From assembly GCF_000411295.1 (NCBI RefSeq), contig NZ_KE150421.1:621324-685323 (forward strand): a stretch of 64,000 nucleotides of DNA, read 5' to 3'. The translations under genes and the position numbers were made by a program. The notes beneath the pieces were generated by a model that was not told where the DNA came from, did no database searches, and saw nothing but the letters and a program-made list of their open reading frames with translations. Below, in pieces: positions 1-64,000 of this stretch. Positions within the stretch are counted from its first letter, which is position 1. Every line of letters begins with the position of its first letter. The stretch comes from Paenisporosarcina sp. HGH0030 (GTDB lineage Bacteria > Bacillota > Bacilli > Bacillales_A > Planococcaceae).

Positions 1-1
1 T

Positions 2-559
2 GAGGACTTCCAACATACATCTTTAATTAAGGGGTATCCAATCACGTTTGATAAGTATGTAATAGCTAAATGTATCTCATTAATGCTCATAGTAGGTATA
101 TTTCTTCTAGAGTTATTTGTTTGCAGTCTACCGTTAATTTATTTTAAGGGATTTGGTAATCCTTCATTTCCGATTGCTATCTTTGATGGTATTTTTGAAG
201 TTTATCCAATATACCAATATCTAGGTGTATCTATGCTTTATATGATTTTGATTTCCATTTTTACAATACTATTATCAATAATATTAAATGTTTTATTGAA
301 GAATATGTATTTGACGCTTTTTGTGCAATTATTATTGTATATTTTCCCTATATTATTTCCAAACATGATAAACCTTGTACCGTTTAATCCGTTTAATTTT
401 TTGAATTTTCCGGGTATTTTGAATGGGCAATCTCTCGGCCTGGCAAACCCAGTCGTCCTAAATAGCACACATGGTCTTATCTATATCGGGATTAGTATTG
501 CCATAATGGTAGTCGCTGTAAAGTACTTCTTGACTACTGGGAAACTTAAAAAGATATAG
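2..559 (+). CDS. ABC-2 type transporter permease, C-terminal part (cut by window edge)
   Basis: The frame is open from base 2 and the gene continues upstream of the window. An ATG at 83 lies inside the frame but has no ribosome site. The protein is very hydrophobic, with four or five membrane segments, and ends with a short basic tail, as in ABC-2 permeases. The next two genes are a second permease and an ATPase, so this is one subunit of an ABC exporter. No substrate can be read from the sequence. The gap to the next gene is 11 bp with a GGGGAGTGAGG ribosome site, which indicates an operon. Confidence 0.7.
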   Translation, partial: EDFQHTSLIKGYPITFDKYVIAKCISLMLIVGIFLLELFVCSLPLIYFKGFGNPSFPIAIFDGIFEVYPIYQYLGVSMLYMILISIFTILLSIILNVLLKNMYLTLFVQLLLYIFPILFPNMINLVPFNPFNFLNFPGILNGQSLGLANPVVLNSTHGLIYIGISIAIMVVAVKYFLTTGKLKKI

Positions 560-570
560 GGGAGTGAGGA

Positions 571-1764
571 ATGTTGGCGTATTTTAAGTTTGAATTTTTC
601 CAATTTATTAGCAATAAGAAAAATATTGCAATTTATGTCATTCTACTTTTTTTCTCATGTTATTATGCACTAATAATTGCTCCAACATATAACCCTATTG
701 AAAAAGTAGATGAAAGTGAAATTGAAGCACGGTATCTAACAAGGGAGGAATTTCTAAATAATGTTGAGTTTAGTGCAGGAACACATTTTTTAACTCTTTT
801 TGCTATAGAAATATACCCAGAATGGAATGAATATGATAAAGGACGATTAGAAGCTATTAAACATCACAATCTGAAAGAGTATGCTGAGGCCACTTCTAAG
901 TGGTATGCGTACGCTGATAATATGATTTTTTACAGGGGAATGGGTGTCCTATTTTATAACCCGGGGTATTACACATTTGGAAATAATTATGCAACGATGG
1001 ACGGACACTATGCCTATTTACATTCTGCAAGTCGATACGAAGGATATACAGAAGGGAAATCGAGTTTATCTGTAAATGTTTTCGAAGAAAGGACAGCCTT
1101 ACAAACATTGCAACGTCTGTTACACTCTTACCTTCCGCTAATTCTCATTGTTAGCTGTATATTCTTCACGGTGGATATCGTGTTGAAGGATCGCCGGAAT
1201 CCAACACTGTTACAAGGCTTACCACTATCAAATTGGAGAAAGTTGCTTGTAAAAGGAGGAGTTGCCTTACTAGGTAGCATCCTATCAATTATTCCACTCT
1301 CTGTTGGTTTATTGATAATTGGTGGACGAAATGGATTTGGAGATTTTGATTTACCTGTACCGATATATTCTGCTGATGAAAAATTATTTTCAAATATAAT
1401 GCTATGGGAATATCTAATACAAAACATGCTCTTTATGGTTTTCTGGTTTTTATTCATCATTTCATTACTACTTCTTGTGAGTGTAATGTTAAAAAATGAG
1501 TTTGCAAATTTATTGGTAGGTAGTGTGTTTGTTATTGCTGAATTTATCTATTTTGATAGAGGTAATGGGACAGTTTGGAATGTTCAGTGGACTCCAACGA
1601 GCTATGTTCAAGTTGGGCAAATTATCTCGGGGTATCGAAACTATCTTTATAATTCCAAAGCACTCACATTTGAAGGCGGACTCTCCATATTAGGATTGTG
1701 TACGTGTATTTTTCTGTTATCCACTTTCTTGATTAGTAATCAAAGAAAGTTTAAGCTACTTTAG
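571..1764 (+). CDS. ABC-2 family transporter permease
   Basis: This 397-residue membrane protein has one N-terminal segment (about residues 18-36), a large extracellular loop of about 150 residues, and then five or six segments from about residue 185 to the end. This is the usual topology of the long ABC-2/YhgE-like permeases that pair with drug, peptide or lantibiotic exporters. It lies between another permease and an ATPase with gaps of 11 and 23 bp, so the three probably form one operon. The loop has no recognisable domain. The substrate is unknown. Confidence 0.72.
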   Translation: MLAYFKFEFFQFISNKKNIAIYVILLFFSCYYALIIAPTYNPIEKVDESEIEARYLTREEFLNNVEFSAGTHFLTLFAIEIYPEWNEYDKGRLEAIKHHNLKEYAEATSKWYAYADNMIFYRGMGVLFYNPGYYTFGNNYATMDGHYAYLHSASRYEGYTEGKSSLSVNVFEERTALQTLQRLLHSYLPLILIVSCIFFTVDIVLKDRRNPTLLQGLPLSNWRKLLVKGGVALLGSILSIIPLSVGLLIIGGRNGFGDFDLPVPIYSADEKLFSNIMLWEYLIQNMLFMVFWFLFIISLLLLVSVMLKNEFANLLVGSVFVIAEFIYFDRGNGTVWNVQWTPTSYVQVGQIISGYRNYLYNSKALTFEGGLSILGLCTCIFLLSTFLISNQRKFKLL

Positions 1765-1787
1765 TTTGATAGAGATGGAGTGAAGAT

Positions 1788-2696
1788 ATGATTGAATTAA
1801 AAAATATTGGTGTTCACTTTTCAAGTAGAGACATTTTAAAAGATGTTTCGGTGATGTTCAATCCGGGAGAAATTATTGGTTTGGTGGCTCCGAATGGGAC
1901 TGGAAAGTCAACGCTTATGAATGTAATCATGAATTATATCAACCCAAACAGTGGGAAAGTCATTCTAAATCATAAGTTAGAATATACAAATAAAAAGAAT
2001 GAAGTGAAAATACATCAACTAGTATCCATGATGCCTGATCAAGGTGACTTATATAATCAGATTTCGGGAAAAGAGCATTTAAAAATTTATTCCTCTATGT
2101 GGAACAGTAACCCAAAATTGATTGACAGTATAATAAATGAACTAGGAATGGCGTCATATATAGACAAGAAAACAGGAACGTATTCTTTGGGGATGCGCCA
2201 AAGACTTTGTTTTGCAATGCAAATTGTATCAGATACCCAAGTCATGTTAATGGACGAAGTGATGAACGGATTGGATCCTACTCATGTCGAACTTATTTCA
2301 AAAATACTAGTTAAAAAGAAAATCGAAGGAAAGACGATTATTGTGGCTTCTCATTTATTAGAAAACTTAGAAAAATATGCGAACCGTATTTTCTTTATGA
2401 AAAATGGAGAATTGATACTAGTCAATGCCATATCCCCAGGGTTTGAAGAAAGAGAAATCACAACCGTAAGAGTAAAAGAAATGACAGAGATGACAAAAGA
2501 AAAGTTTTCAAAAGAGTTTCCAGATACAAACGTACAATCATTGCCAAATGGCGGTACTCTATTAGATGTGCGCGGATATGATTCGGGGAAATTAGGAAAT
2601 ATAGTAGAGTTTCTTAATGAAAATCAATTAACAGAGTTTAGTTTCGGGAAAATAACATTAAATGACTTGTATTCAATGTATTATCAAGAAGGCTGA
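1788..2696 (+). CDS. ABC transporter ATP-binding protein (exporter type)
   Basis: The 302-residue protein energises the two permeases encoded just upstream. Walker A is PNGTGKST (about residues 36-43). The signature is degenerate, YSLGMRQRL instead of LSGGQ. Walker B is VMLMDEVMNGLD, followed by an SHLLENLE switch histidine. The C-terminal 80 residues form the extra domain seen in CcmA/BcrA-like exporter ATPases. A GGAGTGAAG ribosome site precedes the ATG. The family includes bacitracin and lantibiotic self-protection pumps, but nothing here proves that role. Confidence 0.85.
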   Translation: MIELKNIGVHFSSRDILKDVSVMFNPGEIIGLVAPNGTGKSTLMNVIMNYINPNSGKVILNHKLEYTNKKNEVKIHQLVSMMPDQGDLYNQISGKEHLKIYSSMWNSNPKLIDSIINELGMASYIDKKTGTYSLGMRQRLCFAMQIVSDTQVMLMDEVMNGLDPTHVELISKILVKKKIEGKTIIVASHLLENLEKYANRIFFMKNGELILVNAISPGFEEREITTVRVKEMTEMTKEKFSKEFPDTNVQSLPNGGTLLDVRGYDSGKLGNIVEFLNENQLTEFSFGKITLNDLYSMYYQEG

Positions 2697-2878
2697 GGTT
2701 ATAGGAAAATACCAAAGTCAGATTATGCTTACGTTCTAAGCTATCGTAATCATACTTTTATTAACTACTATACTCTTGAATTTTTAAGACAAAGATGTAT
2801 GAGTAAGACGGTTTAGTCACTATGTAGGATAGTTAAGATGGGATAAAACTCATTATCGTGGGAAAGCTAGCCTTGGTG

Positions 2879-3688
2879 ATGAAAATGAAAAATGGATGGA
2901 TATTAATAATATTTATTGTTTTAGGAGTGTTTTCTTTATCTATACATTCTGAAGAGGCAACACTCTTCAGTGATGCATCTAATAAAGATGAAATACTGGA
3001 GAGTTCATATATTTCTTCTGATGTAAAGATGCCTGGAATTAGGGAGAAAGTATCCTTTGAACGGTATGAAATTGTCGCAAAGTCAACTGAAGAGAATATT
3101 ACATTGTATGCAAAAAAAATGGAGGACTTAGAGAGCCAATATCGAGATTTTAAAATCGATTTCAAAGGTGAAACATACTCCAGACCTTTTTGGATGAACG
3201 TTACTAACCCTACGTATGCCCCGGAAATTTTTTACGAAGATATTAACAAAGACCAGAAGAAAGAGCTAATAATAATTTTAACGCGGGGATATGGTACTGG
3301 TGCTTTACTTGAAGAGGTTTATGTTTATAGATATACAAATGGATTGATTGACGTGCTAGTTGATGATCCTATAGCAATAATCAATAAAAACGTAAAAACC
3401 AAGTTAACGACTGAAAAAGCAGAAATAAGAATAGGTGACAAAGAATATAAAATTGATTTGGCCCCTTTACAAATAAATCCTACAAACTTATTTGAGGAAA
3501 TTGCTTTTGGCGGTGTAATAAAATATGAAGTAAAAGACCAACAACTTACCGCTACACTCCCAGCTCAAATTACTGCAGCTGGCTATCTTGGTGAAATAGT
3601 TATTGTATATGAATTTCGTGACAAAATGTATCAAGCAAAAACAATTGAATTCCAACCTAGTGAGTTATTGAAAAAACGGGTGGAGTAG
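2879..3688 (+). CDS. exported hypothetical protein
   Basis: The protein (269 residues from ATG 2879; a GTG at 2858 would add seven) has an N-terminal hydrophobic stretch (GWILIIFIVLGVFSLSI) that reads as a signal peptide or anchor. The middle carries a DINKDQKKELIIILTRGYGTG segment resembling the calcium-binding FG-GAP/VCBS-type turn found in several Bacillus secreted proteins. No enzyme motif was seen. It stands alone between the ABC operon and a convergent gene and is followed by a terminator hairpin. I do not recognise the family. Confidence 0.6.
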   Translation: MKMKNGWILIIFIVLGVFSLSIHSEEATLFSDASNKDEILESSYISSDVKMPGIREKVSFERYEIVAKSTEENITLYAKKMEDLESQYRDFKIDFKGETYSRPFWMNVTNPTYAPEIFYEDINKDQKKELIIILTRGYGTGALLEEVYVYRYTNGLIDVLVDDPIAIINKNVKTKLTTEKAEIRIGDKEYKIDLAPLQINPTNLFEEIAFGGVIKYEVKDQQLTATLPAQITAAGYLGEIVIVYEFRDKMYQAKTIEFQPSELLKKRVE

Positions 3689-3691
3689 TTA

Positions 3692-3723
3692 AAAGAGCAG
3701 CGATTAAAAAATCATTGCTCTTT
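3692..3723 (+). terminator. rho-independent terminator
   Basis: An AAAGAGCAGCGAT / ATCATTGCTCTTT stem with two G-U pairs follows the exported protein and faces the convergent gene downstream. Confidence 0.6.
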
Positions 3724-3783
3724 ACTAATTAATTTATTTGTTCAATGAAAGGACCATTATGCATGTTTACTTCGAGTGACGGC

Positions 3784-4113
3784 TCATCTTGACGTTTCTT
3801 GAAATTTAATATTAACTACTTCTTCAGTTTCGGTATTATATTCAATTCTTACATAAACGCCGAATTCTCTGTTACCATCTTTTAACCATAATTTAAATTT
3901 TTCAATGGTTGTATTCTCTTTAGATTCGCTTCCTTCATGTAGATAGTCAATAATATCTGCATTGGGATATTTAGATTTTGTCTCTGACATAGCGAGCTGT
4001 CCCCACTTAGCGTAAGCTGGAATTTCTCCTTGTGCATTAGCAATAGACGGAATATGTGTTGGTGTTGAATTAGCTGTAATAATAATTCCAAGTGCAATAA
4101 TTGTTTTTCGCAT
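3784..4113 (-). CDS. small secreted YqzG/YhdC-like protein (DUF3889)
   Basis: The start is set at ATG 4113 because AAGGAGTTGAG lies just upstream; the longer frame to 4167 has no ribosome site. The 109-residue product opens with MRKTIIALGIIITANSTPTH, a signal peptide, and continues with a conserved acidic core (AKWGQLAMSETKSKYPNADI, then KFKLWLKDG). This resembles the DUF3889 family of B. subtilis YqzG and YhdC. The biochemical role of that family is unknown to me. No operon partners. Confidence 0.65.
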   Translation of the reverse strand: MRKTIIALGIIITANSTPTHIPSIANAQGEIPAYAKWGQLAMSETKSKYPNADIIDYLHEGSESKENTTIEKFKLWLKDGNREFGVYVRIEYNTETEEVVNIKFQETSR

Positions 4114-4228
4114 AATTAATCTCAACTCCTTTTTTATAGGATGAGTCATTTGCTTAAATTCATTCAATCCATACCTCTTTAGATGTTACTGACTCAAGGC
4201 CAGCTCGCCAATATCTCTGGTACGTAAT

Positions 4229-4266
4229 AGAACGCGCATTTTATAAAAATATAAAATGTGCGTTCT
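4229..4266. other. long hairpin in intergenic region
   Basis: A 16-bp stem (AGAACGCGCATTTTAT with ATAAAATGTGCGTTCT, one G-U pair) encloses a 6-nt loop. It lies downstream of the oxidoreductase gene (minus strand) and upstream of the DUF3889 gene. It lacks a clear T-run, so it may be a terminator or an RNA structure. Confidence 0.5.
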
Positions 4267-4327
4267 CTCATTTTCATTAAATAATCAATTCTAGTTTTTT
4301 CGCTACTATATTATTTCAACAACTCTT

Positions 4328-5296
4328 TCACACAGTGATGACAACTTTTCCTTGAGCGTGACCTTCTTCAAAATACCTGAAAGCATCAGGTACTTCACTG
4401 ATCTTATAACATCTATCAATAACTGGTTTTACTTTGCCGGCTTCAAGTAGTTCTTTCATAAAAATCAGATCTTTTTGGTTTGCACTTTGTAACATGGTAC
4501 CCATTTTTTTATTGCTGATAAATGAATGCCAAGGTCCAAGTACCATTGCCTGGGTTAGTTGTGCACCGGCACCTCCGACCATAACATAATTTCCTTTGGG
4601 ATTTAATGAACGCTTATAAGCAGAAATGGGTTTGTATCCGTTAACAGCAAGAATCAGGTCATAACGCTCCGCTTTTTTTGTGAAATCTTCCTTGGTATAG
4701 TCAATGACATGGGCTGCTCCAATCGATTGCACGATGTCCACATTTCTCGTACTGCAAACAGCAGTTACCTCAGCCCCAAAAGACTTGGCAATCTGTACTG
4801 CGAAAGTACCCACGCCACCAGAGGCACCATTAATCAATACTTTTTGACCTGACTGAATTTTGCCTTTATCCCGGAGACCCTGTAAGGCTGTGACTCCCGC
4901 CATAGGTACAGCAGCAGCTTCCACAAAGGAAATATTGGCTGGCTTTATGGCCAATGCATTTTCAGGAACAGCTACATATTCGGCAAATCCAGACCACCCA
5001 CAACTAGATAGATCTCCGAATACCTCATCGCCTGGTTGAAACTGTTTAACATATTTTCCGACTGCTTCAACACGACCCGCTATGTCACCGCCAGGTATGG
5101 AGTATTTGGGTTTTAGAAGTCCGAAAGCAAAGCGGGCTAAGAACGGTTCTCCTCTCAAAAGTACCAGGTTACCATAGTTCACGGATGCTGCATGAATCTT
5201 AACGAGTACTTGATTGTCCTCGGGAGTGGGTTTTTCCACCTCTGACATTTCAAGAACATCAGGTGAACCATATTTGTAACACACAATAGCTTTCAG
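4328..5296 (-). CDS. zinc-type alcohol dehydrogenase / quinone oxidoreductase family protein
   Basis: This is a medium-chain dehydrogenase/reductase of the quinone reductase branch that uses NAD(P)H. The cofactor-binding segment GASGGVGTFAVQIAKSFGAEV is clear and the N-terminal GroES-like fold carries GGDIAGRVEAVG. Zinc ligands are not evident, as in QOR-like members. The start is unusual: AGGAGG at about 5304-5309 is correctly spaced only from a CTG at 5296, giving M-K-A-I-V-C-Y-K-Y-G, which is the normal beginning of this family. The first ATG/GTG alternative (GTG 5284) would drop four conserved residues. Length from CTG is 322 residues. Confidence 0.82.
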   Translation of the reverse strand: MKAIVCYKYGSPDVLEMSEVEKPTPEDNQVLVKIHAASVNYGNLVLLRGEPFLARFAFGLLKPKYSIPGGDIAGRVEAVGKYVKQFQPGDEVFGDLSSCGWSGFAEYVAVPENALAIKPANISFVEAAAVPMAGVTALQGLRDKGKIQSGQKVLINGASGGVGTFAVQIAKSFGAEVTAVCSTRNVDIVQSIGAAHVIDYTKEDFTKKAERYDLILAVNGYKPISAYKRSLNPKGNYVMVGGAGAQLTQAMVLGPWHSFISNKKMGTMLQSANQKDLIFMKELLEAGKVKPVIDRCYKISEVPDAFRYFEEGHAQGKVVITV

Positions 5297-5573
5297 AATT
5301 TTTCCTCCTAATTCCCTTCGAATTCTTCCTTAAAGACTATAAAGATTGTCTTATTTATAGATATTCCAGTAAAGAGTTAATCAAGACTGGTATTTGTAAA
5401 AAATCACACTAGTTAGATTAACAACGATTGACTACAAGTAAGAGCTGGATACTTAAAAATGTTAAAAAGTCACTAGCATTTTCATTTGGACAAAAAAATG
5501 TCACAAGCATTAATGACGTCATATGACTGATTATTTGATACGATGTTAGGAGTATCGTAAAGGAGCGACTTTG

Positions 5574-6284
5574 ATGACGACAGATATCAATTTACTATTG
5601 GCATTTGGAGCCGGATTTTTAAGCTTCATCTCGCCGTGTACTCTGCCTTTATATCCAGCATTTCTTTCTTATATAACTGGCATGACATTGGATGAATTGA
5701 AAACGAATCGAGGCATTTTGCAAAGACGAGGTATGTTGCATACTCTATTTTTCTTGATTGGTTTTTCAAGCATTTTTATTGCACTCGGATTTAGTACAAG
5801 TTTGTTCTATACGTTTTTCCAGCAGAATCAAGAATTAATCCGCCAAGTTGGTGCGATTTTTATCGTATTATTTGGTCTGCTTGTTGTGGGCGTGTTCAAA
5901 CCTGAGTTTTTAATGAAAGAACGAAGAATTCAGTTTAAAAACCGACCATCCGGTTATTTAGGGACGGTATTAATAGGAATGGCCTTTGCAGCTGGATGGC
6001 AACCATGCACGGGGCCGATTTTGGCGTCAGTGTTTGTATTGGCTACAGATAACCCTGGTTCAGGTGTATGGTATATGCTTGCTTATGTTCTTGGATTCGC
6101 TATTCCGTTCTTCGTACTGTCCTTATTCATTACAAGACTTGGGTGGATTCGAAAACACAATGCGAAAATCGTGAAGATTGGCGGATATGTCATGATCGCT
6201 GTCGGGATATTACTATTCTTTGATGGGATGACATACATCATCCGTATATTAAGTCCGATTTTTGGTGACTTCCAAGGGTTTTAA
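5574..6284 (+). CDS. ccdA: cytochrome c biogenesis membrane protein CcdA
   Basis: CcdA carries reducing power across the membrane for apocytochrome c and for spore-envelope thiol chemistry. The 236-residue protein has six membrane segments. The two redox cysteines are in [11 protein letters not shown] (near residue 22) and GWQPCTGPI (near residue 144). ATG 5574 is preferred over TTG 5571 because AGGAG lies 8 bases away. It is followed by a thioredoxin-like gene, ccdC and, facing it, yneK, close to the order in B. subtilis. Confidence 0.93.
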
Positions 6285-6318
6285 CAGGTAAAATAAATGG
6301 TATGAGGCAGAGGTGGTG

Positions 6319-6654
6319 TTGAAGATTAAATCCATATCAACTTATGAACAATGGCAGGAAGTCGTTCAACGCGAGAAGCATCTGCTGCTAATTGTGAAAA
6401 CGACGAACTGCTCGGTATGTGAAGGGTTATATCCGCAAATCGCTGCACTTGAAGATGAAGTGTCCATTCCGTTTTATGTCGTGAATGCAGCAGAGGTACC
6501 TGAACTTGCAGGGCAGCTCAGTTTATTTACAGCACCGGTTGTCATATTGATGTTACAAGGAAAAGAGTATGCAAGGTATGCAAGGTTTGTACCTGTGAAA
6601 GAAGTACTAGAAAAATTACAAGAATTACAGAAATGGGAGGAATCCAATGTTTGA
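6319..6654 (+). CDS. thioredoxin-like protein in the ccd operon
   Basis: This small thioredoxin-fold protein has a CSVC active site (about residue 34) in the context VKTTNCSVCEGLYPQIAAL, followed by the cis-proline equivalent TAPVVIL. The start is uncertain: TTG 6319 with AGAGG five bases away, or GTG at 6313. It overlaps ccdC by 8 bp. It sits where B. subtilis has the response-regulator-like yneI/ccdB, so it may be the cytosolic electron donor for CcdA. That role is inference from position. Confidence 0.8.
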   Translation: MKIKSISTYEQWQEVVQREKHLLLIVKTTNCSVCEGLYPQIAALEDEVSIPFYVVNAAEVPELAGQLSLFTAPVVILMLQGKEYARYARFVPVKEVLEKLQELQKWEESNV

Positions 6655-7174
6655 ACTGTATAAACAAATTCCTTCACAATGGCTAATCATTGGTTCAACC
6701 ATCATGGCAGTGGTCATGGGGACAATTGTGATGATGGTACGCGCGAAATCTGCGAATAGACCGGTCAGTGCGAAGAAAATAATACTGCCACCATTGTTCA
6801 TGTCTACAGGGGCTTTGATGTTTGTATTTGAATATTTCCGTGTTCCTCCAATGCAAATTGCAGAGGCACTTGGTGTAGGATTGCTGTTTTCATTGGTGTT
6901 AATTTGGACGTCCAAATTCGAAGTGAAAAATAACAACATTTACTTGAAACAATCGAAAGCCTTTATTTTTATATTAATTGGTTTGCTGATTATAAGAGTC
7001 ATTGCAAAAGTCATTCTAAGCTCGACGATTGATGTAGGCGAGTTAAGTGGAATGTTCTGGATCCTTGCTTTTGGCATGATAGTGCCATGGCGCATTGCGA
7101 TGCTGATTCAATATAAAAATCTCGAGAAGAAAATCATCCATAATCACACAGAAAAGCCGACCTTAACTTCATAG
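6647..7174 (+). CDS. ccdC: CcdC family cytochrome c biogenesis membrane protein
   Basis: The 175-residue protein has about five membrane segments and begins inside the thioredoxin-like gene. Recognisable features are a first helix (WLIIGSTIMAVVMGTIVMM), the PPLFMSTGALMFVFEYFR segment and the C-terminal IVPWRIAMLIQY. These match B. subtilis CcdC (YneJ), which sits in the same operon but whose function there is dispensable. A GGGAGG ribosome site precedes ATG 6647. Confidence 0.85.
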   Translation: MFELYKQIPSQWLIIGSTIMAVVMGTIVMMVRAKSANRPVSAKKIILPPLFMSTGALMFVFEYFRVPPMQIAEALGVGLLFSLVLIWTSKFEVKNNNIYLKQSKAFIFILIGLLIIRVIAKVILSSTIDVGELSGMFWILAFGMIVPWRIAMLIQYKNLEKKIIHNHTEKPTLTS

Positions 7175-7186
7175 GTCGGCTTTTTT
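7152..7186. terminator. bidirectional terminator between ccdC and yneK
   Basis: A 12-bp perfect stem AAAAGCCGACCT / AGGTCGGCTTTT begins inside the end of ccdC and is followed by a T-run. It terminates ccdC transcripts, and possibly those of the converging gene. Confidence 0.85.
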
Positions 7187-7247
7187 CTATATTTGTTAGC
7201 TATTTAGCTCAATCCGCACGGGGGCCTGACGTGAGTCGCTTTTAGGT

Positions 7248-7679
7248 TTAAAACAAATGTTCATAAGGAGTCATATCAATTTTCATAGACTCAAGCTTTT
7301 TGCGTAGGAATTTATGATCTCGCTTCGGTGTTGCTTGAATATATCCTCGAATAATATGATCATGCTCAATGGAAGTCGCTTTTTCCTCCAAAGCAATTTG
7401 ACCCACTTTACCCGCAATCTTTTGTTTAGCAACTGGTCTGAATAATTCAGGAACAGGAGTGACCAGCTCATTCAACATCAACTTTGCTTGATCTCCCCAT
7501 AAGTGTAGAGACTCCTGGACGTAATGCTCTTCCCAGTCAAGTACGGATTTTCCATCATCTTTCGGCAACACTTTTAAAAACTTGCGGAACATGAAGTAGC
7601 CACCAATGGCAAACAGGCCGGCAAGTACAAATACCCAAAATACAATAAACCACAAAAACCAACCATCTAAGCCCAACAT
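7248..7679 (-). CDS. DUF2621 family membrane protein (YneK-like)
   Basis: The 143-residue protein has one N-terminal membrane helix (WFLWFIVFWVFVLAGLFAIGG), then KFLKVLPKDDGKS and a soluble region with a conserved WEEHYVQESLHLWG segment. This is the DUF2621 family typified by B. subtilis YneK, which also neighbours ccdC. ATG 7679 with AGAGGTGAG upstream is preferred over GTG 7685. The role is unknown. Here it converges on ccdC. Confidence 0.8.
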   Translation of the reverse strand: MLGLDGWFLWFIVFWVFVLAGLFAIGGYFMFRKFLKVLPKDDGKSVLDWEEHYVQESLHLWGDQAKLMLNELVTPVPELFRPVAKQKIAGKVGQIALEEKATSIEHDHIIRGYIQATPKRDHKFLRKKLESMKIDMTPYEHLF

Positions 7680-7795
7680 TCTCACCTCTTATACACGATT
7701 CTTCTATTATAGAAGGTTTTGGCAAAAAAAACACGCCCTATGTATCTTTTTTCTTGTTTTCTCTCTATGTAATGAGTGAAAGGAGGTGATGCAAC

Positions 7796-8014
7796 ATGGC
7801 AAACGTTGATTTCAAAGAAGCGGTTGTACGTTTAACGTATGACGCAGGACTCACTCAGGATGGGAAAATGATTAAAAAAGCGAAAACGTACCGCAATGTA
7901 AAACAAACTGCAACAGCTGACCAATTATCGGAATTAACAGGCATACTATCTAGCTTTTCATCGTTTCCGATTATCGCTGCTGAGAAAATTGAAACAGGTA
8001 ATATCCAAAACTAA
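7796..8014 (+). CDS. DUF1659 family small protein
   Basis: The 72-residue soluble protein contains VRLTYDAGLTQDGKMIKKAKTYRNV followed by a helix, the standard DUF1659 layout. An AAAGGAGGTGAT ribosome site is close to perfect, so expression is probably high. It forms a set with the DUF2922 and YvrJ genes that is common in Bacillales; no function is established for the set. Confidence 0.85.
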   Translation: MANVDFKEAVVRLTYDAGLTQDGKMIKKAKTYRNVKQTATADQLSELTGILSSFSSFPIIAAEKIETGNIQN

Positions 8015-8034
8015 TGGAGAGAGGAGACTAACAA

Positions 8035-8247
8035 ATGGCACAAGTACTCGAAATGCAATTTGAAACAGCTGGTGGCAAAAAACTTTCTGTTTCCATCGAT
8101 GATCCACGTGCGGATTTAACTGCACTGGAAGTGGAAACTGGGATGCAAGCAGTAATTGCAAGCGCAGTCTTTGAAGTGGATGGATTCGGTTTAGCTAATG
8201 CTTATAATGCACGTTTAATCGAACGAAATGTAACGGATCTGGTGTAA
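8035..8247 (+). CDS. DUF2922 family small protein
   Basis: The 70-residue protein reads MAQVLEMQFETAGGKKLS followed by SIDDPRADLT and VETGMQAVIASAVFEVDG, the hallmark of DUF2922. It follows the DUF1659 gene by 20 bp with a GGAGAGAGGAG ribosome site, so the two are cotranscribed. The function is not known. Confidence 0.85.
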   Translation: MAQVLEMQFETAGGKKLSVSIDDPRADLTALEVETGMQAVIASAVFEVDGFGLANAYNARLIERNVTDLV

Positions 8248-8253
8248 TACCAT

Positions 8254-8290
8254 AAAAGGCTGCCCCGAAAAGTGGGGCGGCCTTTTATTT
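8254..8290 (+). terminator. terminator after the DUF2922 gene
   Basis: A 13-bp stem AAAAGGCTGCCCC / GGGGCGGCCTTTT (one G-U pair) with a following T-rich stretch. It sits between DUF2922 and the YvrJ gene, so YvrJ would receive only readthrough. Confidence 0.8.
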
Positions 8291-8307
8291 TACAAGGAGG
8301 TTAAAAT

Positions 8308-8436
8308 ATGGAGCAATGGCTGAAGTTAATTCAAGAAGTAGGTTTTCCGATCTTCGTGTCGTTTTATTTGATGCACCGTGTGGAAACAAAACTTCAACTC
8401 ATTCACGAAGCGTTGTTATCATTAAAAAACGGATAG
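8308..8436 (+). CDS. YvrJ family small membrane protein
   Basis: The 42-residue reading frame begins MEQWLKLIQEVGFPIFVSFY, a single membrane helix, followed by RVETKLQLIHEALLSLK. This is the YvrJ family, which commonly follows DUF1659 and DUF2922 genes. A perfect AAGGAGG lies seven bases before the ATG. It is a real gene despite its size; the function is unknown. Confidence 0.85.
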   Translation: MEQWLKLIQEVGFPIFVSFYLMHRVETKLQLIHEALLSLKNG

Positions 8437-8527
8437 ACACAAATTCGTTGAAATCGCTGGATACTCCCTCCTTGAATTCATAAATCCGATTCGATAAGAT
8501 GAATAGGAGCGAAAGTGGGGAGAGTCC

Positions 8528-9124
8528 ATGACGAAACTAACAAAAGCGTTCATAGTCATAACTTTGAGCGTAATCTTATTGGCTGGATGTAATTCAAATA
8601 AGTTTAAAGCAGAAACTGACTGGGAAGTAGAATCTTTTTCACATGAATCACAACGTGGGGAAGACGTATCCTTGGATAGTTTAAAAGGGAAAGTATGGTT
8701 GGCAACATTTATTTTCACTAATTGTGAAACGGTGTGTCCGCCGATGACAATGAATATGACAATGGTGCAAGATGAATTAATCAAATTGGGTGTGGAAGAT
8801 TATAAAATCGTCGCATTTAGCGTAGATCCAAAAGTGGATACACCTGAAATCTTAACAGAATACTTAGCTAAATTTAACCCACCTGACGAAACCAAATGGG
8901 AATTGCTTTCGGGTTATGATCCTGTTTATATTGAACAATTTGCGAAAGAATCATTTAAATCTTTAGTCAAAGCTGATCCTTCCTCCAATCAAGTGGTCCA
9001 TGGGCAAAGCTTCTACTTAGTCGATCAAAACGGTGTAGTTGTAAAAAGCTACAATGGCTTTCAAGATGTGCAAAAAGAAGAAATCGCATCTGACATGAAA
9101 GCATTAATCGAACAAGGAAAGTAA
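8528..9124 (+). CDS. SCO1/SenC family copper chaperone lipoprotein
   Basis: The protein delivers copper to cytochrome c oxidase. The 198-residue product has a lipobox (LLAGC, Cys21), a thioredoxin fold and the copper site CETVCPP (about residues 66-72) with the partner histidine in VVHGQSFYLVD. GAAAGTGGGGAGA precedes ATG 8528. Its closeness to the cytochrome c biogenesis genes fits a role in respiratory chain assembly. In B. subtilis the equivalent is YpmQ/BsSCO. Confidence 0.9.
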   Translation: MTKLTKAFIVITLSVILLAGCNSNKFKAETDWEVESFSHESQRGEDVSLDSLKGKVWLATFIFTNCETVCPPMTMNMTMVQDELIKLGVEDYKIVAFSVDPKVDTPEILTEYLAKFNPPDETKWELLSGYDPVYIEQFAKESFKSLVKADPSSNQVVHGQSFYLVDQNGVVVKSYNGFQDVQKEEIASDMKALIEQGK

Positions 9125-9161
9125 AATGAACAGGCTAAGATAGATTTAGCTAATATTTAGT

Positions 9162-9201
9162 AGGATAGTTAGTCCTTTATGAGGACTAACTATCCTTTTT
9201 T
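9162..9201 (+). terminator. terminator after the SCO1 gene
   Basis: A perfect 15-bp stem AGGATAGTTAGTCCT / AGGACTAACTATCCT with a 5-nt loop and a run of seven T. Confidence 0.92.
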
Positions 9202-9516
9202 TATTGATTGTTTTTGATTTTCTTCTTCAACTAATGCAGCAGGTATCTAAGGAAAAAGAATAACCATAGGTTTTCACGTTATTTTTACCATATACTGTAT
9301 AACTTAACTGAGGAGTAGAACGTGCTGAAGTTAAGAATATGAATGAAACGTAACATCTTTGTTAATCTTAGATGATTCAGCAGGGAAAGAAAAATGAGAA
9401 GTATCTCACTTAACATTCACTAATTTCTTAAAAAAAGTCAGCTGTCTTTTCATACACGTCTGTCACAATAAGGATTGTAAGATCGTTTCACACTACATTT
9501 TAGGAGGAATTCGGTT
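9202..9516. other. gene-free stretch before the PepSY gene
   Basis: No coding or structured element was recognised. It should contain the promoter of the PepSY gene, whose ribosome site (TAGGAGGAATT) lies at its right end. Confidence 0.5.
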
Positions 9517-10419
9517 ATGAGAAAGAAATTGATCATTCCAGCATTGGCTTTAACTTTAGTGGGAGGAGCAGTCGTAGGTACCAGCCATATGATGCCTGCG
9601 TTTGCCAAAGACAATACAAGTAACACCAATCAAGAAGAACATCAAGATAAAGAGAACAGTGCACAATTGCAAAAAAGCGCAAAAATTTCTAGTAAAGAAG
9701 CAGAAGCCATTGCCTTAAAAAAAGTTCCCGGAACAGTGAAAGAGTCTGAGCTGGAAGAAGAGGATGGTGTCCTTATTTATGGATTTGAAGTGCAAACAAC
9801 TTCAGGTGATGTAAAAGATGTCAAAGTAAATGCAAAAAATGGTGACATTTTCAAAGTTGAAAATGATGACAACGATGAAGGCGATGATGAAGGAGATGGT
9901 GAAGAAAATGATGACAACATCAAAGATCTTCAAAAAAGAGCTTCATTATCAAGTAAAGAAGCAGAAGCCATTGCTTTAAAAGAAGTTCCCGGTACAGTAA
10001 AAGATTCTGAACTAGAAGACGAAGATGGCGTCGTTGTGTATGATTTTGAAGTTCAGACAACGTCAGGAGTGAAAGATGTTAAAGTAAATGCTGAAAATGG
10101 TGATATTTTCAAAGTTGAAAATGAAAATAACGATGAAGGCGATGATGAAGAAGACGGAGAAGAAAATGATGACAACATCCAAGATCTTCAAAAGAGCGCT
10201 TCATTATCAAGTAAAGAAGCAGAAGCCATTGCTTTAAAAGAAGTTCCCGGTACAGTAAAAGATTCTGAACTAGAAGACGAAGATGGAGTCGTTGTGTATG
10301 ACGTTGAAGTTAAAAAGTCTGCAGGGATTATCAAGGGTGTCAAAGTAGATGCGTCTTCAGGCAAAATCATTAAAGTTACTGACGATGAAGATAATGATGA
10401 TGAAGTCGAGAATGACTAA
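9517..10419 (+). CDS. secreted protein with three PepSY domains
   Basis: The 300-residue protein has a signal peptide ending near MMPAFAKD and three PepSY domains (about residues 50-122, 137-205 and 224-290), each starting with an SSKEAEAIALK helix. Highly acidic linkers (runs of D, E and N) separate them. Domains two and three are nearly identical in DNA, so one arose by recent internal duplication. PepSY domains often inhibit proteases or act as sensor modules outside the cell. The two-component genes downstream may respond to it, or control it; that link is inference. Confidence 0.85.
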   Translation: MRKKLIIPALALTLVGGAVVGTSHMMPAFAKDNTSNTNQEEHQDKENSAQLQKSAKISSKEAEAIALKKVPGTVKESELEEEDGVLIYGFEVQTTSGDVKDVKVNAKNGDIFKVENDDNDEGDDEGDGEENDDNIKDLQKRASLSSKEAEAIALKEVPGTVKDSELEDEDGVVVYDFEVQTTSGVKDVKVNAENGDIFKVENENNDEGDDEEDGEENDDNIQDLQKSASLSSKEAEAIALKEVPGTVKDSELEDEDGVVVYDVEVKKSAGIIKGVKVDASSGKIIKVTDDEDNDDEVEND

Positions 10420-10446
10420 CATCAAAAATAAATCTATAAATAGTTC

Positions 10447-10485
10447 AAAGGAATAGATGAGCTTATTTCATCTATTCCTTTTTTC
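10447..10485 (+). terminator. terminator after the PepSY gene
   Basis: A perfect 14-bp stem AAAGGAATAGATGA / TCATCTATTCCTTT with a 7-nt loop and T-run. The remaining bases up to 10812 hold no gene that I recognise; short frames there are interrupted. Confidence 0.9.
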
Positions 10486-10812
10486 TTGCCAATTGTTATT
10501 AGTGATTTTAATTTATTCAGGTACGATTTAGAAAAAAGAGGGTCGTTGTGATTAAACAAAAGGATTTACAAAGGAGCACGAAACCGGTTAGTCGCGATGA
10601 ACCACTTAAATTAGCATAAAAAAAGATGATGTTTATGCTTTTAGGAATAAATGGGCAGATGAGACCAAGACCATTTGCAAGTTAATTGGTTATTTAAGCC
10701 TTCAAATGGCGAAGTTAAGTGTTAAGTGAAAATAGATTGATGTCGAACAAAATTGTAAGGCTCACTGTTGTTCGATTACATAGACATTACCTGATTTCTT
10801 GGAGGGTTCATA

Positions 10813-11484
10813 TTGAAGAAAATATTGTTAATTGAAGACGAAGATAGTATCTCAGAATTTTTAGAGTTAGAACTCAAACATGAAGGTTTTGATGTCAAAG
10901 TTGTCGATGATGGGAGAGAAGGCCTGGACGCAGCGATGAATCAAGAGTTTGATTTAATTTTACTCGACCTAATGCTTCCACATTTAAATGGAATTGAAAT
11001 ATGCCGTAGGTTAAGAGTGGTAAAAGATACACCGGTCATTATGTTAACTGCCAGAGATAGCGTTATGGACCGAGTCATGGGTTTAGATGTGGGTGCAGAT
11101 GATTACGTTTCAAAGCCTTTTTCTATTGAAGAACTATTGGCCAGAATGCGTGTGATTTTTCGGAGACAGGAGAAGCATGAAGAAAGCATCGCCAAACATT
11201 TAAAGTTCAAGGAGATTGAAGTCGACACCATCTCTCGGACTGTAAAGAATAGAAGCAAAGAGGTTACATTGACAAAAAGGGAGTATGAACTTCTCTTGAT
11301 GTTTATGCAAAATGTCAATCGAGTTTTAACACGTGAAATCATTTTAGAAAAAATTTGGGGATATGAGACATTTATTGAAACGAATGTGGTTGATGTATAT
11401 GTTAGGTACTTACGTAACAAAATTAGTATCGAAGATGAAAACTACATCCAATCCGTTCGCGGGGTAGGGTATGTGATGAAATAA
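10813..11484 (+). CDS. OmpR/PhoB family response regulator
   Basis: The receiver domain (residues 1-115) has the acidic pocket EDED, the phosphoacceptor Asp in LLDLMLP (near residue 51), the Thr of MLTAR and the Lys of SKPF. The C-terminal winged helix ends with the usual VRGVGYVMK. The start is TTG with GGAGGG upstream. The gene overlaps the following kinase by one base (TAATG), so they are translationally coupled. It resembles ArlR/YkoG-type regulators. Targets are unknown; the PepSY gene just upstream is the best candidate. Confidence 0.9.
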   Translation: MKKILLIEDEDSISEFLELELKHEGFDVKVVDDGREGLDAAMNQEFDLILLDLMLPHLNGIEICRRLRVVKDTPVIMLTARDSVMDRVMGLDVGADDYVSKPFSIEELLARMRVIFRRQEKHEESIAKHLKFKEIEVDTISRTVKNRSKEVTLTKREYELLLMFMQNVNRVLTREIILEKIWGYETFIETNVVDVYVRYLRNKISIEDENYIQSVRGVGYVMK

Positions 11485-12875
11485 TGAAGTTCAAGACGAA
11501 GTTAAAACTCAAATGGAAACTTGTTTTATGGTCGACTCTCTTAATGATGGGTTTATTTCTATCTTATAATTTATTGCAGTACTTCGTGATGAATAGTTGG
11601 ATGGTTCGATACGAAGAGCAATCGATTGAGAGAAAGATGGATGCTACTCAAGAGTATTTCTCGGAGCAAGATAATCAAAACTTATCGATAAGTACGTTTA
11701 AAGAGAGTGAATCTTTTTTAGAATCTATTAATGAAAAATCAGAAACGATACGAATATATGATCGATATGGAAGAAGCGTTGTTGCAGTAAGTCAAGAGGA
11801 GGAATTAATCGTAACCGAAAAAACTGTTCAAAATGAACAGTTTGAATTACAAAAGATTGGTGATGATAGGCTCCTCGTTTTCAGAAAACCACTAGTAGGG
11901 ACGAATTTTGTTGGGACAATCGAAATCGTGAAAAATCTAGAAATTTTTGATGATTTGTTAGAACAATTTGGAATGATGATGTTTTTAACAGGCATTGGCG
12001 CCTTTTTTTTAAGTTTATTAGGTGCGTTATTCCTGTCAAAACAATTTTTAAAACCCATTCAGGATATTTCATATACCTTAACGAGGATAAAGAAATATGG
12101 ATTGGAAGAGAGGGTAATGGTTCATCAAAATCAAGATGAAATTGCCCAACTTGCAGTTCATTTTAATGAGCTAATGGACCAATTAGAAGAGTCTTTCAAT
12201 CAACAGAGACAATTTGTGGAGGATGCTTCTCACGAACTGAGAACACCACTATCTGTATTACAGGGAAACCTTATGATGTTGGAGCGGTGGGGGAAGAACA
12301 ATACTGAAGTTCTCAATAAATCATTAACTTCCTCATTACGAGAAGTTGAAAGAATGAATAAGTTAGTCAAAGAATTGTTAGAACTTTCAAGGCTTGATTC
12401 TGAAACAACGAATGATTCAAACATTACACAAATTGAGCCGAAACTTGTGATTGAAAAAGTAATAAATGATTTTAGACTGACTCATCCTGATGTTGATTTT
12501 AATCTATTCTTAGCAGATAAAGCACCGATTGCGATGACAGAAAGCCATTTAGAACAAGTCGTTACCATATTAATCGATAATGCGATTAAATACTCTGACT
12601 TCAAAAGTAAGCTAGTAATTCACTATCAGTCAAAAGATCTCGAAAATGAGATAATTGTGCAAGATTTTGGAATAGGAATATCTAAAGAAGAAATCCCATT
12701 TGTCACGCACCGATTTTATCGCGTTGAAAAATCACGAAATCGTAAAAAAGGTGGTTACGGGATTGGACTTTCCATTGCTCAAAAAATCATGGATACATAC
12801 ATGGGAAGTATGAGAATAGAAAGTGAGGTAGGAAAAGGAACATCCGTTACACTTACTTTTCCTAATCCAAAATGA
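11484..12875 (+). CDS. sensor histidine kinase (ArlS/YkoH-like)
   Basis: The 463-residue kinase has two membrane helices (about residues 14-34 and 159-181) around a 120-residue extracellular sensor domain, then HAMP, an H-box EDASHELRTPLSVL (His near 250), an N-box DNAIKYS and G-boxes DFGIGIS and GGYGIGLSIA. It partners the response regulator that it overlaps. The ligand is unknown. Confidence 0.9.
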   Translation: MKFKTKLKLKWKLVLWSTLLMMGLFLSYNLLQYFVMNSWMVRYEEQSIERKMDATQEYFSEQDNQNLSISTFKESESFLESINEKSETIRIYDRYGRSVVAVSQEEELIVTEKTVQNEQFELQKIGDDRLLVFRKPLVGTNFVGTIEIVKNLEIFDDLLEQFGMMMFLTGIGAFFLSLLGALFLSKQFLKPIQDISYTLTRIKKYGLEERVMVHQNQDEIAQLAVHFNELMDQLEESFNQQRQFVEDASHELRTPLSVLQGNLMMLERWGKNNTEVLNKSLTSSLREVERMNKLVKELLELSRLDSETTNDSNITQIEPKLVIEKVINDFRLTHPDVDFNLFLADKAPIAMTESHLEQVVTILIDNAIKYSDFKSKLVIHYQSKDLENEIIVQDFGIGISKEEIPFVTHRFYRVEKSRNRKKGGYGIGLSIAQKIMDTYMGSMRIESEVGKGTSVTLTFPNPK

Positions 12876-12983
12876 TTCAAATCGTAATGATTTTATTCCC
12901 GGTAAATACCAAAAAAACTCTTCCATATTGAAGAGTGTAGTAGGACATTTTTTACTATTAGTTCGAAATGGTGTGATTCATGA

Positions 12984-13652
12984 ATGGATAAAAAAATTAA
13001 ACTTTCGATTTTTTTAATCATCGGCTTATTTTCCTTTATCGGTTTTGGGGTAATGGCTATTTTGGTTCATGGTCAAAAAGTGATTAAATTTGATGATATA
13101 GTCATCAACTCAATTCAAGGATTAGAGACCCCTTTTTTGACGACAATCATGAGGTTTTTCACTTTCCTTGGGTCTATTACAGCCATCGTATTGTTGGCGG
13201 TTGTAATTATGTTAATTTTCTATTTTGTGTTTAAACTCAGATCAGAATTACTTTTATTTTTAGGCGTGATTGTAGGCGCGAATATCCTTTTTATCACGTT
13301 AAAACTTATTTTTCATAGAGCACGTCCAGACCTGCATCGACTCATTGAAATTACGGGGTATAGTTTTCCTAGTGGGCATTCCACGAATGCAATAGCTATC
13401 TATGGTATCCTCTCATTTATTCTGTGGCGACATATTCCCATCAAATGGGGACGAACTGTTGTAGTAATTTTAAGCGTTCTGATGATTTTAGCAATTGGTA
13501 TTAGTCGAGTTTATTTAGGCGTTCATTATCCGAGTGATGTGATCGGTGGATATTTTGTTGGAGGTTTTTGGTTAATAATTAGCATTTGGCTATATCAGTT
13601 CTACAAAGAAAGGTTATATGAACGAAAACATAATCTCAAAGTTGATAAATAA
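12984..13652 (+). CDS. PAP2 family membrane phosphatase
   Basis: The 222-residue six-helix membrane protein carries all three parts of the lipid phosphatase signature: KLIFHRARP, SFPSGH and SRVYLGVHYP. Such proteins dephosphorylate undecaprenyl pyrophosphate or phosphatidylglycerophosphate at the outer membrane face. It follows the two-component genes by 108 bp, so it may belong to their regulon. The exact lipid substrate cannot be decided here. Confidence 0.87.
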   Translation: MDKKIKLSIFLIIGLFSFIGFGVMAILVHGQKVIKFDDIVINSIQGLETPFLTTIMRFFTFLGSITAIVLLAVVIMLIFYFVFKLRSELLLFLGVIVGANILFITLKLIFHRARPDLHRLIEITGYSFPSGHSTNAIAIYGILSFILWRHIPIKWGRTVVVILSVLMILAIGISRVYLGVHYPSDVIGGYFVGGFWLIISIWLYQFYKERLYERKHNLKVDK

Positions 13653-13755
13653 GCAATGTCTTTTATCTATATCGTACAGTTTTTCATAGGACTTCACTTT
13701 TCGAAAACTCGGATGCTGCCTTTCTTACAACGCTTAACCTGAAAATCCCCAAACA

Positions 13756-13791
13756 AAAAGACCTTCTCAAAGTGTCCCGAGAAGGTCTTTT
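13756..13791 (+). terminator. terminator after the PAP2 gene
   Basis: A perfect 13-bp stem AAAAGACCTTCTC / GAGAAGGTCTTTT with a 10-nt loop. Confidence 0.85.
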
Positions 13792-13884
13792 GCATTTTTA
13801 ATATAATTCAACCAGTGCAGGATATCCTTTGGAGTGATCAATTGGTAACGCTTTCCTGTGTGTGTGAAAAATTCAGTGATAAAT

Positions 13885-14289
13885 CGTTGCCATGAAGAAA
13901 AAAGACATCAACTGGTCCGAATGGTCGATTCATATCCCGAAAGGAAAACGGCCAGTATCGTCCTCTTCACGAAGGAATGTGAGGAACACTTGAAAGTCTA
14001 TCTTGAACCTCAGTGGGACGACTTGCCATATCTGTTTCTGAATACATCCAATAGCGAGCAGATTTGCAGGCGGACCATTCAAAAGCGGTTTACGCGTTAA
14101 ACCAATAAGCTTGGCATTAAGCTGACCCCACATACGCTCAGACATACGTTCGCAGCACACCTCGCCATCAAAGGGATGCCGCTCGTGTGTATCCAGACCC
14201 TGTTGGGCCATCACGATTTGAAACAGAAGCAATACTACGTAAGGCTCTACGACCATGCCCGGAAAGCCATCTATGACGAATGGATGTAA
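13885..14289 (+). pseudogene. tyrosine recombinase/integrase, C-terminal remnant
   Basis: Only the catalytic half survives, in two frames. The first part reads KKKDINWSEWSIHIPKGK and shifts frame near 13950 into VLFTKECEEHLKVYLEPQW. A TAA at 14098-14100 replaces what should be an aromatic residue (R-stop-TNKLGIKLTPHTLRHTFA). The remaining motifs are intact: HTLRHTF, LLGHHD and the catalytic Tyr in QYYVRLYDHARK. The N-terminal domain and the first catalytic arginine are missing. It lies between housekeeping genes and the first repeat-flanked small gene, so it marks an old integration. Confidence 0.88.
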
Positions 14290-14344
14290 TTTATATAGGG
14301 AATCTTCGCAAAAATTATATTAACGCAAATAACCTACCATTCAT

Positions 14345-14386
14345 AAAATGCCCAAAACCCTTGAATATAAGGGTTTTGGGCATTTT
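14345..14386 (+). terminator. strong hairpin/terminator
   Basis: A perfect 18-bp stem AAAATGCCCAAAACCCTT / AAGGGTTTTGGGCATTTT with a 6-nt loop and trailing T. It follows the integrase remnant. Confidence 0.85.
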
Positions 14387-14461
14387 TGTTTAGGTGTTAA
14401 GGTTAAGAAAAGAGGGATTAACGCAAAAACGACTGAAAATCGAGCAAATTCGAAGGAATAA

Positions 14462-14698
14462 ATGAAGATAAGGGTTGTTTTCTATCGAGTTAAACCTGAA
14501 TATAAGGGTTTTGCAGAAACGGATGAAATATATTTTATGAAATCAGCGAGAGTAATCGGTGAAGCCATTGGGAATTTAAATCAATATATTGGCGACCAGT
14601 TTGTTAAATATAGAGTGAGACATTTAATAATGAATGGAGTCTTTGAAATAGAAGGTATTCCAAAAGCAATGAGGTTTTACAGTGTGAAACTCCGTTAA
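14462..14698 (+). CDS. small hypothetical protein in a repeat-flanked unit
   Basis: The 78-residue soluble protein (MKIRVVFYRVKPEYKGFAET...) has a GAAGGAA ribosome site. It contains no motif that I recognise; it is predicted to be a mixed alpha/beta fold. It is followed at once by an A-type repeat (AAACTAACGGATGCTTTAGT), the same element that closes the small genes at 21-22 and 35-38 kb. It probably belongs to the same class of single-gene units. Confidence 0.55.
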   Translation: MKIRVVFYRVKPEYKGFAETDEIYFMKSARVIGEAIGNLNQYIGDQFVKYRVRHLIMNGVFEIEGIPKAMRFYSVKLR

Positions 14699-14701
14699 TC
14701 T

Positions 14702-14756
14702 TCTTAAACTAACGGATGCTTTAGTCAAGTAGAGCAACGTCTTTTAAGACGTTGCT
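14702..14756 (+). repeat. cassette-type repeat A plus hairpin (junction 1)
   Basis: The A core AAACTAACGGATGCTTTAGT is followed by an 11-bp hairpin AGCAACGTCTT / AAGACGTTGCT in the terminator position. No B element follows; instead a fragment of a subtilase gene begins. Confidence 0.7.
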
Positions 14757-14762
14757 ACATTT

Positions 14763-14957
14763 ACATATAAAAGTACTTCTGATAAACAACCGGTTATAGC
14801 AGGTTCAAACAGTGCAGTGGTTACAGGATTGTTCAAAAATACTTCCTACTATTTAAGAGTAAAAGTAGTAGGCGGCTTGAACGATGGTATATCTAACGTT
14901 GTTACGGTAATAACAGCAGATGATCCATTACTACCTGCTAAAAAGAACAACAATTAA
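14763..14957 (+). pseudogene. remnant of a subtilase C-terminal fibronectin-III domain
   Basis: This open stretch without a start encodes SNSAVVTGLFKNTSYYLRVK and VVGGLNDGISNVVTV, ending in a stop. It matches the fibronectin-III module of the large protease downstream (SNTAVVTGLNENTTYKFRVT, TGGLNAGFSNVATA). It is therefore the tail of a lost paralogous surface protein, cut off at its left by the repeat element. Confidence 0.8.
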
Positions 14958-14988
14958 AACCGCAATAATGAATGTGAAAAGCCGTTCA

Positions 14989-15187
14989 CAGGCAGTCATT
15001 TATGCCGTTCGAAATCAACTTGTTCCGTTTTCTTATTTAAAAATCACTTATAAAAAAATGTCCTGTCCCTTATTATGTCCCTCTTGGTATAGCACTTTTG
15101 TTTTATGCAGATATAGAACCAAAGAACAGCAAAAGATACATCCTATGTTTAATTTTCAGAAAAATATAAATGTGGGATGATAAGGGT
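14989..15187 (+). repeat. 199-bp duplicated leader, copy 1
   Basis: The stretch from CAGGCAGTCATTTATG to GATGATAAGGGT is closely similar over its whole length to 25361-25558. Each copy lies upstream of a subtilase gene, about 300 bp before the first and 40 bp before the second. The frames are not conserved between copies, so I treat it as non-coding or decayed coding sequence. Confidence 0.85.
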
Positions 15188-15488
15188 TAATTGGTTTATA
15201 TTTCTGAATATTTAATGAATAAATGTTGAAAACTCCCAGTTGATACTAGATTAGTTGAAAAATTTTAATAACCTGATGTTGAAAGACAGATCAGTGTATT
15301 AAATGTGAAGTTAAGTCATTGGCACGAAACCTTTACATTTTTACAAATATATTAATTTACTTTTAGTTAGATAGGGGAGAGGAATGAGGAAAAGGAGAAA
15401 CAAAAAAATTATTATTAAAATCATTGTTTCGTTCGTAATTCATTGCACTAAATGTGTAATAAAGAGACAGGGACTTGGAGGAAAGAAA

Positions 15489-18400
15489 ATGGGGAAAAAA
15501 GCAAACAATAAAAGTAAGGTCTTAAAAAGCTTGGCTGTATTTGCTCTATCATCTAGAAACCGTAAGTTCAAGAACATTTTAGTAACAACGACGATGAGTG
15601 CTTTATTACTGTCATCTGTCATTCCGTACAACGTGCTAGCGGCATCATCAACACCAATCGATCCTTTTCATCAGGATTCGAGCGCTCCACAGTTGACGAA
15701 AGAACAGATTGCGGCATTGAATAAGTACAGCATAGGTGGTCCAGAAATTTCGTCTAAGATCAACACATCAAGCGTGGAACCTGTTCGCGTCATTGTTGAA
15801 TTCAAGCAAGCACCGGCAAAAGTAGCTGTCATGCAGGCACAAGTAGCTGGAAACAAGACAACATTAGAAGAAGAAACACAAGACGTAAGCGATTCGCACA
15901 AACAGTTTCGTGCATTTGTGGATGGATTGTCTCAGCACAAAGCTGGCCTAAGTGTTAATGCAGTTACTGCGCAAACTGTAGCTAGTGAAGAAGATGCTGG
16001 AGATTCATCTGCCATCCAAATTACAATAGAATACAAGAACGCGTTAAATGGGGTTGCCATGACGCTTCCAGGAAACATGGTCGAGAGACTATTCGAATCT
16101 GGTCTTGTTAGCCATGTATTCGCAGATGAAATAGTCAAACTTGACCCGATAGAAGTGGAACAAGTGAAACAGCAAAGCGTTGAAGGGTTAAAAGAAAATT
16201 CGATCCCACTTCCGGGAATTGATGCGCTTCATAACGAAGGCATTAAAGGAAACGGCATTAAAGTCGGTGTGTTAGATACAGGAATCGATTACAATCATCC
16301 AGATTTAACGGATGTGTATAAAGGATACCGAAAACAAGAAGGCGTTGATCCAACTAAGATTAACCCGAGTTCGGTTAAAGGATGGGATTTCGTCGATAAC
16401 GATGCAGATCCGATGGAAACAACATATGATGACTGGGTGAATGCAGGTAAGCCAGTCATACAAGGTCGTGAATACCCGACGTCCCACGGTACGCACGTAT
16501 CTGGAACAATCGCAGCACAATCGAAAGCCAATGTCGAATATCCGGCACAAGGGGTTGCCCCTGGCGTTGACTTATTTGTCTACCGCGTACTAGGTCCTTA
16601 TGGTTCTGGTGCTTCAAGCGGGATTGTTGCAGCCATTGACAAGTCCGTTAGTGACGGCATGAAAGTCATTAACCTGTCACTTGGTGCAGCGAGTAACAAT
16701 CCACTATCAGCAGAAGCAATCGCGGTTAACAATGCGACACTCGTTGGTGTTACATGCGTTATTGCAGCAGGAAACTCAGGTAATTATGCATATACACTTG
16801 GCACACCTGGAGCAGCAGCGCTTCCCATCACGGTTGGTGCAAGTGACTTCTCGATGTCGATTCCGACCGCAACTGCAACAGTTGGAAACGAAACGTTCAC
16901 CAACTTTAAATTGCTTGGAAAAGGGTTCAATGACCACGTGGAAACACTTGCGAATAAAACGTATCCAGTTGTGTTTGTTGGCTTAGGTGGCGAGGATGAT
17001 TTCAAAGATGTTGATTTGCAGGGGAAAATAGCATTGATAGAGCGCGGAACGTATGCGCTTAATGAAAAAATTGTGAATGCACAAAAAGCAGGCGCAGTGG
17101 CGGCAATCATGTATAACAATGTCGACGGCGACATCGATAACTATTTAGCAAGTGGTGTTGGTTATATCCCAACATTCCGCATGTCAAAAGCAGACGGCGA
17201 GCGTTTAAAAGCAGCTGCTGAAACGGATTCAATTACGTTTACTGAAATCGGGTCAATAGTAACAGAAGGTAACCATTTGGCCGCTTTCAGTTCAAGAGGA
17301 CCCGTTACGTCCACCTATGACATTAAACCGGACGTTGTGGCTCCTGGGGTATCGGTTTACTCGACGTATCCAGAATTTATCCACAGTCCAGAAGCAGGAA
17401 TTGATTACTCACAAGCATATGCTCGTATTTCGGGTACATCAATGGCTTCTCCGCACGTAGCAGGGATTGCTGCACTGATTTTACAAGCACACCCAGATTA
17501 CAAACCGGCTGATGTCAAAGCAGCGTTGATGAATAGTGCGGACAAACTAAATGGCGACTATTCCGTGTACGAAGTAGGCGCAGGTGAAGTAGATGTAGCA
17601 GAAGCTGTTCATAACGAGATGGCATTCAAGGTACAAGACACCACGATAATAGGTGATGGAAATGGTGGCTTTATAGAGAACGCGTATGAAAAAGGCGCAT
17701 TGACGTTTGGTACGGTTTACAAAAAAGACGATAGCACAAATACAACAAACCGTACGATTGTCTTTGAAAACCGCGGTACCCAAGGGAAAACATTCGACGT
17801 TTCGGCAGAATATAGTAAACCGATTGATACTGTAAGTGCACATGTAAGTGACGCAGTAGCGAACAATGTAACCGTAACGACTTCTTCAGCATCTGTGACG
17901 GTCGCTGCAGGGGAGGCAACAAATGTAACGGCAACGGTTAACATACCTGCGAGCGCAGAGATGGGACAATATGAAGGGTATGTGAACATTGTCAACCATG
18001 ACAATCCAAATGAACACTATCGAATTCCGTTCGCGACTCGCTTCGTTGAAAAAGGAATCGGAGACGTTGAGATCTTGTTGCCAGCAATCTCAACTCTGCA
18101 TTGGAGGCATCCATATACGGCGCCTCAAACTCGCTATATCTATTTCAGATTAAACAGCCCGATGAAAGATTTATGGCCGATTATCTATGATAAAGACGGC
18201 AAAGCACTTGGAGCAAGTTCGGTAAAACCATTTAGTTTAAACGGTGCGCCTCTTGATACGGACCTAAGAGCAGTATTCTCGCCATCGTATTATCCGTTTA
18301 TCGGCGATCCGAAAGATGAAAAAACAGACATCAAGCAGCCAATGGCGAAACTGCCAGAAGGTGAATATACAATCAAAGTTCGTACAACAGATGCAGATGC

Positions 18401-20756
18401 TGTGAGATACGAGGTCGTTAGTCAAAAGTTTATCATCGATAACACGTTACCGAAGTTGACGTTAAAAGACCATAAACCTGGCGTCTATGAGCTAAGTGAT
18501 TCGGACTTTACAAATGAAAAAGGGCCAGATGGAAATATGGCTAATGCGCATTGGGTTCATGCCAACCTGTGGGATGAAGGAACGGCAAAATTAGCATCTT
18601 CAGGCTACACACAGTCTGAAAACAAGCTATATTATTACTTTAATCAAAAAGCTGTAGCGAACGGCGATTTCCCACTTGATGCAAATGGGGATACAAAATT
18701 CGGTATTGAACCATCTGATATTGAGAATGGCCCAGCAACAATCAAACTATTCCCTATTGATATGGCGAAAAATGGGGAAATTTTAAATGAATCCAATTTC
18801 TATGCATTCGTCAAAAAAGGTACACCTTATGTGATACCAACTTACGATAAGGAAAAAGTCTATCAAGATGAAACGTTGACGATGACATTAAATCTACATA
18901 ACGTAAAGGATTTGATGGCTGGAAACTACAATGTTGAATTCTATGATTGGCTCTTCCAGTTCCAAAGCGTAAAAGTTAACCCAGCATTCCAGCAGTATGC
19001 GGATGCAAACGGATTCACAGTAAGTGTCGATGAACCCACTGTGAAGGAACACCCTTTATATCCAGGTATTAAAGACGAGGTGAATGCGGGCGCACATATC
19101 AGCGGTGGTGAAGATTTTAAAGGAATCAGTGGTGATACGCCATTCCTTGATGTGACATTTAAACTGATAAATGACCGTATGTACGACGTCTACTATGACA
19201 CGATGAACGTCGAAGCTAATACAGTGCCATTCACGTATACACAATACGGTGAGCAAGAACCGGTTGTCATCCAATCATTCAACCATATTAACCAATATAA
19301 AATCATACCAAAGAGCAATTATGTGGTATCCTTTACCCATCTTGAAGCGTTCTATTCAAACTTTACGATGGATTATTCCATCATAGGAGCAAAAGCATAC
19401 GCGCAATTGAAAGACGGGATAAAAGTGCAAGGAACGATTGACAAAAAAGGCTTTGTAGATATCGAGAATCTTCCTTTAACGAAAGATCCAATCGATATTG
19501 TCGTTGAAGCCCCTGGACATCTGAAGAGCATTCAGAAAGTGACGGTTGGTAAGAAAACACCGTGGGGCGAAGACGTCGGTGAGTATATACAAAAACAAGG
19601 TGCTCAACCAGTTGCAGCAGCCGGTGATGTAAATGGAGACGGTGTCATTGACGTGTTAGACGTGAAACAAGTTGCGAAGAAATTCGGCGTTCAAAAACCG
19701 ACTGATTTCAACATCGAAGACTTGAACCACGATGGTATTGTCAATGCAACGGATATGAACTTTCTGGTTGGGAATCTATACAAATCAAACCCAGATGCAA
19801 CCATCACACCAAAAGAGATGGTTGACGGAAAAGTGAGCACAGAATTCTTCAACTTGTTAGGTATTAAATCTCTTGTGAACACATTGAAAGCAACAACAAA
19901 AACGAATCATACAGCAACACTGAATTGGCTAGCAGCTGTTGATGCAACAAATGTAAAAATTGAAAAATCAACTGACGGCTTATCATGGACGGCAGCTACA
20001 ACAGCAAGTCCTGTAGCAGTTGATTCAAACACAGCAGTTGTCACTGGGTTAAACGAAAACACGACTTACAAATTCCGCGTAACGGTAACAGGCGGATTAA
20101 ACGCTGGTTTTTCAAATGTGGCAACTGCAACAACTGATGTCACGTTACCTCCAAACCCAACACCAACTCCAGAGCCAACGCCTGAGCCAATCACATTTGC
20201 TGATATCTCAGAACATTGGGCAAAAGAGGATATTGAATTATTAGCAACAAAAGGCATTATTAATGGACTGAAAAATGGATTATTTGAACCCGAAAAAGAT
20301 ATTACACGTGCAGAATTCACAGCCCTACTTGCGCGTGCTCTCGACTTGCCAAAAGCAAAGGAGCAAGAAAACTTTACAGATGTCCGACCAACGGATTGGT
20401 ATGTTTCGGAACTACAATCAGCTGTTGAAGCTGGATTAATCAATGGTTACGAAGACAATACATTTAAACCAAGTATGTACATCACACGTGAACAAATGGC
20501 TGCATTAATGGGTCGTGCATACAAAATCATAGAGAAACAAGCACCAACAGTGGATGTGGATCAAGTATTGGCAAAATATATCGATCGTAAATCTATCAGT
20601 GCATGGTCCAGAGCAGACGTAGCATTAGCTATACAACTTGGCGTAATTCAAGGAAACAAGGCAAATGAATTGCAACCAAAAGAATCTGCAACAAGGGCAG
20701 AAACAGCAGTCATGCTAAAAAGATTACTGGTAGAAATTAAACTGCTGGAAGAATAG
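15489..20756 (+). CDS. SLH-anchored multidomain subtilisin-like serine protease (Vpr-like)
   Basis: The start is taken at ATG 15489, with GGAGG correctly spaced; an upstream ATG at 15384 lacks support. The product has about 1755 residues. In order: signal peptide ending near VLAAS, I9 propeptide (about 95-220), S8 catalytic domain with Asp in VLDTGIDYNH (near 262), His in SHGTHVSG (near 331) and Ser in GTSMASPHVAG (near 651), a PA domain inserted at about 490-585, beta-sandwich modules, a cohesin-like module (about 1117-1270), a dockerin-like double calcium loop (GDVNGDGVIDVLDV and DLNHDGIVNATDM, about 1378-1434), fibronectin III, and three SLH domains that bind the cell wall. It should act outside the cell as an anchored protease. 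The combination with dockerin- and cohesin-like modules is unusual. Confidence 0.92.
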   Translation: MGKKANNKSKVLKSLAVFALSSRNRKFKNILVTTTMSALLLSSVIPYNVLAASSTPIDPFHQDSSAPQLTKEQIAALNKYSIGGPEISSKINTSSVEPVRVIVEFKQAPAKVAVMQAQVAGNKTTLEEETQDVSDSHKQFRAFVDGLSQHKAGLSVNAVTAQTVASEEDAGDSSAIQITIEYKNALNGVAMTLPGNMVERLFESGLVSHVFADEIVKLDPIEVEQVKQQSVEGLKENSIPLPGIDALHNEGIKGNGIKVGVLDTGIDYNHPDLTDVYKGYRKQEGVDPTKINPSSVKGWDFVDNDADPMETTYDDWVNAGKPVIQGREYPTSHGTHVSGTIAAQSKANVEYPAQGVAPGVDLFVYRVLGPYGSGASSGIVAAIDKSVSDGMKVINLSLGAASNNPLSAEAIAVNNATLVGVTCVIAAGNSGNYAYTLGTPGAAALPITVGASDFSMSIPTATATVGNETFTNFKLLGKGFNDHVETLANKTYPVVFVGLGGEDDFKDVDLQGKIALIERGTYALNEKIVNAQKAGAVAAIMYNNVDGDIDNYLASGVGYIPTFRMSKADGERLKAAAETDSITFTEIGSIVTEGNHLAAFSSRGPVTSTYDIKPDVVAPGVSVYSTYPEFIHSPEAGIDYSQAYARISGTSMASPHVAGIAALILQAHPDYKPADVKAALMNSADKLNGDYSVYEVGAGEVDVAEAVHNEMAFKVQDTTIIGDGNGGFIENAYEKGALTFGTVYKKDDSTNTTNRTIVFENRGTQGKTFDVSAEYSKPIDTVSAHVSDAVANNVTVTTSSASVTVAAGEATNVTATVNIPASAEMGQYEGYVNIVNHDNPNEHYRIPFATRFVEKGIGDVEILLPAISTLHWRHPYTAPQTRYIYFRLNSPMKDLWPIIYDKDGKALGASSVKPFSLNGAPLDTDLRAVFSPSYYPFIGDPKDEKTDIKQPMAKLPEGEYTIKVRTTDADAVRYEVVSQKFIIDNTLPKLTLKDHKPGVYELSDSDFTNEKGPDGNMANAHWVHANLWDEGTAKLASSGYTQSENKLYYYFNQKAVANGDFPLDANGDTKFGIEPSDIENGPATIKLFPIDMAKNGEILNESNFYAFVKKGTPYVIPTYDKEKVYQDETLTMTLNLHNVKDLMAGNYNVEFYDWLFQFQSVKVNPAFQQYADANGFTVSVDEPTVKEHPLYPGIKDEVNAGAHISGGEDFKGISGDTPFLDVTFKLINDRMYDVYYDTMNVEANTVPFTYTQYGEQEPVVIQSFNHINQYKIIPKSNYVVSFTHLEAFYSNFTMDYSIIGAKAYAQLKDGIKVQGTIDKKGFVDIENLPLTKDPIDIVVEAPGHLKSIQKVTVGKKTPWGEDVGEYIQKQGAQPVAAAGDVNGDGVIDVLDVKQVAKKFGVQKPTDFNIEDLNHDGIVNATDMNFLVGNLYKSNPDATITPKEMVDGKVSTEFFNLLGIKSLVNTLKATTKTNHTATLNWLAAVDATNVKIEKSTDGLSWTAATTASPVAVDSNTAVVTGLNENTTYKFRVTVTGGLNAGFSNVATATTDVTLPPNPTPTPEPTPEPITFADISEHWAKEDIELLATKGIINGLKNGLFEPEKDITRAEFTALLARALDLPKAKEQENFTDVRPTDWYVSELQSAVEAGLINGYEDNTFKPSMYITREQMAALMGRAYKIIEKQAPTVDVDQVLAKYIDRKSISAWSRADVALAIQLGVIQGNKANELQPKESATRAETAVMLKRLLVEIKLLEE

Positions 20757-20800
20757 ATTTGCATAAAGCGATATCCATCAAATAAAATGACAAATTATCA

Positions 20801-20842
20801 AAAAGGGTATGTTCAAAGTGATTTCTGAACATACCCTTTTTT
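20801..20842 (+). terminator. terminator after the SLH protease gene
   Basis: A perfect 15-bp stem AAAAGGGTATGTTCA / TGAACATACCCTTTT with a 10-nt loop and T-run. Confidence 0.88.
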
Positions 20843-21060
20843 GCCTCCTTCCGGCATTAAAGAGGAAAACTAAACCGGCACTGACAGAAGAATTGAATAT
20901 ATCGAATTTCATCGTATTTATGATGGGAAAATCAGCCAAGCTGAATGGCTATTTTACATACGTTGTGAAAAAGGTTTGTCTTAGTTTTCATATTTCTTAG
21001 AAACTGTAAGCATTAAAACTAAGTATATAATGACACCAATGTATGTAGTCTTGAAATAAA

Positions 21061-21132
21061 GTTGCGATGTTTATAAAAAAGATGCGATGTTTTGAATAAT
21101 GTCGCGACGTTTGCAAAAAAGTTGCGTTGATC
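21061..21132 (+). repeat. degenerate 20-nt tandem repeat
   Basis: Three full 20-nt units and a partial fourth start with GTTGCGATGTTT, GATGCGATGTTT, GTCGCGACGTTT and GTTGCGTTGATC, each full unit ending in an A-rich tail. The array runs into the terminator hairpin of the next repeat element. Confidence 0.8.
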
Positions 21133-21195
21133 CGAGCAGGATTAACGCTTTTTTGTTGAACTTATTGAACTAACGGAGCAGGTTAGTAAAACAAT
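21124..21195 (+). repeat. terminator plus cassette-type repeat B (junction 2)
   Basis: The GCGTTGATCC / GGATTAACGC hairpin with six T is followed by CTTATTGAACTAACGGAG and CAGGTTAGT. The inverted arms are ACTAAC and GTTAGT. It precedes the first small gene of the 21-kb array. Confidence 0.82.
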
Positions 21196-21244
21196 ATAAA
21201 AGTTAATTCGTAAATGTATTAATAATTTTAAGGAGGTAATAAAT

Positions 21245-21496
21245 ATGAAAATAGAAATTGAAGTTAAAGCATTTGGAGAAGTTGAAGTTCAAGGTATAGA
21301 AGACTCTTTTAAAGATGTTGAACTAATGGGTGTACATAAACTTTCTAAAGATACAACACTAGGTGAAGTAGAAGCTCTATTATCTAGGTTATTTGGAGAA
21401 GATGAAAATGGTTATAAAAATCCAGAACAATGTGTCGGTAATAAAATCACGATTCGTGCAAAAAAGGAAAATGGTGAAATTGTATATTTAGGTTAG
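21245..21496 (+). CDS. small hypothetical protein, cassette gene 1 of the 21-kb array
   Basis: The 83-residue acidic protein starts MKIEIEVKAFGEVEVQG behind AAGGAGGTAATAA. It contains no cysteine cluster, membrane helix or known motif, apart from a C-terminal beta-strand pair (NKITIRAKKENGEIVYLG). It lies between a B repeat (50 bp upstream) and an A repeat (7 bp downstream) and shares no operon partner. Confidence 0.7.
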   Translation: MKIEIEVKAFGEVEVQGIEDSFKDVELMGVHKLSKDTTLGEVEALLSRLFGEDENGYKNPEQCVGNKITIRAKKENGEIVYLG

Positions 21497-21502
21497 AAGT
21501 TT

Positions 21503-21575
21503 TGTTGATATAACGGGTACTTTACTTCAAGAAGCCTTTTCTTATTGAACTAACAAGGCAGGTTAGTTCAATAAA
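21503..21575 (+). repeat. composite cassette repeat A-B (junction 3)
   Basis: A diverged A core (GTTGATATAACGGGTACTTT) is followed by GAAGCCTTTT and then a B element (TTGAACTAACAAGGCAGG, TTAGTTCAATAA). The B arms pair as TTATTGAACTAAC / GTTAGTTCAATAA. Confidence 0.8.
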
Positions 21576-21602
21576 ATCATCAAATTCTAGGAGGGGATAA
21601 AG

Positions 21603-21792
21603 TTGAATAGGGATGTAACATTAGCAGCTTATTTAAGCTGGTTATTAATTGATTGAAATTGGTTGGTTATACGGAAAAGTTAATAGCCCATATACAACAG
21701 GTGAAATTGTTTACGTTGTGGTAGTAATTGCAGTAACAGTGTCAGTGGGTGCAGTTGGGATAAAGTCATTCGGCAATTTGAAAGGTAATTAA
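21603..21792 (+). pseudogene. frameshifted small membrane protein, cassette gene 2
   Basis: A TTG start behind AGGAGGGG opens MNRDVTLAAYLSWLLID, which stops at TGA near 21652. One base out of frame, it continues EIGWLYGKVNSPYTTGE followed by a membrane helix VVVVIAVTVSVGAVG. A single-base indel in the run before GAAATTGG has broken a protein of about 62 residues. I do not recognise the family. Confidence 0.7.
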
Positions 21793-21807
21793 AATTTATT
21801 TGTTGAA

Positions 21808-21842
21808 CTTATTGAACTAACGGGGCAGGTTAGTTGAACAAG
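21808..21842 (+). repeat. cassette-type repeat B (junction 4)
   Basis: The sequence has the consensus B core AACTAACGGGGCAGGTTAGTT, with outer arms CTTATTG and GAACAAG. No A element precedes it. Confidence 0.85.
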
Positions 21843-21893
21843 GGAAATGATAAAATGAATACTTAAGTGTGCAAAGGAAGAGAGGATGATGAT

Positions 21894-22346
21894 ATGAATT
21901 ACAAAGATTTAATGAAATCAAAAGGTTATATTTATCTGAACAATTTGTCAGAACCTGAAGAAAATGCCCTATGTATATTAATCGATAGATGTAAAATCAG
22001 TAACAAAAGTGAGGATATAGATTTAGGTGAACGATTAACAGAAGCTTATTATCCTTTTGAAGTGGATGATGGATTGCCAGCAATTCAACTTGAATTTAAG
22101 TCCTATGTATCTTATTCGGTAATAGATGAGTCATTTACAGTGGTGGATGAATATGAAGTTTTTCAAGGTGAAATATTTAAGGTTTACACCAAATCAAGAT
22201 ACTTAGATTTCATTAAAGCTGGAACCATAGCAGAAGATATATTTCCCGAAGACAACTTTGTACATTATCAGGTTCCTTGCTTGAATCATATAATCGATAT
22301 TATTTCGTATGAAGAACCTAAAATAACTGAAAAAAAGAGAGGGTAA
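21894..22346 (+). CDS. hypothetical protein, cassette gene 3
   Basis: The start is set at ATG 21894 behind AGAGAGG; an upstream GTG at 21867 has no ribosome site. The 150-residue protein is acidic and soluble, with a two-layer look (helical first 45 residues, then strands such as AIQLEFKSYVSYSVIDE). No family was recognised. It is flanked by B upstream and A-B downstream, like the other lone genes here. Confidence 0.7.
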   Translation: MNYKDLMKSKGYIYLNNLSEPEENALCILIDRCKISNKSEDIDLGERLTEAYYPFEVDDGLPAIQLEFKSYVSYSVIDESFTVVDEYEVFQGEIFKVYTKSRYLDFIKAGTIAEDIFPEDNFVHYQVPCLNHIIDIISYEEPKITEKKRG

Positions 22347-22347
22347 T

Positions 22348-22436
22348 CTTCAACTAACGGGTGCTTTAGTTGAAGAACATCGGGCGCTTATTCAGCTCTT
22401 TCTTATTCAACTAACGTAGCAAGTTAGTTGAATAAG
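22348..22436 (+). repeat. composite cassette repeat A-B (junction 5)
   Basis: A is CTTCAACTAACGGGTG plus CTTTAGTTGAAG, then AACATCGGG, a weak hairpin and TTTCTTATT, then B with 14-bp perfect arms CTTATTCAACTAAC / GTTAGTTGAATAAG around GTAGCAA. It closes the array; the next gene is on the other strand. Confidence 0.9.
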
Positions 22437-22543
22437 CATGTATATTTAGAAGTATACAAATTAGTTTACTTTTATTGTTTATGGAGACTATGTATTTTTT
22501 ATGTTGATGAATGTGCAAATAGTCCCACTTATAATCTCTATGA

Positions 22544-23017
22544 TTACCAGACAGGGCTTAATCTCGTTGGTAATTTATCTCCATTTGCTTCATAAACTAA
22601 TTTTGTTAAATCTTCTTTGAGCATTTGCAGGCGTTCAGCACCTATGTTTTCAATCCAACGTTGCTCAATCTCAGTTAGTATCTTCTCTTTTGCTTTCACT
22701 ACTAACCAACCTCGTTCCGTCAAAACAATAATTTTACCTCTCTTATCAGTGGGATGAGCTTTGCGCATTACATAGCCACTTTTCTCAAGATAATCCACCA
22801 TTTTACTCACAGCTTGCTTTGTAATTCCTAAATATTCGGCTAGTTCTATACCTGTTGCTCCATTGGGAGTGATGCATTTAAACATAAAACCATGTACAGG
22901 TCTAATATCTCCAAATCCCAATTCACTCAATCTGTCATGTAATTCATTAATTGATGTACTAAAGGATAATGATAATAGTGATGTAAGATCCAATTCACTA
23001 AATACTTCATGATTCAT
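22544..23017 (-). CDS. MarR family transcriptional regulator
   Basis: The 157-residue winged-helix protein has recognition helix region GIELAEYLGITKQAVSKMVDYLEKSGYV and wing DKRGKIIVLTERG. ATG 23017 is behind AGGAGG. It is divergent from two DUF3238 genes and azoR, and the shared region carries two matching inverted repeats over both promoters. It is therefore likely an autoregulated repressor of that cluster, released by reactive or aromatic compounds as is usual for MarR proteins next to azoreductases. Confidence 0.9.
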   Translation of the reverse strand: MNHEVFSELDLTSLLSLSFSTSINELHDRLSELGFGDIRPVHGFMFKCITPNGATGIELAEYLGITKQAVSKMVDYLEKSGYVMRKAHPTDKRGKIIVLTERGWLVVKAKEKILTEIEQRWIENIGAERLQMLKEDLTKLVYEANGDKLPTRLSPVW

Positions 23018-23032
23018 ACATAAAACCTCCTT

Positions 23033-23061
23033 AAATAAAGTCAATTAGGTTGACTTTATTT
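23033..23061. promoter_or_regulatory. MarR operator 1
   Basis: A perfect palindrome AAATAAAGTCAA / TTGACTTTATTT around TTAGG. It overlaps the -35 box of the rightward promoter. Confidence 0.8.
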
Positions 23062-23078
23062 GAAACCCATTGTACTAT
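23050..23078 (+). promoter_or_regulatory. sigma-A promoter of the DUF3238-azoR cluster
   Basis: TTGACT, a 17-bp spacer and TACTAT. The -35 box lies inside operator 1. Confidence 0.75.
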
Positions 23079-23097
23079 ACACCATGTAGTCAATCAA
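23069..23097 (-). promoter_or_regulatory. sigma-A promoter of the marR gene
   Basis: On the minus strand, TTGATT, a 17-bp spacer and TACAAT. It overlaps the rightward promoter almost completely, and its -35 box lies in operator 2. Confidence 0.65.
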
Positions 23098-23103
23098 GTT
23101 GAC
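23089..23103. promoter_or_regulatory. MarR operator 2
   Basis: GTCAA-TCAAG-TTGAC repeats the core of operator 1 (GTCAA-N5-TTGAC), 48 bp from it centre to centre. Confidence 0.78.
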
Positions 23104-23168
23104 CATAGTTCAATTATAAAAGAAATAGGATTCACCGAAACAAAATTAATACATTATGGAGGGTTCTC

Positions 23169-23753
23169 ATGGCTAACATCGTTAAAATTAGAGGAAGTGT
23201 ATTTGCACCGTATGCTTGGTTGGAACCTATTAAAGATCCTGCAACAGAAAAGATATTCGAATACACTGGTGATGCACGTGAATTTACACCAAACGCTGTA
23301 AACACTACACGGTCAAGATTAGAGCAAGAAGTGATTATTGATTTTTATAAAAAAGAAATTTTCACATATACAAATGCTTGTATCGTAACTGTAAAAGTTA
23401 CAAATCCAGCTGGTTCTATTGATTATAAAAAAGGAAAAACAAGTACAGAAAATATTGTATGTACTAATGTTGTGTGGGGCACTGATGAAGTTTCTTTTGA
23501 AATGAGGGCAAGTGCAAGCAATCCTTTAAATGCAGCAGCACCTGCGGCTGATTATTTATTAACTATACATGTTAACAAGAGTGGTGTTGCACAAATTGAA
23601 GGTGCACATGATGGGTTCCCCTGCTATGAATTTTATAAACAAACAGATTTTGGTCCATTTGAATTAATATATACACATGATTTCAGAAAAACTGGTGACA
23701 CTCCGGCAGCGCTAGCTGGGGAAATGGAATACAGTTTTAAAACGACAATCTAG
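23169..23753 (+). CDS. DUF3238 domain protein, copy 1
   Basis: The 194-residue soluble protein opens MANIVKIRGSVFAPYAWLEP and ends HDFRKTGDTPAALAGEMEYSF. It matches the DUF3238 pattern, including DFYKKEIFTYTN and GAHDGFPCYEFYKQ. There is no signal peptide. The biochemical role is unknown. It is the first gene rightward of the MarR operators and has a close paralogue 141 bp downstream. Confidence 0.8.
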   Translation: MANIVKIRGSVFAPYAWLEPIKDPATEKIFEYTGDAREFTPNAVNTTRSRLEQEVIIDFYKKEIFTYTNACIVTVKVTNPAGSIDYKKGKTSTENIVCTNVVWGTDEVSFEMRASASNPLNAAAPAADYLLTIHVNKSGVAQIEGAHDGFPCYEFYKQTDFGPFELIYTHDFRKTGDTPAALAGEMEYSFKTTI

Positions 23754-23894
23754 ATATAAATATAAGTAGAAGTTTACAAGCAGCAAATATTAAAGGAAAA
23801 GCAATAATTTATACGAAAGAAATTGCGATCTGTTTTGCTCAATGGCTCAATATTATTATCCAAAATAAAATTAAAAATCATAGAGGTGTGTCTC

Positions 23895-24479
23895 ATGACT
23901 AATATCGTTAAAGTTAGAGCAAGTGTATTTATTCCAATGTCTTGGACTGAACCTAAGAAGGATACTCAAACAGGAAACGTGATTCAATTCGAAGGTGACT
24001 CACGTGAATTTACACCATATGCTGTAAACGCTATGCGTTCCAGGATTGAACAAGAAGTAGTTATAGATTTTTATAAAAAAGAAATCTTCACATATGCGAA
24101 TACTGGCATAACAACAGAAAGAATCACAACTACTGATGGTTCCGTTAATAAAAAAACAGGAAAAGCTAGTACGGAAGGTATTTTGTGCACTGATGTTGTA
24201 TGGAGGTCAGATGACGTCAAATTTCAAATGAGTGCTAGTGCTGGCAACCCATTAAATGTATATGCACCTCCCGTTGATTATCTATTAACTGTACATGTCA
24301 AAAAAGATGGTACTGTCGATATTCAAGGTGCACATGATGGATTCCCTTGTTATGAATTTTATAAGCAAGTTAACTATGGTCCGTTTGAAAAGATTCATAC
24401 ACATGACTTCAGAGAAACTGGTGATACAGCTGAAGCTCTAGGTGGAGACATGGAATATAGTTTTAAAAAGATATTGTAA
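23895..24479 (+). CDS. DUF3238 domain protein, copy 2
   Basis: The start is ATG 23895 behind AGAGGTG; the longer frame from 23823 extends into non-homologous sequence. From here the product is 194 residues, the same length as copy 1, and aligns along its whole length (DFYKKEIFTYANTGI, AHDGFPCYEFYKQVNYG). The pair arose by tandem duplication with considerable divergence. Confidence 0.8.
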   Translation: MTNIVKVRASVFIPMSWTEPKKDTQTGNVIQFEGDSREFTPYAVNAMRSRIEQEVVIDFYKKEIFTYANTGITTERITTTDGSVNKKTGKASTEGILCTDVVWRSDDVKFQMSASAGNPLNVYAPPVDYLLTVHVKKDGTVDIQGAHDGFPCYEFYKQVNYGPFEKIHTHDFRETGDTAEALGGDMEYSFKKIL

Positions 24480-24550
24480 AGCCAATAGGATTCCCTTTTT
24501 AGTGAATAAATATATAACAACATAAGAGTGAGCAACAGGAGGAAAAGAGA

Positions 24551-25177
24551 ATGACAACAGTTTTATTTGTAAAAGCAAACGATCGCCCAGCAAACCAAGC
24601 AGTTAGTGTGAAATTATATGAGGCTTTTTTAGCAAGCTACAAAGAATCACATCCAAATAATACAGTGATAGAGCTTGATTTATTCAAGGAAGAATTGCCA
24701 TATGTAGGTGTAGATATGATTAACGGTACATTTAAGGCAAGTAGAGGACTTGATTTAACAGCAGAAGAAGCAAGAGCAGTAGCTGTTGCTGATAAATATT
24801 TAGATCCATTCCTTGCAGCTGATAAAGTTGTATTTGGTTTCCCTTTATGGAATTTAACTATCCCAGCTGTACTACACACATATATTGATTACTTAAACCG
24901 TGCGGGCAAAACATTTAAATATACGCCAGAAGGTCCAGTAGGTCTTATTGGAAATAAAAAAATAGCATTATTAAACGCAAGTGGCGGTGTATATTCTGAA
25001 GGACCAAAAGCTGAAGTAGAAATGGCTGTTAAATATGTAGCAAGTATGATGAACTTCTTCGGTGTAAAAGATATGGAGAAAGTAGTGATTGAAGGTCACA
25101 GCCAATTTCCTGATAAAGCAGAAGCAATTATTGCTGCTGGGCTTGAAAAGGCTGTTAAAGTAGCAAGTACATTCTAA
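24551..25177 (+). CDS. azoR: FMN-dependent NADH:quinone oxidoreductase / azoreductase
   Basis: The 208-residue flavodoxin-fold enzyme has a phosphate-binding N-terminus (VKANDRPANQAVS), the FMN-contacting FPLWNLTIPAVLHTYIDYLNR and NASGGVYSEG. Such enzymes reduce quinones and azo compounds by two electrons and protect against thiol-reactive electrophiles. An AGGAGGAAAAG site precedes the ATG. Sitting behind a MarR regulator is the usual context (compare YodB/YodC-type systems). Confidence 0.9.
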   Translation: MTTVLFVKANDRPANQAVSVKLYEAFLASYKESHPNNTVIELDLFKEELPYVGVDMINGTFKASRGLDLTAEEARAVAVADKYLDPFLAADKVVFGFPLWNLTIPAVLHTYIDYLNRAGKTFKYTPEGPVGLIGNKKIALLNASGGVYSEGPKAEVEMAVKYVASMMNFFGVKDMEKVVIEGHSQFPDKAEAIIAAGLEKAVKVASTF

Positions 25178-25204
25178 TTAACAAAATGCTTGCCACCCTG
25201 TAGG

Positions 25205-25245
25205 GCAGTACCAACACTTTTATAGTGGTGGTACTGCTTTTTTTT
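25205..25245 (+). terminator. terminator after azoR
   Basis: A 14-bp stem GCAGTACCAACACT / AGTGGTGGTACTGC with one mismatch, then eight T. Confidence 0.88.
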
Positions 25246-25323
25246 ATTCACTTATCTCATTACTTTTGGGCAATGATTGGAATTGCTATATTTGATACTA
25301 TGCAACTTAAGAAGAAAGTAAAG

Positions 25324-25358
25324 CCTTTTTCCTTTTTGAGCTGACGGGGCAGGAGGTG
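25324..25358 (+). repeat. decayed cassette-type repeat B
   Basis: CCTTTTTCCTTTTTGAGCTGACGGGGCAGG keeps the left half and centre of the B element (consensus CTTATTGAACTAACGGGGCAGG), but the right arm is lost. It directly abuts the second copy of the duplicated leader. Confidence 0.6.
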
Positions 25359-25360
25359 AT

Positions 25361-25558
25361 CAGGCAGTCATTTATGCGGCTCGAAATCAACTAGTTCCGT
25401 TTTCATAATTAAAAATTACTTATAAAAATATATCCTGTCCCTTATTATATCACTCTTGGTATAGTACTTTTGTTTTATGCATGTATAGAACCAATAACAG
25501 CAAGAGTTACATCTTATGTTCAATTTTCAGAAAAGTAGAAATATGGGATGATAAGGGT
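25361..25558 (+). repeat. 198-bp duplicated leader, copy 2
   Basis: It is closely similar to 14989-15187. It ends about 40 bp before the start of the second subtilase gene, directly upstream of its ribosome site. Confidence 0.85.
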
Positions 25559-25596
25559 AAGTGGAATAAATATAAACTCAAAAAGGAGAGACGTAA

Positions 25597-28500
25597 ATGA
25601 AAAAAAGTAAATTGAAAGCATTTAAAGTCATGTCTACTGCAGCTGTCACATCTTTACTTCTAACATCTTTAACAGCTTTTGCAGAAACGAATGAAACTTC
25701 AACCAAGTTTCAACCATTGGAAGATATAGTGGAGCAAGAAAGTAAGGATCTTTATAGTGAAGCTGTTACTAAAGAAGGTTTAATTAAAGCGTATAGCCCG
25801 AATGAAATGGTCCGCCTAATCGTTGAAGTTGAACAGCTAACTGATGTGGAGCAATCATCAAAAAATAAAAAGTCAATGATGAAGCAAAAGCAAGACAAAG
25901 TGATTGATGCAATCACTAAAACGAAAAATTCAAAAGTAAATTCCGCTACTAAAGTGAAACATCGTTATTTTGAAGGTTTTAACGGATTCAGTTTAGAAAC
26001 TGAGTTTCAGAATTTGAAAGAAATCGAGTCTATTCAAGGAGTTACGAATGTACATATTGCTAAAACATTCCATGAAACGATGGCAGCTAGTAAAGAATTG
26101 GTACAAGCTCAGAAAGTTTGGGAACAATATGGCTATAAAGGTGAAGGATTAGTTGTCGCGGTCGTAGATTCTGGGATTGATCATACACACAAAGATATGA
26201 AACTTTCTGATGATGCAAAAGCGAAAGAAAAATGGACTCAAGATAAAATGGATCAAAAAATGGCAGATACAGATGTAAACGAAATTTGGTACTCAGATAA
26301 AGTCCCGACAGGTTATGATTGGGCAGACAATGATACAAATGTCATCCCTGGGTTAAATGGTAGTTCGCATGGAACACACGTTGCTGGAACAGTTGGAGCT
26401 AATGGGGACGAAGCAACTGGTGGGGTCGCTGGAATTGCTCCAGGTGTTCAACTATTAGCTGAGAAGGTATTTTCTGATAATGGCGGCGGAGCCTATGAGG
26501 ATGATATTATCGCAGGAATCGAGCATGCCGTTACAATGGGTGCAGATGTTATCAATATGAGCTTAGGTGTTGATGCAGGCTATGTTAGTGAAGAAGATGA
26601 TCCGACTCAAAAAGCCATTCGAGTTGCGACAGAGCGTGGAACACTAGTTGTAGTGGCAGCTGGTAATTCCGCTCATAGTACGAAAAATAATTTATTTCTT
26701 GACTCTGCTTCAAAGCCATATGCAGAAAATCCTGATATTGGTACAGTTGGTGCACCGGGTGTAGGTCCATATGCTTTATCGGTAGCATCCTATGAAAATA
26801 CAAAATTGCATTTAAATACTTTAGCAGATACAGATGGTTTTCAGCTTCCTTTCCAAGATCAAACGATGTTTCCTGCAAAATATAATTTTAAACTTTCAAG
26901 ATTTTTAAATCCGAATCAAGAGTATGAAATGGTGTATGCAAACGAAGGACGAAGCAAAGCTGATTTTCCCGCCAATAAAACTGGCTACATTGCAGTAATA
27001 AAATTATTAAATCAATATACTTCTTATTCTAGTATTCAATTTAACGCAGAAAGGTATGGAGCAAAAGCGGTTATCATAATACCAGCTGATAATATGGCGA
27101 TTGATTATCCTTATCTAAGATTAACTGAAAATTCAATTCCAACTGCTACAACAGGTAAGGCTCCAGGCCAAGAACTATTAAATAAACTAAAAAGTGGTCA
27201 AACCGTCAAGATGAAATTAGACGGGGAAACTTGGATAGATAATGCAAAAAAAGACAACATGTCCAGTTTTTCATCCTATGGTTCTCCAAGTACATTAGAT
27301 TTTAAACCAGAGATTTCGGCTCCTGGTGGAAATATTTATTCAACTGTTCCAGGAAATGATTATGAAAACATGAGCGGTACATCAATGGCAGCACCTCATG
27401 TCGCAGGCGGTTCAGCATTGTTATTGCAGGCACTTTATCAAAAAGGATTAACCCATTCAGAAGATACGGTGTTAAAAGCAAAGCTTGCTTTAATGAATAC
27501 AGCTAATGTTCTCATGGATCCAAAAACAAACGGTGAAGTACCATATTCACCTCGCTTACAAGGATCTGGTTTAATGAAAATTCAAAATGCCATTAACACA
27601 CCTGTCATTGTGACAAGTCGAAACACGCCTTTAGAGCAAGCTGGAGCAGTTGCTTTAAAGGAAATAGGCCAAACTACAAGCTTTAAATTAAACGTGGAAG
27701 CATTCGAAAATCCTAAGGAAAAAAATAATAGTGAGGATATCGAATACCAAGTTTTTGTAGATGTTTTAAAGGATCAGAAGGAAGTGAAAGAATATGATTT
27801 AGACACTGATGGTGACTTGGATTCCAAGGAGTATCTAACTTTAAAAAGTGAACGAATCAATGGAGCAACAGTCACTGTCAATGATAATAAAGTTACTGAA
27901 ACAGAGGGAGCTCTTCTTAAAATTAAACCTGGTCAAACAAAACAGCTGACAATTAATGTTAATTTACCAGATTCCTTAAAGAAAAATAGTTTTGTAGAAG
28001 GATTTGTTCGTCTAGTTCCGGTTACCAAGGATCAAGATAAAGCCGTGCCTTTATCCGTTCCCTATATGGGCTTCTATGGAAATTGGGATGAACCACTAAA
28101 TATCGATCCTCCTGCATGGGAAAAAGATGCATTTTTAGGTTATACTGCACTTTGGGATGGAACATCAGAACGTTATCCAAAGGGATATGATCCAAGTACT
28201 GGAACGTTTGATCTTAACAAAATTGCCATCTCTCCAAACTACCATCTAAATGGTATCTATTCTTCATTTACGGCTTTACGTAATCTACAAAAAACAGAAA
28301 TGTTTGTTGAAGATCAATCAGGTAATATCGTTAAATATTTAGGTGACTTCAGTGAATATACAGGGACACCATGGAAATTCAGAAAGAATATCATGTCATT
28401 TGGGGACACTTATTACAATGAACTCTATTATTGGGATATGACAGATGAATCTGGACAATTTGTACAAGATGGAAATTATCAATATGTGATTAACACGACA

Positions 28501-29109
28501 TTAGACTTTCCAGGTGCAAAACCACAGGAAGTTAAAATGCCTGTGAAAGTAGATTCGACACTACCTAAAGTTACAGACATTAATGTAACTCCAGAGGATG
28601 GAAAATACGAAATTTCCTGGAAAGGCACAGATAATGAAAACGGAAGTGGATATGTTGCTGCAATGGTTTGGGTGAACGGAAATTATTATCTACCAGGAAA
28701 AGAGTCAACATTACTATTAAACTACGAACCGAAAAATATTGTAGTAATTGGAGCAGACAACGCGTTTAACCACTCTTACACCGTTTGGGGAGATCAAAGT
28801 CCACAATATATGAGTGAATGGATGGTCCTTTCCAATTCTAGTGTATGGCCGACTAAAAATTTAAACAATAACACTCCAACTGAGCTAGATTACTTTGCCC
28901 AAAACAGATCGGACTGGACGTTTTATGTTAAAGATACAAATGGTAATATAGTCGATACGTTTGAAGTTAAAAATGAAAAAGAAGTTCATAGAAAATGGGT
29001 ACCTAAACCGGATCTTCCAAATGGTAACTACTTTATTTCAGCTGATCTAGTAACAAAAGATGGTTTTAAAGTAACAACAACGTCAGTAAAAGTTACAGTT
29101 CTTCAATAA
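25597..29109 (+). CDS. secreted subtilisin-like serine protease with PA domain
   Basis: The 1170-residue protein has a signal peptide (AVTSLLLTSLTAFAE), a propeptide to about residue 155, and an S8 domain with Asp in VVDSGIDHTH (near 189), His in SSHGTHVAG (near 257) and Ser in MSGTSMAAPHVAG (near 593). A PA domain is inserted at about 444-545. The C-terminal 550 residues are beta-sandwich modules resembling C5a-peptidase/Fn3-type segments; a DLDTDGDLDSKEY loop may bind calcium. There is no SLH domain or LPXTG motif, so release from the cell is likely. AAAGGAGAG precedes ATG 25597. Confidence 0.92.
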   Translation: MKKSKLKAFKVMSTAAVTSLLLTSLTAFAETNETSTKFQPLEDIVEQESKDLYSEAVTKEGLIKAYSPNEMVRLIVEVEQLTDVEQSSKNKKSMMKQKQDKVIDAITKTKNSKVNSATKVKHRYFEGFNGFSLETEFQNLKEIESIQGVTNVHIAKTFHETMAASKELVQAQKVWEQYGYKGEGLVVAVVDSGIDHTHKDMKLSDDAKAKEKWTQDKMDQKMADTDVNEIWYSDKVPTGYDWADNDTNVIPGLNGSSHGTHVAGTVGANGDEATGGVAGIAPGVQLLAEKVFSDNGGGAYEDDIIAGIEHAVTMGADVINMSLGVDAGYVSEEDDPTQKAIRVATERGTLVVVAAGNSAHSTKNNLFLDSASKPYAENPDIGTVGAPGVGPYALSVASYENTKLHLNTLADTDGFQLPFQDQTMFPAKYNFKLSRFLNPNQEYEMVYANEGRSKADFPANKTGYIAVIKLLNQYTSYSSIQFNAERYGAKAVIIIPADNMAIDYPYLRLTENSIPTATTGKAPGQELLNKLKSGQTVKMKLDGETWIDNAKKDNMSSFSSYGSPSTLDFKPEISAPGGNIYSTVPGNDYENMSGTSMAAPHVAGGSALLLQALYQKGLTHSEDTVLKAKLALMNTANVLMDPKTNGEVPYSPRLQGSGLMKIQNAINTPVIVTSRNTPLEQAGAVALKEIGQTTSFKLNVEAFENPKEKNNSEDIEYQVFVDVLKDQKEVKEYDLDTDGDLDSKEYLTLKSERINGATVTVNDNKVTETEGALLKIKPGQTKQLTINVNLPDSLKKNSFVEGFVRLVPVTKDQDKAVPLSVPYMGFYGNWDEPLNIDPPAWEKDAFLGYTALWDGTSERYPKGYDPSTGTFDLNKIAISPNYHLNGIYSSFTALRNLQKTEMFVEDQSGNIVKYLGDFSEYTGTPWKFRKNIMSFGDTYYNELYYWDMTDESGQFVQDGNYQYVINTTLDFPGAKPQEVKMPVKVDSTLPKVTDINVTPEDGKYEISWKGTDNENGSGYVAAMVWVNGNYYLPGKESTLLLNYEPKNIVVIGADNAFNHSYTVWGDQSPQYMSEWMVLSNSSVWPTKNLNNNTPTELDYFAQNRSDWTFYVKDTNGNIVDTFEVKNEKEVHRKWVPKPDLPNGNYFISADLVTKDGFKVTTTSVKVTVLQ

Positions 29110-29121
29110 CTAATAAAAAAT

Positions 29122-29160
29122 AAAGAAAGCTAACCATAATAAAGGGTTAGCTTTCTTTGT
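29122..29160 (+). terminator. terminator after the second subtilase gene
   Basis: A perfect 14-bp stem AAAGAAAGCTAACC / GGTTAGCTTTCTTT with a 9-nt loop. Confidence 0.85.
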
Positions 29161-29356
29161 ATGTTTTCGGAATTAGGATCTAACAAAAGAATAGGTCATA
29201 TATACATTCGGTAATTCATTATAGATTTCTACATAATGAAATCATGTCCGAATAACTTGAAATTCTATTATATTATTGTAATACTGATAATATTTTCAAT
29301 AAATTTTTATACATATAAGTCTATGGAACTATGCATTAATTAAATAGGTTGTTTTT

Positions 29357-29410
29357 CTAAGTAGCGCGATAACCATCATTATTGCTATCTAGATCCGATG
29401 AATCCCCACC
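29357..29410 (-). pseudogene. possible remnant of an excalibur-type C-terminus
   Basis: Read on the minus strand, GGDSSDLDSNNDGYRAT ends in a stop. The DLDSNNDG part matches the calcium-binding excalibur motif (DxDxDGxxCE) but the closing CE is lost. A run of nine T lies directly upstream. There is no start. Confidence 0.4.
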
Positions 29411-29445
29411 AAAAAAAAACACACGTAACATTATATTTAAGAGTG

Positions 29446-29475
29446 AAGAGCGAAGTGACTAGTCACTTCGCTTTT
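29446..29475. terminator. palindromic bidirectional terminator
   Basis: AGCGAAGTGACT / AGTCACTTCGCT is a perfect 24-bp palindrome with T-rich sequence on the right and A/G-rich sequence on the left. Confidence 0.65.
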
Positions 29476-29479
29476 CTTA

Positions 29480-29700
29480 TGTAAATATGTATGGTTGTGG
29501 ATTACCGATAATAGTGAGCAGGGATGGACTCGTAACTGTTTCTAAAGCGAAACGCTGAATCCCAATCTCCACATTGTGGGGGCTGGACGCCTAAGTTCTT
29601 GATGGCTACCGGATATGAAAAGGTAATATCACCGTTGCCTATTTTAGAGGAGATGCTGTTCCTCATCCCAATCGGGGTGTTATGTCAACCTACTGTGAAT
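29480..29700. other. unexplained structured stretch in a 900-bp gene-free interval
   Basis: Two readings compete. On the plus strand GGGAT...ATCCC encloses GTTTC-TAAAGC-GAAAC, followed by further short hairpins, which suggests a structured RNA. On the minus strand 29684-29502 is open for 60 codons and ends in a stop (GNGDITFSYPVAIKNLGV, QPPQCGDWDSAFRFRNSY), which looks like a protein tail. No family was recognised for either. The flanks (29161-29356 and 29701-30013) hold nothing I can name. Confidence 0.4.
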
Positions 29701-30013
29701 GCTAGATTTAAAGTCCTTAATGTTTATTTAATAGATCATTTACAAATCTATAATATCTAAGACGTATTTTATTAACAATGCAGCTTTAATATATATATTA
29801 GTGGGGATAGCTTGAGTGGCTATCATGGTATTTGGCGAAGGAGGAGCCATTTTTCAGTATACATATTTACGCTTAAACAAGAAGGTACATTCTATGAACT
29901 CCTATTAATTAAAGATTTCAATTCAGAAGGACCAGCAGCACATAAGTGGTAGAAAGTACTGTATCAAGGGATCTATAGCAAATTTAATTAACCATTAATT
30001 TTGGAGGTTCTAT

Positions 30014-33000
30014 ATGAGGAAAAATTGGAATAAAAGGATCTTACCGATTACCATGTCCTTTGCATTGGCAAGCAGTATTATTTCGCCAAGTCTTATATCA
30101 GCTTTAGGCAGTTTCGATTTAAACTCACCCGTCATTCAAACACCCATCAATGAATATCAAGCTAGTCTTGCTCCGGGTGTAACGGAAAAACACTACAGCT
30201 TTGAAGGAAAAGATGGAAAAAAGATTGAGAGTTTCGTAGTGGATGTTGATGTACAAAATTCGAGCGTATCCATTGAAGCAGGTACACCGAATGACGGAGC
30301 AGCATTTGGCCTGCAGCCCGTTAGACAGCAAGCCAATGCAGCAAATGGCGACAACCGTAAAGTAGTGGCAGCTGTGAATGCTGATTTTTATAATATGGCT
30401 ACTGGTGAACCAATAGGCGTTGTTTACAAAGATGGACAAGCATTAAAGGCTCAGTATTCAGCATCACAAAAATTCTTCGGAATCAAAAAATCTGGTGAAG
30501 CCGTCATTGGGGACTCAACTCTATATGATGGAATGAAAGATCAATTACAAGAAGCGCTGGGTGGGAATGCCATTCTCGTGAAAAATGGTCAAGTCTATCA
30601 AACTCCACAAACGGGAGCAGATAGAGAGCCTCGAACAGCGGTAGGGATTAAAGCAGACGGCGATGTATTTTTTGTCGTGGTCGACGGAAGACAAGAGGTA
30701 TATTCAGCTGGAATCTCCATGCCTGAATTAGCACAATTAATGATCGATTTAGGGGCAGTAAATGCGTTAAACCTTGATGGAGGTGGGTCTTCTACCTTCA
30801 CAACTCGCGAACTGGGCGGCGATAATCTTGAGGTAGACAATCAACCTTCTGACCGTTCAGAAAGAAGCGTAGCAAACTCTTGGCTGATTGTCTCGAAAGA
30901 GCCATCCGACCACCTTTTTGATTCGGCTCATATTGAACCATATGACCAATCCTTTACCCCAAGTGCCACGATTCCATTCACGGCCAAGGGAAGAGACAAA
31001 TCCATGGCTTCAGCATCTCTGCCAGCCTCCGGTTTAACATGGGAATTGTCTGATTCAACCTTTGGTACGATCGATGAGAATGGAAAGTTTTTATCAAATG
31101 GAAAAACAGGACAGTTGGAAATCATCCTGAAATATCAGGGCAATCTGGTTGGAAAAAATATCGTTGAAATTGCTAAGCCTGATGAGATGTCCTTTACTTC
31201 AACAGAGCTAACAGCAGCTAAAAATAGTCAAACCAATTTAAATTTAATGACAAAATTCCAAAAGAGAAATGTACACTGGAACTCTCAAGATATGGAGTTT
31301 GACATCCCTGAAGGAATGGGAACCATTGATGAATCTGGTGTCCTCCGTACTGGAGACAAAACGGTTTCAGGGACGATTACGGCCCGCTTGAAGGGGACAA
31401 ACCTTTCAGCACAAATCAATGTTTCGGTTGGAAAGCTTCCTGAAGTCTTATTTGATTTTGAAGGTGGGCTTGAGGGCTGGAAACCATCTGTTGTGGGGCG
31501 CGGTGAAAAAGCGACACTAGGTTTGGCTGCCTATCCAGCACCAGTAAGATTCGGCAATCAGTCATTGAAATTGGATTTTGATCTAACAAGTGCACAAACT
31601 GGAACCACCCTTGGAGCCTATGCAGGACCTGGCTCAAATATCGCAATTCCAGATAATCCCTCCAGCATTGGAATGTGGATTTACGCAACTCCGGATGCAC
31701 AAGGTTATTGGCTGAGAATGAACATTGTGGACGGAAACGGCAAAACGCAAACCATTAATCTTAATCAAGAAAAACCAGGGATCAATTGGACAGGCTGGAA
31801 ATACATCGAGGCCGACATACCAGCCTCCTTTACAGGTCCGTTCAAAATATCAGGAACACAAGCGGTAAGATTAATGGTTACGAAATCAGGAATCACCGTA
31901 CCCCTGAGAAAAGGCACCATCTATATTGATAATATTAGAGCCGTATATGGAGATAAAGTGGATGACTTAAATCCTCCAGTTATCCAATCAATTAACGTAG
32001 AAGGGAAAGAATTCACGAAAAATGCGGTCAATTTGAAAGCAAATGTGAATGAATATGAAGATGATTCTTTTAAAACGGGAATTGACTGGGAAAAAATCAG
32101 ATTTTTAGTAGATGGTAAAGACTACTCCAAATTAGAAGGTCATTTTTCATTTGATATGGATGGATCGGTCTCATTAAGTGGATTACAATGGGCGGATGGA
32201 ACCCATCAAATAACCCTTATGGTCCCTGATAAATTCGGAAACCAAGCCGTTAAAACGGTCTATTTTACCGTGAACACTGGCGCGGCAAAGATGGAACTGG
32301 TCAAAAAACAAGATCAAGCCTTGTTAGGTGATGTGTTTGACCTAGTAGTGAAGGCTGACAATCCATCTGAAATCTCTGGCTCCACCATTAAAATGCAATT
32401 AGATAAGAACTTCCCAGTGGAAAATGTTACTTTTTCTAATGGGTTCAACACAAGTACCTCAAGCTATGATACTGAAACTGGAATACTTACATTGAATCTA
32501 ATGAATAGCGGCGAAACAGCGGCAACCGCAGAAGCTGCAACGATTCAGATTCGCATTCCTGCATCGACAAAAGAAGGCAGCAAATTAACCTATGAAATGA
32601 TAGAAGCTAGCTTAAGCTACACGGAGCCAAAAGAAGAAAACTTCGTTTCGACATATTCAATGGCACCAGCCAGCTTCGAAGTGAAAGGTGCCTTCGATAT
32701 TATCGCAGAGCCTATATTAATCGGGAAGCCTGTTGTTATGACAGTGAAAGATATGAACAACGAGTTAATCGCTGACGCAGAAATTTTCGCCATCATCAAT
32801 GGGAACACGGAGCCTGTTCTAGTAGGAAAAACAGATGAAAAAGGTGTTCTCCGTGTGGATACTATCACAAATGAAGTGAAGAACATCTCTTTATATGCTG
32901 TAAAGGATGGAAAGTATTCGTTTAAAGTAAACACGCAGACCTATCCGCCTCTTGCGGCAGTGACAGAAATAAAAAATATCCTTTCCACTCCAACAAGTGA

Positions 33001-34120
33001 TCCTCATAAAGGAAAAGGTTTCACATGGATGTCGAGTCCGTTAGCGAAAGAAAAACCTGTTATTCAATTTGCACGAAAAAAGGATTTTGACAAGAAAGGT
33101 GAACGGTCGCTAGAAACCATCGACGGATCATCCACTAACCAGGTATTCTCTGGGGAGCAAGATCCTACGAAAAATGGAATCGTCCGAGTAAATGAAGTCA
33201 CATTAAAGAAATTACAACAAGGGACAACATACGTTTATCGAGTGGGAGATGGAGAGAACTGGTCAGAGCTGCAAGAATTCACCACTTTAATGAGGAAGCA
33301 AAGCTTTGAATTTGCCGTTTTAGGTGACACGCAATCGCCAGCAGATTTAAGTGACTTTTCGAAAATTCTTGGGGATCTTGATAAAAAAGACTTATCGTTC
33401 ATGATCCATGTAGGCGATCTGATTGACGAATCCTCCAAATTTAAACAATGGGATGATACATTAAATGTCTTAAGCCAATACAGCAACATTCGTTCCACCG
33501 ATCTTGTTGCGGCGCTAGGAAATCATGAATACATGGGAGATGCGAATGGTCAGCTAGCAAAAGCCATCTTAAATTCCCCTGAAAATGGACCTGAGGCAGA
33601 CAAAGGCGGGACATATTCGGTTGATTACAATAACATGCACATTAGCGTACTAGGATACACCGATGATACCGAGATTCTGAACAAGCAGTTAGAGTGGCTG
33701 AAACAGGATGTTACGAATTCCGATAAACCTTGGAAAATCCTTGTGACACACAAACCTCCTTATTACACAAATCCGTTTGGCGGGAATGAACTCATGAAAC
33801 AAAAACTGCCACCGGTCGTCGATGAATTAGGGATTGACATCGTGTTCTCTGGCCATGATCATTCCTATGGCAGAACGAAAAAGCTGAAAGACGGAAAAGA
33901 AGATCCGAACGGAACGGTTTATGTGGTCGCCGGTACAACCGGTAAAAAGCACTATGATGCCGTGGCAGATGAGAAATTTGACTTCGTCAACATGGAAAAT
34001 ATCGCAATTTCATTACAAGCCAAAGTGAACAAAGATCAAATCAGCTTCACCACTGTTTCATCTGACGGTGAAACCATTGATCAATTTACAGTTGTAAATA
34101 AAGATTATCATGAAGAGTAA
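30014..34120 (+). CDS. secreted phosphodiester glycosidase / metallophosphoesterase fusion
   Basis: The 1368-residue protein starts with a signal peptide (ILPITMSFALASSIISPSLI). An NAGPA-type phosphodiester glycosidase domain follows (about 60-290) with the family signature NLDGGGSSTF near 252. Then come Ig-like linkers, a carbohydrate-binding-like beta sandwich (about 475-650), a cohesin-like module (about 755-880), and a purple-acid-phosphatase-type Fn3 plus metallophosphoesterase domain with GDTQ (near 1104), GDLID, GNHEY, VTHKPPYY and GHDHSYG (near 1280). It probably uncaps and then dephosphorylates phosphorylated glycans or teichoic acids outside the cell. GGAGG lies before the ATG. Confidence 0.88.
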   Translation: MRKNWNKRILPITMSFALASSIISPSLISALGSFDLNSPVIQTPINEYQASLAPGVTEKHYSFEGKDGKKIESFVVDVDVQNSSVSIEAGTPNDGAAFGLQPVRQQANAANGDNRKVVAAVNADFYNMATGEPIGVVYKDGQALKAQYSASQKFFGIKKSGEAVIGDSTLYDGMKDQLQEALGGNAILVKNGQVYQTPQTGADREPRTAVGIKADGDVFFVVVDGRQEVYSAGISMPELAQLMIDLGAVNALNLDGGGSSTFTTRELGGDNLEVDNQPSDRSERSVANSWLIVSKEPSDHLFDSAHIEPYDQSFTPSATIPFTAKGRDKSMASASLPASGLTWELSDSTFGTIDENGKFLSNGKTGQLEIILKYQGNLVGKNIVEIAKPDEMSFTSTELTAAKNSQTNLNLMTKFQKRNVHWNSQDMEFDIPEGMGTIDESGVLRTGDKTVSGTITARLKGTNLSAQINVSVGKLPEVLFDFEGGLEGWKPSVVGRGEKATLGLAAYPAPVRFGNQSLKLDFDLTSAQTGTTLGAYAGPGSNIAIPDNPSSIGMWIYATPDAQGYWLRMNIVDGNGKTQTINLNQEKPGINWTGWKYIEADIPASFTGPFKISGTQAVRLMVTKSGITVPLRKGTIYIDNIRAVYGDKVDDLNPPVIQSINVEGKEFTKNAVNLKANVNEYEDDSFKTGIDWEKIRFLVDGKDYSKLEGHFSFDMDGSVSLSGLQWADGTHQITLMVPDKFGNQAVKTVYFTVNTGAAKMELVKKQDQALLGDVFDLVVKADNPSEISGSTIKMQLDKNFPVENVTFSNGFNTSTSSYDTETGILTLNLMNSGETAATAEAATIQIRIPASTKEGSKLTYEMIEASLSYTEPKEENFVSTYSMAPASFEVKGAFDIIAEPILIGKPVVMTVKDMNNELIADAEIFAIINGNTEPVLVGKTDEKGVLRVDTITNEVKNISLYAVKDGKYSFKVNTQTYPPLAAVTEIKNILSTPTSDPHKGKGFTWMSSPLAKEKPVIQFARKKDFDKKGERSLETIDGSSTNQVFSGEQDPTKNGIVRVNEVTLKKLQQGTTYVYRVGDGENWSELQEFTTLMRKQSFEFAVLGDTQSPADLSDFSKILGDLDKKDLSFMIHVGDLIDESSKFKQWDDTLNVLSQYSNIRSTDLVAALGNHEYMGDANGQLAKAILNSPENGPEADKGGTYSVDYNNMHISVLGYTDDTEILNKQLEWLKQDVTNSDKPWKILVTHKPPYYTNPFGGNELMKQKLPPVVDELGIDIVFSGHDHSYGRTKKLKDGKEDPNGTVYVVAGTTGKKHYDAVADEKFDFVNMENIAISLQAKVNKDQISFTTVSSDGETIDQFTVVNKDYHEE

Positions 34121-34128
34121 AAAATAAT

Positions 34129-34174
34129 AAAGGTGCTAGATATCATCTTATGGGTGGTACTAGCACCTTTTTAT
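34129..34174 (+). terminator. terminator after the glycosidase/phosphoesterase gene
   Basis: A 10-bp stem AAAGGTGCTA / TAGCACCTTT with T-run. Confidence 0.8.
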
Positions 34175-34202
34175 TGTTAAATTTACTTGTTAGTGCACTG
34201 GG

Positions 34203-34245
34203 AAGAAGCTAATCAACTATATAAAAGGTGATTAGCTTCTTTTTC
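34203..34245 (+). terminator. second hairpin
   Basis: A perfect 13-bp stem AAGAAGCTAATCA / TGATTAGCTTCTT, then a T-run. It marks the left edge of the second cassette region. Confidence 0.8.
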
Positions 34246-34265
34246 TATTTAAATAGACTTTTTCA

Positions 34266-34611
34266 TTGCCCTCCTCATGGCAGAAGTGGCTCAAAATTGG
34301 GGTATTATATTCATTTGTTTTTTTAGGATATTCTATTTACCTTTGGAGAAAAAGAAAAGAGGGTAAGGGATATTATTGGGATGATGAAGGGGTTGTATTT
34401 GACCTGCAAGGGAATAAAGTTTTTTGGGATGAGATTGAAAGTATTAAATTCTCCAATGTAAAAGGTATGAAGTCTACTGCGATTTATCCTCACTATACAA
34501 ATCAAAAAAAAGATTAGAATCCGTCGTAAGAAATCGATGACAACAACTGCACACTCAATTGATTGGTTTTTGATTGAAAAGCCAAGGGAATTTCACAAGA
34601 AATGGTTTTAA
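34266..34611 (+). pseudogene. small membrane protein with PH-like tail, frameshifted
   Basis: There is no good start; the frame opens at TTG 34266 just after a stop. It encodes one membrane helix (IGVLYSFVFLGYSIYLW) and then a strand-rich region (GYYWDDEGVVFDLQGNKVFW, DEIESIKFSNVKGMKSTAIY) like bacterial PH domains. The frame breaks in a run of eight A (34504-34511). With one A fewer it continues KKIRIRRKKSMTTTAHSIDW and FLIEKPREFHKKW. The end abuts an antisense integrase fragment. Truncated at the 5' end and frameshifted, it is probably dead. Confidence 0.65.
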
Positions 34612-34794
34612 ATGCTTCCCTGAAATCGCTAGGTATTCTTTCAATTGAATTGTGTCCAGAGTTGTTATTTCAATATCCTTAAAATATTCAATAAGTAATG
34701 ACAATTGGAGCCGATAAGCCTTTAATGTCTGTGGAGAAAAGCCTTCAATCCTTTTATCAGATTCAAATGCTTCCCATGCTTTTGACAGTAGCAA
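34603..34794 (-). pseudogene. tyrosine recombinase N-terminal (core-binding) fragment
   Basis: On the minus strand, LSKAWEAFESDKRIEGFSPQ followed by TLKAYRLQLSLLIEYFKDIE and LDTIQLKEYLAISGKHLKP is the SAM-like N-terminal domain of a phage/XerD-type integrase. The reading stops matching just after HLKP, where it runs into the antisense of the preceding gene. The catalytic domain is absent. It belongs to a different subfamily from the remnant at 13.9 kb. Confidence 0.75.
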
Positions 34795-34867
34795 TTTTGT
34801 TCCTCTTAAAAAAAGTATCGTTAAAGGAAATATTGCCAATTCTATCGAAATTAAGACATATGGATAG

Positions 34868-34892
34868 TTTACTAACGGACAGGTTAGTTGAA
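34868..34892 (+). repeat. cassette-type repeat B (junction 6)
   Basis: TTTACTAACGGACAGGTTAG plus TTGAAG carries the B core with arms ACTAAC / GTTAGT. It lies between the integrase fragment and the first small gene of the 35-kb array. Confidence 0.8.
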
Positions 34893-34947
34893 GAGTTCGG
34901 TGCAAAGCGTTAGGCTTTCAAAAGATGAATGGGAATGGAGGGTTAAT

Positions 34948-35181
34948 GTGTATTTGCTTCTTTCAATAGTTTTGAGTACGATTTTAGGATTTGCTTTACT
35001 TACTATGGGACCACTTATAGGCGGGGTCATTGCTTTTGGAATAGTTGTTGGTTGTATTTTTAGAGGATTGTATTTACTAAATGACCTACATAAAAGTATT
35101 TTATCTATATCTCCCAAAAAAGATAAAGTCCAACAGGCATATGAAAATTATTTAAAGGAACGAGATAAAGATTCTAATTAA
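34948..35181 (+). CDS. small two-helix membrane protein, cassette gene 4
   Basis: GTG 34948 is behind GGAGGG with a 5-bp gap. A TTG at 34888 inside the B repeat would add 20 residues and is less likely, although the residues it adds (LSKDEWEWRVN) are helical and could be genuine. The 77-residue form has two membrane helices (LLLSIVLSTILGFALLTM and GGVIAFGIVVGCIFRGLYLL) and a charged tail with coiled-coil character (KVQQAYENYLKERDKDS). Family unknown. Confidence 0.65.
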   Translation: MYLLLSIVLSTILGFALLTMGPLIGGVIAFGIVVGCIFRGLYLLNDLHKSILSISPKKDKVQQAYENYLKERDKDSN

Positions 35182-35262
35182 ACTGATGCGTTAGTTAGAG
35201 ATCATCGGGTGATTAAGAAGCCTTTTTTTATTGAACAAACGGGGCAGTTTAGTTAAAAAAGG
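35177..35262 (+). repeat. composite cassette repeat A-B (junction 7)
   Basis: A diverged A (AACTGATGCGTTAGTT), then GATCATCGGGTGATTAAG, AAGCCTTTTTTTATT and a B element TTGAACAAACGGGGCAG, TTTAGTTAAAAAA. Confidence 0.85.
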
Positions 35263-35328
35263 TTAACTTGCAGATTGTGGAGAATATGTAAATAGAGGAA
35301 AGAAGATGGGAGAGGAAGGGTAAGTAAC

Positions 35329-35679
35329 TTGAAGAAAACAATTGGTTGGACACTTGCTTTAACTACACTTTTAATCGGAGGAGCAATCTATTATTTCATA
35401 ACAGTTTCTCTCTACGAACCATCGGAAGATTTATTTGACTTCCCTATTCCTAAAAAGGCTGAACTAGTTAAAGAAAATGAACACGCGGTAATTTATGATT
35501 GGTCCAGCGCATCCGAAGAAAATGGGATACCATTTGGGTATAAATTAGTTATCAAAGCGAATGGATGGGAAAGAGTTGAGAGTTCGGATATAGATGCTTC
35601 TCCCCATTACTCAAAAGGGAATCATCAAATAAATGTGCTTTCTCTAAGAAAGCAATTGACCCTCATCATAGAGAAATAA
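35329..35679 (+). CDS. small anchored hypothetical protein, cassette gene 5
   Basis: The 116-residue protein has an N-terminal helix (TIGWTLALTTLLIGGAIYYF) that anchors or exports it, then a soluble domain (FPIPKKAELVKENEHAVIYD, then GIPFGYKLVIKANGWERVES). This shape recurs in small Bacillus cassette-like genes, but I cannot name the family. The start is TTG behind GGAAGGGTAAG. Confidence 0.65.
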   Translation: MKKTIGWTLALTTLLIGGAIYYFITVSLYEPSEDLFDFPIPKKAELVKENEHAVIYDWSSASEENGIPFGYKLVIKANGWERVESSDIDASPHYSKGNHQINVLSLRKQLTLIIEK

Positions 35680-35702
35680 CTGACATTGAAATATTTAGAA
35701 CC

Positions 35703-35755
35703 TTATTCAATTAACGGGTGCTTTACTTCGAGTAGGAGTGAAGCTTTTTTCTTAT
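35703..35755 (+). repeat. cassette repeat A plus terminator (junction 8)
   Basis: TTATTCAATTAACGGGTGC, TTTACTTCGAGTAGG and GAGTGAAGC with six T. The A element and terminator overlap here. The partner B is displaced about 130 bp to the right. Confidence 0.75.
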
Positions 35756-35885
35756 TTATGAAAAGATGGATACATAGATTTCAAGGCAACTTGGTTGCCT
35801 TTCAGTTAAATGAAAGCGGACCAGATAATCAACAGTAGGATAATTATATTTATGTTAATGTAAATGTTAAGTTTGTGAAGAAATT

Positions 35886-35911
35886 TACTTAAAGTAACGG
35901 GCAGTTAAATA
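35886..35911 (+). repeat. degenerate cassette repeat B (junction 9)
   Basis: TTAAAGTAACGGGCAGTTAA keeps the centre and shortened arms of the B element immediately upstream of the ribosome site of the next gene. Confidence 0.55.
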
Positions 35912-35926
35912 ATAAAGGAGTTAGTA

Positions 35927-36673
35927 ATGAAAAATAATTTATACGAATATGTTCAACAACAATTTGTTTCTATTCCTAGCGGTACAGAATTAATACGTGA
36001 TTACCGAGTTACCAACAAATGGTTAAGTGCTAATCATCAGTTAGCAATGCCTGGCTCAAGAAAAGGGCATACTGAAAAAATAATGGTTGTAGAAGTGCAT
36101 GGATTTTATTTGGATAAACTACCTGTAACTGAATCGTTATATAATACCATCTTAAATAATGAGTTTGAAATTACTTTAAACGATCGTAAACCAGTGACTA
36201 ATGTTTCTTGGCTAGATGCCATAAAATTTTGTAATTCTTTTTCGATACAATTAGGCTTAAAACCTGCTTATGAAATTTTAGATGATACAACGAATATTTC
36301 ATGTGATTGGTCAGCAAATGGATTTCGGTTACCTACTGATGCGGAATGGCAATATGCATGTAAAGCTAATATAAATAAATATTCATATGGTAGGCTTGAA
36401 GATATAGCTTGGTATAAAGGAAACTCGGATAACAAAATTCACCCAGTAGGTTTAAAACAACCTAATTTATTTGGGTTATACGATATGATAGGGAATGTTT
36501 GGGAATGGTGTTGGGATTTATATGATATCGAGACTTATGGAGAATATCGAATTTTTAGAGGAGGTAGTTGGGCAGAGGAGGAAAGAGGGTGCGGTAGTAC
36601 GTCTAGAAGACGAGGACATCCAACATTCACTATTGATGATTTAGGTTTTCGATTAGCAAGGTCTATTCTATAA
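35927..36673 (+). CDS. formylglycine-generating-enzyme-like (SUMF1/FGE-sulfatase) protein, cassette gene 6
   Basis: The 248-residue soluble protein has the complete FGE fold markers: FVSIPSGTE, GFYLDKLPVTESLYN, PVTNVSWLDAIKFCN, FRLPTDAEWQYACK, NLFGLYDMIGNVWEWCWD and FRGGSWAEEE ending DLGFRLARS. True FGEs convert a sulfatase Cys to formylglycine, but many bacterial members modify other targets or only bind, and no sulfatase gene is present in this window. AAAGGAG precedes the ATG. It is the largest member of the repeat-flanked genes. Confidence 0.88.
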   Translation: MKNNLYEYVQQQFVSIPSGTELIRDYRVTNKWLSANHQLAMPGSRKGHTEKIMVVEVHGFYLDKLPVTESLYNTILNNEFEITLNDRKPVTNVSWLDAIKFCNSFSIQLGLKPAYEILDDTTNISCDWSANGFRLPTDAEWQYACKANINKYSYGRLEDIAWYKGNSDNKIHPVGLKQPNLFGLYDMIGNVWEWCWDLYDIETYGEYRIFRGGSWAEEERGCGSTSRRRGHPTFTIDDLGFRLARSIL

Positions 36674-36820
36674 TTAATACCTAAACACGATACAGTTTGT
36701 TTGTATCTTCAGGACTTAAATACAATGCTCTTTGGGGTCATGCGTCTATTTATAGACATTACTCCAAAAAGCTTTTTTTATTTTGAAGGGAGTGAGATGA
36801 AGGAAGACTTCTAGTTTGAT

Positions 36821-36882
36821 CATCAGGCTGATGAAACAGCCCTTTTTTCTTATTGAACTAACGGGGGAGGTTAGTTGAATAA
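36821..36882 (+). repeat. composite cassette repeat: GATCATC motif, terminator, B (junction 10)
   Basis: GATCATCAGGCTGATGAA, ACAGCC and TTTTTTCTTATT, then B with GAACTAACGGGGGAGGTTAG. The A core is missing. Between the FGE gene and this point (36674-36820) is only a 5-codon frame with a good ribosome site (ATG near 36797), perhaps the stub of a deleted gene. Confidence 0.8.
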
Positions 36883-36986
36883 AAAGGGATTTTTGGAATG
36901 GTGTTGAATAAGTTAATATATGTAAATTATTGAGACTTTTAAGCACTTTCCATTGGACAGGGGTATAAATTTAAAGGGGATGTATT

Positions 36987-37376
36987 ATGCGTCGAAGTAT
37001 TTCAGTATTATTGTTGCTGGTATTGGTATCATTTTTGCTTTCAGCTTGTGGCTATAAAACATTCGCTTTTTCTGGAGAGTCGGATAATTGGATGGCAGAA
37101 TTAAAGGTTACTCAAACCGAAGACGAATATGAAGAACAGGAATTAAAAATTCAATATAAAGGCAATGACGTAGACTCTGTTGGAGAAATTAAATATATCG
37201 TAGAGACTAATGCAGGAGGTTTTAGCGGTAGCGGTTTATCATTGGAGAAAAATGGAACTCTAAAAGCTAGTGCTGAAGGTAATCCAACCAATGCCAAAAT
37301 CGTTGAAGAATCTGAGGTTATAGTAACAATAGAATGGAATAGCCATACTGAAACAATCATATTAACAATCAATTAA
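36987..37376 (+). CDS. small lipoprotein, cassette gene 7
   Basis: The 129-residue protein has a lipoprotein signal peptide with lipobox LLSAC (Cys21) and an all-beta soluble domain (WMAELKVTQTEDEYEEQELK...VIVTIEWNSHTETIILTIN). It should sit on the outer face of the membrane. AAAGGGGATG precedes the ATG. No family was recognised beyond a general Ig-like look. An A repeat follows the stop within 10 bp. Confidence 0.72.
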   Translation: MRRSISVLLLLVLVSFLLSACGYKTFAFSGESDNWMAELKVTQTEDEYEEQELKIQYKGNDVDSVGEIKYIVETNAGGFSGSGLSLEKNGTLKASAEGNPTNAKIVEESEVIVTIEWNSHTETIILTIN

Positions 37377-37379
37377 ATA

Positions 37380-37463
37380 ATGAACTAACGTTGCTTAGTT
37401 GGTGACATAGGAGCTGCTAGTCAGCTCTTTTTCTTATTGAACTAATGGGCAGTTTAGTTAAGG
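37380..37463 (+). repeat. composite cassette repeat A-B (junction 11)
   Basis: A is shortened (TGAACTAACGTTGCTTAGTT), the terminator is GAGCTG-CTAGT-CAGCTC with five T, and B is TTGAACTAATGGGCAG, TTTAGTTAAG. Confidence 0.85.
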
Positions 37464-37521
37464 GTGACCTTGCCAGTAATAAAGTAATACTTGCTGTAAA
37501 ACAATTGATGATTAATATTCC
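37464..37521 (+). other. empty cassette between two complete repeats
   Basis: About 58 bp lie between B of one junction and A of the next, with no start, ribosome site or frame. Its size and position are those of a unit that has lost its gene. Confidence 0.55.
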
Positions 37522-37615
37522 TTCTTCAACTAACGAAGGCTTTAGTTAAAGATCATCGGGTTGTTTAAACAACCCTTTTTCTTATTGAACTAACAGGGCA
37601 GGTTAGTTCGATAAG
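37522..37615 (+). repeat. composite cassette repeat A-B (junction 12), best preserved
   Basis: A is CTTCAACTAACGAAGGC, TTTAGTTAAAG; the motif GATCATCGGG leads into a perfect terminator GGGTTGTTT / AAACAACCC with five T; B is CTTATTGAACTAACAGGG, CAGGTTAGTTCGATAAG. Confidence 0.9.
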
Positions 37616-37674
37616 AAAAGCGATAAAAATAGGTATAAGAGATATTGTTAATTACGTTCCAGAGGGGGTTACTA

Positions 37675-37740
37675 ATGAAGTCGATCAAAGAAAAATTAGA
37701 CCTATTACATAGAAAATACAGTAATCAAAGGGATGTTTAG
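37675..37740 (+). CDS. 21-residue leader-like reading frame
   Basis: ATG 37675 is behind GAGGGGG. The frame MKSIKEKLDLLHRKYSNQRD then Val and stop ends one base before the TTG of the next frame. It may be a short coupled peptide or the residual start of a larger gene. No function is known. Confidence 0.4.
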   Translation: MKSIKEKLDLLHRKYSNQRDV

Positions 37741-37741
37741 T

Positions 37742-37954
37742 TTGAATAATCGACAAGAAACTCCAGAAGAAAAAAGAGAGAGATTAAGACAATAAGAACT
37801 TAAAAAAAATCCGTATGGTGCAATAAGAGATGGATTAAATCGAGGTGAAAATGAAAATATAACAGATTTAGTTGGTGATTTAGGTTGGAAAGGAACAGGA
37901 ATATTAATAATTGTATTAATAGTTGGATATGTACTTTACAAATTATTATATTAA
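37742..37954 (+). pseudogene. DUF6366-like small membrane protein with internal stop
   Basis: The frame reads MNNRQETPEEKRERLRQ, stop (TAA 37793-37795), ELKKNPYGAIRDGLNRGENE, then a membrane helix GILIIVLIVGYVLYKLL. The pattern RERLRQQELKxNPxGxxRDxxNR is typical of DUF6366, where the stop position is usually Gln, so a single CAA-to-TAA change explains it. Without the stop the protein would have 70 residues. Confidence 0.7.
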
Positions 37955-38003
37955 ATCTGATTAATATTTCCACTTTCATATAGAAGACTTAAATATATAG
38001 GCA

Positions 38004-38038
38004 GACCCAAGTGAATGAAAATATCACTAGGGTCTTTT
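38004..38038 (+). terminator. terminator closing the array
   Basis: An 11-bp stem GACCCAAGTGA / TCACTAGGGTC with one mismatch, then TTTTA. Confidence 0.72.
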
Positions 38039-38061
38039 ATGTTCTATTAATTAGGTTACGT

Positions 38062-38955
38062 CTAGAATTTTATATCCTCAGGTACCTCAATCACATGTGA
38101 TTCTAGTGGATTAATTGGGTCGTGATTACGTAAACACCCAAAATTAAGACCTGTAATTGTTTCTATACTTGATATTGGAACTTGATATGTTTTATATTCA
38201 CCGTAGGTAAATTCCAAATTCTCAATAAGATCTTTTTGAGTCTGTAAATAAGCAGTTGCAGAAAGGTTACCATCTTCCTTAACCATAATAGCGATTTTCC
38301 AAAACTCTGAAGGTATTTTAACACCTCTGTAAACAATGTCATCCTCCCTAAAAACTGGTCCAGTAAACACTGTCACTTTTAGATTCCAGTTTTCAGCATT
38401 ATCTAAAATATAATTCTCAAGATCCAACCAGATTTTTTGATTTAAATCGCTATGTTGGGGAGCACAATTTGTGAAATGGAATGTATCCTTATTCGCCTTT
38501 TCCGCTGCATCTCCCCAAATAGGATCGCTGCGGCGGACTAGATGCCCTCGATCAAGTGGATTGTTTTTATATAATTCAGGACCACACTGGTATTCTATTT
38601 CGATACGAGGATCCAGATACCATTTATCATTACGTTGAATACTTCTCAATTGGTTTCCATCAATATTTACCACCGTATAATATGCTAAACGGCGTGACTT
38701 ACTCATGACTATCGAAAAATGAGTGTAATGAAGCACCTTGCTTCCGTCTTTTAGAAGGGCAATATCCTGTTCATCACTTCGGAATGTCGGATGTGGAACC
38801 TCATAATCATCACCAAGAAATTTTGGGTCATAACCAACCGAAGCTTCATACCATGAATCATTTAATATCTCAACTATCATCTCATCAGAATTATCTTTGG
38901 TGATTTCTTGCCCTTGCACAAGTTCATTAATTAACAATTTCTGATTTTCATTCAA
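38062..38955 (-). CDS. DNA/RNA non-specific endonuclease (NUC family)
   Basis: A TTG at 38955 sits eight bases behind AGGAGG and is the likely start; the frame extends further upstream to 39027 without support. The 297-residue protein has the catalytic DRGH motif (His near 138) in NPLDRGHLVRRSDPIWG, followed by the metal-binding Asn region NCAPQHSDLNQKIWLDLE. There is no signal peptide, so the nuclease appears cytoplasmic or is secreted by another route. No immunity gene was found beside it. Confidence 0.85.
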   Translation of the reverse strand: MNENQKLLINELVQGQEITKDNSDEMIVEILNDSWYEASVGYDPKFLGDDYEVPHPTFRSDEQDIALLKDGSKVLHYTHFSIVMSKSRRLAYYTVVNIDGNQLRSIQRNDKWYLDPRIEIEYQCGPELYKNNPLDRGHLVRRSDPIWGDAAEKANKDTFHFTNCAPQHSDLNQKIWLDLENYILDNAENWNLKVTVFTGPVFREDDIVYRGVKIPSEFWKIAIMVKEDGNLSATAYLQTQKDLIENLEFTYGEYKTYQVPISSIETITGLNFGCLRNHDPINPLESHVIEVPEDIKF

Positions 38956-39080
38956 AGTTGTGTCCTCCTTCTTTTTATTAGGTATTCTACAACTGATTTT
39001 AAATTCCTTCTTATAAGAAGAGGACAAACTATTTTATCTTTGTAAATATCAAGACAAACAAAACCCTCTAAGAAATCAAA

Positions 39081-39124
39081 AAAGGCAATAACATATTTGA
39101 TATATAAAAAATGTTATTGCCTTT
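39081..39124. terminator. bidirectional hairpin between the nuclease and mscL
   Basis: A 14-bp stem AAAGGCAATAACAT / ATGTTATTGCCTTT. Confidence 0.75.
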
Positions 39125-39177
39125 CATTTTATTAAATTTTATAGGAATCACCAATATTAAAGTATCAGATTCATTTT

Positions 39178-39564
39178 TTACTGATCATTTTTTTGGTTTT
39201 TCAATAAGTCGCGAATTTCAGTAAGCAAAGCTTCTTTTGCATCTATTACTGGGCCATCCTCAACCACGGCTTCTTTTTTGCGCTGGAATTTCATCAGGAT
39301 ACGGATGACCATGAAGATTGCGAAGGCAACAATGAGAAAGTCCACGATGGATTGGATGAAGTTTCCGACCATCACTTCTGCATCGCCAACTGGAATAATG
39401 ATTCCTGTAAAATCAATACCACCCATTAACACGCCGATCAATGGAGTTATAATATCTGCAACGAGGGAAGAGACGATTTTACCGAATGCTGCCCCGATTA
39501 CAACCGCTACTGCTAAGTCCATAACATTTCCTTTTAACGCGAATTTCTTGAAATCTTGCCACAT
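39178..39564 (-). CDS. mscL: large-conductance mechanosensitive channel
   Basis: The 128-residue protein forms the pentameric emergency channel that opens under hypo-osmotic shock. The N-terminal amphipathic helix and TM1 (FKKFALKGNVMDLAVAVVIG) and TM2 (VDFLIVAFAIFMVIRILM) are standard, and a charged C-terminal bundle closes the protein. AAGGAGTGAG precedes the ATG. Confidence 0.95.
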   Translation of the reverse strand: MWQDFKKFALKGNVMDLAVAVVIGAAFGKIVSSLVADIITPLIGVLMGGIDFTGIIIPVGDAEVMVGNFIQSIVDFLIVAFAIFMVIRILMKFQRKKEAVVEDGPVIDAKEALLTEIRDLLKNQKNDQ

Positions 39565-39720
39565 ATTTTTCTCACTCCTTTGCTCTCAGTCTACAAAAAG
39601 AATAAAATATTGTAAATGCAAGCAATATGATATTTGTCAAAAAGTAGACCACAAACTAAATTGAAGTGACGGTGTCTTACCATCTGTGATAAAATGATGA
39701 AAAAAACGGGATGCGAATGT

Positions 39721-40407
39721 ATGAAAAAACGAAAGAAAATGAAACGATTGTCTGCAGTTACAAGAGGATTGTTAATCATACTTATGGTACCCATTACAAT
39801 GACTCTGTTTGTTTTGACGAGTGTGTACTGGGGAGATTTACAAAGAATTCCAATCGTCCACACACTGACTGAATCGATACAAGATGCACCCAAAAAGATG
39901 ATGGATATGGACATTCCTGAAGAATATATACCGATTTACAAGGAAGCAGCGAAGGAATATGAAGTTCCATGGACGCTGTTGGCAGCACATCATCGCATTG
40001 AAACGAAATTCTCAACTATGGATCCTCTACTGTCTCCTGTAGGAGCTGAAGGACATATGCAGTTTATGCCATGTACATTTGTAGGATGGCAGCATCCTAG
40101 TTGTTCGGGTCAAGGAAAAGGGGATATATCAAAAGAAGATAAAACAAACCCAGATGTCATTGCCGAATATGGTGGATATGGTATTGACGCCAATGAGGAT
40201 GGGAAAGCAGACCCATATCAGTTAGATGACGCTATATTTAGTGCAGCGAACTATTTAGCAAGTAATGGAGCAGCAAATGGTGATCTTGAACATGCTATTT
40301 ACATGTACAATCGCAGTGATGAATATGTAGAAGATGTATTATATTACTATCATAAATATGAAGAAGAGCAGGGCACACAAGGACAAGCTGCTTCTTCAGA
40401 ACAATAA
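39721..40407 (+). CDS. membrane-anchored lytic transglycosylase-like protein
   Basis: The 228-residue form starts at ATG 39721; an ATG at 39694 would add nine residues but overlaps a possible -10 box. One membrane helix (GLLIILMVPITMTLFVLTSVYW) precedes a soluble lysozyme-like SLT fold with VPWTLLAAHHRIETKFS (catalytic Glu), VGAEGHMQFMPCTFVGW and DALFSAANYLASNG-like segments, ending in an acidic tail. It cleaves peptidoglycan strands, or resembles enzymes that do. It converges on the GlsB gene. Confidence 0.82.
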   Translation: MKKRKKMKRLSAVTRGLLIILMVPITMTLFVLTSVYWGDLQRIPIVHTLTESIQDAPKKMMDMDIPEEYIPIYKEAAKEYEVPWTLLAAHHRIETKFSTMDPLLSPVGAEGHMQFMPCTFVGWQHPSCSGQGKGDISKEDKTNPDVIAEYGGYGIDANEDGKADPYQLDDAIFSAANYLASNGAANGDLEHAIYMYNRSDEYVEDVLYYYHKYEEEQGTQGQAASSEQ

Positions 40408-40440
40408 AAAAAGAGACGTTCAATTGAACGTCTCTTTTTT
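40407..40440. terminator. bidirectional terminator
   Basis: AAAAAAGAGACGTTCAA / TTGAACGTCTCTTTTTT forms a 34-bp perfect palindrome between convergent genes. Confidence 0.93.
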
Positions 40441-40444
40441 GATC

Positions 40445-40693
40445 TTATGTTTTGCGTAGTGCTTTTAAAATCATGCTTACGATGAAGATTAAAATAACTG
40501 CACCAATAAATGCTGGAATGATTTGAATATCGGCAACTGTTGGTCCGAAGCTGAATAACATACCGCCGATCCATGCACCGATGATACCAGCAATAATGTT
40601 ACCAATAATTCCGCCGGGTATGTCTTTACCTAAAATAAGCCCTGCTAACCAACCAATGATACCACCGATAATAAGGTATAAAATAAATCCCAT
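40445..40693 (-). CDS. GlsB/YeaQ/YmgE family small membrane protein
   Basis: The 82-residue protein has three membrane helices with Gly-rich packing (GGIIGWLAGLILGKDIPGG, IIGNIIAGIIGAWIGGM). This is the transglycosylase-associated (GlsB/YeaQ) family, often stress-induced; the function is not established. ATG 40693 with AGGAG seven bases away is preferred to the first ATG at 40702. Confidence 0.88.
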   Translation of the reverse strand: MGFILYLIIGGIIGWLAGLILGKDIPGGIIGNIIAGIIGAWIGGMLFSFGPTVADIQIIPAFIGAVILIFIVSMILKALRKT

Positions 40694-40974
40694 GTTCGTC
40701 ATCTCCTGTTCGATAAAGTTTAATTTAACTTGCTAGTAATTAGATATCCTCAAACGATTCACTTCAAACCATTTTTTGAAAATATTTTTTACACCATAAC
40801 AATTTCATATCCTACTGCAAACGAATAATTCTACAAACCAGTTTGACTTTGCGTGCATATAATAAAAACTTCAGCGCTAATCAATAGTCTGAACAAAAAC
40901 AAAAAAAGTATGTATTTTAATTTCAGATTCCGATATTTTTTTCGTTTTTAATGTCAGAAAATTCGTAAAAAGTT

Positions 40975-41003
40975 TTGTGAATTGAAAATTAAAGGCGTAT
41001 AAT
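40975..41003 (+). promoter_or_regulatory. sigma-A promoter of a 35-residue gene
   Basis: TTGTGA, a 17-bp spacer and a consensus TATAAT, 22 bp before the ATG of the small gene. Confidence 0.78.
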
Positions 41004-41024
41004 TAAAAAAAGGAGTGAGTTGAG

Positions 41025-41132
41025 ATGGACGAAATCATGATGAGAAAACTTAACCGACAGGCAATGTGGTTTGTTGTGCTTCACACGATTTTTATCTTCA
41101 ATCTCGCATTCGACGTCATTGAATTTACTTAA
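41025..41132 (+). CDS. 35-residue membrane peptide
   Basis: The frame starts MDEIMMRKLNRQAMWFVVLH, continues as a membrane helix (FVVLHTIFIFNLAF) and ends DVIEFT. It has its own consensus promoter, an AAAGGAGTGAG ribosome site and its own terminator, so it is a complete transcription unit despite the size. No function is known; small single-helix peptides are often membrane protein regulators. Confidence 0.75.
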   Translation: MDEIMMRKLNRQAMWFVVLHTIFIFNLAFDVIEFT

Positions 41133-41167
41133 AAATTGTGGATAGCTTGCCTATCCACAATTTTTTT
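41133..41167 (+). terminator. terminator of the 35-residue gene
   Basis: A perfect 12-bp stem AATTGTGGATAG / CTATCCACAATT with a 5-nt loop and T-run. Confidence 0.9.
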
Positions 41168-41228
41168 ACGGATTGATACATAAAAGACCGCCCAATTACA
41201 TACACCAAAGTAGTCAGGAGTTTTACTA

Positions 41229-41903
41229 TTGAAGAGACCATGGGATCGATATACATATTGTCAAGTATTTGAAAATCTTCGCGATGAGCAATTGGCTTCA
41301 CCTATGGAAGCATATATGAAACACAATTTTCCTTTTCTCGGCATTAAAAGTCCGGCACGAAATGAAGCATTAAAAAACTATTTTGCTGAACATGAAATTC
41401 CCGAAAAACAACAATTGTTTAAAGAAGTGTGGGAAATTTATCAGCTGCCTGAAAGGGAATATCAATATGTAGCAATAGCTTTATTAAGTAAAAAAATTAA
41501 AGCATTAACATTTGAGGATTTGTCTTTCATCGAGAAACTGATAACGGAAAAATCGTGGTGGGATAGTGTCGATTCCATTGCGCCATCCATTGTTGGAGAA
41601 ATTGTAAAAAAGGATAGACCAAATGGAGAAAAAGTCATGCGATTGTGGTCAGATTCAGATAATATGTGGCTGAATCGCTCAGCTATTCTGCATCAATTGA
41701 AATATAAAAATGAAACAAACGAAAACATACTGGAAGAAATCATTTTAAATCATGCAGAATCGAATGAATTTTTCATACAGAAAGCAATTGGTTGGGCATT
41801 ACGGGAATACGCAAAAACCAATCCTGTATTTGTTCAACAATTTGTAGAAGTGAATGAATTGAAACCTTTAAGTAAAAGGGAAGCACTGAAACACTTCAAA
41901 TGA
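41229..41903 (+). CDS. DNA alkylation repair glycosylase, AlkD family
   Basis: The 224-residue all-helical HEAT-like protein has MEAYMKHNFPFLGIKSPARN, a helix repeat series, and EKSWWDSVDSIAPSIVG with the conserved Trp pair and catalytic Asp region, then DNMWLNRSAILHQL and FFIQKAIGWALREYAKTNP. AlkD excises alkylated bases without base flipping. The start is TTG behind CAGGAG. Confidence 0.9.
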   Translation: MKRPWDRYTYCQVFENLRDEQLASPMEAYMKHNFPFLGIKSPARNEALKNYFAEHEIPEKQQLFKEVWEIYQLPEREYQYVAIALLSKKIKALTFEDLSFIEKLITEKSWWDSVDSIAPSIVGEIVKKDRPNGEKVMRLWSDSDNMWLNRSAILHQLKYKNETNENILEEIILNHAESNEFFIQKAIGWALREYAKTNPVFVQQFVEVNELKPLSKREALKHFK

Positions 41904-41904
41904 A

Positions 41905-41928
41905 AAAGCAGCCAATCGGCTGCTTTTG
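41905..41928. terminator. bidirectional terminator
   Basis: A perfect 10-bp stem AAAAGCAGCC / GGCTGCTTTT with a 4-nt loop between convergent genes. Confidence 0.9.
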
Positions 41929-43041
41929 TTATTTTACGGAGTCACTGATGAATGTGTGGTCTTTATAATACATGTTTTTCACCAATACATTTGGTCCCAG
42001 ACATTTTACTGCCGGGCAATGGCAGTTCAATTCTTTTGCAAGAGGCGAGTCCAGCCATTTGTCAAAAATGATTGGTAAGGAATCACTCTTCATATTACCG
42101 AGTACAGGTGCATCTCCAAAGTCTGTGACAATGACATCACCTGAGAAAATATTGATATTCAATCTTGAACGACCGTCAGGGTCATTACGAACGGTGACAT
42201 TCGTTTCTTCTTTCAACCTTTGCTGAAGATGACGATCTTCTTCACTGGCGCTGCAAGGATAAAATGGCAAAGTTCCGAAAAGCATCCAGGTGTTTTTATC
42301 ACGTACATCGAGTAAGTGATGAATGGCTTGTCGTGTTTCCTCTAACGTCAATGAAGTCAAACTGCTAGCGAAATCTGAAGGGTACATAGGGTGAATTTCG
42401 TGTCTTGCGCATTTCATTTCTTCAACTACTTGGCGATGTATGTGTTCCAAGTACGGCAGTGTTTTCTTATTTAGCATCGTTTCAGCTGAAACCATGACGC
42501 CCGCATCAGATAACATGCGGCTGTTTTCAATCATGCGGTCAAAGAGTTTTGCACGTTGTTCGTACGTTGGTTTTCGTTCCATAACTGCAAATCCAGTCTC
42601 CACAAATTCGTCTACCGTTCCCCAATTATGCGAGATATGTAAAACATCAAGATAAGGAGCAATCATCATATAACGCTCAGGATCCAGTGTCAGATTCGAA
42701 TTGATTTGTGTGCGAACTCCACGCTCATGCGCATATTTTAATAGTGGAAGAACATAATTCGTGACAGATTTTTTCGATAGCATCGGTTCTCCGCCTGTAA
42801 TGCTGAGAGTTTGTAGATGTGGGATTTCATCTAGCCTCTTCCGCAGAAGCTCAAAAGGGAGTGCCTCGGGATCTTTGTTTTGAAGTGTATAGCCAACTGC
42901 ACAATGTGCACAACGCATGTTGCATAGCGTGGTGGTCGTGAACTCGATGTTCGACAGCGTCAGCTTGCCGTGTTTTTCCATATCTAAGTAAGCTTCCCAA
43001 GGATCATAAGAAGGGGTAAGCTTTTGAATTGTTGTATTCAT
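41929..43041 (-). CDS. yfkAB: radical SAM/CxCxxxxC motif protein YfkAB
   Basis: The 370-residue protein has the radical SAM motif CNMRCAHC (about residues 40-47), TITGGEPML, and a C-terminal domain with CHCPAVKCLGPNVLVKNMYY that would hold another cluster. It matches the B. subtilis YfkAB family; the substrate is not known to me. ATG 43041 is chosen over a preceding TTG because GAAAGGA suits it better. Confidence 0.88.
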   Translation of the reverse strand: MNTTIQKLTPSYDPWEAYLDMEKHGKLTLSNIEFTTTTLCNMRCAHCAVGYTLQNKDPEALPFELLRKRLDEIPHLQTLSITGGEPMLSKKSVTNYVLPLLKYAHERGVRTQINSNLTLDPERYMMIAPYLDVLHISHNWGTVDEFVETGFAVMERKPTYEQRAKLFDRMIENSRMLSDAGVMVSAETMLNKKTLPYLEHIHRQVVEEMKCARHEIHPMYPSDFASSLTSLTLEETRQAIHHLLDVRDKNTWMLFGTLPFYPCSASEEDRHLQQRLKEETNVTVRNDPDGRSRLNINIFSGDVIVTDFGDAPVLGNMKSDSLPIIFDKWLDSPLAKELNCHCPAVKCLGPNVLVKNMYYKDHTFISDSVK

Positions 43042-43155
43042 CAATCAATCGTCCTTTCTACAATAAGTAATTGTCGCATATCAAAAGCCTATTGAAAACG
43101 TTAGATTTTAGATTTTGTTTCGATTCAAGTAATATAAGAAGAAAAGGTGATTTTT

Positions 43156-43557
43156 ATGGATTATCCAAATCCAATACTCCTGTATGATGGTAGCTGTGGT
43201 TTTTGTCAGCAGTCTGTCCAATTTATCCTGCAGAATGAGCGTGACGAAACCATTTGTTTCGCACCACTTCAAAGTAAATTTGCGAGTCAAATAATAAAAG
43301 AACATCCATTTTTACAATCAATAGATTCAATCGTGGTTATTAAGGGAAAAGAATTATTAGTGGAATCGGATGCGGTGATAGTATTGTCATCGTATCTCAA
43401 GTCTCCGTACCATTTGGGTACTATGTTAAAAATGCTTCCCAAATTTTCACGAGATGGATTGTATCGATTCGTAGCAAAGCACAGACACCGTTTAATTCGT
43501 AGTAACCAATCGTGTTTACTACCATCCCCCCAACAGCGTAAACGATTTGTCGGTTAA
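43156..43557 (+). CDS. DCC family thiol-disulfide oxidoreductase
   Basis: The 133-residue protein starts with PILLYDGSCGFCQQSVQFIL, the DxxCxxC hallmark of the DCC (DUF393) family, a thioredoxin-related fold. The C-terminal LYRFVAKHRHRLIRSNQSCL is also typical. ATG 43156 is behind AAAAGGTGA; the GTG at 43147 is part of the ribosome site. The redox partner is unknown. Confidence 0.9.
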   Translation: MDYPNPILLYDGSCGFCQQSVQFILQNERDETICFAPLQSKFASQIIKEHPFLQSIDSIVVIKGKELLVESDAVIVLSSYLKSPYHLGTMLKMLPKFSRDGLYRFVAKHRHRLIRSNQSCLLPSPQQRKRFVG

Positions 43558-43575
43558 TCAAAGGAGAGGTTTTAG

Positions 43576-44064
43576 ATGTTTTTAGAAGACAATAATGAAA
43601 TACGGAAAGAACTTTTTCAAACGATAGAGGGTTTGACAGATGAACAGTTCAATAAAAAACCCGCAAATGACAAATGGTCGCCAAAGCAAATCTTTGAACA
43701 TCTGGTGCGCATGGAAACCGTCATTGCTACCAATATCGCAAGAGAACTTAAAAACCCGGATAGTCCGAAAGCCAGAAAAAAACCAATCGGCCTTTCAACA
43801 AATCGATTAATTAAAGTAGAAGCCCCGGGTTATACAGTTCCGACTGAAGAATACAAAACAAAAATGGAGATGCTGAAAGATCTCCATGAATCGCGACTCT
43901 TCTTATTAGATGTTTATGAATCAAGCACTAAAACCGTATTCAAAGAAAAATCATTCAAACATCCGATTTTTGGTCAAGTCCCATTGATTCAGTGGTTTCC
44001 GTTTGTCGGACTACATGAAAAAAGGCATTTAAAGCAATTGAAAAAAACGATTGAAATGTTGTAA
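43576..44064 (+). CDS. DinB family protein
   Basis: The 162-residue four-helix protein has DKWSPKQIFEHLVRME and HEKRHLKQLKK, which supply the metal-binding histidines of the DinB/YfiT fold. Members include bacillithiol-S-transferases and hydrolases; the precise activity is unknown here. AAGGAGAGG precedes the ATG. It follows the DCC gene by 18 bp and they are likely cotranscribed. Confidence 0.85.
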   Translation: MFLEDNNEIRKELFQTIEGLTDEQFNKKPANDKWSPKQIFEHLVRMETVIATNIARELKNPDSPKARKKPIGLSTNRLIKVEAPGYTVPTEEYKTKMEMLKDLHESRLFLLDVYESSTKTVFKEKSFKHPIFGQVPLIQWFPFVGLHEKRHLKQLKKTIEML

Positions 44065-44201
44065 GGTCATAAGCATTACTTATCACAACCAATAATTTTA
44101 ATGTAATTTACTTATAAACTAGACTACGTTATGATAGGAAATGGAGAAAAGTCGCTACCAATAGATGAGAGCCTTTTCATAAGACAAAAGGAGGAAAAGA
44201 C

Positions 44202-46913
44202 ATGGCAAAAAGTAACTTGCATAATAGCCGTACTTCTTTCGATTTAAACGGTAAAACGTATAACTATTATCGTTTAGCAGCGTTAGAAGAGGCAGGGATC
44301 GCAAATGTTTCCCGCCTTCCTTATTCAATTAAAGTATTGCTTGAGTCCGTACTGCGCCAACATGACGGATATGTCATCAAAGATGACCACGTAGAAGAAT
44401 TGGCAAAATGGGGTAAAGACGTTGACCCTGAAGCGGAAGTACCTTTCAAACCTTCACGTGTAATCCTTCAAGATTTCACTGGAGTGCCAGTAGTAGTTGA
44501 CTTGGCAGCACTTCGTTCAGCTATGGCTGAAATGGGCGGAGACCCAGACAAAATCAACCCTGCAATTCCTGTTGATTTAGTTATTGACCACTCTGTACAA
44601 GTAGACAATTACGGTACAGGTGATGCACTTCGCATCAATATGGAACTTGAATTCGAACGTAATGCAGAGCGTTACCAGTTCCTTAGCTGGGCTCAAAAAG
44701 CATATGACAACTACCGTGCTGTACCACCGGCAACAGGTATCGTTCACCAAGTAAACTTAGAGTACTTGGCAAATGTTGTTCATGCTGTACAAAATGAAGA
44801 TGGTACATACGAAACGTATCCAGATACATTAGTAGGTACTGACTCACATACAACAATGATCAACGGTATCGGTGTTTTAGGCTGGGGCGTAGGCGGTATC
44901 GAAGCGGAAGCGGGTATGCTTGGTCAACCTTCATACTTCCCGATTCCTGAAGTTATTGGTGTTAAATTAACTGGCGACCTTCCAAACGGAACAACTGCTA
45001 CTGACTTAGCACTTAAAGTAACTGAAGTACTTCGTAAAAAAGGTGTAGTAGGGAAATTTGTTGAGTTCTTCGGAGCTGGTGTAACAAAACTTCCTCTTGC
45101 TGACCGTGCGACAATTGCCAACATGGCTCCTGAGTACGGCGCAACTTGTGGTTTCTTCCCAGTTGATGAAGAAGCACTTGATTACATGCGTTTAACTAGC
45201 CGTGACGCCGATCACATCCAAGTAGTTAAAGAATATTTAACTGCTAACGGAATGTTCTTCACAGCTGATAACGAAGATCCAACATATACAGACGTTGTAG
45301 AATTAGACTTATCTACAATCGAACCAAACATGTCTGGACCGAAACGTCCACAAGATTTGATTCCATTGTCTGAAATGAAGTCTGAATTCAACAAAGCGGT
45401 TGTTGCTCCTCAAGGCAACCAAGGATTCGGTTTATCTAAAAAAGAATTCAAGAAGTCTGCTACAGTAACGATGGCAGATGGGGCTGAAGTAACAATTCCT
45501 ACAGGTGCTATTGGTATTGCTGCCATCACATCATGTACGAATACATCAAACCCATTCGTAATGTTAGGTGCGGGTCTTGTTGCTAAAAAAGCAGCTGAAA
45601 AAGGCTTGCGTCCACCAGCATACGTGAAAACTTCACTTGCACCAGGTTCTAAAGTTGTAACAGGTTACTTACGTGACGCTGGTCTATTACAACCATTGGC
45701 TGATGTAGGATTTGATTTAGTTGGTTATGGTTGTACAACATGTATCGGTAACTCGGGTCCAATGCTTCCTGAAATTGAAAAAGGCATCATTGAAAACGAT
45801 CTACTTGTTACTTCTGTACTTTCAGGTAACCGTAACTTCGAAGGCCGTATTCACCCATTAGTAAAAGCTAACTACTTAGCTTCACCACCACTTGTTGTTG
45901 CTTATGCACTAGCAGGTACGGTTGATATCGACCTTCAAAATGAAGCACTTGGTCAAGACAAAGACGGCAACGATGTATTCTTTGCTGATATCTGGCCTTC
46001 AACAGAAGAAGTGAAAGAAGTTCTTCTTAAAACAGTAACACCTGAATTATTCCGTAAAGAATATGAGCGAGTTTTCAGTGAAAACGAGCGTTGGAATGCG
46101 ATTGAAACATCAAATGATTCATTGTATACATTTGACGAAGATTCAACGTACATCCAAAACCCTCCTTATTTCGAAGGTTTAACAAAAGAACCAAGCGATA
46201 TCCAAACGCTTGCAGGACTTCGTGTAGTTGCGAAATTCGGAGATTCAATTACAACTGACCACATTTCACCAGCTGGTGCAATTGGTAAAGATACTCCAGC
46301 AGGAAAATACTTGCGCGAACGCGGTGTGGAAGTACGCGACTTTAACTCATATGGTTCACGTCGTGGTAGCCACGAAGTTATGATGCGTGGTACGTTTGCA
46401 AACATCCGTATCCGTAACCAAATCGCAGCTGGTACAGAAGGTGGATTCACTACTTACTGGCCAAACGGAGAAATCATGGCAATCTATGATGCAGCAATGA
46501 AATACCAAGAAGACGGCACTGGCTTAGTTGTTCTTGCAGGTAAAGATTACGGTATGGGATCTTCACGCGACTGGGCAGCTAAAGGTACGAACTTACTTGG
46601 CATTAAAACTGTTATTGCTGAAAGCTACGAGCGTATTCACCGTTCTAACTTAGTTATGATGGGTGTTTTACCTCTTCAATACTTACCAGGTCAAAGTGCT
46701 GAAACACTTGGCTTAACAGGTAAAGAAGAAATCAGCGTAAACATTGCTGAAGGCGTGAAACCTCGTGATATCCTGAAAGTAACGGCTAAATCTGCTGACG
46801 GTTCTGTAAAAGAATTCGACGTGTTGGCACGTTTCGATTCAGAAGTTGAAGTTGATTACTATCGTCATGGCGGTATCCTACCAATGGTATTGCGTGACAA
46901 ACTGAAAAACTAA
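44202..46913 (+). CDS. acnA: aconitate hydratase
   Basis: The 903-residue enzyme isomerises citrate to isocitrate in the TCA cycle. Iron-sulfur ligands are seen in SCTNTSNP and [12 protein letters not shown]; the C-terminal swivel domain begins near [12 protein letters not shown] and includes [15 protein letters not shown] and [12 protein letters not shown]. It is the AcnA/CitB form, which doubles as an iron-responsive RNA-binding protein in Bacillus. Many codons appear optimised for high expression. AAAGGAGGAAAAG precedes the ATG. Confidence 0.97.
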
Positions 46914-46924
46914 GAATTTTTTAA

Positions 46925-46954
46925 AGGCTGTCCTTAGGGGCAGTCTTTTTTTGT
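46925..46954 (+). terminator. terminator after acnA
   Basis: AAGGCTGTCC / GGGCAGTCTT stem with G-U pairs and seven T. Confidence 0.75.
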
Positions 46955-47043
46955 TGTGATTCCCTTTTATAATTGTCATTCAATTTCGAACATTCATATG
47001 TTACACTTTTTGGAAGAGAGTTTGTAAGAAAGGGAATCATTAC

Positions 47044-50000
47044 ATGAACCTGCCTTTACTGAAATCAAAACTCGTACCACCCGTAACCAGTGAGATTTAT
47101 ATGCGACGGTCTTCTTTGACACGCACATTCAAGCAAATCGCTTCCAAAAAATGCACATTGATTACAGGTGGGGCTGGATACGGCAAAAGCTCGGCAATTG
47201 CTCAATATATTGCTGACAGCCGCGTCAATTGTTCCTGGTACTCCGTTTCTTCGGAGGATGACGACCTGGTACCTTTTTTACGCTATTTAATCGGCAGCAT
47301 CCAAAGAGTGGTTCCAAGCTTTGGGCAGCAATTATTGAAAGATTGGTCCACACAGCCAGCCTTTCCCACAGAGAAAGAATTAATCGCTTGGCATGCCTGG
47401 TTTGTGAATGAACTGGATCAGATTGCTGAACCACTTGTCATTATTATCGATGACTACCAGTTAATTGATCATGTTTTCTCCGTCAATTTTATTATGGAAC
47501 GAATCTTGGAACATTGTCCAATCGATGTTCATATAGTGTTGATTTCGCGCACTCGACCAAAATGGACGCAATTATTAAAGTTGAAAATGAGTGGCCAATT
47601 ACTTGAAGTGAAAGAAAAGGACCTGGTCTTCACGGAAGAAGAAATACTCGTCTACTTCGAAGACTATTTCAACCGTCATTTATCAGATCATGAGTCCAAA
47701 CGTATTCTAGAAATTACGGAAGGATGGGCCATTGCCATTCAATTAATGGCGGTACAGTCTGTTAGTTCGGAGAGCCCATTTGATGTGGCGATTAAACCAG
47801 CGATGGAAGATCTATTTCATTATTTATCTGATGAGGTCTTTATGAGATTTACGGAAGACGAGCAACAATGGCTTTTGCAGTTTTCAATATTCCCGACGTA
47901 TTCCTTGTCATTCATTGATGATTTTTATGGGAATGCGGCTTCGGAATTTTTACAATCGTTTCGCAATCATCACGGCTTTATCCAACAACTCGGTGAGGAT
48001 ACAGTCTATCGGTATCATGCGTTGTTCCAGCAATATTTAATTGCCAAGTGGAAAAAATCCAATACGGAAGAATTGAAATTAGCCCAGAAAGTAGCAGCTC
48101 GCTATTTTGAGCAGCGAAACGACTCGATTCGCGCCATTCATCATGCGATTCAATGTGAAGATGCTCATTTCATTTCTCAAATCGTCATGACTGTGGCACC
48201 AAAATTATTGAAATTGGGACAATTTGATTTAATCATCGATAGTTTAAAAGAAATTCCATTACAGTCTTTCAATGAATACCCTGCGCTCTCGTTTATTGAA
48301 GGTGAAGCCAATCGCTATCGTGCTTATTATGAAAAATCAAAACAGGCGTACTTGAAATGTCTGGCACTCGCTACAGAAAAAGATGATGCCTATTATATGA
48401 GCACCGCGCATGCGGGCCTTGCACATATTTATTTAGATACAATTCAACCCGGTTTGGCAGATCCGCATCTCGCATCAGCGATTTCATTTGCGAACCAAAC
48501 ATCAACCATGTCGCAAACGGACATGTTCAATTTAAAACGTCAATTTGCCGAGAATCTCGTGAATTTAGGAAAAATGAGAGAAGCCAATGCGTTTATCGTC
48601 AAAGAGCAGTTACCAGGGGATCTATTGACCGATGGCAATTTGGATGCGCGAATTTTATTGAGGACGGGAAAACTATCTGCTTCCATTCATCTGCTTGAAA
48701 ACCGTTTAAGGGAAGGGAATATAGTTCCCGACTCTCATCGTGAAGCTGCTGTTCTCCTCGCCCTGTTGCATGCCATGATTGGGAATCTTACTGAAGCGAG
48801 CAATTATGCGAGTAAAGGGATTGAAAGTGGCATACGTGAAAAGTCCAGTTTTGTAGAAGCTGTCGGGTTGATTCGAAAAGGACATTCAGAAAGTATCGAC
48901 CGACTGCATTTGTTAGATGCACCTGAGCGTTTGTATTTGCAAGCCATCGACATAATGGACCAATTGGATGTTTCCAGAGGAAAAGCTGAGCCTTATTTGG
49001 GGTTGGCGCTGTTAAAAGCAAAGCAAGGTCTTCATCATGAGGCACTTGTCCTTGCTGAAAAAGGATTGCGGGAAACAGAGTCAGTTCAGGATTCCTGGCT
49101 GTCTGCTTATATTAAGATTGGTATTGCGATGATTTATTGCATGTATCATCAATATGATCAGGCAAATCAGTATGCCAGACAAGCAAAAGCTGACTTTGTG
49201 GCATGCGGCGATTCGTTTGGTTTAGTGGTTGCATCATTTTGGTTGAGTTTATGTTCAATGCAATTAAATGACTCTCCTCAATTTACGGAAGAAATAAAGT
49301 GCTTTTCCCGCTTTCTTTTGACCGAACAGTATACATTTTTTGTCGATAAACTAACGATGTATGGGCCGCTGGATATGCAACAAGTATACTTACTCGTTCA
49401 GCATGCTTTAAAACTGATACCTGATGATGAGGATATTCAACGCTTAAGTCAACATTTGCAACTAGATACGCAAATCAACTATCCGGGTTATACTTTGCAT
49501 GTACAATTGCTTGGACCGTTAGCCATATCGCTCGGCAATGAAGAAGTGGAAGACAAAAAGTGGCAAAGGGAAAAAGCAAAGGATTTATTTGTGTATTTAT
49601 TCATTCATAGAGACCGGTATGTTCCGAAAGATGAGTTGGTAGGAGAACTGTTTGTTGATCAGGATGAGAAAACCGCAAATCGGGATTTTAAAGTGGCTTT
49701 GAATGCACTTTACAATGTTCTGGAACCTAAAAGATCTCCTCGTGCAGAATCTTATTTCATCATCAGGAAACAAAATATGTATCGTATCCATCCGAAAGCC
49801 GCATTGATCAGTGACGTCCAGCAATTTCAACAACTGGCGACACAAGGATTGGAAGAACGCAATCCAAAGCAAGCCATCATTTTATTGAAGTCTGCTGCGG
49901 CGCTTTATAGAGGGTCTTTTTATTTGAACCAAAGCCCCTGTGACTGGTTCCAATTTGAGCAAGAGCAGTTTCGGCAATTGTATTTGCAAGTGATTGAAAG

Positions 50001-50253
50001 GCTTGCTCAAAATTCGACCAGACTGCAGGAATTCGCTCAAACGATTTATTGGGCTGAGAAACTAATTAAACTCGAACAAACGTGGGAAGAAGCCTACCGT
50101 CTTTTGATGTATGCCCACTACCAGCGACACAACCGCTCCCAAGCAATCAAATGGTATGAGCGTTGCGTGCAAATGCTGGAAAATGAATTTGAGTTAAAAC
50201 CGATGGAAACGACTGAACAAATGTTTGAATTGATTACGATTGGCTATACCTGA
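47044..50253 (+). CDS. MalT-like STAND activator with C-terminal winged helix and BTAD
   Basis: The 1069-residue regulator has an N-terminal NTPase with Walker A GGAGYGKSSA (about residues 41-50) and Walker B VIIIDDYQLID, then TPR-like helical repeats (about 350-780). It ends with a winged-helix OmpR-type domain (HVQLLGPLAISLGNEEVEDK, near 818) and a BTAD domain (about 920-1060). The DNA-binding part is at the C-terminus and is SARP-type, not a LuxR HTH. It is directly upstream of the transporter/CoA operon and on the same strand, so it very likely activates that operon in response to its substrate. A TAAGAAAGGG site precedes the ATG. Confidence 0.88.
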   Translation: MNLPLLKSKLVPPVTSEIYMRRSSLTRTFKQIASKKCTLITGGAGYGKSSAIAQYIADSRVNCSWYSVSSEDDDLVPFLRYLIGSIQRVVPSFGQQLLKDWSTQPAFPTEKELIAWHAWFVNELDQIAEPLVIIIDDYQLIDHVFSVNFIMERILEHCPIDVHIVLISRTRPKWTQLLKLKMSGQLLEVKEKDLVFTEEEILVYFEDYFNRHLSDHESKRILEITEGWAIAIQLMAVQSVSSESPFDVAIKPAMEDLFHYLSDEVFMRFTEDEQQWLLQFSIFPTYSLSFIDDFYGNAASEFLQSFRNHHGFIQQLGEDTVYRYHALFQQYLIAKWKKSNTEELKLAQKVAARYFEQRNDSIRAIHHAIQCEDAHFISQIVMTVAPKLLKLGQFDLIIDSLKEIPLQSFNEYPALSFIEGEANRYRAYYEKSKQAYLKCLALATEKDDAYYMSTAHAGLAHIYLDTIQPGLADPHLASAISFANQTSTMSQTDMFNLKRQFAENLVNLGKMREANAFIVKEQLPGDLLTDGNLDARILLRTGKLSASIHLLENRLREGNIVPDSHREAAVLLALLHAMIGNLTEASNYASKGIESGIREKSSFVEAVGLIRKGHSESIDRLHLLDAPERLYLQAIDIMDQLDVSRGKAEPYLGLALLKAKQGLHHEALVLAEKGLRETESVQDSWLSAYIKIGIAMIYCMYHQYDQANQYARQAKADFVACGDSFGLVVASFWLSLCSMQLNDSPQFTEEIKCFSRFLLTEQYTFFVDKLTMYGPLDMQQVYLLVQHALKLIPDDEDIQRLSQHLQLDTQINYPGYTLHVQLLGPLAISLGNEEVEDKKWQREKAKDLFVYLFIHRDRYVPKDELVGELFVDQDEKTANRDFKVALNALYNVLEPKRSPRAESYFIIRKQNMYRIHPKAALISDVQQFQQLATQGLEERNPKQAIILLKSAAALYRGSFYLNQSPCDWFQFEQEQFRQLYLQVIERLAQNSTRLQEFAQTIYWAEKLIKLEQTWEEAYRLLMYAHYQRHNRSQAIKWYERCVQMLENEFELKPMETTEQMFELITIGYT

Positions 50254-50286
50254 CCTGTTTCGAGCTTTTCTCGGAGCGGGTTTTTT
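50254..50286 (+). terminator. terminator after the activator gene
   Basis: An 11-bp stem CCTGTTTCGAG / CTCGGAGCGGG with some mismatches and six T. Confidence 0.65.
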
Positions 50287-50311
50287 CGTAGGTTTCAGGG
50301 GGTATTGTGTC

Positions 50312-50546
50312 TGGGGTTACTCGTCGCAGAAAAGATTTTGCTCTCGCGGTTACTCGTCGCATAAAAGATTGCTCCTGTTTCTGCATCGCTAGCGCTAGCT
50401 TCGAAACATGAAAGTGCGTTGCATCGCTACGCTGCATCGTCGCAGAAAATCTTTTGCTCCTGCGGTTACTCGTCGCAGAAAAGTTTTGCTCCTGTTTCTG
50501 CATCGCTAGCTTCGTCGCAGAAAAGATTTTGCTCCTGCGGTTACTC
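50312..50546. repeat. imperfect tandem repeats
   Basis: Five or six units share CGTCGCAGAAAAGATTTTGC followed by TCCTG, most preceded by GGTTACT. Two also carry TTTCTGCATCGCTAGC. The variable lengths (about 25-90 nt) rule out a regular array. The frames that cross it are by-products of the repeat. Confidence 0.85.
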
Positions 50547-50554
50547 GTCGCAAA

Positions 50555-50587
50555 AAAATTCCACTCTGGCAGAGTGGAATTTTTTTG
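50555..50587 (+). terminator. strong hairpin before the operon promoter
   Basis: AATTCCACT / AGTGGAATT with a CTGGCAG loop and T-run. It insulates the operon promoter from upstream transcription. Confidence 0.85.
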
Positions 50588-50616
50588 TAACTGTTTTGTA
50601 ACTCTTGTTCTATAAG
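50583..50616 (+). promoter_or_regulatory. operon promoter with tandem 11-bp activator repeats
   Basis: TTTTGTAACTG is followed directly by TTTTGTAACTC (50583-50604) and, after 6 bp, by a TATAAG -10 box. There is no good -35. Direct repeats one helical turn apart overlapping the -35 region are the signature of SARP/BTAD-dependent promoters. The gene just upstream encodes such an activator. Confidence 0.6.
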
Positions 50617-50630
50617 ATGAACAGGAAGCA

Positions 50631-50644
50631 AGTAAACGCTTACA
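50631..50644 (+). promoter_or_regulatory. CcpA cre site
   Basis: AGTAAACGCTTACA matches 13 of 14 positions of the cre consensus TGWAANCGNTNWCA. It lies about 15 bp after the -10 box, where CcpA blocks transcription. Confidence 0.72.
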
Positions 50645-50670
50645 AATGCGCGAAGGGGAAGGGGATTTTC

Positions 50671-51888
50671 ATGAAGAGAAAGTCATGGTTGTTTCTTGTT
50701 TTAATTTTTGTTCTTGTTTTTAGCTCTGCTTGTAACAAAAAGGATTCACCCGAAGCGGAAGCTGAAGGAGAAGCAACGGGCGGTACCATTAAAATCGGAG
50801 TTTTGGCATCGTTAACTGGCGCACTTGAATCATACGGTAAACAAACACAACGTGGATTTGATCTTGGCATTGAATATGCCACTGACGGAACGATGGAAGT
50901 AGCGGGCAAGAAAATTGAAATTATTTATGAAGATACGGAAACAAAACCGGAAGTAGCGGTTCAAAAAGCTACGAAATTACTGGAAGAAGATGAAGTGGAC
51001 TTCATCGTTGGTTCATCAAGTTCAGGTGATACATTGGCGGTACTGCCTCTTGCTGAAGAATACGAAAAAATCATGATTGTAGAACCAGCGGTAGCGGATA
51101 GTATTACGGGTGCAGAATTCAATCCATACATCTTCCGTACGGGCCGTAACTCATCACAAGATGCGGTGGCAGGTGCTGCGGCAATCGCGAAACCAGGCGT
51201 AAAAATTGCTACATTCGCTCCTGACTATTCCTTTGGTCTGGACGGCGTTGCGGCATTTAAAAAAGCTGCAGAAGAATTAGGTGCTGAAATTGTGTTAGAA
51301 GAGTATGCAGATCCTGCAGCTACTGATTTCACTTCAAATCTACAAAAAGTGATTGAAGCAAAACCAGATTACTTGTTTGTTGTTTGGGCAGGAGCAAACT
51401 CACCTTGGAATCAAATTGCCGATTTAAAACTTCAGGAAAAAGGCATCAAAATTTCAACGGGTGCACCTGATATCCCAGCGTTGTCCATTATGGAACCATT
51501 AGTAGGCATGGAAGGCTTCTCTGTTTACTATCACACATTACCAAAAAATGATGTGAATGATTGGTTAGTAGAGAAACATAAAGAACGCTTTAACGGGGAA
51601 GTTCCTGATCTATTCACGCCAGGTGGTATGTCAGCGGCGATTGCAATAGTCGAAGCGTTGAAAAAGTCAGAAGGCAATGTGGATAGTAAAGAACTAATCG
51701 ACCTTATGGAAGGTATGTCGTTCGAATCGCCTAAAGGCAAGATGACGTTCCGTGAAGAAGATCACCAGGCGTTACAAGCATTGTACTCTATCAAACTTGA
51801 AAAACAAGATGGCGTACCGTATCCAGTGCCGGTGTTAATTCGTGAATTGTCACCAGAGGAAACGGAACCACCAATTCAAAACAAATAA
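50671..51888 (+). CDS. ABC transporter substrate-binding lipoprotein (branched-chain amino acid type)
   Basis: The start is ATG 50671 behind GAAGGGGAAGGGG; the frame extends upstream without support. The 405-residue lipoprotein has lipobox VFSSAC (Cys22) and a type I periplasmic-binding fold: IKIGVLASLTGALESYGKQT, then FIVGSSSSGDTLAVLPLAEE and the hinge region PNNNYLFVVWAGANSP-like segment. It is the receptor of the importer encoded next. This LivK/HbaE-like family binds amino acids, aromatic acids or other carboxylates. The operon's acyl-CoA ligase favours a carboxylate. Confidence 0.88.
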   Translation: MKRKSWLFLVLIFVLVFSSACNKKDSPEAEAEGEATGGTIKIGVLASLTGALESYGKQTQRGFDLGIEYATDGTMEVAGKKIEIIYEDTETKPEVAVQKATKLLEEDEVDFIVGSSSSGDTLAVLPLAEEYEKIMIVEPAVADSITGAEFNPYIFRTGRNSSQDAVAGAAAIAKPGVKIATFAPDYSFGLDGVAAFKKAAEELGAEIVLEEYADPAATDFTSNLQKVIEAKPDYLFVVWAGANSPWNQIADLKLQEKGIKISTGAPDIPALSIMEPLVGMEGFSVYYHTLPKNDVNDWLVEKHKERFNGEVPDLFTPGGMSAAIAIVEALKKSEGNVDSKELIDLMEGMSFESPKGKMTFREEDHQALQALYSIKLEKQDGVPYPVPVLIRELSPEETEPPIQNK

Positions 51889-51890
51889 CA

Positions 51891-51965
51891 CGTGGAGACG
51901 GCCTGTTTAAACAGGTCTGTCTCTCTCCACGTTCAGGATTCATTCCTGCATGTGGAGAGAGACAG
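51891..51965 (+). promoter_or_regulatory. mutually exclusive hairpins between receptor and ATPase genes
   Basis: CTGTCTCTCTCCAC (51917-51930) can pair perfectly with GTGGAGAGAGACAG (51952-51965). It can also, through TCTCCACG, pair back to CGTGGAGA (51891-51898) around an inner CCTGTTT/AAACAGG stem. The two folds exclude each other. It may stabilise the receptor mRNA or attenuate the downstream genes. Confidence 0.6.
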
Positions 51966-51983
51966 AAGAAAGGATGAACATCG

Positions 51984-52751
51984 ATGACAACGATTTTAAG
52001 AACCGAAAACTTGACCATCCGTTTTGGTGGACATACAGCCGTGGATCACGTCAATTTTGAAATGCCTGAAAAACATTTCAAATCCATCATCGGACCGAAT
52101 GGAGCGGGAAAAACCACTTTTTTCAATTTGATTAGCGGTGAATTAAAGCCAACCGAAGGGAAAGTATATTTCAAAAGTGAAGACATGTCCCGATTTTCTT
52201 CTGTTGACCGCACACGAAAAGGGTTAGGTCGATCTTTTCAAATCACGAATGTATTTCCCAACCTGACTGTTCTCGAGAACGTACGCCTGGCGGTGCAATC
52301 AAAAGAAAAAATTCGATATCAAATGTTACGCCATATCAAGGCGTACCCTTCACTTATTGAAAAAGCAGAACAATTGCTCGAAGTCGTCTTGCTGTTGAAC
52401 AAGAAACATGCGATAGCCAGTCAATTGTCCCACGGTGAAAAACGCAAACTAGAAATTGCAATGCTGCTTGCTTTGGATACCGAAGTATTATTGTTGGACG
52501 AACCCACTGCAGGCATGTCACTCGAAGAAGTACCAGCCATTCTAGAAGTCATCAAACGGATAAAGCAACAGGAGAATAAAACAATCTTGTTGATTGAACA
52601 CAAAATGGATATGATTCTGGATTTATCGGATTCCATTATGGTGCTGTTCAATGGCTCGCTTCTGGCAGACGGCACACCAGAAGAAATTATGCAAAATGAA
52701 ACAGTGCAAAATGCTTATTTAGGAGGCTCCTACAATGAACACCATGCTTAA
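51984..52751 (+). CDS. branched-chain-type ABC transporter ATP-binding protein (LivG-like)
   Basis: The 255-residue ATPase has Walker A GPNGAGKTTF, a LivG-type insert (GLGRSFQITNVFPNLTVLEN), signature LSHGEKRKLE in place of LSGGQ, and Walker B EVLLLDEPTAGMS. It pairs with the LivF-like ATPase, which overlaps it by 17 bp. AGAAAGGATGAACATCG precedes the ATG. Confidence 0.9.
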   Translation: MTTILRTENLTIRFGGHTAVDHVNFEMPEKHFKSIIGPNGAGKTTFFNLISGELKPTEGKVYFKSEDMSRFSSVDRTRKGLGRSFQITNVFPNLTVLENVRLAVQSKEKIRYQMLRHIKAYPSLIEKAEQLLEVVLLLNKKHAIASQLSHGEKRKLEIAMLLALDTEVLLLDEPTAGMSLEEVPAILEVIKRIKQQENKTILLIEHKMDMILDLSDSIMVLFNGSLLADGTPEEIMQNETVQNAYLGGSYNEHHA

Positions 52752-53442
52752 AGTTGATGGCGTCCACACCCATATCGGGCAATATCATATTTTACAAGGT
52801 ATTTCGTTTGAAGCAAAAGAAGGGGAAGTCAGCGTATTGCTAGGTCGAAATGGTGCTGGAAAAACGACGACGTTGAAAACAATTCTAGGACTGACTCCTG
52901 CTTCAAAAGGACAAATCACGTTCAAAGGTCAGGATATAACCAAAAAACCGACACATGGCATCGCGAATACAGGCATTGGCTATGTACCAGAAGATCAGGG
53001 GATATTTGGCGCATTGACTGTTGAAGAAAACATGAAAGTGGCCATGCGTAAAGATGATGAAGCCACTTTGGCCAAACAGGACTATGTCTTGAACCTCTTT
53101 CCGGACTTGAAAAAATTCTGGAAAAAAGACGGGGGTCATTTGTCAGGTGGTCAAAAGCAAATGCTTGCGATGGCTAGGGCTTTTGTTGGGAACAGTCAGT
53201 TGCTGCTGATTGACGAACCATCTAAAGGTCTTGCTCCCATTGTCATTGAAAAAGTGATGGAAGCCATTATTGATATGAAAAAACATACAACGATTGTCTT
53301 GGTCGAACAGAACTTTATGATGGCAAGTCGAATCGGTGATACATATACACTCCTCGATGACGGGAAAACGGTCCAGACAGGTCTAATGCAGGAATTAATT
53401 CAAGACGAGCAAGTGAAACGAAAATATTTAGGAATCGGATAA
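52735..53442 (+). CDS. branched-chain-type ABC transporter ATP-binding protein (LivF-like)
   Basis: The 235-residue ATPase has Walker A GRNGAGKTTT, the LivF segment GIGYVPEDQGIFGALTVEEN, signature LSGGQKQML and Walker B LLLIDEPSKGLAP. The start overlaps the end of the LivG-like gene, and AGGAGGCTCC lies before it, so the two are made together. Confidence 0.92.
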   Translation: MNTMLKVDGVHTHIGQYHILQGISFEAKEGEVSVLLGRNGAGKTTTLKTILGLTPASKGQITFKGQDITKKPTHGIANTGIGYVPEDQGIFGALTVEENMKVAMRKDDEATLAKQDYVLNLFPDLKKFWKKDGGHLSGGQKQMLAMARAFVGNSQLLLIDEPSKGLAPIVIEKVMEAIIDMKKHTTIVLVEQNFMMASRIGDTYTLLDDGKTVQTGLMQELIQDEQVKRKYLGIG

Positions 53443-53454
53443 GGAGGATCAGTC

Positions 53455-54315
53455 ATGGAACTACTCTTGAATTTAACCATCAATGGGCTAGCCACTGGCA
53501 TGTTGATTTTCCTTCTTGCTGCCGGCTTGACCTTGATTTTCGGTTTGATGGACGTACTTAACTTTGCACATGGGGGGCTATTTGCCTGGGGAGCCTACTC
53601 GTCCGTTTGGTTTTATGCGTTGACAGACAGTTTCGGCCTGGCGATTCTCGGAGCAATCGGGACGGGAATCATTCTCGGATTCATTACGGAAAAATTGATC
53701 ATAACACCGGTCTATGGCAATCATATTCAACAAATCTTAATAACGTTAGGATTCATGCTTGTTTTAACTGAGCTTTTGAAAGTCGTGTTCGGTCCTAATC
53801 AGCTTCCAGCAAAAACACCGCCATACTTAACTGGAAGCTGGGAAATTGGGGATGTCATCATTATTAAATACCGAGTTTTCATCATTGTGGTTGGTTTCCT
53901 GATTTTCGGGATTTTCCAATACATTTTAAAGAAAACAAAAATCGGCTTGATTGTCCGAGCGGGAGTCATGAACAAAGAAATGGTGCAGACACTGGGAATC
54001 AACATCAAAAATGTATTTCTGTATGTCTTTATCGTTGGCGCTGCATTAGCAGCACTCGGAGGGGCACTGATGGCTCCGTATTCAGGAGTGATTTATGCAG
54101 AGATGGGCATGGAATTTGCCATCTTAGGTTTCATTGTCGTGGTTATCGGGGGAATGGGCAGTTTTCCAGGATCACTGCTTGCAGCAATTTTAGTAGGTTT
54201 AGCTGGAAGCTTTATGGCGTATTACGTTCCATCACTTTCGTTAGCCGTTAACATGATGCTGATGGCCATCGTATTAATATTCCGTCCGCAAGGATTATTC
54301 AAGGCAAAGGGGTGA
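53455..54315 (+). CDS. branched-chain-type ABC transporter permease (LivH-like)
   Basis: The 286-residue permease has about eight membrane helices with the LivH motifs TLIFGLMDVLNFAHGG and the EAA-like loop VRAGVMNKEMVQTLGINIKN. It begins 12 bp after the ATPase gene with AAGGAGG. It forms the membrane channel with the LivM-like subunit. Confidence 0.92.
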   Translation: MELLLNLTINGLATGMLIFLLAAGLTLIFGLMDVLNFAHGGLFAWGAYSSVWFYALTDSFGLAILGAIGTGIILGFITEKLIITPVYGNHIQQILITLGFMLVLTELLKVVFGPNQLPAKTPPYLTGSWEIGDVIIIKYRVFIIVVGFLIFGIFQYILKKTKIGLIVRAGVMNKEMVQTLGINIKNVFLYVFIVGAALAALGGALMAPYSGVIYAEMGMEFAILGFIVVVIGGMGSFPGSLLAAILVGLAGSFMAYYVPSLSLAVNMMLMAIVLIFRPQGLFKAKG

Positions 54316-54319
54316 AGTC

Positions 54320-55321
54320 ATGACCAGTAAATTTCAATGGAACAATATTTTTCTATCCATTATCGCGATTGTGTTCTTCATCTTCCCTTTTGTAACGGAT
54401 TCCAGGACTTGGACAATATTATTGACGCAAATTTTCATCTTTTCAATTTTGGCCATGAGTTATGACATTTTACTTGGCTATACAGGCATCGTCTCATTCG
54501 GACACGCAATGTTCTTTGGAATGGGTGCCTATACCACAGCTGTCATGCTAGACCGGATGGAACCGACCATCGGTGTCTTCATATTATCAATCGCAACCGG
54601 CATGTTCCTCGCAGGTGTCGTTAGCTTTATTGTCGGTTTGATGACACTGCGTCTGAAGAGTCATTTCTTTGCCATGCTGACACTTGCTGTATCCGGATTA
54701 TTTCTCGTACTAGCAGAAAAATGGCGCAGTCTGACATCAGGAAATGATGGTTTCACGTTCCGCGCACCGGAATTCTTCAAAGATCGTATGGTTTTCTATC
54801 TCGTTACACTCGTGTGCCTTGTTGTGGTGTACTTGTTATTAAGAAGATTTGTGCAATCTCCGATGGGTCACGTGCTGGTAGCGGTACGAGAAAACGAGCA
54901 GCGAACAAAATCACTCGGATTCAAAACTCTGCACTATAAAGTGATTGCCTCCGTAGTAGCTGGCGTTGTGGCAAGTTTGGCTGGTTCGTTATATGCGGTA
55001 AGTTTACGATTCGTGAATACAAGTGTATTGACGATGGATATCACGCTGGACGCGTTGCTCATGACCATTATCGGAGGCGTCGGGACATTGATCGGCCCAA
55101 TTATTGGAGCTGGTGTAATCGAATTATCCCAACATTATTTATCCGGAATGGCTAAGGACTATCCGATTTTTGAACGCTGGATCATTTTCTTCGGGATTGT
55201 CTATATCCTGGCAGTGATATTCTTCCCTTCAGGCATTGTGGGAACCGTCCGACAAGCAATTCACAAACGAAAAAACCCCGCAGTACTTGAAAAGTCGTCG
55301 TCTGGCACGGAGGGATTGTAA
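54320..55321 (+). CDS. branched-chain-type ABC transporter permease (LivM-like)
   Basis: The 333-residue permease has the LivM motifs ILLGYTGIVSFGHAMFFGMG and the loop VAVRENEQRTKSLGFKTLHYK, with nine or ten helices. It overlaps the KAS III-like gene by one base (TAATG), which couples the importer directly to the enzymes. Confidence 0.92.
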   Translation: MTSKFQWNNIFLSIIAIVFFIFPFVTDSRTWTILLTQIFIFSILAMSYDILLGYTGIVSFGHAMFFGMGAYTTAVMLDRMEPTIGVFILSIATGMFLAGVVSFIVGLMTLRLKSHFFAMLTLAVSGLFLVLAEKWRSLTSGNDGFTFRAPEFFKDRMVFYLVTLVCLVVVYLLLRRFVQSPMGHVLVAVRENEQRTKSLGFKTLHYKVIASVVAGVVASLAGSLYAVSLRFVNTSVLTMDITLDALLMTIIGGVGTLIGPIIGAGVIELSQHYLSGMAKDYPIFERWIIFFGIVYILAVIFFPSGIVGTVRQAIHKRKNPAVLEKSSSGTEGL

Positions 55322-56331
55322 TGCAAATTGGTATCGTCAGCACAGGTCTTTACATACCTACCCATTCCATGACAGCAGAAGAAATCTCTTTAGCCTCAGG
55401 GGTACCTTTACAGGTAGTCAAAGATAAGATGGGCATTACGAAAAAACCGATTCCAGGTCCAGACGATCATACGGTTCAGATGGGCATCTGGGCAGCAAAG
55501 GATGCTTTAGACAGAGGTCATGTCGATCCTAAATCAATTGACTGCGTGATCTATATAGGTGAAGAGCATAAGGAATACCCACTATGGACCGCAGCCATCA
55601 AAACACAGGAAGAAATCGGCGCATATCATGCATGGGGGTTTGATATCGCACTGCGTTGCGGCACAACCATACTGGCTCTTAAATTGGCTCAAAGTTTGAT
55701 GCTTGCAGACGATTCCATCGACACTGTCCTGCTTGCAGGTGGATACCGAAATGGGGATTTCATCGATTATACGAACGAGCGGACCCGCTTCATGTTCAAT
55801 CTCGGAGCGGGAGGTGGCGCGATGATTTTGAAAAAGAATCATGGCCACAATATTTTGCTTGAATCGGATATCATGACCGATGGATCCTTTTCGGAAGATG
55901 TCGTGGTACCAGTCGGAGGGACGAAAATGCCACTGACGAATGAAGTGTTGTCGTCGGGTTCTTACCGACTCGATGTCACTGATCCAGAAGGAATGAAAAA
56001 ACGTCTGGAACAAAAATCAATGCAAAACTTTTTGAAGGTCATCCGACACTCTTTGTCGAAGAGCGGATATACAGAACAAGATATTTCTTACGTTGCCATG
56101 CTCCACATGAAAAAATCAGCACATGACTACGTGCTCAATGAACTGGGGTTAACGGAAGACCAGTCCATTTACTTGCATGAATACGGTCATATTGGCCAAA
56201 TAGATCAAATCATTTCTTTGCAGCTCGCACAACAACAAGGAAAGCTTCAAAAAGGAGATATTGTCGTATTGGTTAGTGCTGGTATCGGCTATGCGTGGGG
56301 AGCAACAACAATCAAATGGGGTTCTGAATAG
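55321..56331 (+). CDS. KAS III-like thiolase-fold enzyme with altered active site
   Basis: The 336-residue protein resembles 3-oxoacyl-ACP synthase III. The nucleophile Cys113 is in DIALRCGTTILAL and a histidine is at 262 (MLHMKKSAHDY). The third residue of the usual Cys-His-Asn triad, Asn in the FabH motif YGN, is His290 here (EYGHIGQID). It could therefore be an acyltransferase, a ketoacyl-cleaving or a condensing enzyme that differs from FabH. The operon position suggests a CoA thioester substrate. Confidence 0.82.
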   Translation: MQIGIVSTGLYIPTHSMTAEEISLASGVPLQVVKDKMGITKKPIPGPDDHTVQMGIWAAKDALDRGHVDPKSIDCVIYIGEEHKEYPLWTAAIKTQEEIGAYHAWGFDIALRCGTTILALKLAQSLMLADDSIDTVLLAGGYRNGDFIDYTNERTRFMFNLGAGGGAMILKKNHGHNILLESDIMTDGSFSEDVVVPVGGTKMPLTNEVLSSGSYRLDVTDPEGMKKRLEQKSMQNFLKVIRHSLSKSGYTEQDISYVAMLHMKKSAHDYVLNELGLTEDQSIYLHEYGHIGQIDQIISLQLAQQQGKLQKGDIVVLVSAGIGYAWGATTIKWGSE

Positions 56332-56342
56332 GGGGAGATTTA

Positions 56343-57227
56343 ATGGCAATGCAAAAAATTTTACTCGATAATGGCGAAACGATTTCATACCGTGAACGGT
56401 ACGGCGGAGAGCAAGTCGTCGTCCTAGTTCATGGGAATATGACTTCTTCTCAGCACTGGGATGTGTTGATTGATGCTCTGGACCCAAAATATAAACTGTA
56501 TGCGCTTGACCTGAGAGGCTTCGGGGAATCAAGTTATCATACCCGTGTTCAAGGAATAGCTGACTTTGCCGCTGACTTGAGAGGTTTCGTGGATGCACTC
56601 GGACTTGAATCATTTCATTTAGTCGGCTGGTCTACAGGTGGTGCGATCTGTATGCAATTTGTCGCTGACAACCGAGGATACTGTGAGAAACTCGTCCTGC
56701 TTGCTTCCGCTTCAACCCGTGGGTATCCATTCTCTGGGACGAAGGCAGATGGAACACCCGATTTGCAAACTCGTCTTCAATCTATCGAAGAAGTGGAAAA
56801 TGATGCAGGAAAAACAAAAGCCGTACAAGGATTATATGATACGCAAAACCGTGAAGGACTTAAAGGACTCTGGAATGCACTGATTTATACACATAAACAG
56901 CCTGACGAGAAAAAATACGATGAATATGTATCGGATATGCTGACGCAACGCAATCTGGCGGACGTATACCATTCATTAAACACGTTCAATATCAGCAATG
57001 TTCAAAACGGGCTAAGTCAAGGCACAAATCAAGCCAAGGATATCACCATTCCAGTACTTATTTTAAGAGGCGATCGTGACTATGTCGTATCTGAAGAGAT
57101 GACACAGGAAATCGTGGAAGACCTTGGGGAAAACGCCACTTATATTCCATTGACTAATACTGGCCATTCACCGCTCATCGATGATTTGCCGCAACTGATA
57201 CAACGAATCGAAGAATTTTTAGGTTAG
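56343..57227 (+). CDS. alpha/beta hydrolase
   Basis: The 294-residue protein has oxyanion HGNMTSSQHW, nucleophile elbow GWSTGG (Ser97), acid region RGDRDYVV and His in NTGHSP. It could cleave a thioester, lactone or C-C bond of an operon intermediate. GGGGGAG precedes the ATG and it follows the KAS III-like gene by 11 bp. Confidence 0.87.
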   Translation: MAMQKILLDNGETISYRERYGGEQVVVLVHGNMTSSQHWDVLIDALDPKYKLYALDLRGFGESSYHTRVQGIADFAADLRGFVDALGLESFHLVGWSTGGAICMQFVADNRGYCEKLVLLASASTRGYPFSGTKADGTPDLQTRLQSIEEVENDAGKTKAVQGLYDTQNREGLKGLWNALIYTHKQPDEKKYDEYVSDMLTQRNLADVYHSLNTFNISNVQNGLSQGTNQAKDITIPVLILRGDRDYVVSEEMTQEIVEDLGENATYIPLTNTGHSPLIDDLPQLIQRIEEFLG

Positions 57228-57238
57228 GAGGCTACTAT

Positions 57239-57979
57239 ATGCGTTTAGATAAGCAAGTTGCGATTATCACTGGTGGGGCAAATGGTATCGGCTACGCATC
57301 AGTCGAGCGCTTCGCCCAAGAAGGAGCTCGTGTCATTTTGGCAGATTATGATGAATCTACCGGAGTGAAAGCAGCGGAAGAGTTAAAAGAGCAAGGCTAT
57401 GATGTCATGTTCGTTCAAGTCGATGTGGCGGATCGCGACAGTGTCCAGCACATGGTCGCACAAGCGGTTGAAATTTACGGAGGCATTGATATTTTGGTGA
57501 ATAATGCCGGCATCACCAGAGATGCCATGCTTGCAAAAATGGACATTGCTGACTTTCAAAGGGTTCTTGATGTCAATTTAACGGGCGTCTTTAACTGTAC
57601 ACAAAGCGTATTGCCACACTTAATCGAAAAAGGAAAAGGGAAAATTATTAATACTTCTTCAGTCAGTGGTGTATATGGGAATGTCGGACAGACCAATTAT
57701 GCCGCTTCAAAAGCAGCGGTCGTGGGGATGACCAAATCGTGGGCAAAAGAATTGGGACGCAAAGGCATCAATGTCAATGCGGTAGCACCAGGATTCACCT
57801 TGACTGCAATGGTCGAAAAAATGCCTGATAAAATCATTGACCAAATGAAATCGATTGTTGGACTGCAACGATTGGCTGTACCGAAAGATATTGCTAATGC
57901 CTATTTATTTCTCGCATCGTCAGAATCAGATTATGTTCATGGGCATGTTCTGCATGTTGACGGTGGCATTATGATGTAA
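57239..57979 (+). CDS. short-chain dehydrogenase/reductase (FabG-like)
   Basis: The 246-residue enzyme has TGGANGIG (residues 11-18), NNAG (88-91), Ser140/141, and YAASK with Tyr154 and Lys158, plus GGIMM at the end as in FabG. It probably interconverts a 3-hydroxyacyl and 3-ketoacyl thioester. GGAGG precedes the ATG. It follows the hydrolase gene by 11 bp. Confidence 0.9.
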   Translation: MRLDKQVAIITGGANGIGYASVERFAQEGARVILADYDESTGVKAAEELKEQGYDVMFVQVDVADRDSVQHMVAQAVEIYGGIDILVNNAGITRDAMLAKMDIADFQRVLDVNLTGVFNCTQSVLPHLIEKGKGKIINTSSVSGVYGNVGQTNYAASKAAVVGMTKSWAKELGRKGINVNAVAPGFTLTAMVEKMPDKIIDQMKSIVGLQRLAVPKDIANAYLFLASSESDYVHGHVLHVDGGIMM

Positions 57980-57995
57980 GAAAGGAAGGGTACGG

Positions 57996-59480
57996 ATGTA
58001 TAATGATCAATCCTGGTTTTTAAAACGAGCACTATTGGCACCCTCCCGTCTTGCCTGTGTTGATATCGATAGTGACCAGCAATGGACGTATGCTCAATTT
58101 GCGCGTCTCATTGAACAGTGGGTACAACGATTAACGGAAGAGAAGTTGCAACAAGGGGACCGTGTGGCGATACTTGCTGCCAATCACCCTGAGCTGCTGG
58201 CCATTTTATTTGCCTGTGGATTGAAAGGTTATATATATGTACCTTTGAATTTCAGATTAAGCCATCATGAACTCAACGATATTCTGGAAGATTGTGAACC
58301 ATCAATCCTAATAACGGATGATTTATACGAAAACATAGCACTTTCATTTGATGGCAAGAAAGTCATGAACAGGGAAGTACCTTTCAATAATGAACCTTGT
58401 GTATTCGAAATGCACTCTATCCAATCTGTTTCGGCGGATGAATCGTGGATGATGATTTATACAGGAGGTACGACAGGGAAACCAAAAGGAGTACTCCTGT
58501 CCTATCACAACGTCAACTGGAACGCGTTGAACACAATTGTTAGCTGGGGGTTGTCGGAACGAGATTGCACTGTCAACTATATGCCCTTGTTCCATACAGG
58601 GGGATTGAATGCTTTGTCGATCCCAATCCTGATGGCAGGGGGAACAGTGGTAATCGGTCATCGATTTGATGCAGAACAAGCATTGAACGAAATTCTGAAA
58701 CGAAAAGCAACCATTTCCTTATTCGTTCCAACGATGTATGAATTGATGACACAGTCGGAGACGTTCAAGAAACATGATTTTCCTGACGTCCGAGTGTTTT
58801 TATCAGGTGGCGCTCCGTGTCCGGTTACGGTATATGAACAATTTGAAAACAAAGGTTTACCTTTTAAAGAAGGCTATGGTCTTTCTGAAGCGGGACCAAA
58901 TAATTTTGTTATCGATGTCAGAGTGGCCAAAGTCAAAAGAGGATCAGTTGGCAAAAGCATGCAATTTGTAGATACTTTGATTGTTACGAAAGACCATCAA
59001 CCTGCATTAATCGGGGAAGTCGGGGAGCTTTGGATTCGTGGACGGCATGTTTTCAGGGGCTACTGGCGAAATGACAAAGAAACCGCAGCTACGATGCAAA
59101 ACGAGTGGTTGAAAACCGGGGATCTGGCGAAAATTGATGCAGACGGTGATACGTATATTGTCGGACGAAAAAAAGACATGATCGTAACCGGTGGGGAGAA
59201 CGTCTATCCTCAGGAAATCGAACATTGTCTACTCCTGCATCGTACAATCAGGGAAGCGGCTGTCATCGGACTCCCGGATGAGAAGTGGGGCGAAGTCGTT
59301 ACCGCATTCATTTCATTGAGTGACCCTGCTCTATTTGAAGAAACTCAATTGACCGAACATTGCCGTCAATTTTTAGGAGGCTATAAAATCCCGAAAAAAT
59401 TTGTGGTGTTACCGGAACTGCCGAAAACGCATGTCGGAAAAATTGATAAGAAACAACTATCAGCCTTGAAAGTCGTGTAA
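57996..59480 (+). CDS. acyl-CoA ligase (AMP-binding, class I adenylate-forming)
   Basis: The 494-residue ligase has the P-loop YTGGTTGKPKGV, the motif GYGLSEAGP, the hinge region TGDLAKIDADGDTYIVGRKKDMIVTGGENVYPQEIE, and the catalytic Lys in KIPKKFVVLPELPKTHVGKIDK. It activates a fatty or aromatic carboxylate to its CoA ester using ATP. As the only ATP-dependent activation step in the operon, it supports the idea that the importer carries a carboxylic acid. Confidence 0.92.
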   Translation: MYNDQSWFLKRALLAPSRLACVDIDSDQQWTYAQFARLIEQWVQRLTEEKLQQGDRVAILAANHPELLAILFACGLKGYIYVPLNFRLSHHELNDILEDCEPSILITDDLYENIALSFDGKKVMNREVPFNNEPCVFEMHSIQSVSADESWMMIYTGGTTGKPKGVLLSYHNVNWNALNTIVSWGLSERDCTVNYMPLFHTGGLNALSIPILMAGGTVVIGHRFDAEQALNEILKRKATISLFVPTMYELMTQSETFKKHDFPDVRVFLSGGAPCPVTVYEQFENKGLPFKEGYGLSEAGPNNFVIDVRVAKVKRGSVGKSMQFVDTLIVTKDHQPALIGEVGELWIRGRHVFRGYWRNDKETAATMQNEWLKTGDLAKIDADGDTYIVGRKKDMIVTGGENVYPQEIEHCLLLHRTIREAAVIGLPDEKWGEVVTAFISLSDPALFEETQLTEHCRQFLGGYKIPKKFVVLPELPKTHVGKIDKKQLSALKVV

Positions 59481-59528
59481 CTGCTTTTTCTTGCTCAATT
59501 TTGTATAATGGTGCAAGAGGTGAGCAAG

Positions 59529-59954
59529 ATGTTTGTCAGTGAAAAAGAAATTGAAATCCGTTATGCCGAAACAGACCAAATGGGTGTCGTTTACCATGCC
59601 AACTACTTGGTATGGATGGAAATCGGAAGAACCAATCTGATTGAAGATTTAGGCTACACGTATGCCGGACTGGAAAGTGAAGGCTATTTATCACCAGTGA
59701 CCGATTTGAGTATCCAATATAAAGCGTCGATGAAATATGGTCAGAAAGCAACTGTTCGCACATGGGTTGAGTCTCATGGTAAACTGCGTACAACCTATGG
59801 TTACGAGATCTTACATGCGGATGGAACGGTAGCAGCAACAGCAAAGTCAGAACATGTTTTGGTGAAAAAAGAAACATTCCGACCTGTATCGCTTAAAAAA
59901 GTGAATGCAGAGTGGGACGCTACATATGCTGAAATCGCCAAGGTGAAGAGCTGA
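59529..59954 (+). CDS. 4-hydroxybenzoyl-CoA-type thioesterase (YneP/YbgC-like)
   Basis: The start is ATG 59529 behind AGAGGTGAGC. The ATG at 59508 overlaps a TATAAT box, which may be this gene's own promoter. The 141-residue hotdog protein carries RYAETDQMGVVYHANYLVWMEIGR, with the catalytic Asp of the YbgC type. B. subtilis has YneP in this spot, followed by YneQ, so it may be part of the conserved core rather than the operon. Confidence 0.87.
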   Translation: MFVSEKEIEIRYAETDQMGVVYHANYLVWMEIGRTNLIEDLGYTYAGLESEGYLSPVTDLSIQYKASMKYGQKATVRTWVESHGKLRTTYGYEILHADGTVAATAKSEHVLVKKETFRPVSLKKVNAEWDATYAEIAKVKS

Positions 59955-60253
59955 TGGCTTTTGGATTGAAACGCCACGAGTTGACGGCATGGAAAGAAGC
60001 AGTCAGCAGAGGCGAGATCGCATTTTTGACGCATTACTGGCTGGATGACCGATTCCCGGGATGCAAGACGGTTACTAAAGTCGGTTGCGCTGACGTAGAA
60101 CGATTGATTACGTGGGGAAAGCAATATGGCTTGAAGGCTGAATGGATCGACTACAAGGAAGCTTATCCACATTTTGATTTATTCGGACAGCATCAGGAAG
60201 CGATCTTACGTAAAGAAAATATGCTGAACCAATTGCAACGTTTTGCCAATTAG
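59954..60253 (+). CDS. YneQ-like hypothetical protein
   Basis: The 99-residue soluble protein overlaps the thioesterase stop by one base. It includes FLTHYWLDDRFPGCKTVTKVGCADVERL and a C-terminal helix. The placement after YneP and before yneR-plsY-parE matches B. subtilis yneQ, which supports the assignment. Function unknown. Confidence 0.75.
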   Translation: MAFGLKRHELTAWKEAVSRGEIAFLTHYWLDDRFPGCKTVTKVGCADVERLITWGKQYGLKAEWIDYKEAYPHFDLFGQHQEAILRKENMLNQLQRFAN

Positions 60254-60291
60254 AAAACCCACTTTGAGTTGACGCTCAAAGTGGGTTTTCT
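60254..60291 (+). terminator. terminator after yneQ
   Basis: A perfect 15-bp stem AAAACCCACTTTGAG / CTCAAAGTGGGTTTT with a 6-nt loop. Confidence 0.92.
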
Positions 60292-60321
60292 CTTAGGTTT
60301 TACTTAATTAATAGTGGAAAG

Positions 60322-60450
60322 ATGAGTATCGGTGAAGAAGATACTGAAGAAATTGGAGAACCAATAATAGAAAACTTTCTCCTAACATTAAGATTATTTA
60401 ATTTGCAAATAGAAGAAATATTATATCACTTATGGAGTCTCTATACGTAA
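60322..60450 (+). CDS. possible 42-residue acidic peptide
   Basis: The frame MSIGEEDTEEIGEPIIENFL followed by LTLRLFNLQIEEILYHLWSL reads like a real helical protein but has only a poor ribosome site (GTGGAAAG too close to the ATG). It lies between a strong terminator and the toxin gene, and may be a remnant. Confidence 0.35.
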   Translation: MSIGEEDTEEIGEPIIENFLLTLRLFNLQIEEILYHLWSLYT

Positions 60451-60479
60451 ATTATGGTAAAATTAGGTGGGGGTGAATC

Positions 60480-61364
60480 ATGTTAGAAAATCAACTGGAA
60501 TCAAATAGATGGTACAAGAATCTCCTCAACAAAAAGGTTCTAGGACCAATAATTCTTATAATAGTTCTGTTTTTTGTAAAGCTGATATGGGGCGATTCAA
60601 TTCTCTCCTTTACCCAAAAAAACAAGTGGTTCATTCTTATTGGCTTTGCGGCGGTAATTCTCTACATAAGTTGGGCATTTGAAGGATTTTTTAAAAAGCA
60701 TAAACAAAATTTGCGGAGAACATGGTATTTCCTTTTCATTATTGGGGTTGTGCTGTTGCTTAATCAGACTGGTTTTAATGTGCAAGAATGGCAACGATAC
60801 ACATTGTTAGCAGGGATGTTCATCTTTGTTGATTTAGCCTTGTTTTTAACTCCAACTATTAAGAAAATCGGCGGAGCTGAAATGGAACAAATCAATGATG
60901 TGGAAAGCATCAATGAGGAAATGCAGAAGGTTATTGTTCAAACACAAAATAGAAGTTTGCAATTCACAGATATATTGGATAGGATGCAAATATCTTCTTT
61001 TGAAACTCAAGAATGGAATGAAATAGAGAATTATCAGGAGAGTTTAGAAGATTTTTTATATTCCTATGGAGAAACTTGCAGACAAAATATCACGGTATTC
61101 AAGAAAAACAATGATAATTTCTTTAGGCAAGAAGTAGGTACAATTCTTGGAGTTAATATTACGGATGAACAAATGAATTCCATAAATGAGAAAGTAGTCG
61201 TTCATATAGACAAGCATACCGTCCTCATTCCATATCTCGAAAAAATATTTCCAGTAGTCATTTCTATTGAATCGGAAAAGGAACATGTTTTGGATATTGA
61301 TATAGATCATATTATTAATCTTTCTATGATACATAGTTGGTTAAAAAAACCACTTGAAGAGTGA
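60480..61364 (+). CDS. spoIISA: SpoIISA family toxin
   Basis: The 294-residue membrane protein has three to four N-terminal helices and a cytosolic GAF-like domain. The stretch RRTWYFLFIIGVVLLLN followed by WQRYTLLAGMFIFVDLALFL and KKIGGAEMEQ aligns with B. subtilis SpoIISA (RKTWYLLFVLGAMV, WERYLIVAVSFALIDAFIFL, KKLAGSELE). SpoIISA depolarises the membrane and kills unless bound by SpoIISB. This one is about 45 residues longer, with an extra N-terminal helix. GGTGGGGGTG precedes the ATG. Confidence 0.85.
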   Translation: MLENQLESNRWYKNLLNKKVLGPIILIIVLFFVKLIWGDSILSFTQKNKWFILIGFAAVILYISWAFEGFFKKHKQNLRRTWYFLFIIGVVLLLNQTGFNVQEWQRYTLLAGMFIFVDLALFLTPTIKKIGGAEMEQINDVESINEEMQKVIVQTQNRSLQFTDILDRMQISSFETQEWNEIENYQESLEDFLYSYGETCRQNITVFKKNNDNFFRQEVGTILGVNITDEQMNSINEKVVVHIDKHTVLIPYLEKIFPVVISIESEKEHVLDIDIDHIINLSMIHSWLKKPLEE

Positions 61365-61378
61365 GTCTCTTAAGTGGT
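61351..61378 (+). promoter_or_regulatory. hairpin between toxin and antitoxin genes
   Basis: CCACTTGAAGAG / CTCTTAAGTGG, with one bulge, spans the toxin stop codon. It may limit readthrough or stabilise the toxin mRNA. There is no T-run. Confidence 0.5.
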
Positions 61379-61446
61379 CAACATTATAGATAAAAAAGTA
61401 TAAGTTTGATAGAATAAGGGTAAATGATAGTAAAGGAGTGGAGAAA

Positions 61447-61647
61447 ATGGTAGAGCGTACAAGTACAACAGAAGGTATGGTAGTAACTGTAGCTAAAAGA
61501 CGCAGAGATAAGGTTAAGTCTCCTTTTTTACGAGAGAAGGCTACTCGAACAGCTCCACGAACTTCACCATCATTGTATACAAGGGATTTATTTAAGAGAA
61601 GCGATGAAGCTGTAGATCGTTTAAGAGATAGCCGTTCAATGAAGTGA
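61447..61647 (+). CDS. candidate SpoIISB-like antitoxin
   Basis: The 66-residue, strongly basic protein is behind AAAGGAG, 82 bp after the toxin. Its end (RTSPSLYTRDLFKRSDEAVD) resembles the SpoIISB segment SPHTARIFKENERLIDEYKR that binds the SpoIISA dimer, although the rest differs. The size (SpoIISB has 56 residues), charge, position and predicted disorder all fit. The assignment rests on context plus this weak similarity. Confidence 0.6.
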   Translation: MVERTSTTEGMVVTVAKRRRDKVKSPFLREKATRTAPRTSPSLYTRDLFKRSDEAVDRLRDSRSMK

Positions 61648-61750
61648 AAGGGTAGCTTATGAATATTCTCAGACTTTTTTGTTTAAACCTCTCATATGTT
61701 GACCATACAGACAGTATAATTGTACAAAGCTTTGTATGGGAGTTGATGCA

Positions 61751-61894
61751 TTGAGAGAAGAAAAGAAGAAAACTACCTTCTTAACGGATAAGCCGTCGGG
61801 AACGTTACCAAAGCGTGAAAAAGATGAGAGTTACCTTCTCAATTTGAATAAGAAAATGAAAGACAATATTAATAAATTAAAGAAGAGCAGATAG
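61751..61894 (+). CDS. 47-residue basic protein
   Basis: TTG 61751 is eight bases after GGGAG. The product MREEKKKTTFLTDKPSGTLP followed by KREKDESYLLNLNKKMKDNI is highly charged and probably disordered. It lies downstream of the candidate antitoxin with its own terminator. B. subtilis has a third gene, spoIISC, at its locus, but I see no clear similarity. Confidence 0.5.
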   Translation: MREEKKKTTFLTDKPSGTLPKREKDESYLLNLNKKMKDNINKLKKSR

Positions 61895-61918
61895 GGTTTA
61901 CGGTCTATCTGTTTTTTT
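61888..61918 (+). terminator. terminator after the 47-residue gene
   Basis: A 7-bp stem CAGATAG / CTATCTG with a 10-nt loop and seven T. Confidence 0.8.
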
Positions 61919-61997
61919 ACATACTTTTTTGATAATTCTATATTGCTTATTGACCATTAATAGAGATGAAAAAGCAACCATCAAAAGACAAAAAAAT

Positions 61998-62037
61998 AAG
62001 ACAAAGCAGACGGAATGGATACCGTCTGCTTTGTCTT
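61998..62037. terminator. bidirectional terminator
   Basis: A perfect 16-bp stem AAGACAAAGCAGACGG / CCGTCTGCTTTGTCTT ends the convergent yneR gene and the plus-strand unit. Confidence 0.9.
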
Positions 62038-62326
62038 ATTTTACGTATGAATATGTAAGTTCTTTTTGTTTCGGATCAACAGTGACATGTAAATCATGCC
62101 CGTCAAAATACCAAATATCTCGGTCTTCAATGTAAAAATGAATATCTTCTTCAACTAATTCAACGGATAGTTCCATCGGTTGCTCTTTCGTTACACCGAG
62201 TGAAAATCCGTCATGGAGCTGACTGGAGCCACCGTAGCGGGCGTAAAACCGAATATATTCGCCGGCTTTTGCTTCCATTTCTTCTTTAAACCATTGCATT
62301 GCTTCATGTGAAATCACGATTTTCAT
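62036..62326 (-). CDS. yneR: HesB/YneR family protein
   Basis: The 96-residue protein (MKIVISHEAMQWFKEEM...RFYARYGGSSQLHDGFSLGV) is the cysteine-free HesB-like YneR family. The A-type iron-sulfur scaffold fold is kept but the three ligand cysteines are absent, so it cannot bind a cluster in the usual way. It is placed next to plsY as in B. subtilis. Function unknown. Confidence 0.88.
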   Translation of the reverse strand: MKIVISHEAMQWFKEEMEAKAGEYIRFYARYGGSSQLHDGFSLGVTKEQPMELSVELVEEDIHFYIEDRDIWYFDGHDLHVTVDPKQKELTYSYVK

Positions 62327-62361
62327 GCGACACCAACCTTTCGTGGTCTAATCGTATTGTA

Positions 62362-62967
62362 TTATATCCACTTCACTTTTGGCTCGGTTCCCGCTTTGAT
62401 TCGGATGATATTAGCACGATGACGGTAAAGAATGAATGCAGTAAGTAAAACAATCACTACCAACAATGGAATATCGGTTTCAAAGACAATGTTATAGATT
62501 ACCGTATATAGCAAAGCAATTACTCCTAGAACCATCGAAGTTAAAGAGACCATTTTTGATATCTTCAGTACGATAAAGAAAGAAACCAGCATTAAAACGA
62601 AAATCGGCCAGTGGTACCCTAACAGAATCCCCCCTGAAGTAGCTACGGCTTTGCCTCCTTTGAAATTAGCAAAGATAGGATACATATGACCAACTACTGC
62701 AATTACGCCTAGAAATAACGGGTGAAGGCCTGTATCTACGAAGAAAGGAATTAGCGGTAGACAAGTAGCTGCAGTTCCTTTTAAAATGTCCAAAATTGAC
62801 ACAATTAAACCTGCTTTCAGACCTAAAGTCCGAAAAGTATTCGTTCCACCCAAATTCCCACTTCCGTGTTGACGGATATCCGTCTTGTAAAAAAGTTTCC
62901 CGATCCATAATGCGGATGGTATAGATCCTAGCAAGTAAGCTAGTAAAATAGCGATAACAGTATTCAT
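62362..62967 (-). CDS. plsY: glycerol-3-phosphate acyltransferase PlsY
   Basis: PlsY transfers an acyl group from acyl-phosphate to glycerol-3-phosphate, the first step of phospholipid synthesis. The 201-residue membrane protein has the three conserved motifs: LLGSIPSALWIGK, GSGNLGGTNTFRTLG and GGKAVATSGGILLG. AAAGGAGCACTAT precedes the ATG. It is divergent from parE, as in related genomes. Confidence 0.95.
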   Translation of the reverse strand: MNTVIAILLAYLLGSIPSALWIGKLFYKTDIRQHGSGNLGGTNTFRTLGLKAGLIVSILDILKGTAATCLPLIPFFVDTGLHPLFLGVIAVVGHMYPIFANFKGGKAVATSGGILLGYHWPIFVLMLVSFFIVLKISKMVSLTSMVLGVIALLYTVIYNIVFETDIPLLVVIVLLTAFILYRHRANIIRIKAGTEPKVKWI

Positions 62968-63024
62968 ATAGTGCTCCTTTAATAATTAGTACGAACTCTT
63001 AATATCTACAAATAGTTTATCATG

Positions 63025-63052
63025 TGTCACAACCTGTCACAACCTGTCACAA
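63025..63052. repeat. 10-bp tandem repeats between plsY and parE
   Basis: Two exact copies of TGTCACAACC and a third partial copy (TGTCACAA) follow one another with exact 10-bp spacing, about one helical turn, in the divergent promoter region. Confidence 0.85.
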
Positions 63053-63182
63053 CGCTTTAGCTGAACTTTCATTTATCCTATAAATTACCTGTTGATCATG
63101 GAATATACTACTAGACTCATTGCAAAGGTGACATTCATTCTATACAATGAAAACATCTGTTTGTTTTTTGGAGGAGAACGAT

Positions 63183-64000
63183 TTGGCAAAAAATCAATCA
63201 ATATCAGCTTATAACGACGATGCAATTCAAGTACTCGAAGGACTGGAAGCAGTTCGAAAACGTCCAGGAATGTATATTGGTTCTACGGACGCTAGAGGCT
63301 TACACCATTTAGTGTATGAAATCGTCGACAATGCAGTCGATGAAGCACTTGCTGGATTTGGTGATCATATCGTTGTCAATATACATGAAGATCAAAGTAT
63401 CAGCATTCGCGACTTTGGACGCGGAATGCCTACTGGAATGCACAAAACAGGAAAACCTACACCCGAAGTTATTTTTACCATTCTGCATGCAGGCGGTAAA
63501 TTTGGACAAGGAGGCTACAAAACAAGTGGTGGTTTACACGGAGTAGGTGCATCGGTAGTAAATGCGTTATCTACGTTTTTAGAAGTTACAATCCACCGCG
63601 ATGGCAAAAAATATCGCCAGCGTTTTGAAAATGGTGGACACCCCGTTACAACACTTGAACAAATCGGCACAACGAAAGAATCAGGAACATCCATTCATTT
63701 CTTGCCTGATCCAACCATTTTTTCGGTTACAAAATACAATTACGAGACATTATGTGAACGTTTGAGAGAGTCTGCTTTTCTATTAAAAGGGCTTAAAATC
63801 GAACTGAATGATTTGCGTAATGGCACAAAAGACGTATTCTTTTTCGAAACCGGCATCGAAGCGTTTGTCGGTTATTTGAATGAAGAAAAAGATGTATTAC
63901 ATCCAGTTGCCTATGTTGAAGGGGTTCAGGATGACATCGAAGTGGAGTTTGCTTTCCAATTTAATGATGGCTACTCTGAAACGATTTTATCGTTTGTTAA
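63183..64000 (+). CDS. parE: DNA topoisomerase IV subunit B, N-terminal part (cut by window edge)
   Basis: The start is TTG 63183 behind GGAGGAG. The visible 272 residues are the GHKL ATPase domain of a type II topoisomerase: VLEGLEAVRKRPGMYIGSTD, EIVDNAVDEALAG, DFGRGMPTGMHK and the GGLHGVGASVVNALS lid. It is assigned to ParE and not GyrB because of the plsY neighbour and the sequence SISAYNDDAIQVLEG. ParE with ParC unlinks daughter chromosomes. Confidence 0.94.
   Translation, partial: MAKNQSISAYNDDAIQVLEGLEAVRKRPGMYIGSTDARGLHHLVYEIVDNAVDEALAGFGDHIVVNIHEDQSISIRDFGRGMPTGMHKTGKPTPEVIFTILHAGGKFGQGGYKTSGGLHGVGASVVNALSTFLEVTIHRDGKKYRQRFENGGHPVTTLEQIGTTKESGTSIHFLPDPTIFSVTKYNYETLCERLRESAFLLKGLKIELNDLRNGTKDVFFFETGIEAFVGYLNEEKDVLHPVAYVEGVQDDIEVEFAFQFNDGYSETILSFV

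Follow-up and report, generated by a model that had tools for sequence, protein, structure and literature searches.

A probable gene-cassette system with two core-site types and an Xer-like recombinase in Paenisporosarcina and other relatives of Bacillus

Here we report that two short repeat elements, A and B, found in arrays throughout the genome of Paenisporosarcina sp. HGH0030 very probably serve as core sites for a gene-cassette system that has its own 279 aa Xer-like recombinase. Judging from the sequences compared, the system appears to be carried by many relatives of Bacillus, and its sites also seem to frame old resistance genes on small Staphylococcus plasmids. The analysis centres on a stretch of 64,000 nucleotides (contig NZ_KE150421.1, positions 621,324 to 685,323), hereafter the window, to which all coordinates refer unless a contig, genome or locus is named.

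Both elements are 20-21 bp long and consist of inverted arms (AACTAAC/GTTAGTT) that flank a 7 bp spacer, B reading AACTAAC-GGGGCAG-GTTAGTT (spacer type GGGGCAG) and A reading AACTAAC-GGGTGC-TTTAGTT (spacer type GGGTGCT), with weaker additional arms present in each. A strict B pattern matches 48 times in the 3.52 Mb genome to which the window belongs, and its reversal matches 0 times. With a B weight matrix, 243 sites score at least 12 bits in the stretches fetched from this genome (109 sites) and from G101 (134 sites), a complete one-contig genome of the same species with dnaA at base 331. The highest score in shuffled sequence was -8.8 bits over 754,866 positions, and the elements are far beyond chance. 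The array near 21 kb in the window illustrates their arrangement:

21168-21188, forward strand: B site opening the array (weight matrix); left limit of strain-to-strain exchange (21187)
21245-21496, forward strand: cassette 1, intact ORF of 83 aa; no Pfam match
21507-21532, forward strand: A site (weight matrix), followed by a short A-to-B module
21548-21568, forward strand: B site (weight matrix)
21607-21791, forward strand: cassette 2, small membrane-type ORF, apparently frameshifted (by eye against L002:3803-3994)
21815-21835, forward strand: B site (weight matrix)
21867-22346, forward strand: cassette 3, intact ORF of 159 aa; no Pfam match
22351-22376, forward strand: A site (weight matrix), followed by a terminator module
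22409-22429, forward strand: B site at the end of the array; exchange limit on the right (22399 on)

An initial annotation had read this array as three small genes at 21.2-22.3 kb bounded by B, A-B, B and A-B copies of one element. The order of the sites is as described, all on the forward strand, and two of the genes are intact; the middle one does not stand as an intact ORF, as cassette 2 (about 21607-21791) holds none of at least 60 aa. Left of the opening B site, positions 21055-21121 carry short direct repeats of the ttgcgatgtttataaaaaag type followed by a terminator-like stem, a combination that recurs left of other B sites, e.g. near position 1652 of L006.

Within each fetched stretch all sites share one orientation, the exceptions being a single site each in L001 and L116. 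The strict B matches on contig C1 lie on the forward strand up to 659 kb (all 28) and on the reverse strand from 986 kb on (all 17), and in G101 72 of 73 sites are co-directional with replication, the sign of the GC skew fitting the orientation in both stretches tested (L117, +0.155; L126, -0.149). The G101 sites form 18 clusters, 17 of them co-oriented with replication, and 74% of the sites have a neighbour within 2.5 kb, compared with 9% for random positions; the origin-distal half of the chromosome holds 68 of the 73. The initial annotation had proposed that the element attracts or moves genes into an accessory zone rather than being a chance intergenic repeat, had named clustering and strand bias as the tests of this idea, and had named a uniform distribution with no link to small orphan genes as the outcome against it. 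Clustering and strand bias are both found and that outcome is absent; genes next to the sites are small and mostly singletons, and exchanged DNA ends at the sites, which supports the idea that genes are moved. The arrays are not confined to the one zone and occur genome-wide.

Orientation bears on a rival form of the same system, which we consider possible though unlikely, in which the enzyme acts on folded single strands in the manner of an integron integrase on attC, one strand is exchanged, and replication orientation matters. The 72 co-oriented sites favour it; however, if 75% of genes are co-directional with replication, 17 of 18 clusters corresponds to P = 0.04, so that orientation alone is modest evidence. 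The single orientation relative to replication, together with the palindromic form of the elements, is also what single-strand transposition by a hairpin-recognising enzyme of the IS200/IS605 or RAYT type would have in its favour. This reading is strongly disfavoured and scarcely credible: no match to the Y1 HUH transposase family (Y1_Tnp, PF01797) was found in G000 or G101 (0/2 genomes), although 5 of 14 control genomes match it, and the join between exchanged sequences falls inside the palindrome. Two other roles for the elements were rejected. A promoter inside the site is contradicted by 175 distinct right flanks, among which no fixed -10 position after B was found, and a known structured RNA was not recovered, as a search of four array loci (43,004 bases) against Rfam came back empty and RNAalifold returned no consensus structure for 58 aligned A-B composites (of 60 listed), the latter perhaps because stems shift in the alignment.

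Intervals between successive B sites (n = 204) have a median length of 662 bp. In the 167 intervals shorter than 1.5 kb, the longest ORF is in the sense direction in 142 and antisense in 14, and 11 hold none; the antisense arrangement is the orientation of cat in the plasmid pC194. The cargo is diverse, with 177 ORFs from intervals of up to 2.5 kb falling into 129 families, 90 of them singletons, and a Pfam search of 128 cassette ORFs (E <= 1e-3) returning 91 different families, none in more than two members. Defence islands were rejected as an account of the content, since PADLOC recognised 7 families among the 128 ORFs, each in a single member. A chloramphenicol acetyltransferase-like gene forms a cassette in the window's environmental genome (L008:3055-3645), and an APH-type phosphotransferase is also found among the cassette ORFs.

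Short A-to-B pieces (n = 117) fall into two main length classes (49-50 and 58-61) and are intrinsic terminators: a hairpin followed by T4 occurs in 95 of the 117, compared with 4 of 117 random pieces, and a terminator scan of L005 gives 15 sites against 4.4 in shuffles. For 134 of the 243 B sites, the 100 bp upstream contain no A.

Comparison of the window genome with G101 reveals that sequence shared between the strains tends to end at the sites. Of 70 distinct alignment ends, 43 lie within 25 bp of a site centre, compared with a mean of 4.9 and a maximum of 14 for random positions (2000 draws); the compared stretches were chosen for holding sites, and the random positions were drawn in those same stretches. 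For 23 of the 70 ends, the nearest site is more than 40 bp away. The array at 21 kb is swapped as a block, with a common flank up to 21187 and again from 22399, three modules in the window being replaced by about 5 kb of different ones in G101, and the cassette at 21808-22377 has two copies in G101 (97% and 92% identical), both located in the opposite half of the chromosome. Within sites, identical module ends meet different neighbours inside the core. Among B sites, 42 pairs share the right side and 10 the left, many of them stemming from one family of related modules; among A sites, 20 pairs share the right side and 12 the left. At L117:5592 and L126:8267, one degenerate right side is joined to two left sides, the switch occurring directly after GGGGCAG.

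These patterns have to be weighed against a second rival, namely that the elements are passive repeats (terminators or palindromes spread in some other way), that strain differences arise by RecA-type homologous recombination, and that the recombinase is a bystander. The A-to-B modules are indeed real terminators, repeats share 20-90 bp, and part of the difference between strains could come from homologous recombination between them. Nevertheless, exchange limits fall within the 21 bp core, and B sites without a nearby A share only about 35 bp, which also argues against this reading; together with the recombinase loci considered below, we judge it improbable.

The two half-sites of B behave as separate units. 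In 217 distinct B sites, variable letters are linked to one another inside each arm, left as well as right (P < 0.001 in both cases), whereas the two arms are not linked to each other (P = 0.24), and no clear covariation between left and right arms was found in these or in 172 A sites; the best of 17 arm/spacer pairs at B (one spacer pair) reaches P = 0.015, uncorrected. Unlinked half-sites are what free exchange inside the site predicts, and they speak against a stem selected for its fold. Spacer letters 8-9 are ambiguous, going with the left by pairwise tracking and with the right by linkage (P = 0.005), so that the two analyses disagree. For exchange on folded single strands, it can be said that single DNA strands of B and A-B fold well (z of -10 to -13) and that sites with a common module end differ in their spacers, a finding that sits uneasily with a reaction depending on spacer identity. 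However, both strands fold equally well, half-sites reassort freely, and neither clear arm covariation nor a consensus fold in the A-B composites emerged, all of which speaks against exchange on folded single strands.

The window genome has 8 matches to PF00589. Two of these matches, at C1:499489-499968 and C1:587982-588461, are identical and belong to intact genes for the 279 aa recombinase, each located inside an array, between A and B, and antiparallel to the cassettes. A genome scan yielded 78 related recombinase loci, the closest being that of Paenisporosarcina sp. OV554 (96% identity); with eight Halobacillus-type loci set aside, the loci span about 20 genus names. Of the sites in all 78, 236 run antiparallel to the recombinase gene and 4 run parallel to it, the strand of these near-palindromic matches being set by the spacer letters. 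B lies on the 5' side of the recombinase gene in 51 of 70 loci, its core about 75 bp from the start codon, A lies on the 3' side in 40 of 67, and both are present in 28; the 70-locus count leaves out the eight Halobacillus-type loci, and the matrices were built from the window's species. In those eight loci, B is found in 0 and A in 2. An association of A/B sites with this more distant group (41-68% identity) was accordingly rejected, the overlap being 9 of 33 genomes (p = 0.14). A branch at 63-66% identity (Halobacillus, Gracilibacillus, Peribacillus and others; L081, L083, L085-L088, L091 and L096) is without the A/B architecture.

Among 261 genomes of the order, 41 carry the recombinase, 77 the strict B pattern, and 38 both (Fisher p = 1e-20), the recombinase being scored as present at 70% identity or more and E <= 1e-60, with the identity cut set after the list had been seen. 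Thus B is present in 38 of 41 genomes with the recombinase and in 39 of 220 without it; three recombinase genomes lack the strict element, and 30 of the 77 element-bearing genomes have no recombinase match at E <= 1e-60. This co-occurrence, and the A and B sites that flank the gene in relatives, count against the recombinase being a bystander to passive repeats. On the other side, arrays differ in G101 even though it has only fragments of the recombinase: G101 and G162, both element-rich, hold such fragments and relatives only about 30% identical, which in G101 may be XerC/XerD. Matching recombinase pseudogenes in both strains lie beside a B-like site at L009:2162-2562 and L124:1631-2031.

The window itself contains what look like the two ends of a recombinase module, together with a second array:

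14706-14731, forward strand: A site, left end of the broken recombinase module (weight matrix); then a terminator stem as before the intact recombinases
14733-14786, forward strand: terminator stem and last few recombinase codons (on the reverse strand), then unrelated sequence (by eye against L002:6880-6970)
34603-34794, reverse strand: remnant of the recombinase N-terminus (codons 1-64; 100% identity with the intact copies)
34868-34889, forward strand: B-like (attI-like) site upstream of the recombinase start, where the 35-38 kb array begins (placed with respect to the gene as it is in L002, L005 and relatives)
35234-35254, forward strand: B site (weight matrix)
35329-35679, forward strand: cassette ORF, 116 aa; no Pfam match
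35708-35733, forward strand: A site; in G101 its place is taken by a B site, with about 1 kb of different sequence
35927-36673, forward strand: cassette ORF, 248 aa, FGE-sulfatase domain (Pfam)
36856-36876, forward strand: B site (weight matrix)
36987-37376, forward strand: cassette ORF, 129 aa; no Pfam match
37439-37461, forward strand: B-like site, A by weight matrix
37527-37552, forward strand: A site with terminator module (weight matrix)
37588-37608, forward strand: B site (weight matrix); G101 is about 1.74 kb longer here

The A copy at 14.7 kb and the set at 35-38 kb are thus present, as the initial annotation had noted. It had counted two or three separate arrays within 25 kb. Because the start of the recombinase lies at 34.6-34.8 kb and its end at 14.7 kb, the A site at 14.7 kb and the B-like site at 34.87 kb look like the ends of a single recombinase module that has lost its middle and now stretches over 20 kb, with an ORF of 1790 aa (15384-20756) inside it. 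The 35-38 kb set would be the array of this broken module. A fragment of a different tyrosine recombinase (31% identity, one stop) lies at 13960-14286 on the forward strand, and a fragment resembling it is found in G101 (1757799-1758122).

In profile searches, the recombinase scores 224.2 bits against NF040815 (XerA; cut-off 220), with XerD and XerC next and below their cut-offs, and 95.9 bits against the integron-integrase model TIGR02249, for which the cut-off is 265. Sequence and fold searches of the PDB place Xer structures at the top (archaeal Xer, 4a8e; E. coli XerD, 1a0p; XerA, 5hxy) and IntI4 lower, although the fold ranks are soft given an AlphaFold model with a mean pLDDT of 78.6, a pTM of 0.53, and a poorly modelled stretch of 26 residues at the C-terminus. 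R138, K162, H228, R231, H254 and Y263, which we take from the family to be the catalytic residues, are invariant in 39 recombinase proteins. A true integron (IntI integrase and attC) in a Gram-positive host would account for an antiparallel tyrosine recombinase, an attI-like site and a cassette array, and the terminal motif is one letter off GTTRRRY. Nonetheless, with the integrase score so far below its cut-off, the XerA score above its own, Xer proteins outranking IntI4 in both searches, and arms that do not covary, we regard it as highly improbable.

Each module begins with a right half-site and ends with a left half-site. Modules started by B contain a single small gene together with the region upstream of it, and those started by A are short intrinsic terminators or contain the recombinase gene in reverse. 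In the mechanism that we favour, the recombinase would break and rejoin a pair of sites within or at the spacer, on double-stranded DNA; modules would leave and enter, probably as circles, and would pile up beside the recombinase and at other sites. The sequences show the sites and their distribution, the antiparallel recombinase, its co-occurrence with the sites, the exchange limits, the reassortment of half-sites and the terminators; the involvement of the 279 aa enzyme, the circles, and the double-stranded route are what we infer.

Sites of both types also occur on small resistance plasmids. In pC194, cat lies antisense between B (934) and A (1805), and the Cat of the cassette in L008 is 52% identical to that of pC194. 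The dfrK gene of pKKS627 is bracketed by two B sites (2844 and 3410), with further A and B sites after it. The backbones of pUB110 and pKKS627 are 99.7-100% identical; this identity breaks exactly after ...CAACAAACGGGCCA and resumes at CGGGCGCGATTGCTG, and between these points lie aadD-ble in pUB110 and tet(L)-dfrK with two more ORFs in pKKS627. Both CAACAAACGGGCCA and CGGGCGCGATTGCTG are cores of a looser, second flavour of site (L019, pKKS627; L133, pUB110), whose arms are AACAAAC/GTTTGTT and whose spacers are GGGCCAG and GGGCGCG; examined on plasmids and in fetched loci, it has 8 and 22 matches scattered in the 78 recombinase loci of relatives. The B element query retrieved 100 plasmid records, 19 of them from Staphylococcus, and the second-flavour query 234, of which 163 were from Staphylococcus. 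The recombinase query matched only larger plasmids of Bacillus relatives (49% identity or more) and none of these small plasmids, so that packaging of the staphylococcal resistance genes by the A/B system is something we infer from the sites. Phage carriage is unsupported, with one weak match among 50,697 phage records. In a Gram-negative record, plasmid pNY3A of Klebsiella grimontii (L134), a B and an A match surround a hypothetical gene at 213921-214581, either through transfer or through an assembly or sample mix-up.

No description of the A/B cassette system was found in searches of the CC-licensed PMC literature, and one may be in print elsewhere; a text search matched a 17-base string in PMC3609815 and PMC6029982. 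In the passages retrieved from a review of small staphylococcal plasmids (PMC6157413), pKKS627 is described, such sites are not mentioned and pUB110 is not named. In an integron survey (PMC9024848), Firmicutes made up 22% of the genomes but yielded one complete integron and a small number of orphan arrays. This picture of integron-poor Firmicutes would change if Bacillus relatives commonly had a cassette system of their own, which would also offer a test of where small Gram-positive plasmids had their resistance genes packaged and provide a compact recombinase with defined sites; because the terminator is exchanged separately, the question of how a gene becomes a cassette would also become testable. 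At its broadest, the system may be a gene-capture machine of the Bacillota's own, unrelated by descent to integrons, in which a module-borne Xer-family recombinase works with two site types whose spacers keep gene modules apart from terminator modules that can be interchanged. Genes, terminators and recombinase would then all be cassettes of one kit, and this kit would have packaged cat (pC194), aadD-ble (pUB110) and tet(L)-dfrK (pKKS627) in soil bacilli before these reached pathogens. We consider the case for this wider view evenly balanced.

Among known systems, the solved Xer recombinases (archaeal Xer, XerD and XerA) act at a single chromosomal dif site, whereas the recombinase gene described here is present in up to several copies per genome, beside cassette sites. 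The pdif (XerC/XerD) modules of Acinetobacter and others are similar in being bounded by core sites of the Xer type, in which a short spacer separates inverted arms, and in carrying resistance cargo. In contrast to them, the present system has a dedicated recombinase in a module of its own, large chromosomal arrays, and sites in direct orientation rather than in the alternating inverted one of pdif, and by eye the A and B cores are unlike dif. Modules of the pdif kind are recombined in trans by host XerC and XerD; here the dedicated recombinase co-occurs with the sites, but G101 has just its fragments and the about 30% identical relatives that may be XerC/XerD. Integrons are another close parallel. 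As in integrons, a tyrosine recombinase runs antiparallel to the array, one site stands beside its gene in the manner of intI and attI with the array on the other strand, exchangeable single-gene cassettes of mostly unknown function are arranged in tandem, orphan arrays occur, and exchange takes place at the site. Unlike integrons, the recombinase is Xer-like and falls below the cut-off of the IntI model, the sites have simple inverted arms that are conserved in sequence and gave neither clear arm covariation nor a consensus fold, in contrast to the R''-L''/L'-R' hairpin of attC, whose structure is conserved over its sequence, there are two site types with terminators as separate A-to-B modules, and many arrays are dispersed over each genome. 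The system is an integron-like cassette system and not a true integron.

What the first reader, a model, noticed from the sequence alone, without database searches (positions are those of the whole stretch)
34868..37954. Array of repeat-punctuated single-gene cassettes with a composite A-terminator-B element
Five intact or nearly intact genes of unrelated types (two-helix protein, anchored protein, FGE-like protein, lipoprotein, DUF6366-like), all on the plus strand, each with its own ribosome site, are separated by the same composite element: hairpin A with core AACTAACGGGTGCTTTAGTT, a GATCATCGGG motif entering a rho-independent terminator whose sequence varies, then hairpin B with core AACTAACGGGGCAGGTTAGTT and arms extending to CTTATT/AATAAG. 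One junction sits within 10 bp of each stop codon, as in integron cassettes, and the B arms (AACTAAC / GTTAGTT) come within a base or two of the integron R boxes (RYYYAAC / GTTRRRY). But L boxes, the usual attC length and an IntI gene are missing. I infer a cassette-like system of gene exchange in Bacillales, perhaps acting through single-strand folding. To my knowledge this element is not a named family.
Basis: partly seen in the sequence, partly recalled or inferred. Interest (0 to 1): 0.88.

Follow-up and report, generated by a model that had tools for sequence, protein, structure and literature searches.

The report
Integron-like gene cassette system in Bacillales
This stretch is one of many arrays of single-gene cassettes that a dedicated recombinase, encoded inside the arrays, appears to cut out and shuffle at short repeated sites in soil bacteria related to Bacillus, much as integrons do in Gram-negative bacteria but with a different enzyme and different sites.

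Summary
The repeats are real. The genome (Paenisporosarcina-like, inferred) holds 134 copies of the B core and none of the reversed control; about half of its array units were not found in a second genome of the same species. Alignment breakpoints fall on the repeats about nine times more often than expected.

In 79 related loci 348 of 359 sites are on the other strand.

Identical cassettes in different contexts place the exchange inside the 21-bp core: left arms stay with the upstream gene, right arms with the downstream gene. Left and right outer arms assort independently, which argues against one folded hairpin. A and B act as separate sites; the terminator between them can be exchanged too.

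It works like an integron but is not one (IntI score far below cut-off, sites not attC), nor an Acinetobacter dif module. I found no description in the open-access papers held (no preprints). Recombination is inferred, not tested at the bench.

The parts
14703..14785 (+). A site followed by the remnant of the recombinase gene's 3' end and its terminator
   Evidence: 88% identical over 85 bp to the A + 3' end next to the intact gene
21168..22429 (+). First cassette array of the window: sites B 21168, A 21508, B 21548, B 21815, A 22352, B 22409 with single genes between them
   Evidence: site scan, sequence
34603..34794 (-). Truncated tyrosine recombinase gene, residues 1-64 only
   Evidence: tblastn 98% identity over 64 aa
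34795..34889 (+). attI-like leader of the recombinase gene, ending in the first site (34870-34889)
   Evidence: 96% identical to the leader of the intact gene; leader conserved in the other genomes up to GTTAGTT
34948..35181 (+). Cassette gene 1, small membrane protein (GTG start after GGAGGG; longest ORF from 34888)
   Evidence: ORF list and sequence; start codon chosen by eye
35182..35254 (+). Worn A, terminator, B (35234-35254)
   Evidence: sequence and site scan
35329..35679 (+). Cassette gene 2, 116 aa with an N-terminal hydrophobic stretch, no Pfam family
35709..35755 (+). A with terminator; no B follows directly. In the other genome of the species the same left flank is followed by B and another gene
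35892..35911 (+). Worn B site
   Evidence: 5 mismatches
35927..36673 (+). Cassette gene 3, formylglycine-generating-enzyme-like domain
   Evidence: PF03781 1.5e-35
36810..36876 (+). Terminator with worn A, and B (36856-36876)
36987..37376 (+). Cassette gene 4, lipoprotein-like, 129 aa
   Evidence: lipobox seen by eye; no Pfam family
37383..37459 (+). A (37383-37400, 2 nt short), terminator, B (37440-37459, 1 nt short)
37528..37608 (+). A (37528-37547), terminator, B (37588-37608); the segment before it holds no gene
37742..37954 (+). Cassette gene 5, DUF6366, with an in-frame stop; last unit of the array, no site after it
   Evidence: PF19893 5.3e-22 on 37796-37954; stop reported

Best explanation
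A mobile gene-cassette system. A Xer-like tyrosine recombinase, encoded inside the arrays on the opposite strand, exchanges DNA between directly repeated 20-21-bp core sites built as arm-centre-arm. Two site types share their arms but differ in the centre: A (centre GGGTGCT) and B (centre GGGGCAG). Recombination between two like sites in direct orientation should excise the DNA between them as a circle, and the reverse reaction should insert it at another A or B, including the attI-like B beside the recombinase gene. Segments thus alternate: gene (B to A), then terminator (A to B), so that most genes carry their own stop signal and some a promoter-like motif, and gene and terminator can be exchanged separately. 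Shown: recombinase gene, sites, their linkage and orientation, breakpoints inside the core, movement of units between loci and strains. Inferred: that this recombinase is the catalyst, that a circle is the intermediate, and that the sites act as double strands (about 0.65 for that last step).
For: Recombinase in the arrays on the opposite strand; among 62 loci of clade 1 (>=75% identity) a B lies within 130 nt upstream of the start in 49 and an A within 130 nt after the stop in 39, against 0 of 4000 random stretches; 348 of 359 sites on the other strand; leader conserved up to GTTAGTT, then divergence. Genomes with >=5 sites: 26 of 37 have the gene or a fragment of it; with fewer: 16 of 224; p=1e-16. 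Alignment ends within 25 bp of a site: 239 of 883 against 3.1% of the sequence. The same unit in several places, from the first base of A to the last base of B. Position-by-position identity puts the exchange inside the core; left and right outer arms are independent. Array segments shared between the two strains 61/120, control tiles 161/185. One gene per cassette, 80 families among 89 proteins.
Against: No recombination was observed directly. G101 has as many sites and rearrangements but no intact recombinase, so its changes would be older or made by an enzyme since lost. Eleven of 37 site-rich genomes lack the gene at the threshold used. Most rearrangements compared come from one species. 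The strong orientation with replication (88/89) is also what a single-strand mechanism would give.
Confidence: 0.87

Rival explanations
1. A true integron-like reaction on folded single strands: A-terminator-B, or B alone, is recognised as a hairpin on one strand, and only that strand is exchanged.
For: Perfect arms AACTAAC/GTTAGTT, within one base of RYYYAAC/GTTRRRY; 88 of 89 sites oriented with the replication fork in G101 and all 60 consistent in G154, the preference reported for chromosomal integrons (PMC11023631).
Against: Outer arms pair no better than shuffled (B 4.45 vs 4.40, sd 0.05; A 3.61 vs 3.67, sd 0.06), whereas attC sites keep structure rather than sequence; here the sequence is what is kept. 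A and B exchange independently. The recombinase scores 96 against an IntI cut-off of 265.
Confidence: 0.22
2. Homologous recombination between similar repeats (RecA) shuffles the genes; the repeats are terminators or a MITE-like family with no enzyme of their own.
For: A-terminator-B is an ~80-100-bp repeat; some units that differ by loss of A or B look like slippage between the shared AACTAACGGG or TTAGTTCAATAAG.
Against: Units are exchanged where only ~21 bp are shared and the next base outside the core is at background identity; linkage and fixed spacing to a recombinase gene; no other strand-specific reason for a 97% orientation rule.
Confidence: 0.06
3. The recombinase is a passenger; the sites are worked by the host XerC/XerD-type enzymes, as in Acinetobacter dif modules.
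For: The genomes carry further Xer-type recombinases; G101 lacks an intact copy of this gene.
Against: Genomes with those enzymes but without this gene mostly have few or no sites; a conserved attI-like leader sits next to the gene; its relatives 60-69% identical sit in genomes with a different site.
Confidence: 0.08

Closest known systems
Integrons (IntI + attI + attC cassette arrays)
   Same: Arrays of single-gene cassettes in one orientation, gene variety, a tyrosine recombinase on the opposite strand with an insertion-type site next to its start, gain/loss/relocation of units at the sites, co-orientation with replication, an IS that specialises on the sites
   Different: Recombinase is Xer-like without the score of IntI; short sequence-conserved core sites instead of structure-conserved attC; two site types; terminators between genes; many arrays scattered over the chromosome; recombinase unit itself flanked by A and B inside arrays
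dif modules / pdif sites (XerC-XerD, Acinetobacter plasmids; PMC13141974)
   Same: Short arm-spacer-arm sites, alternating site kinds, crossover inside the site, module shuffling, an IS family that targets the sites (IS1202, PMC10132070)
   Different: Different site sequence; pdif sites alternate in inverted orientation and use the host XerC/XerD; here sites are directly repeated and a recombinase gene is part of the system
NCBIfam NF040815 recomb_XerA_Arch (site-specific tyrosine recombinase/integron integrase)
   Same: Best family for the recombinase, just above its cut-off (224 vs 220); closest solved relatives are the XerC-like 4a8e, E. coli XerD 1a0p and XerA 5hxy
   Different: A protein-sequence family; its name does not show a cassette role

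Membership tests
Integron | IntI-type integrase (integron-specific family model) | tested here: not met
   TIGR02249 95.9 bits against a cut-off of 265; PRK15417 67.6 against 435; 279 aa long. The integron-specific insertion (PMC8138268) was not checked on a structure
Integron | attC sites: conserved folded structure with R and L boxes, variable sequence | tested here: not met
   Core sequence conserved; outer arms do not covary; arms differ by one base from the R-box consensus. Folding in vivo was not tested
Integron | Insertion site (attI) next to a divergently placed integrase gene | tested here: met
   B just upstream of the start on the opposite strand in 49 of 62 loci; leader conserved up to GTTAGTT
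Integron | Array of mostly single-ORF cassettes in one orientation | tested here: met
   89 of 101 on the site strand, 82 of 89 single gene, 80 families
Integron | Promoterless cassettes read from one promoter | tested here: inconclusive
   Terminators between genes (93 of 105 spacers with a T-run) and extended -10 motifs 35 vs 12 of 227 suggest insulated units, but no transcript data
Integron | Integrase-catalysed excision and integration | not testable with these tools
   Only genomic traces of movement
dif-module system | 28-bp XerC/XerD sites related to dif | tested here: not met
   Site sequence unrelated to the pdif sites listed in PMC13141974
dif-module system | Sites alternate in inverted orientation | tested here: not met
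   All 14 window sites on +; 348 of 359 on one strand relative to the recombinase
Known RNA element or terminator family (Rfam) | Match at gathering score | tested here: not met
   No match in the window
MITE / bcr-type repeat | The repeat itself is the mobile unit, with terminal inverted repeats and target duplication | tested here: not met
   The sites are the ends of moving units, not the units; the B. cereus bcr elements themselves were not compared
Tyrosine recombinase superfamily | PF00589 catalytic domain with R, HxxR, H and Y | tested here: met
   PF00589 8.2e-40; GCRIGE, HQLRHSYATH, LLGHEK, RIYAQL in the sequence

The most novel reading that the evidence does not exclude
A class of gene-cassette platform that arose apart from IntI/attC integrons and is widespread in Bacillales. 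Two core sites with different centres, worked by one Xer-like recombinase, let genes and terminators be shuffled as separate parts; sister recombinases (60-69% identical) work their own sites (TTCAACAAT-centre-TTGTTGAA) in the same or neighbouring genomes.
Probability: 0.5. Interest if true: 0.95.

Novelty: new variant of a known kind. Interest (0 to 1): 0.88.

Why it matters
Integrons are the standard example of a bacterial gene-shuffling platform and are most common in Gram-negative groups. An analogous system with around 100 sites per genome in soil Bacillales would mean that the cassette strategy evolved more than once, would account for a large store of small genes of unknown function there, and offers short, apparently double-stranded sites that are easy to test. 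A plasmid copy among mercury-resistance genes shows that it can travel on plasmids.

Tried and rejected
Rfam scans of the window and of a region with a 1.75-kb insert in a B site: nothing; the insert is an IS110-type element (DEDD-type transposase seen in its sequence), not a group II intron as first guessed. Reading A-terminator-B as one attC-like hairpin (note): dropped, because A and B exchange independently and the outer arms do not covary. Phages: only distant relatives of the recombinase, <=37% identical. Searches for papers on such a system found none; preprints and most subscription papers are not in the library.
Full report
1. The observation. The window has 14 A/B sites with at most 3 mismatches, all on +, in two arrays (21168-22429 and 34870-37608) plus one A at 14707. 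AACTAACGGG with <=1 mismatch occurs 12 times against 2.3 expected. The window is base 621324-685323 of a 2.5-Mb contig; the 3.5-Mb genome has 134 B cores with <=3 mismatches and none for the reversed pattern, in clusters with one strand each. Several details of the finding needed correction.

2. Distribution. With <=1 mismatch the B core is in 87 of 261 genomes of the family, in 10 of 19 genera, very unevenly: 88 and 89 in the two genomes of this species, 61, 60, 90 and 78 in some others, 0 in close relatives. In a sample of the class it is rare elsewhere, though variant sites (AAGTAAC, AACTATC arms) flank the recombinase in Bacillaceae. One genome of the same genus has the contig length and coordinates of Paenisporosarcina sp. 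OV554, so the window is probably from Paenisporosarcina (inference).

3. The enzyme. PF00589 genes of this genome include one embedded in an array on the opposite strand (C1:499450-500286) and a second copy with the same protein in another array. It is 279 aa with a TTG start and the usual catalytic motifs; NF040815 above its cut-off, XerC, XerD and IntI models below theirs. Of 62 loci with >=75% identity, B lies just upstream of the start in 49 and A just beyond the stop in 39; background 0 of 4000. In 79 loci 348 of 359 sites are on the other strand. The stretch from the start codon to GTTAGTT is conserved; after GTTAGTT the genomes share nothing beyond the right outer arm. This is the arrangement of intI and attI. 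The finding's array has the same leader at its left end, with only residues 1-64 of the gene left.

4. Linkage across genomes. With >=5 sites, 26 of 37 genomes have the recombinase (>=75% identity, fragments included); with fewer, 16 of 224; p=1e-16 (the two lists were combined by hand and related genomes are not independent). Named relatives lie in Psychrobacillus, Viridibacillus, Lysinibacillus, Sporosarcina, Solibacillus, Neobacillus, Peribacillus, Litchfieldia, Metabacillus and others, and on plasmid pSP10-266k of Sporosarcina psychrophila, with nine sites on the strand opposite to it in a region with merA, merR, NUDIX and GNAT genes.

5. Movement. Between the two genomes of the species (mostly 97-99.9% identical in shared DNA) alignment ends fall within 25 bp of a site in 239 of 883 cases, 3.1% expected (ends are not fully independent). 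Examples: a 559-bp unit from the first base of A to the last base of B in three places; the left flank of the A behind window gene 2 followed in the other genome by B and another gene. Of array segments in comparable regions 61 of 120 are found in the other genome, of control tiles 161 of 185. Not all of G101 was fetched, so some absent cassettes may lie elsewhere.

6. Where the exchange happens. For identical cassettes with a different neighbour (pairs, statistics): left outer arm and left core arm stay with the upstream gene, right core arm and right outer arm with the downstream gene. At B (15 pairs with a new upstream, 10 with a new downstream neighbour) identity at position -1 is 0.33 against a background of 0.31 in the first set, and at position 21 it is 0.40 against 0.36 in the second, but 0.93 in the first. 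A rare right arm, GTTAACT, travels with its downstream gene. Centre positions 8-9 agree in both sets, as expected if recombining sites must match in the centre, but the numbers are small. Across 286 distinct B and 237 distinct A contexts the left and right outer arms pair no better than shuffled (4.45 vs 4.40; 3.61 vs 3.67 of 7). Repeated exchange in the core predicts this; a conserved long hairpin does not. A and B both behave as boundaries: the same gene plus A is found with different terminators, B sites and next genes. Sites with only A or only B can be explained by slippage between short shared repeats.

7. Cassettes. In 102 segments starting at B the longest ORF is on the site strand in 89 and opposite in 12; median 120 aa; 82 of the 89 hold no second long ORF; the 89 proteins fall in 80 families; median 34 nt from stop to next site. 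Of 105 distinct A-to-B spacers 93 have a run of four or more T, and about half of the spacers fold clearly better than shuffled. Extended -10 motifs are enriched after B (35 vs 12 of 227).

8. Replication. In G101 (dnaA at base 22, 3.63 Mb) 88 of 89 sites point with the fork, above an assumed 75% of genes on the leading strand (p=2e-10; sites in a cluster are not independent). G154 fits if its terminus lies near 1.2 Mb, which I inferred from its dnaA position. Chromosomal integrons show the same preference, explained there by the folded bottom strand (PMC11023631). Here selection against head-on genes may be enough. It keeps the single-strand rival alive.

9. A sister system. Recombinases 60-69% identical mostly have no AACTAAC site nearby but relatives of TTCAACAAT-centre-TTGTTGAA, again with two kinds of centre. 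Counts are 13-28 in five of the carriers but 1-10 in the others, and 0 in two genomes without such a recombinase; a clade-1 genome (G154) also has 18 and G101 has 12. The pattern is nearly palindromic, so most places are counted on both strands. The pairing is a lead, not a result.

10. Judgement. It works like an integron, fails two defining integron features (IntI, attC) and the dif-module features. I file it as a new variant of the known kind 'gene cassettes moved by a tyrosine recombinase', with a real chance that it deserves a class of its own. The literature check covers open-access papers only.

Noticed in passing
L022, L024, L030, L037, L038, L039, L045 (G101); related ends in L010, L115, L120, L160: An IS110-type element of about 1.75 kb is inserted at the same place and in the same orientation in the centre of B sites (GGGGCAG^CATTCC...GAGGGAG^GTTAGTT) at seven or more sites of one genome: a B-site specialist, parallel to the IS1111 members that target attC (PMC11187229).
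   Followed up: partly
L090-L100, L162-L177: A sister group of recombinases (60-69% identical) seems to go with another two-centre site, TTCAACAAT-(CGGGCGC or ATGGCCC)-nnTTGTTGAA.
   Followed up: partly
G101 and G154 chromosomes: Nearly all sites are oriented with the replication fork (88 of 89 in G101).
   Followed up: partly
upstream of many A sites in L003-L020: A subset of cassettes has a conserved TTGTGAAnnnnTnCACTTA just before AACTAACGGG, itself a small hairpin (seen); it may be a third kind of cassette end or a regulatory motif.
   Followed up: no
L109 (G175:C1:2606934-2611341): Four tyrosine recombinases about 30-33% identical to the cassette recombinase lie side by side on one strand, with A/B sites nearby.
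   Followed up: no
window 13960-14286: Fragment of another tyrosine recombinase (31% identical over 111 aa) with an in-frame stop, upstream of the isolated A site.
   Followed up: no
window 15384-20756 and 25597-34120: Three very large ORFs (1790, 1170 and 1368 aa) flank the two arrays of the window; not identified.
   Followed up: no
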